A stretch of DNA of 33,816 nucleotides from a virus, in IMG/VR virus record IMGVR_UViG_3300024059_000017, positions 1 through 33,816 of that record. One strand, given 5' to 3'. Below are positions 1-33,816 of the stretch, piece by piece; position 1 is the stretch's first letter, and each line of letters begins with the position of its first letter. The translations under genes were made by a program, and so were the position numbers. Under the pieces are notes generated by a model. The model worked only from the letters and a program-made list of their open reading frames with translations. It did not search any database and had not been told where the DNA came from.

Positions 1-126
1 ATTGATTCTGATTCTGATTTCTATGTGGATGCTGACACTCTATTCACTGACAACTTAGAGGCATCGGGCAACGTGAGTTGGTCAGGTGGTAGTTCACAAG
101 AGTCTAACTCTGCGTATGACAATATG
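1..126. repeat. Terminal overlap, left copy (identical to 33674-33799)
   Basis: The first 126 bases equal 33674-33799 exactly and in the same reading frame. Beyond base 126 the copies differ (positions 127, 129, 139-141 versus the right end), although both still encode Met-(Val/Ile)-Thr-Gly-Phe-Ser. This indicates a circular or circularly permuted molecule, with strain variation or a second module copy at the junction. Confidence 0.9.
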
Positions 127-3100
127 GTTACTGGATTTTCGGATTCAGGCACGTCAACCAAAACACTTACTCTTACGCAACAAGATGGTGGCACTTTAAC
201 TACATCATTTAGTATTCCTCAAGGCGATATTACTGGCATCACCGCAGGCACAGGTATTTCAGGAGGCGGTACATCAGGAACGGTAACTATCACAAACAGC
301 GCACCAAACATTGTCCAAACGACAGTGTCGGGCAACGCAGGCACAGCTACCAAATTACAAACGGCAAGGACAATTGCAGGGGTATCATTTGACGGCAGCG
401 CAAACATTTCACTCAACAACAACGCCATCACAAATGGCGCAGGATACACGACCAATGTTGGTGACATTACTAATGTAACGGCTGGCACTAATCTAAACGG
501 TGGTGGTGCATCAGGTTCGGTCACTTTGAATTTGGATTCAGCCATTGAATTAACCTCAGTTGCCATAGGTTCAACAGTTACACTTTCAGAATCAGGTGAC
601 AGGCCAGACTTGCTTTACATAAACAGTTCAACGTCAACTTGGGGTGGCCTTCAGATAGGTAACACATCAGACGAGTTCCTTTTCTCCCTTATGGGTGATG
701 GGACACAAGGCGGTATTTATGATGACCAAAATTCTGATTGGATTCTTCAGTGGACTGAAAACGCAGGAGTTCAACTGAGATACGATGGTGGAACAAGACT
801 TGTCACTACAAACGGGGGTGTATCTGTTACTGGCTCTATAACAACATCAGGCGATATAACTGTATCTGGAGGGGACATTGTGTTAGGTGGAACAGGAAGG
901 ATTCAGGGCATTGACACTGTATCAGCTGGCTCTGATGCTGCAAGCAAGGATTATGTTGATACTGCGGTTGCTGGCGTTCCAGTTGGTGACATCACAGGGG
1001 TTACGGCAGGAAGCGGCCTCTCAGGTGGGGGAACAAGTGGCACGGTGACATTAGTAAACACGGCCCCTAACATTGTCCAGACTACTGTGACAGGAAACGC
1101 AGGGACAGCGACAGCACTTCAGACTGCGAGAACGATTGCGGGTGTATCATTTGACGGTACATCTAACATCTCGCTGAACAACAATGCCATTTCAAACGGT
1201 GCTGGTTACACTACAAATACAGGCACAACGACAGCATCAAATAGTCAGACGTTCACCAACAAAGGTGGCAACATTTCACAGTGGACAAACAACTCAGGTT
1301 ACACTACTAATGTGGGTGACATCACTGCTGTAACTGCTGGCACAGGATTAACTGGTGGTGGTACTTCGGGTGGCGTAACTGTTAACGTGGACTATGCAGG
1401 GTCAGGAAACCTTGTGGATGGCGCAGGAGCAGGCTCAACAATAACCACGCTTGACAAGATTCTGTATGAAGATAACACTGACACAACGGTCAAAGAGATT
1501 GCAATATCAAGTCTTGTAGCATTAGCACCCCAAGGGGACATCACTGGCATTACTGTAGGTACTGGGCTATCAGGCGGAGGCACGAGTGGAACTGTTAATT
1601 TGGTCAACACCGCACCTAACATTGTTCAGACCACAGTTTCAGGTAATGCTGGCAGTGCAACAGTATTGCAAACAGCAAGGACAATCGCTGGTGTAAGTTT
1701 CAACGGCTCGGCCAACATCTCGCTAAACAATAGCAACATAACAAACGGTGCAGGGTATACAACAGCCACTGGTACTATGTCATCTTGGACTATCAAAGAG
1801 GGCAACGGTACTGAGTCAACGTCTGTCACTAATGGTGAAACATTAACGCTCGCACAGGGTAATGGCATCACATCAGAGATGACATCTACCTCAAGCGGTG
1901 GTACAATAACCATTACGAACACCAAACCAAACATTGTTCAAACAACAGTAAGCGGCAATGCGGGTACGGCTACAACGCTACAAACTGCGAGAACTATTGC
2001 AGGCGTATCGTTCAATGGATCAGCTAACATATCGCTGAACAATAACGCTATTACTAATGGCGCAGGGTACATCACTTCTGCATCATTACCAACGGTGAAC
2101 AATTCTACTGTCACAGTCAACACAGGTACAGGGCTTGATGGAGCAACATCGTTTACGCTGAACCAATCTTCTGCAAAAACAATATCACTATCCTTAGACC
2201 TGAATGAATTAAGCGTATCAGGTACATTGGTTGGAACTGATAACCTTGTTGTTGTGGACGGTTCATCAAGTCGCAAGACCCAAATATCCACTATCCCCCT
2301 TAGCATATTCAACAACAATTCGGGATGGACTTCTAATACAGGAACGACAACTGCTTCTAACTCGCAGACGTTCACGAACAAGGGAGGAAATATCAGTCAA
2401 TGGACTAACAACTCTGGGTACACCACTAACACAGGCGATATCACAGCCGTTAATACTGGCACTGGTTTGTCAGGAGGTGGCACTTCGGGGTCAGTCACGA
2501 TAGTAAATACTGCGCCTAACATTGTCCAAACAACGGTTACTGGTTCATCGGGTTCGTGTACAGGTAACGCTGCAACGGTAACGAATGGAGCATACACCAA
2601 TGTCGCTAACAATTTTACAACCACTCAAAAGATAACAGAGAGTGAGCCTAAGTTGCGATTGAAATCTTCAAGCAGCCCATCGTTGCAGGCGGGGATTATG
2701 ACTCAAGTTGGCGGTCAGTTGCTGGGCTTTGGTACTAACTACAGCCAAATCGGCAGCCGAGATAGTTCAAAAGTGGGTGGCTTCTTTAGAATTGACACAA
2801 GGACTGGTTACGAATCTCAGTTCTTTACAGTTCAAAGGATTCCAGCTTCGGGTTCGGAGACTATTATTTTCAAACTTAGCTCCACTGGTGATGTCATTGC
2901 TTCGGGCAACGTCACTGCATACTCGGATGAAAGGCTAAAGTCCGACATCAAGACCATTGACAATGCGATGGATAAAGTGAACGCACTTAGAGGTGTGACC
3001 TTTACCAAAGACGGAGAGCGTGGCTTGGGAGTTGTCGCACAGGAAGTTGAGAAGGTATTGCCCGAAGTGGTTATTGATGGGGACTACAAGTCTGTTGCTT

Positions 3101-3201
3101 ATGGCAATATGGTAGGGGTCTTGATTGAAGCTATGAAAGAACAGAACGCAAAGATTGAAAGATTGGAAGGGCTTGTTGAATTAATGTTGAAAGACAAATA
3201 G
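1..3201 (+). CDS. Giant tail fibre, C-terminal part with S74 chaperone domain (continues from the window end)
   Basis: Open from base 1 in frame 1 with no start of its own; the first in-frame ATG-like codon (25) is internal. The sequence at 33674 onward is identical and in the same frame, so this is the 3' part of the fibre that starts at 27809; joined, it would be about 3,021 residues. It is built of Gly/Thr/Ser/Asn-rich modules that recur many times: GDITGVTAGTGLSGGGTSG, a block beginning NIVQTTVSGNAGTAT, and SQTFTNKGGNISQWTN. The end carries a Peptidase_S74 intramolecular chaperone domain: SDERLKSDIK with its Ser codon at 2923-2925, then GLGVVAQEVEKVLPEVV, YGNMVGVLIEAMKEQ and a short C-terminal coiled coil. 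In this family the domain trimerises the fibre and cuts itself off just before that Ser, here releasing about 92 residues. Likely role: host recognition at the tail tip. The start is missing only because of how the circle was opened. Confidence 0.9.
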   Translation: MDSDSDFYVDADTLFTDNLEASGNVSWSGGSSQESNSAYDNMVTGFSDSGTSTKTLTLTQQDGGTLTTSFSIPQGDITGITAGTGISGGGTSGTVTITNSAPNIVQTTVSGNAGTATKLQTARTIAGVSFDGSANISLNNNAITNGAGYTTNVGDITNVTAGTNLNGGGASGSVTLNLDSAIELTSVAIGSTVTLSESGDRPDLLYINSSTSTWGGLQIGNTSDEFLFSLMGDGTQGGIYDDQNSDWILQWTENAGVQLRYDGGTRLVTTNGGVSVTGSITTSGDITVSGGDIVLGGTGRIQGIDTVSAGSDAASKDYVDTAVAGVPVGDITGVTAGSGLSGGGTSGTVTLVNTAPNIVQTTVTGNAGTATALQTARTIAGVSFDGTSNISLNNNAISNGAGYTTNTGTTTASNSQTFTNKGGNISQWTNNSGYTTNVGDITAVTAGTGLTGGGTSGGVTVNVDYAGSGNLVDGAGAGSTITTLDKILYEDNTDTTVKEIAISSLVALAPQGDITGITVGTGLSGGGTSGTVNLVNTAPNIVQTTVSGNAGSATVLQTARTIAGVSFNGSANISLNNSNITNGAGYTTATGTMSSWTIKEGNGTESTSVTNGETLTLAQGNGITSEMTSTSSGGTITITNTKPNIVQTTVSGNAGTATTLQTARTIAGVSFNGSANISLNNNAITNGAGYITSASLPTVNNSTVTVNTGTGLDGATSFTLNQSSAKTISLSLDLNELSVSGTLVGTDNLVVVDGSSSRKTQISTIPLSIFNNNSGWTSNTGTTTASNSQTFTNKGGNISQWTNNSGYTTNTGDITAVNTGTGLSGGGTSGSVTIVNTAPNIVQTTVTGSSGSCTGNAATVTNGAYTNVANNFTTTQKITESEPKLRLKSSSSPSLQAGIMTQVGGQLLGFGTNYSQIGSRDSSKVGGFFRIDTRTGYESQFFTVQRIPASGSETIIFKLSSTGDVIASGNVTAYSDERLKSDIKTIDNAMDKVNALRGVTFTKDGERGLGVVAQEVEKVLPEVVIDGDYKSVAYGNMVGVLIEAMKEQNAKIERLEGLVELMLKDK

Positions 3202-3202
3202 T

Positions 3203-3703
3203 ATGGCAGTTCCATCATCGGGTACTTTGACAATGCTGGGCATCGCACAGGAAAGAAAGTATGGCACATATGGGTCAGGCACTATTTCCTACGCTATACT
3301 TATGACAGACTTAATTAATGGTGGCGGCAGCAATAGTTTCCCTGCGTTGAATACCCTCAGTCCTTCTAAGCCAAACACATCCACACCTCACGCAATGAAT
3401 GAGTGGTATGGCTATGACCAAGACTATGAGCAGTGGCGTTCTTTTGATATATTTCAAGGCGAAAGTTGGGAAGATCCAGGAGAGGCTTGCAACAGTGGAG
3501 AGGGTGATGATATGACACTCTATTACGACAACGGTGCAACAGGCACTGGCGTTGCTTGCCCCCCTACTGGTGTGACTATTTATGAGGACAGTGATTTGTC
3601 TGCTGTTTTTGATGGCCAAAATATGTGGTGGCATTCCACTTCTTGCGGAAGGACATATCATATCACTGACACAGGTGACCTTGATGACCTTGCTGGATGC
3701 TAA
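3203..3703 (+). CDS. Fibre-adjacent virion protein, small (166 aa)
   Basis: Starts at an ATG two bases after the fibre stop, so it is probably co-translated with it. The N-terminus (MAVPSSGTLTMLGIAQERK) and the segment HAMNEWYGYDQ follow a pattern I know from small proteins next to Bacteroidetes phage tail fibres: a short structured N-terminal domain ending at a W/F-YGY motif, followed by a variable C-terminus. The C-terminal 80 residues are acidic and contain four cysteines (EACNSG, VACPPTG, TSCGRTYHI, final LAGC), so disulfides or metal binding are possible in an exposed virion protein. No signal peptide or membrane segment is visible. The role as a tail-tip or fibre-accessory protein is inferred from position and family resemblance. 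Confidence 0.7.
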   Translation: MAVPSSGTLTMLGIAQERKYGTYGSGTISYAILMTDLINGGGSNSFPALNTLSPSKPNTSTPHAMNEWYGYDQDYEQWRSFDIFQGESWEDPGEACNSGEGDDMTLYYDNGATGTGVACPPTGVTIYEDSDLSAVFDGQNMWWHSTSCGRTYHITDTGDLDDLAGC

Positions 3704-3744
3704 AAAATACTATCTTTACTATCTAATTAATTAATAATAAAAAA

Positions 3745-3984
3745 ATGTCAAAAATTTCAAAAGAAGAATTAAAAAAACTTCAAGACCAAGAGCAGAAGAA
3801 AGGTGCAATCTTGCACGATATGGGTTTGCTTGAAACGCAGAAACACGCATTGGCTCATATGTACGCTGATGAGGTTTCTAATCAAGAAGCAAGCAAGACT
3901 GAACTGGAGGAAAAGTATGGGAAAATCAATATTTCTTTAAAAGATGGAACATATGAGATTGTAGCAGATGAAGAAGATAAGTGA
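3745..3984 (+). CDS. Small coiled-coil protein (79 aa)
   Basis: Starts at an ATG after an AT-rich, A-ending leader (3721-3744), the usual initiation context in this window. The product is highly charged and almost wholly helical (KEELKKLQDQEQKKG, then TELEEKYGKINISLKDGTYE), with heptad-like spacing that suggests a coiled coil, then a short beta-like tail ending in acidic residues. Proteins of this size and pattern, with the same EEKYGKI(N) motif, occur beside lysis genes of Bacteroidetes phages, but I know of no assigned function. It overlaps the endolysin start by 17 nt, so the two are translationally linked. Confidence 0.75.
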   Translation: MSKISKEELKKLQDQEQKKGAILHDMGLLETQKHALAHMYADEVSNQEASKTELEEKYGKINISLKDGTYEIVADEEDK

Positions 3985-4429
3985 TCATATCTCTTATAAG
4001 GAAGCCACTCACTCCGCTTATGCCAAGCAGAAAGGCATCGCCAACAAACCATTAGCATCAAGCATAAAGAATATGGAGCGTTTGGCTGAAAAGGTCTTTG
4101 AACCTTTAAGGGAGTGGGTGGGCGGCCCTATACGAGTGAACAGTATGTTTAGGTCACCTGAATTAAACAAAGCAATCAAAGGTGCTTGGTTCTCACAGCA
4201 CTTGCAAGGGCGAGCAATGGACATAACGTCTATGGGTGGGAAAACAAATCTTGAGATGTTTCACTACATAAAAGACAACCTTGACTTTGACCAACTCATA
4301 TGGGAATTTGGCGTTGAGCCTAAGTGGCTTCACGTTTCATATAAAAGCAAGAAGGACAACAGAAAGCAAGTTCTTATCACTCAACGGGCAGGCAAATACT
4401 ATGTCTGGTCTGATTGTAAAAATTGCTAA
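3968..4429 (+). CDS. Endolysin, peptidase M15-type (D-Ala-D-Ala carboxypeptidase family)
   Basis: 153 residues, the usual length for phage Peptidase_M15_3 enzymes, which cut peptidoglycan peptide cross-links using zinc. Visible motifs are RVNSMFRSPELNKAI (about residues 56-70), the metal-binding SQHLQGRAMDI (His78, Asp85) and PKWLHVSYK (His122); the pair H-x6-D plus a distal H is the M15 signature. No signal peptide is seen, so export should need a holin, and two holin-like genes follow. The ATG at 3968 overlaps the preceding gene by 17 nt. The C-terminus contains two cysteines in the last five residues. Confidence 0.88.
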   Translation: MKKISDHISYKEATHSAYAKQKGIANKPLASSIKNMERLAEKVFEPLREWVGGPIRVNSMFRSPELNKAIKGAWFSQHLQGRAMDITSMGGKTNLEMFHYIKDNLDFDQLIWEFGVEPKWLHVSYKSKKDNRKQVLITQRAGKYYVWSDCKNC

Positions 4430-4430
4430 G

Positions 4431-4568
4431 ATGCCTATACCAAAAAAGAAAGATGGGGAGAAGCAGACGGATTTTATGATTCGTTGCGTTCCCATTATGA
4501 TGAAAGAATACGACAAATCACAAGCCATTGCAATATGCTTTGATGCTTACAAAAACAATAACAAATGA
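4431..4568 (+). CDS. Small conserved protein (46 aa), MPIPKKKDGE type
   Basis: The ATG at 4431 lies one base after the endolysin stop; an in-frame ATG at 4401 exists, but the MPIPKKKDGEKQTDFMIRC start matches a small phage family I recognise from memory (MPIPKP...GE...DFI.RC...M..EY...QA.AIC), which is also found at the N-terminus of some prohead proteases. The protein keeps the pattern RCVPIMMKEYDKSQAIAICF with two cysteines. Function is unknown. Here it sits within the lysis block between the endolysin and a membrane protein, and overlaps the next gene by ATGA. Confidence 0.7.
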   Translation: MPIPKKKDGEKQTDFMIRCVPIMMKEYDKSQAIAICFDAYKNNNK

Positions 4569-4714
4569 AATACGACTCCCAATTACTACTCATCAACTTT
4601 GGTTCCATTAGTATTTCAATGACGAACATTGATGTGGCCTTAAAAATTATCCTCTTAACAGTAACCATCGGGTACACGCTTCAAAAGTGGTATCTTCAAA
4701 ATAAAAACAAATAA
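4565..4714 (+). CDS. Small single-pass membrane protein, holin-like (49 aa)
   Basis: The ATGA overlap with the previous stop (4565-4568) and the TAATG overlap with the next start (4712-4716) make this a tightly coupled gene although it is only 49 codons. Residues about 24-44 (VALKIILLTVTIGYTLQKWY) form one hydrophobic segment, followed by a basic/polar tail ending in KNK. Location between the endolysin and a clear holin suggests a second holin, antiholin or spanin-like accessory protein. The membrane prediction is read from the sequence; the lysis role is inferred from context. Confidence 0.7.
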   Translation: MKYDSQLLLINFGSISISMTNIDVALKIILLTVTIGYTLQKWYLQNKNK

Positions 4715-5163
4715 TGGCCAAAAAGAAACTATCTGCAACCAAGGTTGCTAAATTTCTGAAAAAGACAGCACCAGCAGTTCTTGACATACTTGGTGACATC
4801 ACGCCTGATGCGGGTGTTTTTAAGGTCGTTAAAGAACTTATTGTCAAAGATGTTGTTATGCCTCCAAAGGATAAGGAAACAGCCTTAGAGTTGCTTAAAA
4901 TGGATGTAATGGCAATGAAGGAAGTTTCCAAACGCTGGACTTCAGATATGAAATCAGATTCTTTCTTGAGCAAGAACATACGACCCTTTACGTTGTTATT
5001 TCTGACCGTGTCTATGGTGCTTTTGATTGTGCTTGATTCTTTAAGTTTTAACTTTGGCGTGTCAAGCGAATGGATTGACCTATTGAAATCACTTCTGATA
5101 ACAGTCTATGTGGCTTACTTTGGCTCCCGTGGAGTAGAGAAGTTCAAGGCTCTTGGCGGTTAG
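4714..5163 (+). CDS. Holin, GTA-type 3TM family
   Basis: 149 residues. An amphipathic, lysine-rich N-terminal half leads to the segment KRWTSDMKSDSFLSKNIRP, the hallmark I associate with GTA_holin_3TM proteins (RW..DM.SDS.LSKNIRP), followed by hydrophobic stretches FTLLFLTVSMVLLIVLDSL and LLKSLLITVYVAYFGSRG. Such proteins form lesions in the inner membrane that let the endolysin reach the cell wall. The start overlaps the upstream stop by one base (TAATG), and the stop overlaps a GTG of the following small gene (TAGTG). Confidence 0.82.
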   Translation: MAKKKLSATKVAKFLKKTAPAVLDILGDITPDAGVFKVVKELIVKDVVMPPKDKETALELLKMDVMAMKEVSKRWTSDMKSDSFLSKNIRPFTLLFLTVSMVLLIVLDSLSFNFGVSSEWIDLLKSLLITVYVAYFGSRGVEKFKALGG

Positions 5164-5354
5164 TGCCAAACGATAATGATGCCCTGATTTTCATCTATTG
5201 GGACGATGAACCCCCCCTTAATTTAAAAACCACACCCCAAAAAATGGATAACTCCAATAGCTTTGCTGATTTCGTTGACGAACTAACCAACTCACCCGCC
5301 AACGCCAATGCTTGTTCAATTGATAATGATGATTGCGAAGCCTGTGGGTCATAG
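5163..5354 (+). CDS. Small acidic Cys-containing protein (63 aa, start uncertain)
   Basis: A GTG at 5163 overlaps the holin stop (TAGTG), giving 63 residues; an internal ATG at 5244 would give 36 residues beginning MDNSNSFADFVDELTN. The C-terminus is DNDDCEACGS, an acidic Cys-x2-Cys tail that I recall from small proteins at this location in related phages. The conserved-looking part is all downstream of 5244, so the shorter form may be the true product. Function unknown; a metal-binding or redox role is speculation. Confidence 0.5.
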   Translation: MPNDNDALIFIYWDDEPPLNLKTTPQKMDNSNSFADFVDELTNSPANANACSIDNDDCEACGS

Positions 5355-5378
5355 CATATAGGGCAAATCACTTTACTT

Positions 5379-5504
5379 TTTGATTATTTCTTGACCAGAA
5401 TAATGATTTTGATATAAATCTAAGAAAGTCATCACTTGACTATTTTAAAAAGTTTAAAGTTATTACTTAAATTTCACAACTCAAAGAATTTTCTTGTACT
5501 TTTA
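5379..5504 (+). promoter_or_regulatory. Candidate early promoter region before the 5514 gene
   Basis: This 158-nt gap (5355-5513) separates the lysis block from the early genes. Two weak matches to the Bacteroidetes promoter exist: TTTG at 5379-5382 with TGATTTTG at 5404-5411 (21 nt spacer), and TTTC at 5472-5475 with TACTTTTA at 5497-5504 (21 nt spacer), the latter directly before an A-run and the ATG. No strong terminator hairpin is seen here. Confidence 0.35.
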
Positions 5505-5513
5505 AAAAAAAAA

Positions 5514-5744
5514 ATGAAATACTCAAAAAAGATAGTTGACAAAACCTCCAATTGTATTTGTGTAACTGACAAACGAAAGATTGATATCTTATTAAAGATG
5601 GATGCTTCTCAATACACGAATCTTGGTTTGGACTCAACCGCCAAAGAAAAAGAACAAGTAAGGAGCAACAGCAATTACATATATCAAAAGATAAAAGAGA
5701 TAGACGAGGCACTTGGTGATTCTTTTCTCAAGCATCAAGATTGA
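5514..5744 (+). CDS. Unknown early protein (76 aa)
   Basis: The ATG at 5514 directly follows a run of eleven A, the typical initiation leader here; the upstream extension to a TTG at 5436 is rejected because it would read through the A-run and promoter-like sequence. The product is basic and helical (MKYSKKIVDKTSNCICVTD, then SNYIYQKIKEIDEALGDSF). I do not recognise a family. It is the first gene of the early block and overlaps the NinG-like gene by TGATG, suggesting a joint operon. A DNA- or protein-binding role is possible but not shown. Confidence 0.6.
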   Translation: MKYSKKIVDKTSNCICVTDKRKIDILLKMDASQYTNLGLDSTAKEKEQVRSNSNYIYQKIKEIDEALGDSFLKHQD

Positions 5745-6133
5745 TGGCTAAAAAATTATCACGTTCCAAGTTGATTAAAAAACTGGACACTATTTTTTCT
5801 AAATACATTAGGCAACGAGATGCAAAGAAAGAAATTGCTACTTGTTTTACTTGTGGCAAAAAGGCCCATTGGAAGAAATTACAGAACGGACATTTTCAAA
5901 GCCGAAGGTTCTACGCCACACGATGGGATGAGATAAATTGTCAAGTGCAATGTGCGGGTTGTAATGTGTTTAAATATGGCGAGCAGTTTACGTTTGGTCT
6001 GAATTTGGATTCCAAGTTTGGAGCAGGCACAGCACAAAGATTACACACAAAGGCAAGAGTGATAACTAAACTATCAAGCCCCGACATTGAAGAATTGATC
6101 CTAATGTATGAGGATTTGGTTGCGGAACTTTAA
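5744..6133 (+). CDS. ninG: NinG/Rap-like recombination protein
   Basis: 129 residues. The ATG at 5744 overlaps the previous stop (TGATG). Lambda NinG (Rap) is a structure-specific nuclease that helps recombination at branched DNA. Visible features are a Zn-binding CFTCGKK near residues 34-40, NGHFQSRRFYATRWDEINC, CAGCNVFKYGEQFTFGLNLD and a C-terminal helical part. The paired CxxC and CxxC elements with an intervening H are the HNH-like core of this family. It sits at the start of the replication/recombination block and is followed by a terminator-like hairpin and a strong promoter, so it ends its own transcription unit with the 5514 gene. Confidence 0.82.
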   Translation: MAKKLSRSKLIKKLDTIFSKYIRQRDAKKEIATCFTCGKKAHWKKLQNGHFQSRRFYATRWDEINCQVQCAGCNVFKYGEQFTFGLNLDSKFGAGTAQRLHTKARVITKLSSPDIEELILMYEDLVAEL

Positions 6134-6166
6134 AAGACTATATTTGAATGTTCTGTTTATTGTTAG

Positions 6167-6204
6167 GAAAAAGGAGTTGATGTTGTGTTGGCTCTTTTTT
6201 TTTG
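6167..6204 (+). terminator. Probable rho-independent terminator after ninG
   Basis: GAGTTGAT pairs (with several G-U pairs) with GTTGGCTC around a short loop and is followed by a run of nine T. An A-run precedes the stem. The stem is weak, but the T-tract and its position between a gene end and a strong promoter support it. Confidence 0.45.
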
Positions 6205-6212
6205 CTCCACTT

Positions 6213-6243
6213 TTTGTTTATCCACAAAAGTTGTGTACATTGC
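6213..6243 (+). promoter_or_regulatory. Bacteroidetes-type promoter with DnaA box and dyad in its spacer
   Basis: TTTG at 6213-6216 and TACATTGC at 6236-6243 are separated by 19 nt, close to the consensus TTTG-N19-21-TAnnTTTG. The same -7 sequence TACATTGC recurs at 14028-14035. The spacer holds the inverted repeat CACAA-AAG-TTGTG (6223-6235) and a perfect DnaA box at 6218-6226. The first downstream ATG is 6268. Confidence 0.7.
6218..6226 (+). promoter_or_regulatory. Perfect DnaA box
   Basis: TTATCCACA is the high-affinity DnaA site. It lies within the spacer of the 6213-6243 promoter. I saw no second perfect box, so an origin cannot be claimed from this alone; the phage also encodes a DnaA-domain-IV-like protein at 11163. 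Confidence 0.5.
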
Positions 6244-6267
6244 AAATGAATTTATAAACACAACAAT

Positions 6268-6417
6268 ATGAGAACGCAAGCCGATGTCTTAATGGATGAC
6301 ATAAAAGCCCTAAATAAAGAACTGCTCCACGCAAGAATCACAAACGATGTATTTAGCCAAATTGCATTGTATGATAAAATTCTTGAAAAGCAGTCAATCC
6401 TTTCAAACATTTACTAA
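6268..6417 (+). CDS. Unknown small protein (49 aa), first gene after promoter
   Basis: An ATG at 6268 preceded by an A-rich leader (cacaacaat) about 20 nt after the likely transcription start. The product is helical (MRTQADVLMDDIKALNKEL, then VFSQIALYDKILEKQ) and could form a short coiled coil. It is followed one base later by the next ATG at 6419. I recognise no family. Position directly behind the strongest early promoter supports that it is expressed. Confidence 0.6.
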   Translation: MRTQADVLMDDIKALNKELLHARITNDVFSQIALYDKILEKQSILSNIY

Positions 6418-6418
6418 G

Positions 6419-6544
6419 ATGTATCAAACAGATTCAAAAGACTCTTTGATTGAAATGTATCATTATAGAGTGGAAGCCCTGCAAAGTAAGATTGAGTTTT
6501 TAGAGGCTCAATTGGAAGTTAATAAAATAAATGAAGAATTATGA
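6419..6544 (+). CDS. Short coiled-coil protein (41 aa)
   Basis: The ATG at 6419 comes one base after the previous stop; an earlier in-frame TTG at 6347 is rejected because it lies fully inside the upstream gene. The sequence MYHYRVEALQSKIEFLEAQ shows a heptad pattern of a coiled coil. The ATGA overlap with the 6541 gene suggests coupled translation. Function unknown. Confidence 0.55.
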   Translation: MYQTDSKDSLIEMYHYRVEALQSKIEFLEAQLEVNKINEEL

Positions 6545-6924
6545 ACAGAGAAAAACTAACGGAACTTTATAAGAAGTACGACTTGACAGCAGATGATGTA
6601 TTCAAGCATCAGCACTATGTTATCATTACACGACAAGGTATAGATAAGATTCAAGCTATTGAAAAAATCCACATATCATACAAAGTGATAAAGTGTGAAC
6701 CCAACTTTGCCGTGTTCCAAGCGTATGCAACAAAGGAAGATGCAAGTGTTGAAACCTTTGGAAGTGCATTGAAAGGTGACAACTACAAAGATGGCAACTG
6801 CAATTCTTGGTATGTCGCTGAGATGGCAGAGAAAAGAGCAATGTCCAGAGCCGTACTAAAGCTGACTGGATTTTATGAACTTGGAGTATTCGGAGAAGAT
6901 GAATCGGACTCTTTCAAGAAATAG
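6541..6924 (+). CDS. Conserved phage protein, possible ssDNA-annealing/recombination protein
   Basis: 127 residues starting at an ATGA overlap. The C-terminal part SWYVAEMAEKRAMSRAVLK followed by LTGFYELGVFGEDE resembles the EMAE.RA..RA.....G..GVFGEDE stretch found in Erf/Rad52-like and other phage recombination proteins, where it packs in the annealing core. The N-terminus (LYKKYDLTADDVFKHQHYVIITRQGIDKI) is a pattern I associate with hypothetical proteins of Bacteroidetes phages. The gene immediately upstream of SSB fits a role in single-strand DNA metabolism. The annealing assignment is inference; I see no decisive catalytic motif. Confidence 0.6.
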   Translation: MNREKLTELYKKYDLTADDVFKHQHYVIITRQGIDKIQAIEKIHISYKVIKCEPNFAVFQAYATKEDASVETFGSALKGDNYKDGNCNSWYVAEMAEKRAMSRAVLKLTGFYELGVFGEDESDSFKK

Positions 6925-6959
6925 CAGTAACTTTACCAATAACTAAAATCAATATAAAT

Positions 6960-7271
6960 ATGGGAGCAATTATTAATGCATCAATCAACGTGGCAGCTTT
7001 GCCCAAAGAGAAATTCGTAATCGGAAAGGATGGGGCTGTGTGGTACAACTTCACAATTTCCATCAATGACGAGACACGATATGGGAACAATTGTTGGATA
7101 ACTGACAGTCAAACCAAAGACGAAAGAGAGGCGAAAATTCAACGCTTGTCATTAGGTAACGCAAAGGTGGTTTGGATTAAAGATGCCGAAGGTAATTCGG
7201 GAAAAATCTTTCTTGCAGACCGTGAAGAAAAGGCCGAGCCTGTAGTGGCAGATTCCGACTTGCCGTTCTGA
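6960..7271 (+). CDS. ssb: Single-stranded DNA-binding protein
   Basis: 103 residues with an OB-fold-like beta pattern (MGAIINASINVAALP, WYNFTISINDETRYGNNCWI, AKVVWIKDAEGNSGKIFLADRE) and the diagnostic acidic C-terminal tail ending DSDLPF, which in SSB proteins recruits replication and repair partners. The ATG at 6960 follows an A/T-rich leader. A clear terminator follows at 7292, so SSB closes the 6268-7271 unit. It protects and presents single strands for the NinG-like, exonuclease and possible annealing proteins. Confidence 0.85.
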   Translation: MGAIINASINVAALPKEKFVIGKDGAVWYNFTISINDETRYGNNCWITDSQTKDEREAKIQRLSLGNAKVVWIKDAEGNSGKIFLADREEKAEPVVADSDLPF

Positions 7272-7291
7272 TTTTAAACAATTAATCTATT

Positions 7292-7327
7292 AAGGGGTGT
7301 GGTGTAAGAATCACACCCTTTTTTTTT
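7292..7327 (+). terminator. Rho-independent terminator after ssb
   Basis: GGGTGTG (7295-7301) pairs with CACACCC (7312-7318) around a 10-nt loop, extended by A-T/G-U pairs, followed by a T-run through 7327. The next ATG is only 12 nt after the T-run. Confidence 0.85.
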
Positions 7328-7338
7328 ACCTTCACACA

Positions 7339-8175
7339 ATGACAGAAAAACAGTTAGAACACAACATCCTAATGCAGTACATAGAAGATGACTGCCACGT
7401 TGACCCAACGGAACAAATTGAATACCCACCTGTTGCGTTGAGTTTAGGTAACAAGCTAATTAAAAACACCAAGGGGGATGAATCTTATTTACCAATACCA
7501 ATCGGAACGTATGGTAATCTTAGTTGTGTAAGCGCACCGCCTAAAACAAAAAAGACATTCTTCATTTCCCTACTTGCTTCTGTTTATTTAAGTGACTCTA
7601 ACATATATGGAGGCAACCTAAAAGGCCACCGTGATCAAGGAAATTTAATTCATTTTGATACAGAGCAGGGCAGATGGCACAGCCAGCGTGTGTTCGCCAG
7701 ACAACATTCAATGAACTCATCCCTTCCTTCGGACAAATATCACACCTTTGCCCTTCGTGCTGTTGGCCACAAAACACGCCTTGAATTTATTGAATATTAT
7801 CTAAGTCAAAAAATAGATACTCCATCACTTGTTATTATTGATGGAATTGCCGACCTTGTAAGCGATGTCAACTCACTTGAAGAATCTAACGCTGTAGTCC
7901 AGAAACTTATGGAATGGTCTGCTAATTACAATTGCCACATTATAAACGTGATACACCAAAACTATGGCTCGGTAAAAATGACAGGTCATCTTGGTTCTTT
8001 TTTGGAAAAGAAATGTGAAACCCATATTGAACTGGAGGCCAATACGGTCAACAAAGAATGGGTAACGGTTAAGTGTAAGCGAAGCAGGGGGTATGCCTTT
8101 GGTACTTTTTCTTTTGAGGTTAATGATTTAGGGCTGCCTGTGATGGTAAATGATTTGTATGACCCGCTATTGTGA
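7339..8175 (+). CDS. RecA-fold ATPase, RepA/DnaB-like (AAA_25 type)
   Basis: 278 residues. The start is set at ATG 7339; the GTG at 7297 lies in the terminator hairpin and is rejected. Features: a degenerate Walker A SAPPKTKKTFF (the usual glycines replaced), DTEQGRWHSQRVFAR, Walker B LVIIDGIADLV, and the sensor-like CHIINVIHQNYG. This layout matches hexameric RepA-like/DnaB-like ATPases and the AAA_25 ATPases next to phage replication genes. Likely role: helicase or helicase-loading motor; no primase or DNA polymerase gene is visible, so it probably works with the host replisome. It overlaps the sigma-like gene by GTGA. Confidence 0.75.
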   Translation: MTEKQLEHNILMQYIEDDCHVDPTEQIEYPPVALSLGNKLIKNTKGDESYLPIPIGTYGNLSCVSAPPKTKKTFFISLLASVYLSDSNIYGGNLKGHRDQGNLIHFDTEQGRWHSQRVFARQHSMNSSLPSDKYHTFALRAVGHKTRLEFIEYYLSQKIDTPSLVIIDGIADLVSDVNSLEESNAVVQKLMEWSANYNCHIINVIHQNYGSVKMTGHLGSFLEKKCETHIELEANTVNKEWVTVKCKRSRGYAFGTFSFEVNDLGLPVMVNDLYDPLL

Positions 8176-8669
8176 TTGATAAAGTACTCATATTAATAGC
8201 TAAAAAACACACAACGTGGGTTGATATTGTATGCACCTTTGGTTGCACCCGAAGAATTGCGGAGGACATCACACAAGAGATGTACATCAAAATTCAAATG
8301 CAACTGGAAAAAGGCCTTGACATAATGTACAACGAAGATGAAATAAACTACTATTACATCTTCAAAACGCTAAAAACATTATTCTTGGATTTAAAGAGGA
8401 AGTCTAAAAACATCACGGTCATTGATTTGGACGAACACCTTGAGAGTTATGGCGATACATATCACGCACAAGATGACATAGATTATGATGAAGCATATTC
8501 TGCCGTGCAAAAGGAATTGTCAGAGATGTATTGGTATGACCGTAAGGTCTTTGAAATAATTAACGCAGGAGAAAGCATTGCAGAATTTTCAAGGAAAAGC
8601 AACATCAATTATTATGCGTTGTATTTTACACACAAGAAAGTTAAGGACAAACTAAAAAAATTGCTATGA
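8172..8669 (+). CDS. ECF-like sigma-70 family RNA polymerase sigma factor
   Basis: 165 residues, a typical ECF sigma size. The region-2-like part runs from CTRRIAEDITQEMYIKIQ (helix with the AED..QE motif) to YYYIFKTLKTLFLDLKRKS (the -10 recognition/core-binding helix). After an acidic linker (DEHLESYGDTYHAQDDIDYD), a region-4-like helix-turn-helix follows: YDRKVFEIINAGESIAEFSR then NINYYALYFTHKKVKDKLKK. It starts at a GTG overlapping the ATPase stop (GTGA). Known ECF factors direct polymerase to promoters with an AAC-like -35 and a CGT-type -10; five such motifs sit before late genes here. Family assignment is fairly firm from the motifs; its role as the late sigma factor is my inference. 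Confidence 0.75.
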   Translation: MIDKVLILIAKKHTTWVDIVCTFGCTRRIAEDITQEMYIKIQMQLEKGLDIMYNEDEINYYYIFKTLKTLFLDLKRKSKNITVIDLDEHLESYGDTYHAQDDIDYDEAYSAVQKELSEMYWYDRKVFEIINAGESIAEFSRKSNINYYALYFTHKKVKDKLKKLL

Positions 8670-8983
8670 ATAAACAGATTGCAAATGAATTAAAAGATTT
8701 TGCAGAAGATGTTGCAAGAAGATTCTCTCACAAAGAAAGGGAAGGGAATTTCAACAATGAAACTTTTGAGGTTCAAGAAGTCATCCCAACTTCAGACCAT
8801 ACTGCTGTGATCAATTTTAAAAAAACTTCTGGAAAGATAGGTGTTGCTTTTTGTTATTATATTGCAAGAGGTTATTCAAAAGGATGGAAATATTTTTTTC
8901 CTACCGATTCACACTTAAATGGCTTCCAAGCATTTTTGTATTATAAGCTGGAGGCAGAAAGGAAAAATTACAAATACAATTGA
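8666..8983 (+). CDS. Unknown middle protein (105 aa)
   Basis: Starts in an ATGA overlap with the sigma-like gene. The N-terminal 35 residues are helical and charged (MNKQIANELKDFAEDVARRF); the rest alternates beta-like stretches (TFEVQEVIPTSDHTAVINF, GKIGVAFCYYIARGYSKGW) and ends in a helix rich in Tyr and Lys. I do not recognise a family. Its coupling to the sigma gene means the two are likely made together, so a modulator (for example an anti-sigma or co-factor) is possible but unproven. Confidence 0.65.
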   Translation: MNKQIANELKDFAEDVARRFSHKEREGNFNNETFEVQEVIPTSDHTAVINFKKTSGKIGVAFCYYIARGYSKGWKYFFPTDSHLNGFQAFLYYKLEAERKNYKYN

Positions 8984-8984
8984 T

Positions 8985-9128
8985 ATGAGATTGGGCGATT
9001 TAATATATTATGTAACTAAGGGGACAGGAATCAAATACCTTGTAGATATGTATCATAAACACAGGGGGACAAAATGCAAATGCAACAGCAGGCGGGAATC
9101 TTTAAACAACTTAACAATCAAGAGGTGA
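8985..9128 (+). CDS. Small conserved basic protein with Cys motif (47 aa)
   Basis: The ATG at 8985 is preferred over the TTG at 8919, which lies inside the previous gene. The product begins MRLGDLIYYVTKGTGIKYLV and ends with CKCNSRRESLNNL. I recognise this pattern (GD....T..TGIK..V......C.C..R...LN) from small proteins common in Bacteroidetes phages, with no assigned role. The stop overlaps the GTG of the next gene (GTGA). Confidence 0.7.
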   Translation: MRLGDLIYYVTKGTGIKYLVDMYHKHRGTKCKCNSRRESLNNLTIKR

Positions 9129-9352
9129 AAAATTTTAATCATTATGACTACAAAGACTGGAGTGAGTTTCGTTTGGGCGAGAACAGAAACACTATCACAC
9201 CCAAAGAATTTCAACTGGTTTGCGACCTCCACGCAAAGTACTACGACCATAACTTTTACAAGCCCTGTACCTGTTCACCAAAAACCATAAATAAATGGAT
9301 AAAAGACTTAAACACCATTTGGGACAGGGGCATTCTCGCAAGTGGAAATTGA
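9125..9352 (+). CDS. Small conserved protein of the middle region (75 aa)
   Basis: The start is set at a GTG at 9125 in a GTGA overlap; an ATG at 9074 would force a 55-nt overlap and adds a low-complexity Gln-rich extension, so it is less likely. The product (KNFNHYDYKDWSEFRLGE, PKEFQLVCDLHAKYYDHNFY, KPCTCSPKTINKWIKDLN) is a pattern I have seen in Flavobacterium-phage proteins; CTCSPKTINKWI looks like a compact helix-turn-helix-like DNA-binding segment. No function is known. It overlaps the nuclease-like gene by 11 nt. Confidence 0.65.
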   Translation: MKNFNHYDYKDWSEFRLGENRNTITPKEFQLVCDLHAKYYDHNFYKPCTCSPKTINKWIKDLNTIWDRGILASGN

Positions 9353-9758
9353 TGCTGTAAATAAATGGGAAAAAGGCGTTGTCGGTATTCTTAACCTTCA
9401 GGGCTGGGACTTGGAATGGGCTGGCGCAGGGTACTCACATTATGATGCAATAGGTACAACGCCACAGGGATTGGATTGTGTGATAGAAATGAAGTTCCGC
9501 ACAAAGTATTATGCAACCAAAATGATGGAGAAGTACAAATACGATGCGCTAATGGATTTGAGCGAGGATGTCGTGAAGCTGTATTTTGTCAACGACCCGA
9601 AGGGAAACTATATGTTTTGGCTGGATTCAATGGATATGCCAGAGCCTGTGGAAAGGTATTGCCCCGACACCACACTCTGGACGAGCAAGCGGCTGATTAA
9701 AAAAGTGTACTTGCTTAAAGAGGACTGGTCAAAGAAGATGAACTTATTTTTTAAATAG
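9342..9758 (+). CDS. Putative PD-(D/E)XK-type nuclease
   Basis: 138 residues from a GTG at 9342. The segment HYDAIGTTPQGLDCVIEMKFR holds an Asp followed at restriction-fold spacing by E-x-K (IEMKFR), the catalytic core of PD-(D/E)XK nucleases, followed by a helix with KYYATKMMEKYKYDAL and later beta/Trp-rich parts. Such small phage enzymes act in recombination, Holliday junction resolution or host DNA breakdown; which of these cannot be told. It is the last gene before the 9759 promoter. Confidence 0.6.
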   Translation: MEIDAVNKWEKGVVGILNLQGWDLEWAGAGYSHYDAIGTTPQGLDCVIEMKFRTKYYATKMMEKYKYDALMDLSEDVVKLYFVNDPKGNYMFWLDSMDMPEPVERYCPDTTLWTSKRLIKKVYLLKEDWSKKMNLFFK

Positions 9759-9791
9759 TTTGGCTTTATGCACGTTTTTTGTTTATATTTA
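9759..9791 (+). promoter_or_regulatory. Bacteroidetes-type promoter before the 9812 gene
   Basis: TTTG at 9759-9762 and TATATTTA at 9784-9791 with a 21-nt spacer. The leader that follows (9783-9811) resembles the leader before the 14064 gene, including TTATATTTA and ACAGAAAC just before the start codon. Confidence 0.55.
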
Positions 9792-9811
9792 TGGAAATAA
9801 CAACAGAAACT

Positions 9812-9997
9812 ATGACACAATCAAACGCAGAGAACTTCGGATTTATAACTGGCAGCCTTCACGGCTACAAGAATCACATCGCCAAAACAGGTATTGAGAA
9901 ACGCCTCATCCAAGAAATCATTGATGACCTTGACAAATTGTTTACGTCAGTGAATCGTGAGATTATTTATGGGGAGGATGAAAAGGTTTCAAAATGA
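9812..9997 (+). CDS. Unknown small protein (61 aa)
   Basis: Two in-frame starts exist. The ATG at 9791 overlaps the promoter's -7 element, so 9812 (MTQSNAENFGFITGSLHGYK) is chosen; its leader also matches the one before 14064. The product is mostly helical (KRLIQEIIDDLDKLFTSVN) with an acidic end. No family recognised. It overlaps the next gene by ATGA and begins a chain of tiny coupled genes leading to the exonuclease. Confidence 0.6.
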   Translation: MTQSNAENFGFITGSLHGYKNHIAKTGIEKRLIQEIIDDLDKLFTSVNREIIYGEDEKVSK

Positions 9998-10146
9998 AAG
10001 TCAGCACTAAAGAGTTGATTTTTATAAAAGAGTCAATTGAGAAATACACTCAAGAGGATTCACAAATCACTGATGTTATCATTAACTATCAAGTGAAAAA
10101 GAACGCAAGCCAACAGAACTTTTTAAAACTGGACATCAAGAGATGA
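9994..10146 (+). CDS. Unknown small protein (50 aa)
   Basis: Coupled on both sides by ATGA overlaps (9994-9997 and 10143-10146). The sequence begins MKVSTKELIFIKESIEKYTQ and ends in a basic stretch LKLDIKR. Nothing in it identifies a family. The paired overlaps are the main evidence that it is translated. Confidence 0.5.
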   Translation: MKVSTKELIFIKESIEKYTQEDSQITDVIINYQVKKNASQQNFLKLDIKR

Positions 10147-10262
10147 AACAGTTTATGAGAATAGCGATGGCGAGGTTGAAGCCTTTTTATAAAAACCCGA
10201 TTCAACGCAGGGCTTGGGCTGCCAAAATGTACACAGAACATTTAAAGCGCAAAAAACAATGA
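10143..10262 (+). CDS. Unknown tiny basic protein (39 aa)
   Basis: ATGA overlaps at both ends. Strongly basic (MKQFMRIAMARLKPFYKNPI, then HLKRKKQ), so nucleic acid binding is possible. No family recognised; existence rests on tight coupling and lack of any other coding frame here. Confidence 0.45.
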   Translation: MKQFMRIAMARLKPFYKNPIQRRAWAAKMYTEHLKRKKQ

Positions 10263-10453
10263 GCAGTGAATTTGGAGGTTTAGCCCCTTGGGATGATGGA
10301 AAAGACTACTGCGTTTGCGGAGAGTTAAGCCAGTCACCCGATGAACTTTGTGGCAGTTGCGAATTGATATGTCCTGCCTGTGGTGAGGACAAAGAGGATG
10401 TGAATAACGCATCGTGTGACCATTGCGCAAACGAAACAAAAGAGGAAAAGTGA
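10259..10453 (+). CDS. Small zinc-ribbon-like protein (64 aa)
   Basis: Starts at the ATGA overlap at 10259; the longer reading from 10214 is rejected because it runs inside the previous gene. Eight cysteines are arranged as CVCGELSQSPDELCGSC, ICPACGEDKEDV and CDHC, consistent with one or two zinc ribbons/knuckles. The rest is acidic. Such small Zn proteins often bind nucleic acid or a partner protein. The end overlaps the GTG start of the exonuclease gene (GTGA). Confidence 0.65.
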   Translation: MSSEFGGLAPWDDGKDYCVCGELSQSPDELCGSCELICPACGEDKEDVNNASCDHCANETKEEK

Positions 10454-11163
10454 TATTATTAGTAGATGCAGACAGCTTGGTTTTCGCATCTTGCTATAGG
10501 GCAAGAGAAAACCCTGAAGATGATAAATACTATTCAGACATTGTGGATGCCCGCAATAAGTTTGACCAGCAATTTATGGGGATAGTGAACCACCTTGAAG
10601 ATATTTACCCTATTGACAAAGTGCTATGTTTTAGCGGCTCAAAAGGTAACTTCCGAAAAATCTTGACATCAACATATAAAGCGAACCGAACAAAACAGGA
10701 ACTCCCCCCATTGCTGGACGAAATGCACAAGTTTGTGAAGGAACATTACGACAGCATCTATGGATATGGTATTGAAACAGATGACCTTGTTGCACGTTAC
10801 TGGTATAACATAAGCCAAGACCTTGGGCGGGATAATGTTATGATTGTAAGCATAGACAAAGACTACAAACAATTCCCCGCATTGATTTATAATTACCATT
10901 ACAAGCACAAGGAAGTTATGGACATATCGGAGGATGAAGCGATGTACAATTTCTATGAGCAAATGATAATGGGTGACAGCGCAGACAACGTGAATTACTT
11001 TAAAGGAAAAGGGAAGCGATTTGCTGAAAAATACTTTGTAGATTGCGAAACGAAATATCAATACACAAGAAAAATCTACCAACTATTTAAACAAGAGTAC
11101 AAGGGTAAGGCAAGACAAAAGTTTGTTGAGTGCTACCACCTACTAAAACTAAGAACACAATAA
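10450..11163 (+). CDS. 5'-3' exonuclease, FEN/PIN superfamily
   Basis: 237 residues from a GTG at 10450 in a GTGA overlap (an upstream in-frame TTG would lengthen it into the previous gene). Acidic active-site residues lie in the expected order: VDADSLVFASC (Asp6, Asp8), GIETDDLVARY (Glu109, Asp111, Asp112), VSIDKDYKQF (Asp136, Asp138) and GDSADNVNYFKGKGKRFAEK (Asp176, Asp179 with the helix-hairpin-helix-like turn). This is the T5 D15/T7 gp6-like flap or 5'-3' exonuclease family, which removes RNA primers or resects ends for recombination. Partners are likely SSB and the annealing-type protein. It overlaps the DnaA-like gene by TAATG. Confidence 0.85.
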   Translation: MILLVDADSLVFASCYRARENPEDDKYYSDIVDARNKFDQQFMGIVNHLEDIYPIDKVLCFSGSKGNFRKILTSTYKANRTKQELPPLLDEMHKFVKEHYDSIYGYGIETDDLVARYWYNISQDLGRDNVMIVSIDKDYKQFPALIYNYHYKHKEVMDISEDEAMYNFYEQMIMGDSADNVNYFKGKGKRFAEKYFVDCETKYQYTRKIYQLFKQEYKGKARQKFVECYHLLKLRTQ

Positions 11164-11675
11164 TGGAAAAGACAATACAAGAAAACTTAACCCCCTACGA
11201 GATTGGAGGTACAATCAATAAACTTGCAGGCATTAATATCTACGAAAACACACGCAAAAGGAAAGTGATTGAGTATCGTTCCTTAATGTGTTTTTTGTTG
11301 AGGGATAAGGTTAATATGGGATGGCGATACATCGCAGAGTTTTTTAACGACCAAGGAAAGCATATGGATCACTCAACCGCAATTCACGCTGTTAAGATGT
11401 ACCCATTGTATAGGCGGCACAATGAGGCGTTGGCCGAAATTGAGGAACGGTTTGTCTTTACGAAAAAGGGTTACAAAGAAATCAATAAGGTGACGTACTT
11501 GGAGAATAAGTATGACAAGCTGGAAGCCCAGTACCTAAACTTGAAAGACTTGCTTGACACTCCACTGTTGGGGTTGGTGTTAAACGCACCACCATCACGC
11601 ACTAATGAACTGTACGAAAGGGTCAAGATGCAAGTGGACAGTTGGAAGTGGAAAGACAGAGAGGGTGTCAAATGA
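11163..11675 (+). CDS. DnaA domain-IV-like DNA-binding protein
   Basis: 170 residues from the ATG at 11163 (TAATG overlap). Residues about 35-80 (KVIEYRSLMCFLLRDKV, WRYIAEFFNDQGKHMDHSTA, IHAVKMY) match the C-terminal DNA-binding domain of DnaA, whose HxT/HST..HA signature reads the DnaA box. The AAA+ ATPase part of DnaA is absent. The C-terminal half is helical and coiled-coil-like (YLENKYDKLEAQYLNLKDLL). A perfect DnaA box lies at 6218-6226, so it may be the phage origin-binding or transcription-controlling factor; this link is inference. It overlaps the next gene by ATGA. Confidence 0.7.
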   Translation: MEKTIQENLTPYEIGGTINKLAGINIYENTRKRKVIEYRSLMCFLLRDKVNMGWRYIAEFFNDQGKHMDHSTAIHAVKMYPLYRRHNEALAEIEERFVFTKKGYKEINKVTYLENKYDKLEAQYLNLKDLLDTPLLGLVLNAPPSRTNELYERVKMQVDSWKWKDREGVK

Positions 11676-11830
11676 TTGCTAAGATTATTGCGTTGATGGT
11701 AGTTGTAAGTTTCTTTGTCCCGATAGACTCAAAGAACTTACTTGTACAGACATTAGCCATCCTTTGCCAATGGGCTTGGTATGCTGGAGCATTGCTGATG
11801 CTTGTATGGATGGTCAGCAGAATATTCTGA
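11672..11830 (+). CDS. Small two-TM membrane protein (52 aa)
   Basis: The ATGA overlap at 11672 defines the start; a longer in-frame version from 11642 would overlap the previous gene. Two hydrophobic segments (IAKIIALMVVVSFFVP and LAILCQWAWYAGALLMLVW) with a short polar turn indicate a hairpin membrane protein. Possible roles are superinfection exclusion or a membrane-acting accessory; none is shown. Confidence 0.6.
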   Translation: MIAKIIALMVVVSFFVPIDSKNLLVQTLAILCQWAWYAGALLMLVWMVSRIF

Positions 11831-11842
11831 TTGGTTAATTCT

Positions 11843-12475
11843 GTGAAGGTCTTAGAACTATTTGCAGGGTCAAGGAGTGTTGGAAAGGCCGCAGAAAGTT
11901 TAGGTTACGAGGTATTTAGTAGTGACATCTTACCTATGGAAAACATAGATTATGTTGTTGACATATTAGATTTTGACACTAACAAAGTTCCATTCAAGCC
12001 AGATATTATATGGGCGAGCCCTCCTTGCACTTACTTTTCTGTTGCCTCAATTGGAACGCATTGGAACTTGGACAACACGCCTAAAACAAAAAGTGCAGAG
12101 TTAGGAATGATGATTGTTCAAAAAACATTAGAGATTATTTCTGTGTTAAATCCTGATTTTTATTTTGTAGAAAACCCAAGAGGGAAATTGCGAAAGTTGA
12201 AAATTATGAGAGGCTTGCCACGAATAACAGTTTGGTATTGTGCCTATGGTGACACCAGAGCCAAGCCAACAGACATATGGTCAAACAACATAAGGTCACT
12301 ATTTAATCAAGAAGGCTGGCAACCAAGACCAGAATGTCACAACAATAATCATCACTGTCATCACGAAGATGCGCCAAGAGGAAGCGTATCTGGCACACAA
12401 GGGTTGAAGGGAAACTACGAAAGAAGCAAAATTCCAAATGAATTATGTGTAGAAGTTTTAAAATCAGTCAACTGA
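11843..12475 (+). CDS. DNA (cytosine-5-) methyltransferase
   Basis: 210 residues from a GTG at 11843 (the TTG at 11831 adds only four residues and is less likely). Motif I is VLELFAGSRSVGKA, motif IV is WASPPCTYFSVAS with the catalytic Cys of PPC, and motif VI is FVENPRGKL. A His/Cys-rich insert (CHNNNHHCHHEDAPRG) follows, then ERSKIPNELCVEVL near the end. The SAM-dependent enzyme would transfer methyl groups to cytosine C5. No restriction endonuclease partner is adjacent, so it looks like an orphan phage methylase that protects phage DNA from host restriction or marks replicated DNA. It directly precedes a late-type promoter motif and the terminase genes. Confidence 0.85.
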   Translation: MKVLELFAGSRSVGKAAESLGYEVFSSDILPMENIDYVVDILDFDTNKVPFKPDIIWASPPCTYFSVASIGTHWNLDNTPKTKSAELGMMIVQKTLEIISVLNPDFYFVENPRGKLRKLKIMRGLPRITVWYCAYGDTRAKPTDIWSNNIRSLFNQEGWQPRPECHNNNHHCHHEDAPRGSVSGTQGLKGNYERSKIPNELCVEVLKSVN

Positions 12476-12488
12476 TTACGTTATATAA
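12459..12488 (+). promoter_or_regulatory. Late-type promoter motif before terminase small subunit (-35 weak)
   Basis: TACGTTATATAAA is found at 12477-12489, with CGTT at 12479. Twenty bases before CGTT, where the other four copies have ACAAA, this one reads TAAAA, so only the downstream half is well conserved. The ATG at 12519 is 40 nt away, further than the 12-14 nt of the other copies. Confidence 0.5.
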
Positions 12489-12518
12489 ACAAGGATTGAT
12501 TAAACAAAAAAGAATCAA

Positions 12519-12785
12519 ATGGATAATAGAAAAAATAACGGAGGGGTAAGGGTAGGCGCAGGCAGACCAAAAAAAGCTGATGAATTGAAGCTAATTCAAA
12601 GGCTGGACAACCTTATTGATAACGATGCGGTGATTCGGGTACTTGGTGAGCAAATACTAAAGGGCGATGCAAGGGCGTTGTCTTTGTATTTCGGTTATAG
12701 ATATGGCAAGCCAAAAGAATCCGTTGACATTACATCCAAAGAAGGATTCAATATCAATTTCCAAGACTTGATAAGATTTAAGTGA
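12519..12785 (+). CDS. terS: Terminase small subunit
   Basis: 88 residues. GGVRVGAGRPKKADELK at the N-terminus is the hallmark of many small terminases and related DNA-binding proteins, followed by a helical body (LKLIQRLDNLIDNDAVIRVL) and the motif FGYRYGKPKESVDITSKEG near the end, which is typical of this group. It recognises phage DNA for packaging and hands it to the large subunit. The ATG at 12519 follows an A-rich leader and a late-type promoter motif; its stop overlaps the GTG of terL (GTGA). Confidence 0.8.
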   Translation: MDNRKNNGGVRVGAGRPKKADELKLIQRLDNLIDNDAVIRVLGEQILKGDARALSLYFGYRYGKPKESVDITSKEGFNINFQDLIRFK

Positions 12786-13990
12786 TTGACGTAAACGAGA
12801 AGTATGCACCCATAATGTCATCGGACTCCAGATATTACATTGTTACTGGGGGGCGTGGTTCGGGTAAGTCTTACTCAATAAATCTTTTGCTTGTCTTGCT
12901 TACCTATGAGGAAGGCCACACTATTCTTTTCACCAGATTTACGCTGTCATCAGCTTACATTTCCATCATCCCAGAATTTATTGACAAGATTGAAACGCTA
13001 AACATTCAGGAGCATTTTCGTATAACAAAGGATGAAATCATCAATCGGCTTTCAGGCAGCAAGATTATCTTCAAGGGCATCAAAACATCGTCTGGTGATC
13101 AGACCGCAAACCTAAAGTCATTGACCAACGTAACCACTTGGGTTATGGACGAAGCTGAGGAACTTGTTGATGAATCCATCTTTGATAAAATAGATTTGTC
13201 TGTGCGCAACCTGAATAGACAGAATCGGGTTATTATGATTTTGAACCCAGTCACAAAAGAGCATTGGATTTACTCACGGTTCTTTGAAGATAAGGGCGTG
13301 ATGGAGTCCAGCAACACAATCAAAGACAACACCACCTACATTCACACCACATACCTTGACAACTTAGAAAACTTATCAGACAGCTATTTAAGGCAGATTG
13401 AGGATATCAAGCAACGCAGGCCAGACAAGTACAAACATCAGATGCTTGGTGGGTGGTTACAGAAAGCAGAGGGCGTTATCTTTTCCAATTGGAGGGTGGG
13501 GTCGTTTAAACGAGTGGGCGTTTCGGTCTTTGGGCAAGACTATGGTTTCGCTGCTGACCCATCAACATTGGTTGAAACTAACATTGACACCGCCAATAAG
13601 ATTATCTATTTGAAGGAGTGTTTTTTCTTAAAGGGGTTGACCACTTCGGAAATTGCTTTACTAAACTTGAAACACGCAGGCACTAACTTGATTGTGGGTG
13701 ATTCCGCAGAGCCAAGGCTTTTGTCTGAGATAAAATCAAAAGGATGCAATGTTGTAAAAGCTATCAAGGGGCAGGGGTCAATCACATATGGCATATCCTT
13801 GCTTCAGGATTATGATATGATTGTGGATGACAACAGCATCAACTTAATAAAAGAACTAAACAATTACTCTTGGCTGGAAAAGAAATCAAAGACCCCGCAA
13901 GACAACTGGAATCATTTGATTGATGCAATACGGTATTCCGTATCATATCAATTGCAAAACCCTAACCGTGGGACATATCACATATCATAA
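12782..13990 (+). CDS. terL: Terminase large subunit (PBSX-type)
   Basis: 402 residues starting at a GTG overlapping the terS stop. The ATPase part has Walker A GGRGSGKS (residues 23-30) and Walker B TWVMDEAEEL (Asp123, Glu124). The RNase H-like nuclease has Asp253 (FGQDYGFAADP), Asp307 (VGDSAEPRLL) and Asp381 (NWNHLIDAIRYSV). This is the usual length and layout of Terminase_3/Terminase_6-type subunits that cut concatemers and drive DNA into the prohead through the portal. Complete and undamaged, with a host-type promoter directly after its end. Confidence 0.93.
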   Translation: MIDVNEKYAPIMSSDSRYYIVTGGRGSGKSYSINLLLVLLTYEEGHTILFTRFTLSSAYISIIPEFIDKIETLNIQEHFRITKDEIINRLSGSKIIFKGIKTSSGDQTANLKSLTNVTTWVMDEAEELVDESIFDKIDLSVRNLNRQNRVIMILNPVTKEHWIYSRFFEDKGVMESSNTIKDNTTYIHTTYLDNLENLSDSYLRQIEDIKQRRPDKYKHQMLGGWLQKAEGVIFSNWRVGSFKRVGVSVFGQDYGFAADPSTLVETNIDTANKIIYLKECFFLKGLTTSEIALLNLKHAGTNLIVGDSAEPRLLSEIKSKGCNVVKAIKGQGSITYGISLLQDYDMIVDDNSINLIKELNNYSWLEKKSKTPQDNWNHLIDAIRYSVSYQLQNPNRGTYHIS

Positions 13991-14003
13991 CATTTGTGAA
14001 CAA

Positions 14004-14035
14004 TTTGGTTGATAACCAAGAAAGGTGTACATTGC
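14004..14035 (+). promoter_or_regulatory. Bacteroidetes-type promoter with operator-like dyad
   Basis: TTTG at 14004-14007 and TACATTGC at 14028-14035 with a 20-nt spacer; the -7 octamer is identical to that at 6236-6243. The inverted repeat TTGGTT-GAT-AACCAA (14005-14019) overlaps the -33 element and spacer, where a repressor could block polymerase. Confidence 0.7.
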
Positions 14036-14063
14036 ATTATATTTAATAACTAAAACAGAAACA

Positions 14064-14459
14064 ATGACTATTACCCAATTTAATAAAAGCAACATCAAAG
14101 CCCTAAGAGTAGACTTGAATGAAGCAATGCAATCTTTGTCCGACAAGTATGGAGTTAAGATTCACGCAGGAAACGCAAGTTTCAGTTCTAATGAAGTGAC
14201 CTTCAAGGTTCACCTAAACGTCCTAAATGAAAATGGATTGGCACTAACGAAAAAAGCAGAGCATTTTGAGTTGATGAAAGATGGGGTTGGATTAGGCCAT
14301 CTTAGCATAGGTGACTCAGTAAAATTGAGTGGTGATTCTTACATTTTAAGTGGATGGAACAATCGTGCATCTAAGTTTCAGATTGAAGTTTCCAAAAACA
14401 ATGAGAGTTACAGTTGCAGTGTTACATCGCTTTTACTACAAAACCCCAAATTATCATAA
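14064..14459 (+). CDS. Unknown protein under its own host-type promoter (131 aa)
   Basis: The ATG at 14064 follows an A-rich leader (taaaacagaaaca) 29 nt after the -7 element; the TTG at 14025 overlaps the promoter and is rejected. The protein starts with a helix (FNKSNIKALRVDLNEAMQSL) and continues with beta-like stretches (KIHAGNASFSSNEVTFKVHL, GLGHLSIGDSVKLSGD, SYILSGWNNRASKF). I recall similar small proteins in phage early regions but no function. It sits between packaging and tail genes yet has an early-type promoter with an operator-like dyad, so it may be expressed at a different time from its neighbours. Confidence 0.65.
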   Translation: MTITQFNKSNIKALRVDLNEAMQSLSDKYGVKIHAGNASFSSNEVTFKVHLNVLNENGLALTKKAEHFELMKDGVGLGHLSIGDSVKLSGDSYILSGWNNRASKFQIEVSKNNESYSCSVTSLLLQNPKLS

Positions 14460-14469
14460 TTAACAGCGT

Positions 14470-14577
14470 ATGAAAACAATAAACAAACCAATCAAGACAA
14501 TAACATTGCCAACACTGGTGAGGGTTCAACACTTTGCCGATGGAAGAATAAATGTACTGAAGCCGAAATATAGTTAA
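14470..14577 (+). CDS. Possible tiny basic peptide (35 aa)
   Basis: An ATG at 14470, ten bases after the previous stop, opens 35 codons (MKTINKPIKTITLPTLVRVQ ... KPKYS). Basic, no family recognised, no coupling. The rest of the gap to 14637 shows no convincing gene. Confidence 0.3.
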   Translation: MKTINKPIKTITLPTLVRVQHFADGRINVLKPKYS

Positions 14578-14637
14578 ACGCATAGGCTTTGTGTGTGAAA
14601 AGGATGCCTGCATAAAGAGGCTTTGCAAAATCCTTTC

Positions 14638-14668
14638 AAGGGTGGTCAGAAATGGCTGCCCTTTTTTT
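14638..14668 (+). terminator. Rho-independent terminator before the tail module
   Basis: AAGGGTGGTCA pairs with TGGCTGCCCTT (three G-U pairs) around a GAAA tetraloop, followed by a run of T to 14668. It separates the 14064 unit from the late-type promoter at 14685. Confidence 0.85.
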
Positions 14669-14684
14669 ATATTTAAGCATCACT

Positions 14685-14713
14685 ACAAAAACCCCCATTG
14701 AATACGTTATATA
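14685..14713 (+). promoter_or_regulatory. Late-type promoter motif before the tail chaperone
   Basis: ACAAA at 14685-14689 and CGTTATATA at 14705-14713, with 15 nt between. The ATG at 14719 is 14 nt after the C of CGTT, which predicts a leaderless or nearly leaderless mRNA. Confidence 0.65.
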
Positions 14714-14718
14714 GATAT

Positions 14719-15372
14719 ATGAAACTGAAAATCACAGTCCCGACATCTCTAAAGGACATTACCTTGCGGCAGTATAAACACTTCCTAAAGGTACAGGAAG
14801 ATATTACAGACGAAGCATTCTTGAATGCAAAGATGATTGAGATATTTTGCAATCTACGTCTTGATGAGGTGATGCTTTTGCATCTCAAAGACTCTTTAGA
14901 GATCACTGATGCAATTACAAAATTATTTGACGAAAAGCCTCCATTGGTTACGATGTTCAAACTGAATGGTACTGAGTACGGCTTCCAGCCTCAGCTTGAC
15001 GAGATAACTCTCGGAGAGTACATTGACCTTGATACTTTTATCTCAGACTGGGACAATATAGAGAAGGCAATGAATGTTCTCTATCGTCCTGTGCTTGTTA
15101 AATTGAAGGGCAAGTACAGCATTGACGAATACCAACTGGGTGCTGAAGCGAACATTTTGGATATGCCAATGGATGCCGTGATGTCATCAATTTTTTTTTT
15201 GTGGAATTTAGGGATAGACTTGTCACAAACTATGATGAACTCTTTGGACACCAACAATCAGACACCAGCCTTGACGGAGTATCTCAATTCTCAAGAAAGT
15301 GGGGATGGTATCAATCGCTTTACGGACTCTCTCAGGGAGATATTACAAGATTTGAAGGTGTCACTAAATTAA
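14719..15372 (+). CDS. Tail assembly chaperone, short form (gpG-like)
   Basis: 217 residues. The ATG at 14719 follows a late-type promoter motif; a TTG at 14698 lies inside that motif and is rejected. The protein is helical (TSLKDITLRQYKHFLKVQED) with a C-terminal stretch ending DGINRFTDSLREILQDLKVS, a pattern I have met in Bacteroidetes phage structural regions. Position before the tail completion and tape measure genes and the overlapping -1 frame at a T10 run match lambda G/T tail chaperones, which coat the tape measure during tail assembly. Chaperone assignment is from genomic context and the slip site, not a strong motif. Confidence 0.7.
   Translation: MKLKITVPTSLKDITLRQYKHFLKVQEDITDEAFLNAKMIEIFCNLRLDEVMLLHLKDSLEITDAITKLFDEKPPLVTMFKLNGTEYGFQPQLDEITLGEYIDLDTFISDWDNIEKAMNVLYRPVLVKLKGKYSIDEYQLGAEANILDMPMDAVMSSIFFLWNLGIDLSQTMMNSLDTNNQTPALTEYLNSQESGDGINRFTDSLREILQDLKVSLN
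15191..15200 (+). other. T10 slippery site for programmed -1 frameshift
   Basis: Ten T in a row; in the 14719 frame the codons are ATT-TTT-TTT-TTG, so T-TTT-TTT is a classical slippery heptamer. A -1 slip enters the open frame that runs to 15458. A homopolymer-length sequencing error is the main alternative. Confidence 0.65.
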
Positions 15373-15458
15373 AAATGCACGAATGTTTTATGATGCTTTC
15401 GTTTATGAAGGACAAAAACGAATTGGAGTCTAAGCAAATAAAAAATCAATTCAAATGA
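15198..15458 (+). CDS. Tail assembly chaperone, -1 frame extension (gpT-like)
   Basis: After a -1 slip the reading continues FVEFRDRLVTNYDELFGHQ and then KWGWYQSLYGLSQGDITRFE, VTKLKMHECFMMLSFMKDKN, giving a fusion of about 246 residues. The WGWYQSLYGLSQGDITRFE...TKL...E segment resembles the T-domain of frameshifted tail chaperones and Bacteroidetes phage homologues I recall. Without a slip, only the GTG at 15201, directly after the T-run, could start it. It overlaps the 0-frame by about 172 nt where both frames look coding. Its stop overlaps the next ATG (ATGA). Confidence 0.65.
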   Translation, partial: FVEFRDRLVTNYDELFGHQQSDTSLDGVSQFSRKWGWYQSLYGLSQGDITRFEGVTKLKMHECFMMLSFMKDKNELESKQIKNQFK

Positions 15459-15934
15459 GTGAACAGAATCAAGGCGTAAGGGGGTACTATCAGTTGACCC
15501 AAACAATCAAGACAGCACTGCTTGAGGACATCAACATCAATACGGTAACGACTGGGGACATTACCGATGTCAACCTAAACAAGCAAGATATCTTTCCGCT
15601 TGGTCACATCATCATCAACAACGTGATTGATACAGAGCAAACCCTAAAGTTCAACATCACCATTCTTGCCTGTGATATTGTTAACCTATCCAAAGAGCCA
15701 ACGGTTGACCGATTTACAGGGAACAATGACGTACAGAATATCTTGAACACACAACTGGCAGTCCTCAATAAGCTGATTCAAAAACTAAGAATGGGCAACC
15801 TTTTCACTGATATGTACCAGCTTGACAGTGCGCCTTCTTTAGAGCCGTTCTATGACAGATTTGAGAACCAATTGGCAGGGTGGTCAGCCACGATGGACAT
15901 CTTGATATACAATGACATTTGGGTTTGCGACTGA
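15455..15934 (+). CDS. Tail terminator/completion-like protein
   Basis: 159 residues, ATGA overlap at its start. The pattern GYYQLTQTIKTALLEDININ, FPLGHIIINNVIDTEQTLKF and a long helix (NILNTQLAVLNKLIQKLRMG) ending in LAGWSATMDILIYNDIWVCD fits small tail-completion proteins that sit on the end of the tail tube (gpU or minor tail protein type). The place between tail chaperone and gp10-like gene supports a tail-end role. I know similar proteins from Bacteroidetes phages only as hypothetical. Confidence 0.6.
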   Translation: MSEQNQGVRGYYQLTQTIKTALLEDININTVTTGDITDVNLNKQDIFPLGHIIINNVIDTEQTLKFNITILACDIVNLSKEPTVDRFTGNNDVQNILNTQLAVLNKLIQKLRMGNLFTDMYQLDSAPSLEPFYDRFENQLAGWSATMDILIYNDIWVCD

Positions 15935-16497
15935 TGGAGTTTCCTAAATTAGATGCCGTCATCAATAAGTACGCTAAGTATGTGGTTCAGCAAGCCAAGT
16001 CCAACTTGACAAAAGCCAAGAAGGGTGGTGGGCCATTGTATGAATCCATCGCATATAAAATAACAAAAGAGGGGTCAACGGCATATCTTATTTCTTTTTT
16101 AATGGAGAACTATGGCCTTTTTGTAGATGAGGGAGTACAGGGCGCAAATCCCAGTTTGGTAAATAGTTCAAAAACTGGAAGGGTGGGAATACAAAAAGCC
16201 CCATTAAGCAAATTCAAATACACCAGCAAAATGCCACCGATGCAAATGCTTGCGGATTGGGCAAAGAGCAAAAATGTGAGATTCAGGGTTGGAAAAGGTC
16301 AGAAGGGTGGCGGTCAGTTTAAGGCTGGCAGCTATCAATCAATGGGCTTTTGGTTGCAGAAAAGTATTTACGCACAAGGAATGGAACCCACATACTTTTT
16401 CTCCAAACCATTCAACAACGGTCAATTTGATTTGTCGGAAAATATGCTTGATGCCTTTGTACAAGATATTGATGACCTATTAAGTTCTAAAAAATAA
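15934..16497 (+). CDS. HK97 gp10-like neck/tail-completion protein
   Basis: 187 residues from the ATG at 15934 (TGATG overlap); the TTG at 15919 is rejected. The features KYAKYVVQQAKSNLTKAKK, GPLYESIAYKITKEG, YGLFVDEGVQG and the C-terminal FFSKPF...NMLDAFVQDIDD follow the HK97_gp10-like scheme: an N-terminal helix, a central Y..FVE.G motif and a C-terminal helix. Such proteins join head and tail or close the tail. A Gly/Lys-rich insert (VRFRVGKGQKGGGQFKAG) is unusual for the family and could touch DNA. Confidence 0.6.
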   Translation: MEFPKLDAVINKYAKYVVQQAKSNLTKAKKGGGPLYESIAYKITKEGSTAYLISFLMENYGLFVDEGVQGANPSLVNSSKTGRVGIQKAPLSKFKYTSKMPPMQMLADWAKSKNVRFRVGKGQKGGGQFKAGSYQSMGFWLQKSIYAQGMEPTYFFSKPFNNGQFDLSENMLDAFVQDIDDLLSSKK

Positions 16498-16500
16498 ACA

Positions 16501-17520
16501 ATGCCAACTAACTACGCCCTACGCACTCCCATTTTTGCTCAAGCAACTTCAACACTTGCTACCACGCAATCTGCAAAGCTGCTTCTATACAATAGCGGCT
16601 CGCTTATTTACACCATCATAAAAAGTGCCACGCAAAATGTTCCAGTAATCTTTGAGGTGGCCGAATTGCTGAGAGATTACCTAACCATATCTTTTCCCGA
16701 AGACCCGACAACACCATATAACACACAATCAATCACCTTCACTTCTACTATCACATTCTATGATGGCCCAAATGGAACTGGTCTGTCCGAAGGTGCTGTC
16801 ACCACTATTGGTGGCGATGGATGGGAAGCCTATGGTCTTTTTGTAGAAGGGACTAACCCAGTGATTCCGTTTGAAAACAGAGTGAAGCCCACTTGGTTAT
16901 TGGCAGAGGCAAATCCAACAACAGCTTCGTTGACGGATGATTTTAATATCTATGTCCCAAGCGGTGTTGAAGGTTATGTGCCCTACATCAACACAACAGG
17001 AACAATTGAATACTTTTCTTACAACGGAACAGACACGGAGTTGGAACAAGACAGCATCACTTGCACCATTAACAGAATTGATTGCACTAAATACGGAGAG
17101 GGCAACAAGGTTACTTTCATAAACAAATACGGTGTGCTGCAAGACCTGTGGTTCTTCTTGAAGAATGTCAAGTCAATAACACGAACAAATGAAACGTATC
17201 AAGCCAACACACTAAGCGCAACGGCTACCTACTCTCAGTCGGATGCAACCTATAAGCTATTCAACACGAAGGCAAAGCAAAGCCGTACATTATCTTCAGG
17301 CTACTACCCTGAGTACACCAATGCTTATTTTGAGGAATTGCTTTTGAGCGAGTATGTTTGGATGACAAGGCCACAAGTAGACCAGCCCAACATTGACGAG
17401 ATTGTCCCTGTCACTGTAAAGACATCCAATATGACTTACAAGACTTCGGTTAATGATCGGTTGATTGAGTACACTATTGAGTTTGAGGATGCGTTTGATT
17501 ACATTAACAATGTCCGATAG
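16501..17520 (+). CDS. Tail structural protein (339 aa)
   Basis: Starts at an ATG three bases after the previous stop. Largely beta-rich with many Thr, Ser and aromatic residues; the piece KYGVLQDLWFFLKNVKSITR and the end RLIEYTIEFEDAFDYINNVR are patterns I have seen in Bacteroidetes phage virion proteins. No catalytic motif or membrane segment. Its stop overlaps the GTG of the next large structural gene (TAGTG), so both are made in a coupled way. A minor tail or baseplate-like component is the best guess from position before the tape measure. Confidence 0.6.
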   Translation: MPTNYALRTPIFAQATSTLATTQSAKLLLYNSGSLIYTIIKSATQNVPVIFEVAELLRDYLTISFPEDPTTPYNTQSITFTSTITFYDGPNGTGLSEGAVTTIGGDGWEAYGLFVEGTNPVIPFENRVKPTWLLAEANPTTASLTDDFNIYVPSGVEGYVPYINTTGTIEYFSYNGTDTELEQDSITCTINRIDCTKYGEGNKVTFINKYGVLQDLWFFLKNVKSITRTNETYQANTLSATATYSQSDATYKLFNTKAKQSRTLSSGYYPEYTNAYFEELLLSEYVWMTRPQVDQPNIDEIVPVTVKTSNMTYKTSVNDRLIEYTIEFEDAFDYINNVR

Positions 17521-19643
17521 TGCAAGAGTTACAGCTATATATTGAAAGTGATAGACTGGACTTGTTTAAAGACGAGGCTGTTTCTATTACGCAAACAATC
17601 CAAAACGTAAAAGACCCTGCAAAGATTTTCACATCTTTCACGCAGACCTTTTCTGTGCCTGCAAGTTCAAACAATAACAAGATATTCCAGCACTATTACA
17701 ACTACAATATTACTGGGGGTTATGATGCAAGAACAAAGAAGGCGGGAAGGATAGAGCTAAATACTATTCCTTTCAAAACTGGAAGGATAAAACTTGAGGG
17801 GGTTAGTTTGAAGAATAACCTTGCCCACACTTATCGCATCACCTTTTTTGGAAACACCGTTGAATTGCCAGACATCATTGGGGATGACAAACTGGGTTCG
17901 TTGCCGTTTAGCGAAGCCCAGTACAATCTGACTTATGATGCCGACACCATCAAGGAGAAGATGGAAATTGCATCGGGGGTTGGGGCGCATATCATCACGC
18001 CATTAATCACTCACACACAAGCACTTTTCTACAACTCCGCATCGTCCACACATAATTATGCAGGCAACTTGTATTGGCATAATGCAAGCGGAACAAATGG
18101 CGTGGACTGGAATGAGTTGAAATATGCTTTGCGGCTGTACGAAATACTTGAACAGATTGAAGCCAAGTACACCACAGCAAATGACTATGCCAGCAACATA
18201 GCTTTCTCCACTGATTTTTTCAACACCACAAATCCTACGTTCTACAACCTGTATATGTGGTTGCATCGTAAAAGTGGGGATGTTGAGCCTGCATCGCAAG
18301 TGACATCTTTTCAAACTTTGATTGCTGGGTATTCGGGAACGGTGAGTAACATCGTGGTAGGAAATTCTACGATAACAATCCCAGCCAATTTAGTCACATT
18401 TCCCAATCGCATTGTATCAGCAGAAGTGGAAGTACAGAATCCTTCGGGAACAGCTTGCTCTGTCATTGTAAATCTAAACGGAAGCCCTATTGTAACTTCT
18501 CCCTTTGTTGCTGGTGACCAAACCATTACTGTCCCTTCAATGGTTGCCAATGGTATTTACAGCGTAACAATCCAACACGAAGAAGAAGTTGACCAACTTG
18601 ATGACGTTATCTGGACTATTGATGGTATCGTTTCAGGTTCATCTTACACCGACACCGTAAACGTAGGGGCAAAGATTCTCGCACCAACCTTTGATTTCAT
18701 TGTTAGTCAGCAAATCCCTGAGATTTCCATAATGTCATTCCTTACTGGATTGTTCAAGATGTTCAACTTGGTTGCATATGTCAATGATGACGGATTGATA
18801 GTTGTAAGACCGTTGGAAGCCACATCGGGAGTGAACTATAGTTATCTAACTTCAGCAGATGTTAGTGGTTTAGATGCGCCCATTGATTACGAAATATCCA
18901 AGTATGTGGATGTAACTGAACGTGCGGTCAATATTGCTTTGCCTTACAAGGAAGTCATTTATGCTTATGAAGGAACAGGGACATATTTTGCCAAGCAGCA
19001 CAATCAGTTATTCAGTGCCAACTGGGGGGCCTTGAGGTACATTGGAGGAACTGAAGCTACTGGAACTGGCGGCATTAATTACAACGCATCAACGGAAGTT
19101 TACAAAGTCCTTGTGCCATTTGAGCATCAGAAATATGAGAGGATGGTTAACCGCAATGGCGGAGCAAGTACAACCATTCAATGGGGGTGGTCAGTTAATG
19201 AAAACCAACAGGCGTATGTAGGCAAGCCTTTGATTTTTTACGCTGTAAAGCAAAGCACAGGCACGACAGCCATAGCATTTCAAGAAGATGTCAATGAAAC
19301 CGATTCAGTTAGTAATTATTGGATTCCATCAAACAGCCTTTACTTAGACCCAGCAACAGGCAAGCAGAACATCAACTTTGGTGCTGAGTTGAATGAATAT
19401 GATGATGGCTCTGATGAGTTTACAGACACCTTGTTTTCAGTATATCACAGCGAATACATCATTGATGTCTTTAATGAAAGGAGAAGAATCACACAGTTAA
19501 CTTCTTATTTACCCCTGCGAATCATTTACAACTTTAAGCTAAATGACACATTCACCATCAATGCAGAAACTTATCTAATCAACTCCATCACGACTGATTT
19601 GCAAAGTGGCAAAAGCAAGATGGAATTACTCAATCAAGTATGA
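17520..19643 (+). CDS. Large tail structural protein (707 aa)
   Basis: Starts at a GTG overlapping the upstream stop (TAGTG). The N-terminus has a pattern I recognise from Bacteroidetes phage tail proteins: QLYIESDRLDLFKDEAVSIT, then FTSFTQTFSVPASSNNNKIF, FQHYYNYNITGGYDARTKKA and RIELNTIPFKTGRIKLEG, ending in long beta-rich parts. The C-terminus (YLPLRIIYNFKLNDTFTING-like YNFKLNDTFTINAETYLINS) resembles tail-tip hub or baseplate-type segments. Because of its size and location before the tape measure, a tail-tip or baseplate hub role is plausible but unproven. It is coupled to a 46-codon gene by ATGA. Confidence 0.65.
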   Translation: MQELQLYIESDRLDLFKDEAVSITQTIQNVKDPAKIFTSFTQTFSVPASSNNNKIFQHYYNYNITGGYDARTKKAGRIELNTIPFKTGRIKLEGVSLKNNLAHTYRITFFGNTVELPDIIGDDKLGSLPFSEAQYNLTYDADTIKEKMEIASGVGAHIITPLITHTQALFYNSASSTHNYAGNLYWHNASGTNGVDWNELKYALRLYEILEQIEAKYTTANDYASNIAFSTDFFNTTNPTFYNLYMWLHRKSGDVEPASQVTSFQTLIAGYSGTVSNIVVGNSTITIPANLVTFPNRIVSAEVEVQNPSGTACSVIVNLNGSPIVTSPFVAGDQTITVPSMVANGIYSVTIQHEEEVDQLDDVIWTIDGIVSGSSYTDTVNVGAKILAPTFDFIVSQQIPEISIMSFLTGLFKMFNLVAYVNDDGLIVVRPLEATSGVNYSYLTSADVSGLDAPIDYEISKYVDVTERAVNIALPYKEVIYAYEGTGTYFAKQHNQLFSANWGALRYIGGTEATGTGGINYNASTEVYKVLVPFEHQKYERMVNRNGGASTTIQWGWSVNENQQAYVGKPLIFYAVKQSTGTTAIAFQEDVNETDSVSNYWIPSNSLYLDPATGKQNINFGAELNEYDDGSDEFTDTLFSVYHSEYIIDVFNERRRITQLTSYLPLRIIYNFKLNDTFTINAETYLINSITTDLQSGKSKMELLNQV

Positions 19644-19780
19644 TCAAGAATATCATAGACTTGCTACAATTAGCAAAAGGAGAATCTGAAAACATCAGAA
19701 TTGCACAAGGCAAAAATGCCCTGCCAACAGACTTGAAGTCAGGAATGAAACTATTAAAAAGAACAATAAAATGGCAGTAA
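19640..19780 (+). CDS. Tiny coupled protein before tape measure (46 aa)
   Basis: ATGA overlap with the previous stop (19640-19643), and its end (ATGGCAGTAA) overlaps the tape measure start by 10 nt. Product begins MIKNIIDLLQLAKGESENIR and ends in a basic LLKRTIKWQ. No family recognised. The double coupling suggests it sets translation of the tape measure. Confidence 0.6.
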   Translation: MIKNIIDLLQLAKGESENIRIAQGKNALPTDLKSGMKLLKRTIKWQ

Positions 19781-21717
19781 CAAACGAATACACCTTAAAG
19801 ATTTCCGTCAAACAAGCGCAAGCAAATGTTGATGAACTCAACAAATCACTTGCCGCACAAAAAGACCTTATCAAAGACCTTACTGATGAGGTAAGTGACT
19901 ATGAGGACAAGTTGGGCAAGATGGATTCAAGGGATAAGAATCGCATCAAGAAAACTGAGGAACTCATTGCGGTCACTAAAAAACAGTTGACGGAAGAAAA
20001 GGCAGGATTGAAGGCGGTCAATGCAGATAGAAAAGTTGCAAACACTCAACTCAAGGAAGCCAAGAAAAACCAAGCAGACTTTGGCGGCATAATGGGTTAT
20101 GTAGATAAGCAGACAGGCGGTGCTGTTTCTGGGATGAAAAAGTTTGTTAGCAGCATAGGGAAGGCAACCAAAGGTATGAAGTTGCTTAAAGTTGCAATCG
20201 TTGCCACAGGCATTGGTGCTTTGTTGATTGCTCTCACTTCATTGGTAGCCGTCTTTAAGCAAAGCGAAGAAGGCCAAGAAAAGATGCAAGTGGGGCTGGC
20301 TAAAGTTGGTGCTGTGGTGAAGCAAGTGATGGACTTGTTTTCTGACTTAGGAGCGGCAATAATTGATGCTGTGACAAACCCAATGAAATCAGTTGAGAAA
20401 TTGGGCAATGGCATTACTAAATTTATGGCAAGCCCTTGGGACTATGTAAAAAACACCATCAAGGGTGCTACCAAAGCGGTGAAAGACTTTGCTGAGGAAA
20501 CAAATAAAGAGATTGACCAAATAGGAAAAATCACTAAGGCAAGGCAAAAAGCACATCACATTGAAAGGGATTTGATGGTTGAACGTGCAAAAGCCAACAG
20601 AGAGATCAATGACATCAGGCTACAGGCAGAAGATAGGGTCAATAATACTGCAACGGAAAGGGTTGCCTTATTAAGAAAAGCGCAAAAGATTGAAGAAGGA
20701 ATAACACAAAAACAAATTTCTGCCAAAAAATTATTAGTCAAGGCCCAGATTGCTGAGATGGCTCAGGGCAAAAACACTATTGAAGAAAAAGATAAACTTG
20801 CCAAGATGCAAGCTGAGTTGATTAACCTTGACACAAGAAAACTAAGAAGCCAAAGGCTGTTACAGACACAAATCACAACTGCACTTAATGAAGAAGCAGC
20901 AATCAAGAAAGAAGCAAAGGATAAAGCAGATGCGGAAATTGCTGCTGACCAAAAGAAAGTAAGCGATAAGATTGATGAGGATAAAGAAATTGAAAGGCAA
21001 CGATTGCAAGACCTTGAAGATTTAAGGAGAGATTTCTATACAAGAAGAAGGCTGGAACAAGCTGCGAGCCTTGAAGAAGAAATGACATTGCGTATGCAGA
21101 TTGCAATGAGTGAGATAAAAGCTACGGAGGACAATTTTCAACTTCGGGCCGATATGCAGGATGCTTGGGATGCGAAAATAACGGAGGCAAGGGACAAAGA
21201 TGCAGCCAACGCCAAAGCCCTTGACCAATCTGTGTTGAATGCTAAACTGGATGCTGCTGCACAGGCATTTGCTATAGTAGGTGCGATGTCAGAGAAAGGC
21301 AGCAAGTTGGCAAAAGCAATGGCAATCGGCCAAGCTACTATTGCTGGATTCCAAAGTGTGCAAAATGCTTTCACAACTGCCTCGTTAAGCCCCCTCACCA
21401 CCGTATGGCCAGCCTATCCATTCGTACAAGCTGGGTTGGCAGGCGGGTTTGCTGCTGCTAACATTCGCAATATCGCAGCCACAGACGAAAGTGGCGGTGG
21501 CCCTAAGCCCGATGCAAGCCCAACAGCCCCAACGGTAGCACCTCCGCCAAATCCTGCTAACTTTAACACAGTTGGAGCAAGCGGAACAAACCAATTGGCA
21601 GATGCCATAGGTGGTCAGGCTCAAAAGCCTTCAAGGGCATATGTTGTAAGCACAGATGTAACGTCAGCACAAAGCCTTGACAGAAACATTATCTCAGGGG
21701 CAACAATAGGAGGGTAA
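19771..21717 (+). CDS. Tape measure protein
   Basis: 648 residues, the longest helical protein in the window. Coiled-coil parts occupy about residues 10-100 and 230-500 (many A/K/E/Q heptads), with one hydrophobic segment at about 145-165 (LKVAIVATGIGALLIALTSL) of the type that enters the host membrane, and a Pro/Ala-rich C-terminal linker (DASPTAPTVAPPPNPANF) followed by RAYVVSTDVTSAQSLDRNII, a conserved-looking ending. Such proteins set tail length; with the usual ~1.5 A per residue, a tail near 95-100 nm is expected. The gp14719-type chaperone should act on it. The ATG at 19771 overlaps the tiny upstream gene. Confidence 0.85.
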   Translation: MAVTNEYTLKISVKQAQANVDELNKSLAAQKDLIKDLTDEVSDYEDKLGKMDSRDKNRIKKTEELIAVTKKQLTEEKAGLKAVNADRKVANTQLKEAKKNQADFGGIMGYVDKQTGGAVSGMKKFVSSIGKATKGMKLLKVAIVATGIGALLIALTSLVAVFKQSEEGQEKMQVGLAKVGAVVKQVMDLFSDLGAAIIDAVTNPMKSVEKLGNGITKFMASPWDYVKNTIKGATKAVKDFAEETNKEIDQIGKITKARQKAHHIERDLMVERAKANREINDIRLQAEDRVNNTATERVALLRKAQKIEEGITQKQISAKKLLVKAQIAEMAQGKNTIEEKDKLAKMQAELINLDTRKLRSQRLLQTQITTALNEEAAIKKEAKDKADAEIAADQKKVSDKIDEDKEIERQRLQDLEDLRRDFYTRRRLEQAASLEEEMTLRMQIAMSEIKATEDNFQLRADMQDAWDAKITEARDKDAANAKALDQSVLNAKLDAAAQAFAIVGAMSEKGSKLAKAMAIGQATIAGFQSVQNAFTTASLSPLTTVWPAYPFVQAGLAGGFAAANIRNIAATDESGGGPKPDASPTAPTVAPPPNPANFNTVGASGTNQLADAIGGQAQKPSRAYVVSTDVTSAQSLDRNIISGATIGG

Positions 21718-21720
21718 TTC

Positions 21721-21749
21721 ACAAAATCACAAATTGAATACGTTATATA
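21721..21749 (+). promoter_or_regulatory. Late-type promoter motif before the prohead protease
   Basis: ACAAA at 21721-21725 and CGTTATATA at 21741-21749, with 15 nt between; the ATG at 21753 is 12 nt after CGTT begins. Lies in the 35-nt gap after the tape measure stop. Confidence 0.65.
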
Positions 21750-21752
21750 CAT

Positions 21753-22355
21753 ATGAGAATCGTAGAACTTATACTTGACGAGGAACAAGAAGATACTGGA
21801 ATTGAAGCAATTTCAATCGTTGAAAGCCCTGCCATTGAGTCGGACTTTGTTGCTTTGGCAGCAGAAGAAATCAAACTTGCGGAGGTTGACAAAGAAAAGA
21901 AAATCCTTCTGGGGGCTTTACTAATTCCGAATAAACCAATATACAGGGCTGGGGCTGAAGGAGAGTATTACATCTTCTTTTCAAAAGATACCGTTGCAAA
22001 GGCATCTCAGATGTATTTGAGAAACGGCTATCAAAACAACTCAACACTTGAACACGACAAGGCACTTGATGGATTGACATTAGTTGAAAGCTGGATTGTT
22101 GAGGATGAGGTGCAAGACAAGTCACGCAAATACGGTCTGAATGTTCCTGTTGGAACGTGGATGGGTGCTGTTAAAGTTAACAATCAAAAAATTTGGGATG
22201 AATATATTTTGGAGGGTAAATGCAAGGGCTTCAGTATTGAGGGATATTTCGCTGACAAGATGGAGAAGTCTAAAGTCGTGGATGATGAAAATCTATCAGA
22301 GGATGAGAAACTGCTGAACAAGATTAAAAATATCTTGACCAGTGAGGCAGAATAA
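21753..22355 (+). CDS. Prohead protease, XkdF-like serine protease
   Basis: 200 residues. Motifs GALLIPNKPIYRA, YYIFFSKDTVAKASQMYLRN, STLEHDKALDG (His101), LVESWIVEDE, VGTWMGAVKV and KGFSIEGYF (Ser161) match the putative phage serine protease XkdF family (HK97-fold type prohead protease). The His-Ser pair would cleave scaffold and capsid precursors during head maturation; the next genes are a scaffold-like protein and the major capsid protein. A late-type promoter motif sits directly before its ATG. The C-terminus (SEDEKLLNKIKNILTSEAE) is helical and acidic and may target it to the scaffold. Confidence 0.85.
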   Translation: MRIVELILDEEQEDTGIEAISIVESPAIESDFVALAAEEIKLAEVDKEKKILLGALLIPNKPIYRAGAEGEYYIFFSKDTVAKASQMYLRNGYQNNSTLEHDKALDGLTLVESWIVEDEVQDKSRKYGLNVPVGTWMGAVKVNNQKIWDEYILEGKCKGFSIEGYFADKMEKSKVVDDENLSEDEKLLNKIKNILTSEAE

Positions 22356-22369
22356 CAAAGACAAAAATA

Positions 22370-22487
22370 GAGTGTTCATTCAAAGTAGAACCTCACCAAC
22401 AGGAAGCGACAGGGCTTGCTTGTGTTGGGACACGAACACTTATTCTAAGTCCTGTTGCGATGGCTCAATGAGTGCGCAAGGCATCGG
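22370..22487 (+). ncRNA. Candidate structured RNA element before the scaffold gene
   Basis: This 118-nt piece of a 192-nt gap (22356-22547) has several complementary segments: CAACAGG (22397-22403) with CCTGTTG (22451-22457), AAGC/GCTT (22404-22407/22414-22417), GTGTT/AACAC (22422-22426/22435-22439) forming a three-way junction, and CGATG/CATCG (22458-22462/22482-22486). An alternative pairing (GAGTGTTC with GAACACTT) also exists, so it might switch folds. It does not fit a tRNA: the span inside the acceptor-like stem is too short. Function unknown; it lies on the + strand upstream of a late-type promoter. Confidence 0.35.
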
Positions 22488-22513
22488 AGTCATAACAAGA
22501 GCAGATTGAAAAT

Positions 22514-22542
22514 ACAAAATCCATCACCTAATACGTTATATA
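22514..22542 (+). promoter_or_regulatory. Late-type promoter motif before the scaffold gene
   Basis: ACAAA at 22514-22518 and CGTTATATA at 22534-22542, 15 nt between; ATG at 22548, 14 nt after CGTT begins. Confidence 0.65.
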
Positions 22543-22547
22543 AAAGT

Positions 22548-23177
22548 ATGAAATCAAAAGAAATGTTAAACCAAATCAAGACCCTTCTAAACATCGAGGT
22601 GAAACTTGAGGAAATGAAGTTGGAAAACGGCACTGTTGTTACAGCAGAAGACTTTTCTGAAGGCAAAGAAATTTTCATAGTCACTGATGACGAGAAGGTC
22701 GCAATGCCAGTTGGTGAATACCTACTTGAAGATGGCCGCTTATTGGTCGTAACTGAGGAAGGTATGATTGCCGATGTCCGTGAGGTTTCTGATGAAGTTC
22801 CTGAAAAGGAAGAAGAAATCACTTCTGACTTAGAGGAAGGCGAAGAAAAGTCGGAAGATGAGTCGGAAGATAAGTCTGCCGATGTAGGTGACTGGGAAGG
22901 AATGGAGAAGCGGATTCAAAATCTTGAAGATGCTATTGCTGACCTAAAAGGTGACAAGGAATCTAAGATGGAAGATGTACAGGAGGAAGAAATGTCTGAT
23001 GAAGCACAACAGCCATTGAAGTCCAGAACTGTCAAGGAAGAATTTGCTGAAGCAGCAGCCGAACCTATTAAACACAATCCCGAAGCTAAAGCTGAACAGG
23101 CAACCAAGAGAGAATTTGGCAAGGGTAAATTCAACACCACCTCTCTTGAAAGAGTACTTTCAAAACTAAATAAATAA
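22548..23177 (+). CDS. Scaffold-like protein
   Basis: 209 residues from ATG 22548; the in-frame ATG at 22455 is rejected because it would run through the structured element and the promoter motif. The N-terminus is beta/helix mixed (LNQIKTLLNIEVKLEEMKLE, GTVVTAEDFSEGKEIFIV), the middle is extremely acidic (EEEITSDLEEGEEKSEDESE), then a coiled coil (MEKRIQNLEDAIADLKGDK) and a basic end (KREFGKGKFNTTSLERVLSK). This architecture and the place between protease and major capsid gene are typical of internal scaffolding proteins that shape the prohead and are removed by the protease. No direct family recognised; function from context. Confidence 0.75.
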   Translation: MKSKEMLNQIKTLLNIEVKLEEMKLENGTVVTAEDFSEGKEIFIVTDDEKVAMPVGEYLLEDGRLLVVTEEGMIADVREVSDEVPEKEEEITSDLEEGEEKSEDESEDKSADVGDWEGMEKRIQNLEDAIADLKGDKESKMEDVQEEEMSDEAQQPLKSRTVKEEFAEAAAEPIKHNPEAKAEQATKREFGKGKFNTTSLERVLSKLNK

Positions 23178-23181
23178 AAAG

Positions 23182-24162
23182 ATGAGTAATTCAAAAAAAG
23201 TAGACTTAGCAACCGTCACTGCGATCACGACCACTTATGCGGGCGAATTTGCAGGCGATTATATAGCGGCATCACTTCTTTCAGCTTCCACTATTGATGA
23301 TGGTGGTCTAACGGTAAAGGCAAACATCTCCTTCAAGGAGGTAATTAAGAAACTTGCTACAAGCAGTTTAGTTGCATCCGCTTCTTGTGACTTCACGCCT
23401 ACCAGCACTGTCACTCTAACTGAGCGCATCATTCAGCCAGTTGAACTTCAGGTCAACCTACAATTGTGTAAGTATGATTTCGTTAACGATTGGGAAAGTC
23501 AGTCAATGGGCTACGGTCTTGGTCAGACGATGCCTCCTAAGTTCTCCGACTTTATGTTGGCCCACGTTGCAGCGGAAGTTGCCCAGAACACGGAGCAAAA
23601 TATCTGGAGAGGGGACACCGCAGCTGGTTCAGTTAATTCCTTTGATGGTTTTGAGAAGCTAATCGCAGCCTCCGCAGCCGCAGGTGATATTCCAGCAGCA
23701 CAACAAGTAGCTGCCGTTGCTGGTGGTTTGGATGCCACTAATATCATTGCTGAGATGTCTAAAGTAGTTGATGCAATTCCTGCTTCTCTTTATGGCAAAG
23801 AAGACTTGTTCCTTTATGTAGGTTCTGCCGCAGCTAAGTTCTACGTTCAAGCACTTGGCGGTTTTGCTGCTTCTGGTCTTGGTGCTAATGGTGTAAATTC
23901 ACAAGGAACGCAATGGTGGAATAACGGAAGCCTATCGGTCAACGGAGTGAAAATCTTTGTTTGCCCAGGTATGTCTGCTGACAAGATGTATGCCGCAGAA
24001 CGCAGCAATCTTTACTTCGGTACTGGTCTTCTAAACAGCACCAACGAAGTTAAGTTGTTGGATATGGCGGATTTGGATGCTTCTAACAATGTGAGAATCG
24101 TGATGCGTTTCACCAGTGCTGTCCAATTTGGCATCGCTTCGGATATCTGTGAGTACGCTTAA
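23182..24162 (+). CDS. Major capsid protein (HK97-fold candidate)
   Basis: 326 residues, ATG four bases after the scaffold stop with an A-rich leader. The sequence MSNSKKVDLATVTAITTTYA, ADYIA-like GDYIAASLLSASTIDDGGLT, then WESQSMGYGLGQTMPPKFSD, EQNIWRGDT, FLYVGSAAAKFYVQAL and CPGMSADKMYAAERSNLYFG matches, as I recall them, the capsid proteins of Bacteroidetes phages (W.G and YAAERSNL-type motifs before the terminal beta strands). It forms the icosahedral shell with the portal. It is followed by a strong terminator, so it likely ends the head transcription unit and is highly expressed. Confidence 0.85.
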   Translation: MSNSKKVDLATVTAITTTYAGEFAGDYIAASLLSASTIDDGGLTVKANISFKEVIKKLATSSLVASASCDFTPTSTVTLTERIIQPVELQVNLQLCKYDFVNDWESQSMGYGLGQTMPPKFSDFMLAHVAAEVAQNTEQNIWRGDTAAGSVNSFDGFEKLIAASAAAGDIPAAQQVAAVAGGLDATNIIAEMSKVVDAIPASLYGKEDLFLYVGSAAAKFYVQALGGFAASGLGANGVNSQGTQWWNNGSLSVNGVKIFVCPGMSADKMYAAERSNLYFGTGLLNSTNEVKLLDMADLDASNNVRIVMRFTSAVQFGIASDICEYA

Positions 24163-24180
24163 TTGCATAATAACAACACA

Positions 24181-24220
24181 AGGGGTAAGTGGGTATTGAC
24201 TTACTTGCCCCTTTTTTTTT
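24181..24220 (+). terminator. Strong rho-independent terminator after the major capsid gene
   Basis: AGGGGTAAGTGGGT (24181-24194) pairs over 14 positions (three G-U) with ACTTACTTGCCCCT (24199-24212) around ATTG, followed by a T-run to 24220. Confidence 0.92.
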
Positions 24221-24237
24221 AATACAAATACAAAAAT

Positions 24238-24777
24238 ATGGCTTGCTTACTAACTACTGGACGGAAAGTCCCCTGCAAAAGTGCCTTTGGAGGCATTAAA
24301 ACAGTTTATTTTGCTGACTACGGTTCTCTAACCGCTATTGCAATTGATGCTACCACCAAAGAAGCTACCACTACTGGCTCGGCAACTTGGTACGAATACG
24401 ATGTGAAAGGAAATTCCTCTCTTGAAACTACTGTGACAAGCAGCAGGGAGAATGGGACTACCTTTTATACGCAATCGTTGAACTTGACCTTGACGTTCCT
24501 TGATGCTCAGACACAGGACGAATTACAAACCCTTGCAGTTGCTCGCCCATACATTGTGGTTGAGGACTATTATGGAAACAGCTTCCTTTGTGGTTATGAA
24601 AACGGAATGGAATGCACAGGCGGTACTGTTGTAACAGGCGCAGCCGCTGGTGACCTTTCTGGATTCACACTTACATTTGAAGGAATGGAAGAAGCTGCTC
24701 CATTCTTCTTGGCCGCAGCCGTCACAGGTGATGCTACTCAAATTGACCCAACGGCAACTGCCCCACCAGCCCCTTGA
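24238..24777 (+). CDS. Probable major tail (tube) protein
   Basis: 179 residues, ATG at 24238 after the A-rich leader 'aaatacaaaaat'. The N-terminus MACLLTTGRKVPCKSAFGGI and a beta-rich body (WYEYDVKGNSSLETTVTSSR, FYTQSLNLTLTFLDAQTQDE) end in GAAAGDLSGFTLTFEGMEE, the GDLSG(F/Y)TLTF.G.E motif typical of tube proteins, then a Thr/Pro-rich tail (DATQIDPTATAPPAP). It is flanked by two strong terminators (24181-24220 and 24803-24831), which suits a very abundant structural protein with its own message, although no promoter could be identified between the first terminator and its ATG. Tube assignment is probable, not proven; a head decoration protein is the alternative. Confidence 0.65.
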   Translation: MACLLTTGRKVPCKSAFGGIKTVYFADYGSLTAIAIDATTKEATTTGSATWYEYDVKGNSSLETTVTSSRENGTTFYTQSLNLTLTFLDAQTQDELQTLAVARPYIVVEDYYGNSFLCGYENGMECTGGTVVTGAAAGDLSGFTLTFEGMEEAAPFFLAAAVTGDATQIDPTATAPPAP

Positions 24778-24802
24778 TAAATTTGTGTTTTAGTTAAAAA
24801 TC

Positions 24803-24831
24803 AAGCCTCCTTAATCGGGGGCTTTTTTTTT
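24803..24831 (+). terminator. Rho-independent terminator after the 24238 gene
   Basis: AAGCCTCC (24803-24810) pairs with GGGGGCTT (24817-24824), one G-U, around TTAATC, followed by a T-run to 24831. Confidence 0.9.
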
Positions 24832-24845
24832 GGATAGGCCATTCT

Positions 24846-24874
24846 ACAAATTGCCTTGATTTGTGCGTTATATA
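24846..24874 (+). promoter_or_regulatory. Late-type promoter motif before the portal operon
   Basis: ACAAA at 24846-24850 and CGTTATATA at 24866-24874 (preceded by TG instead of TA), 15 nt between; ATG at 24880, 14 nt after CGTT begins. It lies directly after the terminator at 24803, as expected for a separate unit. Confidence 0.65.
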
Positions 24875-24879
24875 AGAGT

Positions 24880-25371
24880 ATGATAATTCTCACCACAACG
24901 GCTGCGGCTCAAACCCTTTCGGTCATTCCGAGGGAATATGACAATAGTGAGTTTGCAATGTCTATTAGAGATGACCAAACTAATGTGGAAGTGGTCTACA
25001 ATTCTAACACAGGCGTAACAAATGGAAACTATCTACAATTCAGCAAGGCGTTCTTTCCTGTATTGGTTGAAGGTCATTTTTTTGATTTGCGACTTTATAT
25101 TGACTCGGACACTTGGCAAACCAATAGCAATTTTTGGAATATGTATGACGTTATTTGGAATTTAGCAGCCGACCACATCAATGACATCTTTCGTGATAAG
25201 ATTTTTTGTACCGACCAAACTATAGACGAGTCGGAAAATGACTACTACAAATTGGATGAAGGCCAATATGTTGAATATGATGGTTACATAAATAATGAAA
25301 CGCTTGACGAAGGCGTACCTGAAACTTACATTGAATACAACGGTTCGGATAATACTTATACAGTACGATGA
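24880..25371 (+). CDS. Virion structural protein upstream of portal (163 aa)
   Basis: The ATG at 24880 is chosen; an in-frame TTG at 24856 is upstream of the promoter motif and is rejected. The N-terminus MIILTTTAAAQTLSVIPREY is a pattern I know from Bacteroidetes phage structural genes of unknown function. The rest is beta-rich with several acidic Tyr repeats (KLDEGQYVEYDGY, TYIEYNGSDNTYT). It ends in an ATGA overlap with the portal gene, so it is translated together with it; a head-completion or portal-associated role is plausible from position only. Confidence 0.6.
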   Translation: MIILTTTAAAQTLSVIPREYDNSEFAMSIRDDQTNVEVVYNSNTGVTNGNYLQFSKAFFPVLVEGHFFDLRLYIDSDTWQTNSNFWNMYDVIWNLAADHINDIFRDKIFCTDQTIDESENDYYKLDEGQYVEYDGYINNETLDEGVPETYIEYNGSDNTYTVR

Positions 25372-27203
25372 AAAAACAAGAGAGAAACAACAAGGGGCAA
25401 TTCAAAAAGGTTTCAAAAACCTCAGAATTTGGATTTGTAAACTTAAGCACCTATACCAGTCCTGAAATCAAAGAAGTTTCTGGCAAAGATTACATTGAGT
25501 ATGGAGCGGACAACAACTACTTTCAATATCTCATTGATCGCTATAATGGAAGCCCAACAAACAACGCAGCCATCAATGGAATTAGTCAAGCTATTTATGG
25601 CAAAGGACTGAACGCTACAGACGCAAACAGAAAGCCTAACGAGTATGCTCATATGGTGTCTTTGTTTAAGAAGGACGTTGTAAGAAAGTTATGCTATGAC
25701 CTGAAGCTAATGGGTCAGTGTGCGGTTCAGGTTATTTATTCCAAAGACAGAAGGTCTATTGCTCAACTTGAGCATATGCCTATTGAAACATTGCGTGCAG
25801 AAAAATGCAACGAAGACGGTGAAGTTCCTGCCTACTATTATTTCAAAGATTGGCCAAATATCAAGCGCAGCGATGTGCCTCTAAGAATCCCAGCTTTTGG
25901 ACTATCCAAAGAGAACATTGAGATTCTGTACATCAAGCCCTACAAGGCTGGGTTCTATTACTACTCTCCTGTTGATTATCAGGGAGGTTTGCAGTATGCG
26001 GAATTAGAGGAAGAAGTAAGCAATTATCATCTAAATAACATACTTAACGGCCTGAGTCCCAGTATGTTAATCAACTTCAACAACGGAACGCCAAACCAGC
26101 AAGAAAGGCAGTTGATTGAGAATAAGATTGCACAAAAGTTCTCAGGGACAAGCAATGCGGGAAAGTTCATTTTGGCTTTTAATGACAACAAAGAGAGTCA
26201 AGCCGAAATCACTCCTGTTCAATTAAGTGATGCACATAACCAATATGAATTTCTTAGTTCGGAATCGTCATCTAAGATTCAGGTTGCTCATCGGATAGTT
26301 TCGCCATTCCTGCTGGGCATTCGTTCAGCAACTGGCTTCTCAAGTAATGCCGAAGAAATTAAAAATTCTTCTTTATTGATGGACAATACCGTTATTAGAC
26401 CTTTTCAGGAACTTTTGATTGATTCCTTTGACCAGATACTTGCTTACAACAATATAGCCTTAAACCTATACTTCACGACCTTACAGCCGCTTGAATTTAC
26501 AGAGGTAGATAGCGACATTCAAGACAAGGAAGATATTGAAGAAGAAACTGGGGTTGAAATGTCTAATCAATCACCTGAATTTCTATCTGATGAAGATGGT
26601 GCATCTATATTAGAGAACCTTCAAGGCGAAGTAATGTCAGAGGACTGGATTGTTGTGGATGAACTTGAAGATGAACAAGACATTAGCGATGAGGATTGGG
26701 CAACTATTTGCATCGCAGAAAAGAAGTCATTGTTGCAGAAACTGAAGGACGAGATTACATCAAAGCCAAATGGCTTTAGCTATTTAGACAGCAAGAATTA
26801 CAAGGTGCGTTACAAATATGCAGTTGGATCAAGGAAGCCATTGAAAGATGGTAATGAACCACGCACTTTCTGTAAAAATATGATGAATCTTTCCGCAGGG
26901 GGTACGGTCTACAGATTGGAAGGTATTGATGCAGCAAGCAGGGCAGGAGTCAATAGTCAATTGGGACACGAAGGCCAAGCCTATGACCTGTTCAAGTTTA
27001 AGGGTGGGGTCTATTGCCGTCACAAATGGGTCAGGGTTTTGTACCGTTTAGAAAGCAACACCGAGCCTTCAAAGAACTTGAAAAACTACAAGCGAACAAG
27101 GACTATCCCAGCCTCGTATCTTAAAAACCCAAGAGGAACGGCAGAGTCAAAAATAGCACCTATCAATATGCCCAATCAAGGACATTATCCTGGAGTAAAA
27201 TAG
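25368..27203 (+). CDS. Portal protein with C-terminal extension
   Basis: 611 residues, ATGA start. The front half reads like a dodecameric portal: FVNLSTYTSPEIKEVSGKDY, GADNNYFQYLIDRYNGSPTN, KLMGQCAVQVIYSKDRRSIA, LYIKPYKAGFYYYSPVDYQG, VSNYHLNNILNGLSPSMLIN, QVAHRIVSPFLLGI and a long helix with NTVIRPFQELLIDSFDQILA. It forms the ring through which DNA enters. A 70-residue acidic linker follows, then a separate C-terminal domain of about 130 residues with KVRYKYAVGSRKP, FCKNMMNLSAGGTVYRLEG, GHEGQAYDLFKFKGGVYCRH and KWVRVLYRL, carrying Cys/His positions that could bind zinc. That fused part recalls MuF-type or minor-head domains, but I cannot assign it. Confidence 0.82.
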   Translation: MKKQERNNKGQFKKVSKTSEFGFVNLSTYTSPEIKEVSGKDYIEYGADNNYFQYLIDRYNGSPTNNAAINGISQAIYGKGLNATDANRKPNEYAHMVSLFKKDVVRKLCYDLKLMGQCAVQVIYSKDRRSIAQLEHMPIETLRAEKCNEDGEVPAYYYFKDWPNIKRSDVPLRIPAFGLSKENIEILYIKPYKAGFYYYSPVDYQGGLQYAELEEEVSNYHLNNILNGLSPSMLINFNNGTPNQQERQLIENKIAQKFSGTSNAGKFILAFNDNKESQAEITPVQLSDAHNQYEFLSSESSSKIQVAHRIVSPFLLGIRSATGFSSNAEEIKNSSLLMDNTVIRPFQELLIDSFDQILAYNNIALNLYFTTLQPLEFTEVDSDIQDKEDIEEETGVEMSNQSPEFLSDEDGASILENLQGEVMSEDWIVVDELEDEQDISDEDWATICIAEKKSLLQKLKDEITSKPNGFSYLDSKNYKVRYKYAVGSRKPLKDGNEPRTFCKNMMNLSAGGTVYRLEGIDAASRAGVNSQLGHEGQAYDLFKFKGGVYCRHKWVRVLYRLESNTEPSKNLKNYKRTRTIPASYLKNPRGTAESKIAPINMPNQGHYPGVK

Positions 27204-27208
27204 AAACA

Positions 27209-27718
27209 ATGGCAACAGTATTATTCATCAACCGCACCGATTTAGTCCGAAACTCCATTATGGATGGGAATGTGGACACAGACAAGTTCATTCAGTTCAT
27301 CAAACTGGCACAAGAAATTCATATCCAAAACTACCTTGGAACTCAGATGTACGATGGCCTGACGGCAGCCCTTGTCGCAGGAATTGATTTGCCCGCAAAC
27401 GCCCGATGGAAAACCCTACTGAATGACTACGTTGTCCCGATGCTTATATGGTTCAGTCAAGTAGATTACATTCCATTTGCAAGCTATCAAATACGCAATG
27501 GCGGTATGTACAAGCATCGTTCTGAAAATTCGGAAAGTGTTTCCAAAGAGGAAGTTGACTACCTCGTTGAGAAGGCAAGGACAAATGCCGAATGGTACTC
27601 ACGAAGGTTCATTGACTATATGTCGTTCAACGAAACCTTGTTCCCCGAATACACATCCAACAGCAATGATGACTTATACCCATCATATGATGCAACATTC
27701 AACGGATGGGTTCTGTAA
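27209..27718 (+). CDS. Head-tail connector, DUF6712-like
   Basis: 169 residues, ATG after an A-rich leader five bases past the portal stop. TVLFINRTDLVRNSIMDGNV, DKFIQFIKLAQEIHIQNYLG, WKTLLNDYVVPMLIWFSQVD, FASYQIRNGGMYKHRSENSE, and a helix ending in WYSRRFIDYMSFNETLFPEY fit the DUF6712 type of helical connector (gp6-like) found in Bacteroidetes phages. Such proteins form the ring under the portal that closes the head. It overlaps a 39-codon basic reading frame by 13 nt. Confidence 0.75.
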   Translation: MATVLFINRTDLVRNSIMDGNVDTDKFIQFIKLAQEIHIQNYLGTQMYDGLTAALVAGIDLPANARWKTLLNDYVVPMLIWFSQVDYIPFASYQIRNGGMYKHRSENSESVSKEEVDYLVEKARTNAEWYSRRFIDYMSFNETLFPEYTSNSNDDLYPSYDATFNGWVL

Positions 27719-27825
27719 AGAAGGAATATAAGGTTAAGAAGGTCAACATTGAGAAATTGAAAGCCTTTATCAGAAAAAATAAGAACAAAAAAATCAAAAA
27801 GCGCACCAATGGCAACTCTATTTAA
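27706..27825 (+). CDS. Possible tiny basic protein linking connector and fibre genes (39 aa)
   Basis: The ATG at 27706 lies inside the end of the connector gene and the stop lies inside the start of the fibre gene (27809), so all three frames overlap. The product is very Lys-rich (MGSVKKEYKVKKVNIEKLKA, then KNKKIKKRTNGNSI). It fills an otherwise empty 90-nt gap. No family assigned; the continuous overlap supports translation. Confidence 0.5.
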   Translation: MGSVKKEYKVKKVNIEKLKAFIRKNKNKKIKKRTNGNSI

Positions 27826-30800
27826 CACCAAAATATCTGCGACATACCCAGCCCTTCTAAAGACGGTTGACAATCTTGCGTTGACTGCGGCATTAAAGGA
27901 GTTGACTGATGGGTCTGGTAATCAGTCTGGTCTTTATTTAAATACGGCTGGTGATTTTAAAGTTACCGCTATACTTGAGTGGGGGTCATTAAAGGACACC
28001 GCCACAGGTGTGGTCATCACTCAGTTCGTCACAGCCGCAGATGGCATTGAGAATTTTGACAATGACACCACAATACCGACCAGTGCTGCGGTGAAATTGT
28101 ACGTTGACAACAATACAATGCCAGACCTAACAGGAATGGTCACAAGTGTTGGTGCTGTCACAACGGTTGTCACCAACGCAAACCTGACAGGAGAGGTGAC
28201 TTCTGTGGGTAATGCCACTACGGTGTTAAATTCAGCCGTCATTGGAAAGGTACTGACTGGCTTCTCAAGTGCAGCAGGAGTTGTTGCAGCTACCGATAGT
28301 ATTCTTGAAGCAGTTGAAAAGATTGACGGCAATGAAGCGGCTAATCTTGCTTTGATAAACACCAACACCACCAACATCTCGTCAAACGACACAGACATTG
28401 CCACCAACACAAGCAGCATTAGCACCATAAATTCAACGGCTGAGTTCTTAGTTAACAAGGGTGTGGCTAACGGCTACGTCCCATTGGATTCTGGAGGCAA
28501 GATTTTGGAAACATACTTGCCAGCTTCAATCATTGGGCAAATAAGCTACCAAGGCACTTGGAACGCTAACACAAACACTCCAACACTTCCAACCGCTACC
28601 ACGGTACAGGGTGACTATTATATTGTTGACGTTGCAGGCACTTACAATAGCATTGATTTCAATGTTGGTGACTGGGTAATCTCAAATGGCGTTGAGTGGC
28701 AAAAGGTTGACAACACGGATGCCGTCACCACTGTTTTTGGAAGATTAGGAAATGTGGTTGCTGTGGAAGCAGATTACAGTTCTTTCTATCCAACACTCAC
28801 AGGATTGGATGCTTTAATAACAGCGAACTCATCTGTCACCGCTAACACGGCCAAAGTTGGGATCACCACAGGCCAAGCCTCTGAGATTACTGCAAACACC
28901 GCAAAGACTGGAATCACATCGGCACAAGCCAGCGAGATTACAGCGAACACCGCAAAGGTGGGCATTACAACATCGCAAGCGGATGCAATTGTAGTGAACA
29001 CAAGCAAGGTTGGAATCACCCCGACTCAGGCAAGTGACATCACAGCCAACAATGCCAAAGTCAGTAACATTGTTCAAACTTCCGTCACAGGAAATGCGGG
29101 AACAGTAACCAATGGAGTGTACACTACTGGCACGCAAACCATAGGGGGAGTCAAGACTTTCAGTTCTCAGCCCAAAGCCCCAACCCCTGCAACATCTAAT
29201 GATTCCACGTCCGTAGCAACAACGGCATACGTTAAGAATCAGGGGTACACTAATAACACTGGCACGACAACCGCAAGTAACACCCAAACCTTTACAAACA
29301 AAAGCGGCAACATTAGTCAATGGACAAATGATGCAGGGTATTTAACCAGCACACCAGGTGGCGACATTACAGGCGTAACCGCAGGGGATGGTCTATCGGG
29401 AGGCGGCACTTCAGGCACTGTAACCTTGACCAATATAGACAAGGGTTCGTCACAAAATATCTTCAAGAACATTGCCGTAAGTGGACAAAGCAGTGTAGTC
29501 GCTGACAGCAACAATGACACCTTGACTTTTGTGGGTGCTGGTGGTATGACAATCACTACGAATGCTGCAACGGACACCATCACCTTCAACCCTAATGATG
29601 ACAACACCAACAATTATGTGGACGGTGGCACTTATGCATCAGGCACACTAACATTAAGCAGAAGCGGCTTAGGCGATGTTGCAGTAACAGGTTTCCCCAC
29701 CAACAATAGTCAGTTGACTAACGGTGCGGGCTACGTTACCACAAGCGGGAATACCATCATAGGTACGGACTCCAACATTGTTACATCAGGGGCAACGGTC
29801 ATTGATGACATCTTTATGACAGATGGTGTTATCACTTCACACACGGTAAGAACATTAACATTGGCCAATCTCGGCTACACAGGGGCAACAAACGCAAACT
29901 ACATTACTAACAACAACCAGCTTACCAATGGCGAGGGGTATGTAACAAGTTCGGGTGTGACAGCGATTGGGGTCACTTCACCTGTAACATCAAGCGGTGG
30001 TACGACTCCAACTATTGGGGTAACTACATCAGCAGTTAACGCAAGTTCAAGCGACCTTGCAACTGGGGCGCAGATTCAGACGGCCATTAACACGGCAACC
30101 ACAGGAGTATTGACTTACAAGGGTACTTGGAATGCTAACACTAACACGCCAACTCTGACATCTGGTTCAGGAACGACTGGCGAGTATTACATAGTAAGTG
30201 TTGCAGGCTCAACAAACCTTGATGGAATAACTGATTGGGCATTGGGCGATTGGGCGGTTTTCTCTGACCTTGCAACCGATGCGTGGCAAAAGATTGACAA
30301 TTCTGCCGTTGGCAATGTAACTGGCACAGGAGTCAATAACCGCTTAGCCATTTGGGATGGTACTGGTGCAATAGATTCTGACGCTGGCATATATACAAGC
30401 GGCAGCGTTATCTATTCAGATGGCGGCAACGCTACTGAATGGAACTCACACACTTCCAACACAGGAACAATCACTGAGGTAACGGTAGGGACTGGACTAA
30501 GTGGAGGCGGTACTTCGGGTAGCATCAACTTGGTTAACACTGCTCCCAACATTGTACAAACAAGTGTAACTGGAAACGCTGGAACTGTCACAAACGGAGT
30601 ATACACCAACACCGTTCAAAGTTTGATCACCAACAACACTGCTGTTTTAGCCAATACTGCCAAGGTTAGCAACATCGTTCAGACAAGTGTGACAGGCAAT
30701 GCTGGCACGGTTACAAACGGAGTGTACACGACAACGGTTCAATCACTTATTACAAACAACTCTGCCGTCTTAGCTAACACAGCAAAGGTTAGTAATATCG

Positions 30801-33800
30801 TTCAAACGACTGTAAGCGGTAACGCAGGCACGGTGACGAATGGGGTCTATACTACGGGGACTCAGACTATCGGAGGGGCTAAAACATTCAGCACAACACC
30901 AGTGGTGGGAACTGTGGCAACCGCTAATGATTCAACATCTGCTGCTTCAACGGCTTGGGTCAAGAATCAAGGTTACTTAACAAGCACACCTGGTGGGGAT
31001 ATTACTGGGGTCACTGCTGGCACTGGGCTTAGTGGAGGAGGCACTTCTGGAACTGTCACTTTAGACATTGATAGCACTGTTGCAACTTTAAGCGGCACTC
31101 AAACCTTTACTAACAAGTCTGGTGACATATCGCAATGGACGAATGATGCTGGTTACTTAACAAGCGCAGGGGACATTACTGGTGTACTTGCAGGAACTAA
31201 TTTGACTGGTGGCGGTACAACTGGAACGGTGACGTTGAATATGGCCGCAGGAGGGGTTGGCGCGGGAACGTATGGCTCCACTTCAAACGGCACTAAAGTG
31301 GACGAAATTACCGTTGATGCATACGGTAGGGTCACTTCAATTACCACAGGCGCAACTGGTTCTTCAGATTTAGCAATTGGCACTACTGCTTCAACTGCTA
31401 TGGCTGGTAACACAACAACCATCTCGTCTGCTCAAGCAAGTGCGATAACTGCGAACACGGACAAGGTAGGCATCACAAGTAGTCAGGCAAGTGCTATCAC
31501 AGCAAATACAGCTAAGACTGGCATCACTTCAAGCCAAGCAAGCGCAATCACGGCCAACACGGCAAAGGTGGGTATTACATCAGGCCAAGCATCTGCCATA
31601 ACTGCGAACACTGCGAAGACAGGAATTACATCGGGTCAGGCATCAGCGATCACGGCCAATACGGCCAAGATAGGAATCACATCTTCACAGGCGAGCGCAA
31701 TCACTGCTAACACCTCCAAGGTTGGTATCACTTCAAGTCAGGCATCAGAGATAACAGCTAACACTGCGAAGGTCAGCAACATTGTCCAGACAACTATCAC
31801 TGGCAATGCTGGTTCTGCCACAACACTTGAAACGGCACGAACAATCGCTGGGGTTTCATTTGATGGGTCGGCCAACATATCTCTCAACAACAGTAACATC
31901 ACCAATGGGGCTGGATATACAACGAACACAGGCACAACCACACCAAGCAACACGCAGACCTTTACCAATAAGAGTGGTAATATCTCGCAATGGACTAACG
32001 ATGCTGGCTATTTAACAAGTGCTGGCGATATTACAGGAGTAACGGCAGGCACGGGATTAAGCGGTGGCGGCACAACAGGCAACGTGACCCTTACTTTAGA
32101 TTTAGGGGAGTTGGCAGTAGGCGGCACATTGGTGGCAACTGATTACCTTATTTCGGAGAATGGCGGAGTTGATAGCAGACAGCTAATTTCGTCCATTCCT
32201 CTTAGCATCTTCAACAACAACAGTGGCTGGACATCAAACACAGGTACAACCACCGCATCCAACACGCAAACGTTTACCAATAAGTCTGGTAATATCAGCC
32301 AATGGACGAATAACTCAGGGTTCACGACAAATACTGGTACAACAACTGCAAGCAACAGTCAGACGTTTACTAATAAAGGGGGAAACATTAGCCAATGGAC
32401 TAATGACTCGGGGTATGTGACATCATCGGGCGGTTCAATGTCATCTTGGATTCTCAAGGAAGGCAATGGAACTGAAACGGCAACAGTCACCGATGGAGAA
32501 ACTGTAACATTTGCACAAGGCACAGGTATCCAATCGGAGTTGACATCAACTTCAGGCGGAGGTACTTTAACCATCACCAACACTGCTCCCAATATCGTAC
32601 AGACCACGGTGTCGGGTAACGCAGGAAGCGCAACTGTGCTTCAGACTGCAAGAACGATTGCTGGAGTTTCATTCAATGGCAGTGCAAATATCTCGTTGAA
32701 CAATAATGCGATAACTAACGGAGCAGGATATACGACCAACACAGGAACGGTTACCTCTATTTCTACTGGCGCAGGGCTTGACGGTTCATTCACCACATCG
32801 GGAACTATCACATTGGATTTGTCTGAGTTGACAGATATGACGGCAGCTATGACTGCAACGGATGAGTTCATTGTTTTGGATAGTGGTGCTGAAAGAAGGA
32901 AAGCCGCAGGGGAAATTGGCAACAGCATATTCAATAACACTGCTGGCTACACAACCAACACAGGAACTACGACAGCGAGCAACAGTCAAACTTTTACGAA
33001 CAAGAGTGGTAACATTAGCCAGTGGACGAACAATTCAGGTTACACCACCAACGTAGGTGACATAACAGGTGTGACTGCTGGCACTAACCTAACTGGAGGT
33101 GGTACTTCGGGCAGCGTTACTTTGAATATGGCAACTGGCGGTGCTGGTGCTGCAACTTACGGTTCTACATCTAACAGTAATAAGATTGACCAAATCACCC
33201 TTGATGCTTACGGTAGAGTAACTGCGGTTGCTACTGGTGCGACTGGTCAGGTTAACACGGTTCAAGATGATGGTGGGTCTACAATAAACGTGAGTGGTTC
33301 GGCAACGTCACGAACAGTTTCCGCTTTAACGGCTGCCGTGAGTTCAGGCTCATCTGCTTTAGCTACAGGGGCGCAGATTCAAACTGCAATTGATAGTGCA
33401 ACTACTGGTGTGTTGACATATCAAGGTACTTGGAATGCAAGCACTAACTCTCCCTCATTGTCATCGGGGTCAGGAACACCTGGATACTATTACATTGTTA
33501 GTGTTGCTGGTTCAACCAATCTTGATGGTATCACGGACTGGGCGGTTGGTGACTGGGCTGTGTTCTCAGATTTGGCTACTGATGCTTGGCAGAAGATTGA
33601 CAACACCCAAGTTGGTAACGTCACTGGTTCAGGCGCAACCAACAGATTGGCCATATGGAACGGCACTTCAGCTATTGATTCTGATTCTGATTTCTATGTG
33701 GATGCTGACACTCTATTCACTGACAACTTAGAGGCATCGGGCAACGTGAGTTGGTCAGGTGGTAGTTCACAAGAGTCTAACTCTGCGTATGACAATATGA

Positions 33801-33816
33801 TCACTGGATTTAGTGA
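27809..33816 (+). CDS. Giant tail fibre, N-terminal part (continues at base 1)
   Basis: Open in frame 2 from the ATG at 27809 to the last base with no stop: 2,002 codons. It continues into 1-3201 across the 126-bp terminal overlap. The N-terminus (MATLFNTKISATYPALLKTV, then LTDGSGNQSGLYLNTAGDFK) is a pattern I know from Bacteroidetes phage fibres and probably attaches to the tail. The body consists of recurring modules: 17-residue ITANTAKVGIT repeats (28817-29071 and 31427-31783), three YYIV-VAG modules (28553, 30122, 33425) and many GDITGVTAGTGLSGGGTSG units. Long minus-strand open frames inside it are composition artefacts of the repeats. Total about 3,021 residues; C-terminal S74 domain as described for 1-3201. 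Confidence 0.88.
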   Translation, partial: MATLFNTKISATYPALLKTVDNLALTAALKELTDGSGNQSGLYLNTAGDFKVTAILEWGSLKDTATGVVITQFVTAADGIENFDNDTTIPTSAAVKLYVDNNTMPDLTGMVTSVGAVTTVVTNANLTGEVTSVGNATTVLNSAVIGKVLTGFSSAAGVVAATDSILEAVEKIDGNEAANLALINTNTTNISSNDTDIATNTSSISTINSTAEFLVNKGVANGYVPLDSGGKILETYLPASIIGQISYQGTWNANTNTPTLPTATTVQGDYYIVDVAGTYNSIDFNVGDWVISNGVEWQKVDNTDAVTTVFGRLGNVVAVEADYSSFYPTLTGLDALITANSSVTANTAKVGITTGQASEITANTAKTGITSAQASEITANTAKVGITTSQADAIVVNTSKVGITPTQASDITANNAKVSNIVQTSVTGNAGTVTNGVYTTGTQTIGGVKTFSSQPKAPTPATSNDSTSVATTAYVKNQGYTNNTGTTTASNTQTFTNKSGNISQWTNDAGYLTSTPGGDITGVTAGDGLSGGGTSGTVTLTNIDKGSSQNIFKNIAVSGQSSVVADSNNDTLTFVGAGGMTITTNAATDTITFNPNDDNTNNYVDGGTYASGTLTLSRSGLGDVAVTGFPTNNSQLTNGAGYVTTSGNTIIGTDSNIVTSGATVIDDIFMTDGVITSHTVRTLTLANLGYTGATNANYITNNNQLTNGEGYVTSSGVTAIGVTSPVTSSGGTTPTIGVTTSAVNASSSDLATGAQIQTAINTATTGVLTYKGTWNANTNTPTLTSGSGTTGEYYIVSVAGSTNLDGITDWALGDWAVFSDLATDAWQKIDNSAVGNVTGTGVNNRLAIWDGTGAIDSDAGIYTSGSVIYSDGGNATEWNSHTSNTGTITEVTVGTGLSGGGTSGSINLVNTAPNIVQTSVTGNAGTVTNGVYTNTVQSLITNNTAVLANTAKVSNIVQTSVTGNAGTVTNGVYTTTVQSLITNNSAVLANTAKVSNIVQTTVSGNAGTVTNGVYTTGTQTIGGAKTFSTTPVVGTVATANDSTSAASTAWVKNQGYLTSTPGGDITGVTAGTGLSGGGTSGTVTLDIDSTVATLSGTQTFTNKSGDISQWTNDAGYLTSAGDITGVLAGTNLTGGGTTGTVTLNMAAGGVGAGTYGSTSNGTKVDEITVDAYGRVTSITTGATGSSDLAIGTTASTAMAGNTTTISSAQASAITANTDKVGITSSQASAITANTAKTGITSSQASAITANTAKVGITSGQASAITANTAKTGITSGQASAITANTAKIGITSSQASAITANTSKVGITSSQASEITANTAKVSNIVQTTITGNAGSATTLETARTIAGVSFDGSANISLNNSNITNGAGYTTNTGTTTPSNTQTFTNKSGNISQWTNDAGYLTSAGDITGVTAGTGLSGGGTTGNVTLTLDLGELAVGGTLVATDYLISENGGVDSRQLISSIPLSIFNNNSGWTSNTGTTTASNTQTFTNKSGNISQWTNNSGFTTNTGTTTASNSQTFTNKGGNISQWTNDSGYVTSSGGSMSSWILKEGNGTETATVTDGETVTFAQGTGIQSELTSTSGGGTLTITNTAPNIVQTTVSGNAGSATVLQTARTIAGVSFNGSANISLNNNAITNGAGYTTNTGTVTSISTGAGLDGSFTTSGTITLDLSELTDMTAAMTATDEFIVLDSGAERRKAAGEIGNSIFNNTAGYTTNTGTTTASNSQTFTNKSGNISQWTNNSGYTTNVGDITGVTAGTNLTGGGTSGSVTLNMATGGAGAATYGSTSNSNKIDQITLDAYGRVTAVATGATGQVNTVQDDGGSTINVSGSATSRTVSALTAAVSSGSSALATGAQIQTAIDSATTGVLTYQGTWNASTNSPSLSSGSGTPGYYYIVSVAGSTNLDGITDWAVGDWAVFSDLATDAWQKIDNTQVGNVTGSGATNRLAIWNGTSAIDSDSDFYVDADTLFTDNLEASGNVSWSGGSSQESNSAYDNMITGFS
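28817..29071 (+). repeat. 17-residue tandem repeat array in fibre, 5 copies
   Basis: Five 51-bp units in frame encode variants of ITANTAKVGIT with a leading T/S-G/S-Q-A-S piece; one unit (28970-29020) is divergent (DAIVVNTSKVGIT). The DNA of the copies differs at many synonymous positions. Confidence 0.8.
30122..30391 (+). repeat. YYIV-VAG module in fibre, copy 2
   Basis: Encodes GTWNANTNTPTLTSGSG, EYYIVSVAGSTNLDGITDW, ALGDWAVFSDLATDAWQKID and NRLAIWDGTGAIDSD. A near-identical protein copy begins at 33425 and a more divergent one at 28553. The alternating aromatic/Gly pattern resembles carbohydrate-binding beta modules. Confidence 0.7.
31427..31783 (+). repeat. 17-residue tandem repeat array in fibre, 7 copies
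   Basis: Seven 51-bp in-frame units encode variants of SSQASAITANTAKVGIT. The third position of nearly every codon varies between units while the peptide stays nearly constant. Confidence 0.85.
33425..33694 (+). repeat. YYIV-VAG module in fibre, copy 3
   Basis: Encodes GTWNASTNSPSLSSGSG, YYYIVSVAGSTNLDGITDW, AVGDWAVFSDLATDAWQKID, NRLAIWNGTSAIDSDSD. Very close to 30122-30391 at the protein level. It runs into the terminal overlap at 33674. Confidence 0.7.
33674..33799. repeat. Terminal overlap, right copy (identical to 1-126)
   Basis: Exact 126-bp match to the window start in the same reading frame, followed by 17 bases that diverge from 127-143. Confidence 0.9.

What the first reader, a model, noticed from the sequence alone, without database searches (positions are those of the whole stretch)
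15191..15458. T10 slippery run and dual-frame coding in a tail chaperone
A run of ten T sits in frame as T-TTT-TTT, and the -1 frame opened there carries a well-ordered WGWYQSLYGLSQGDITRFE region, whereas the 0-frame continues 57 more codons with its own conserved-looking ending. For about 172 nt both frames appear to code. This differs from the lambda G/GT design, in which the short form ends soon after the slip site.
Basis: partly seen in the sequence, partly recalled or inferred. Interest (0 to 1): 0.65.

Follow-up and report, generated by a model that had tools for sequence, protein, structure and literature searches.

The report
Poly-T frameshift in phage tail chaperone
A run of ten Ts inside a phage gene is kept in every relative examined because it lets one gene make two proteins with different ends, and for about 170 bases the DNA is read usefully in two frames at once; this is a variant of the frameshift other phages use to build their tails.

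Summary
T10 lies at 15191-15200, in frame as AT(T TTT TTT) TTG. The 0-frame runs on to a stop at 15372, and the -1 frame carries a conserved ~86-residue domain to 15458. At least 313 distinct related sites (IMG/VR contigs, the cultured Nonlabens phages P12024L/S, Bacteroidota MAGs and a prophage, down to ~22% identity) all keep a 9-12 T run containing in-frame T TTT TTT, with the same -1 domain behind it; none is shorter than 9. In the window's clade both frames of the overlap are under purifying selection (pN/pS 0.60 and 0.50, against 1.2-2.6 for the silent frame of flanking single-coding DNA). No start codon in the -1 frame is conserved, and many relatives have a -1-frame stop 2-8 nt upstream of the run. 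Best reading: programmed -1 recoding makes a 217-aa short form and a 246-aa long form, probably the tail assembly chaperone pair of a Bacteroidota siphophage. Whether ribosome or RNA polymerase slips cannot be settled from sequence: 9 T is also the usual threshold for transcriptional slippage, and no stimulatory RNA structure or Shine-Dalgarno element is present. New variant of the lambda G/GT and P2 E/E+E' kind. Chaperone identity is inferred.

The parts
14638..14670 (+). intrinsic-terminator-like hairpin plus T-run just upstream of the gene
   Evidence: consensus match only
14719..15372 (+). 0-frame gene (short form, 217 aa; probable tail assembly chaperone, G-like)
   Evidence: all 19 diverse members match phrog_32199; AlphaFold2 model pLDDT 80
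15191..15200 (+). T10 slip run; in-frame heptamers T TTT TTT (15192-15198) and T TTT TTG (15195-15201)
   Evidence: run of 9-12 T in every one of at least 313 distinct relatives
15198..15458 (+). -1 frame coding region, 86 codons plus stop, fused to the 0-frame N-terminal part in the 246-aa long form (T-like domain)
   Evidence: pN/pS 0.18 beyond the 0-frame stop; relatives match phrog_38404
15201..15372 (+). 172-nt stretch coding in both frames
   Evidence: pN/pS 0.60 (0-frame) and 0.50 (-1) with suppressed synonymous change in both
15455..15934 (+). next gene; its ATG overlaps the -1 stop (ATGA), so long-form ribosomes end on its start codon
   Evidence: ATGA seen in 81 of 123 clade members

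Best explanation
The gene is decoded in two ways from one start. Most ribosomes read 14719-15372 and make a 217-aa protein. A minority product shifts to the -1 frame at the T10 run and continues to 15458, giving a 246-aa protein whose first ~160 residues are the same and whose last ~86 come from the other frame. Most likely the shift is tandem -1 ribosomal slippage of two Phe-tRNAs on U UUU UUU (or Phe/Leu on U UUU UUG), as in P2 E/E+E', without a stimulatory RNA element. The pair most likely acts as the tail assembly chaperones (G-like short form, GT-like long form) of a Bacteroidota siphophage. Shown by sequence: the conserved run, the -1 domain, selection on both frames of the overlap, absence of a conserved second start. 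Inferred: that both proteins are made, their ratio, ribosome rather than polymerase as the slipping machine, and the chaperone function. Separate estimates: recoding at the run 0.95, chaperone function 0.75, ribosomal rather than transcriptional slippage about 0.6.
For: All 224 loci of the first set (155 distinct) have in-frame T TTT TTT, with TTT at both Phe codons in 155/155 although 34% of Phe codons in the same genes are TTC, and NNT before them in 155/155. Later sets add more distinct sites, all with a 9-10 T run and a -1 offset, plus a distant chromosomal prophage with GTT TTT TTT TGT. When flanking codons change, the run is kept in another register: ATC/ATA TTT TTT TTT TGG, CGG TTT TTT TTT GCT, ATG TTT TTT TTT CTG. 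The -1 domain is under purifying selection (pN/pS 0.18 downstream; 0.50, CI 0.44-0.57, in the overlap) and so is the 0-frame tail (0.60, CI 0.54-0.66), against 2.55 and 1.22 in single-coding controls; the synonymous rate falls in both frames (p 8e-11 and 9e-9). A -1-frame stop lies 2 nt upstream of the run in some relatives and 8 nt upstream in 56 of 66 members of another clade, so entry must occur at the run. Context: after TerL and ahead of the tape measure gene. Structural neighbours of the 0-frame model include proteins named tail assembly chaperone, weakly (E 0.016). Six single proteins of 226-258 aa in other viral records match both the 0-frame and the -1 models, as expected if the fusion is a real protein.
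Against: No expression data. No named family hit: Pfam empty for both parts, PHROG families of unknown function. The gene is four genes away from the tape measure gene rather than directly before it. No downstream RNA structure (mean z 0.25 to 0.76) and no SD-like element, so nothing positive points to the ribosome; T9 is also the commonest threshold reported for transcriptional slippage (PMC1088944). The -1 domain model is low confidence (pLDDT 65). The single-ORF fusions may be sequencing homopolymer errors; their DNA could not be examined.
Confidence: 0.6

Rival explanations
1. Transcriptional slippage: RNA polymerase slips on the T9-T12 run and inserts one U in part of the mRNAs, so standard translation then yields the same 246-aa long form; the chaperone ratio is set by the polymerase.
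For: Run never under 9 in at least 313 distinct sites although a ribosomal heptamer needs 7; 9 is the length at which selection against A/T runs appears in many bacterial genomes (PMC1088944); no ribosomal stimulator found; only A/T run of 8 or more inside a likely gene of this window.
Against: Any in-frame T TTT TTT flanked by the residues found here ([VIL]FF[YWLFC]) automatically gives 9 or more T, and any run of 9 contains an in-frame T TTT TTT, so the floor does not discriminate. The described phage tail-gene cases are treated as ribosomal (PMC5009743, PMC3091744).
Confidence: 0.33
2. Two separate overlapping genes: the -1 ORF is started independently (for example GTG at 15201) or by reinitiation, with no shift.
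For: GTG follows the run in most of the window clade; Nonlabens annotators start the second gene at an ATG.
Against: GTG becomes CTG, TTG or TTA in relatives; the 0-frame Leu is never TTA, which would create an ATG start, although TTA is the commonest Leu codon; -1 coding conservation begins at the run itself; this would not explain the invariant T run.
Confidence: 0.04
3. Sequencing or assembly error, or decay of a once continuous gene.
For: Homopolymers are error-prone.
Against: Same length in independent assemblies and a run in cultured phages; both frames selected.
Confidence: 0.01
4. Real recoding, but the protein is another tail or neck assembly factor rather than a G/GT-type chaperone.
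For: No sequence family or solved fold identifies it; it is not adjacent to the tape measure gene.
Against: Tail-module position, two-isoform architecture, weak phrog_166 'tail protein' and tail-chaperone structural matches.
Confidence: 0.22

Closest known systems
Phage P2 E / E+E' tail gene frameshift (TTTTTTG; 91 and 142 aa)
   Same: poly-T slip site followed by G, -1 shift, no downstream RNA structure, E' overlapping the start of the next gene (PMC3091744, PMC3931495)
   Different: P2 has 6 T and E' reaches only 37 nt back into E; here 9-12 T and, in this clade, ~170 nt coding in both frames; no sequence similarity was found to any named tail family
Phage lambda G / GT tail assembly chaperones
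   Same: two products sharing an N-terminus, long form made by a -1 shift (PMC5009743)
   Different: lambda's shift is near the 3' end of g, with little 0-frame left; here the short form keeps a selected tail of ~57 residues, and the gene is not next to the tape measure gene
Transcriptional slippage genes (Thermus dnaX A9, Shigella mxiE)
   Same: homopolymer of 9 or more A/T at the frame switch (dnaX: PMC1088944; mxiE run length from my own knowledge)
   Different: no RNA evidence here; phage tail gene
Nonlabens phages P12024L/S genes 40/41 (S: 38/39)
   Same: homologous, T9 run, -1 KWGWY or KWSWY domain
   Different: annotated as two hypothetical proteins; 0-frame tail only ~25 codons

Membership tests
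G/GT-type tail assembly chaperone pair | two overlapping ORFs with a slip site and a conserved downstream domain in the -1 frame | tested here: met
G/GT-type tail assembly chaperone pair | located between the major tail protein and tape measure genes, directly before the latter | tested here: inconclusive
   in the tail block before the tape measure gene (19771) but four genes lie between; no major tail protein could be assigned by family search
G/GT-type tail assembly chaperone pair | fold of known tail assembly chaperones | tested here: inconclusive
   only weak matches: BFVD chaperone-named E 0.016, PDB best Z 2.8
G/GT-type tail assembly chaperone pair | short form binds tape measure protein, long form binds major tail protein; unequal ratio | not testable with these tools
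   needs experiment
-1 programmed ribosomal frameshift | in-frame X XXY YYZ heptamer | tested here: met
   T TTT TTT in 224/224 loci of the first set
-1 programmed ribosomal frameshift | stimulatory structure or SD-like element (optional; not a requirement in phage tail genes) | tested here: inconclusive
   none detected; also absent in P2 (PMC3091744), and pseudoknots were not modelled
Transcriptional slippage site | homopolymer of 9 or more A/T | tested here: met
   9-12 T in every site
Transcriptional slippage site | mRNA heterogeneous in run length | not testable with these tools
   no RNA data

The most novel reading that the evidence does not exclude
In this group of aquatic Bacteroidota phages the two tail-chaperone isoforms are produced by RNA polymerase slipping on a T9-T12 run rather than by ribosomal frameshifting, with the short form's own tail kept by selection in a ~170-nt dual-coding stretch; the ratio of tail assembly proteins would be set by the polymerase.
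Probability: 0.33. Interest if true: 0.72.

Novelty: new variant of a known kind. Interest (0 to 1): 0.48.

Why it matters
A widespread group of marine and freshwater phages has this gene split into two families of unknown function (phrog_32199 and phrog_38404), apparently because the frame switch was not recognised; joining them allows correct annotation. The invariant run of 9 or more T is a clean natural test of whether phages can use transcriptional instead of ribosomal slippage to set the ratio of assembly proteins. The long overlap, selected in both frames, asks what the short form's tail does.

Tried and rejected
Independent start and sequencing error rejected (see rivals). Searched for stimulatory RNA structure in 45, 80 and 120 nt windows for 60 relatives: none. 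Searched for SD-like sequences upstream: none. Tried to find relatives with another slip heptamer or a shorter run by several viral queries, one genome-contig scan and order or phylum searches: none found; the scans with the fused profile A4 returned nothing, even in G007 where the split gene is present, so they are uninformative. A viral scan with the distant prophage protein found nothing. Tried to get natural in-frame fusions as DNA: only seen as BFVD models. PDB fold comparison of the 0-frame model gave no clear match. Run length could not separate ribosomal from transcriptional slippage, because any run of 9 contains an in-frame T TTT TTT.

Full report
What is there. The window is an IMG/VR viral record of 33,816 bases. 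At 15191-15200 there are ten T. The 0-frame ORF, with ATG at 14719, crosses the run as ATT TTT TTT TTG TGG and stops at 15370-15372, 217 aa. The -1 frame is open from 15147 and stops at 15456-15458; after the run it reads FVEFRDRLVTNYDELFG...KWGWYQSLYGLSQGDITRFE...ESKQIKNQFK. A -1 shift in the run gives a protein of 246 aa. The -1 stop overlaps the ATG of the next gene (ATGA), as in 81 of 123 relatives of the clade.

Conservation of the run. Homology searches with the 0-frame and -1 proteins gave 157 loci, all encoding both, all in -1 offset. A query from the cultured Nonlabens phage P12024L added freshwater and marine relatives down to 25% identity, and all 224 loci then in hand (155 distinct) have an in-frame T TTT TTT in a run of 9, 10 or 12. 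Further clades reached through MAG contigs (several in Bacteroidota) and through the -1 domain alone added sets of 60, 66 and 71 distinct sequences (the sets overlap somewhat), all with 9-10 T (13 loci failed the motif filter, but one search found no exception among all loci from L229 on). A distant prophage in a bacterial genome keeps GTT TTT TTT TGT. A strict pooled count gives 313 distinct sites: 225 with T9, 87 with T10, one with T12, none shorter (that filter missed 24 loci, most of them already examined). Both Phe codons are TTT in 155 of 155 though 34% of Phe codons in the same genes are TTC, and the preceding codon always ends in T. When flanking codons lose T, others gain them: ATC or ATA TTT TTT TTT TGG, CGG TTT TTT TTT GCT, ATG TTT TTT TTT CTG.

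Both frames code. With 54 independent sequence pairs of the window clade, pN/pS in the overlap is 0.60 (0-frame, 95% CI 0.54-0.66) and 0.50 (-1, 0.44-0.57). Controls from the same genes are 2.55 for the silent -1 frame upstream and 1.22 for the silent 0-frame downstream. The synonymous rate drops from 0.54 to 0.19 in the 0-frame and from 0.45 to 0.20 in the -1 frame (p 8e-11 and 9e-9; larger pair set). Resampling codons while keeping one protein leaves the other frame open in about 1% of draws or fewer on average. Caveats: Nei-Gojobori counts are not a formal overlapping-frame model, and in one other clade (L231-L310) the 0-frame tail shows 0.93 against a control of 0.92, so its tail is not demonstrably selected there. 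The 0-frame tail ranges from about 15 to 85 codons between clades; in the AlphaFold2 model its last ~30 residues are mostly below pLDDT 50.

How the second frame is entered. A -1-frame stop lies 2 nt upstream of the run in some relatives and 8 nt upstream in 56 of 66 members of another clade. No start codon is conserved after the run: GTG in most of this clade, CTG, TTG or TTA in others. The conserved part of the -1 protein begins at the run (FFLSFR). Entry therefore occurs at the run itself. Two machines could do it. Ribosomal -1 slipping needs the heptamer present everywhere; there is no downstream structure (mean z +0.25 to +0.76) and no SD-like element; absence of structure is also reported for P2 (PMC3091744). 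RNA polymerase slipping needs about 9 A/T, also present everywhere (PMC1088944). The two are not separable from sequence, because any run of 9 contains an in-frame T TTT TTT and the surrounding residues [VIL]FF[YWLFC] make any such heptamer a run of 9 or more. I favour the ribosome at about 0.6, by precedent only.

What the proteins are. The gene follows TerL (12782-13990), with one small ORF between, and precedes the tape measure gene (19771-21717, phrog_339) in the tail block; protease and portal lie downstream, with a probable capsid gene (position only) between them. It matches no Pfam family; the 0-frame part is phrog_32199 and the -1 part, in relatives, phrog_38404, both of unknown function. 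The 0-frame model's viral neighbours are mostly unnamed; those named tail assembly chaperone are weak (E 0.016 and above). Six single viral proteins of 226-258 aa match both the 0-frame model and the -1 model, which suggests the fusion is a real protein, though homopolymer errors in long reads could also create such ORFs. Function as G/GT-type chaperones is therefore an inference from architecture and context.

Relation to known systems. The closest are P2 E/E+E' (T6G, 37-nt overlap; PMC3931495) and lambda G/GT (PMC5009743). Here the run is longer and never under 9, and in this clade the short form keeps a selected tail of ~57 residues over ~170 nt of dual coding. This is a new variant of a known kind. 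The held literature was searched for an earlier description in Bacteroidota phages and none was found, but that library lacks most subscription papers.

Noticed in passing
window 6195-6203, 7319-7327, 24212-24220, 24823-24831: Four T9 runs on the + strand between genes or just upstream of likely start codons, about 0.1 runs of 9 or more expected by an order-2 Markov model; possibly promoter or terminator elements.
   Followed up: partly
window 14638-14670: Intrinsic-terminator-like hairpin plus T run directly before the chaperone gene, suggesting that the tail block starts a new transcription unit.
   Followed up: no
window 12782-27200: Unusual order of structural genes: TerL, chaperone, tail genes and tape measure come before protease, probable capsid gene and portal.
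   Followed up: no
window 25-3201 and about 27800-33816: Long repetitive ORF at the start of the window (many GTGLSGGGTSG / NIVQTTVSGNAG-type repeats), with similar repeat-rich sequence near the other end of the window; probably one tail fibre-like gene cut by the ends of the record.
   Followed up: no
L404 (IMGVR_UViG_3300007640_000020): A contig of exactly the window's length (33,816) carries a homologue of the -1 domain; the 3.2 kb held shares no 25-mer with the window, so the equal length looks like coincidence.
   Followed up: yes
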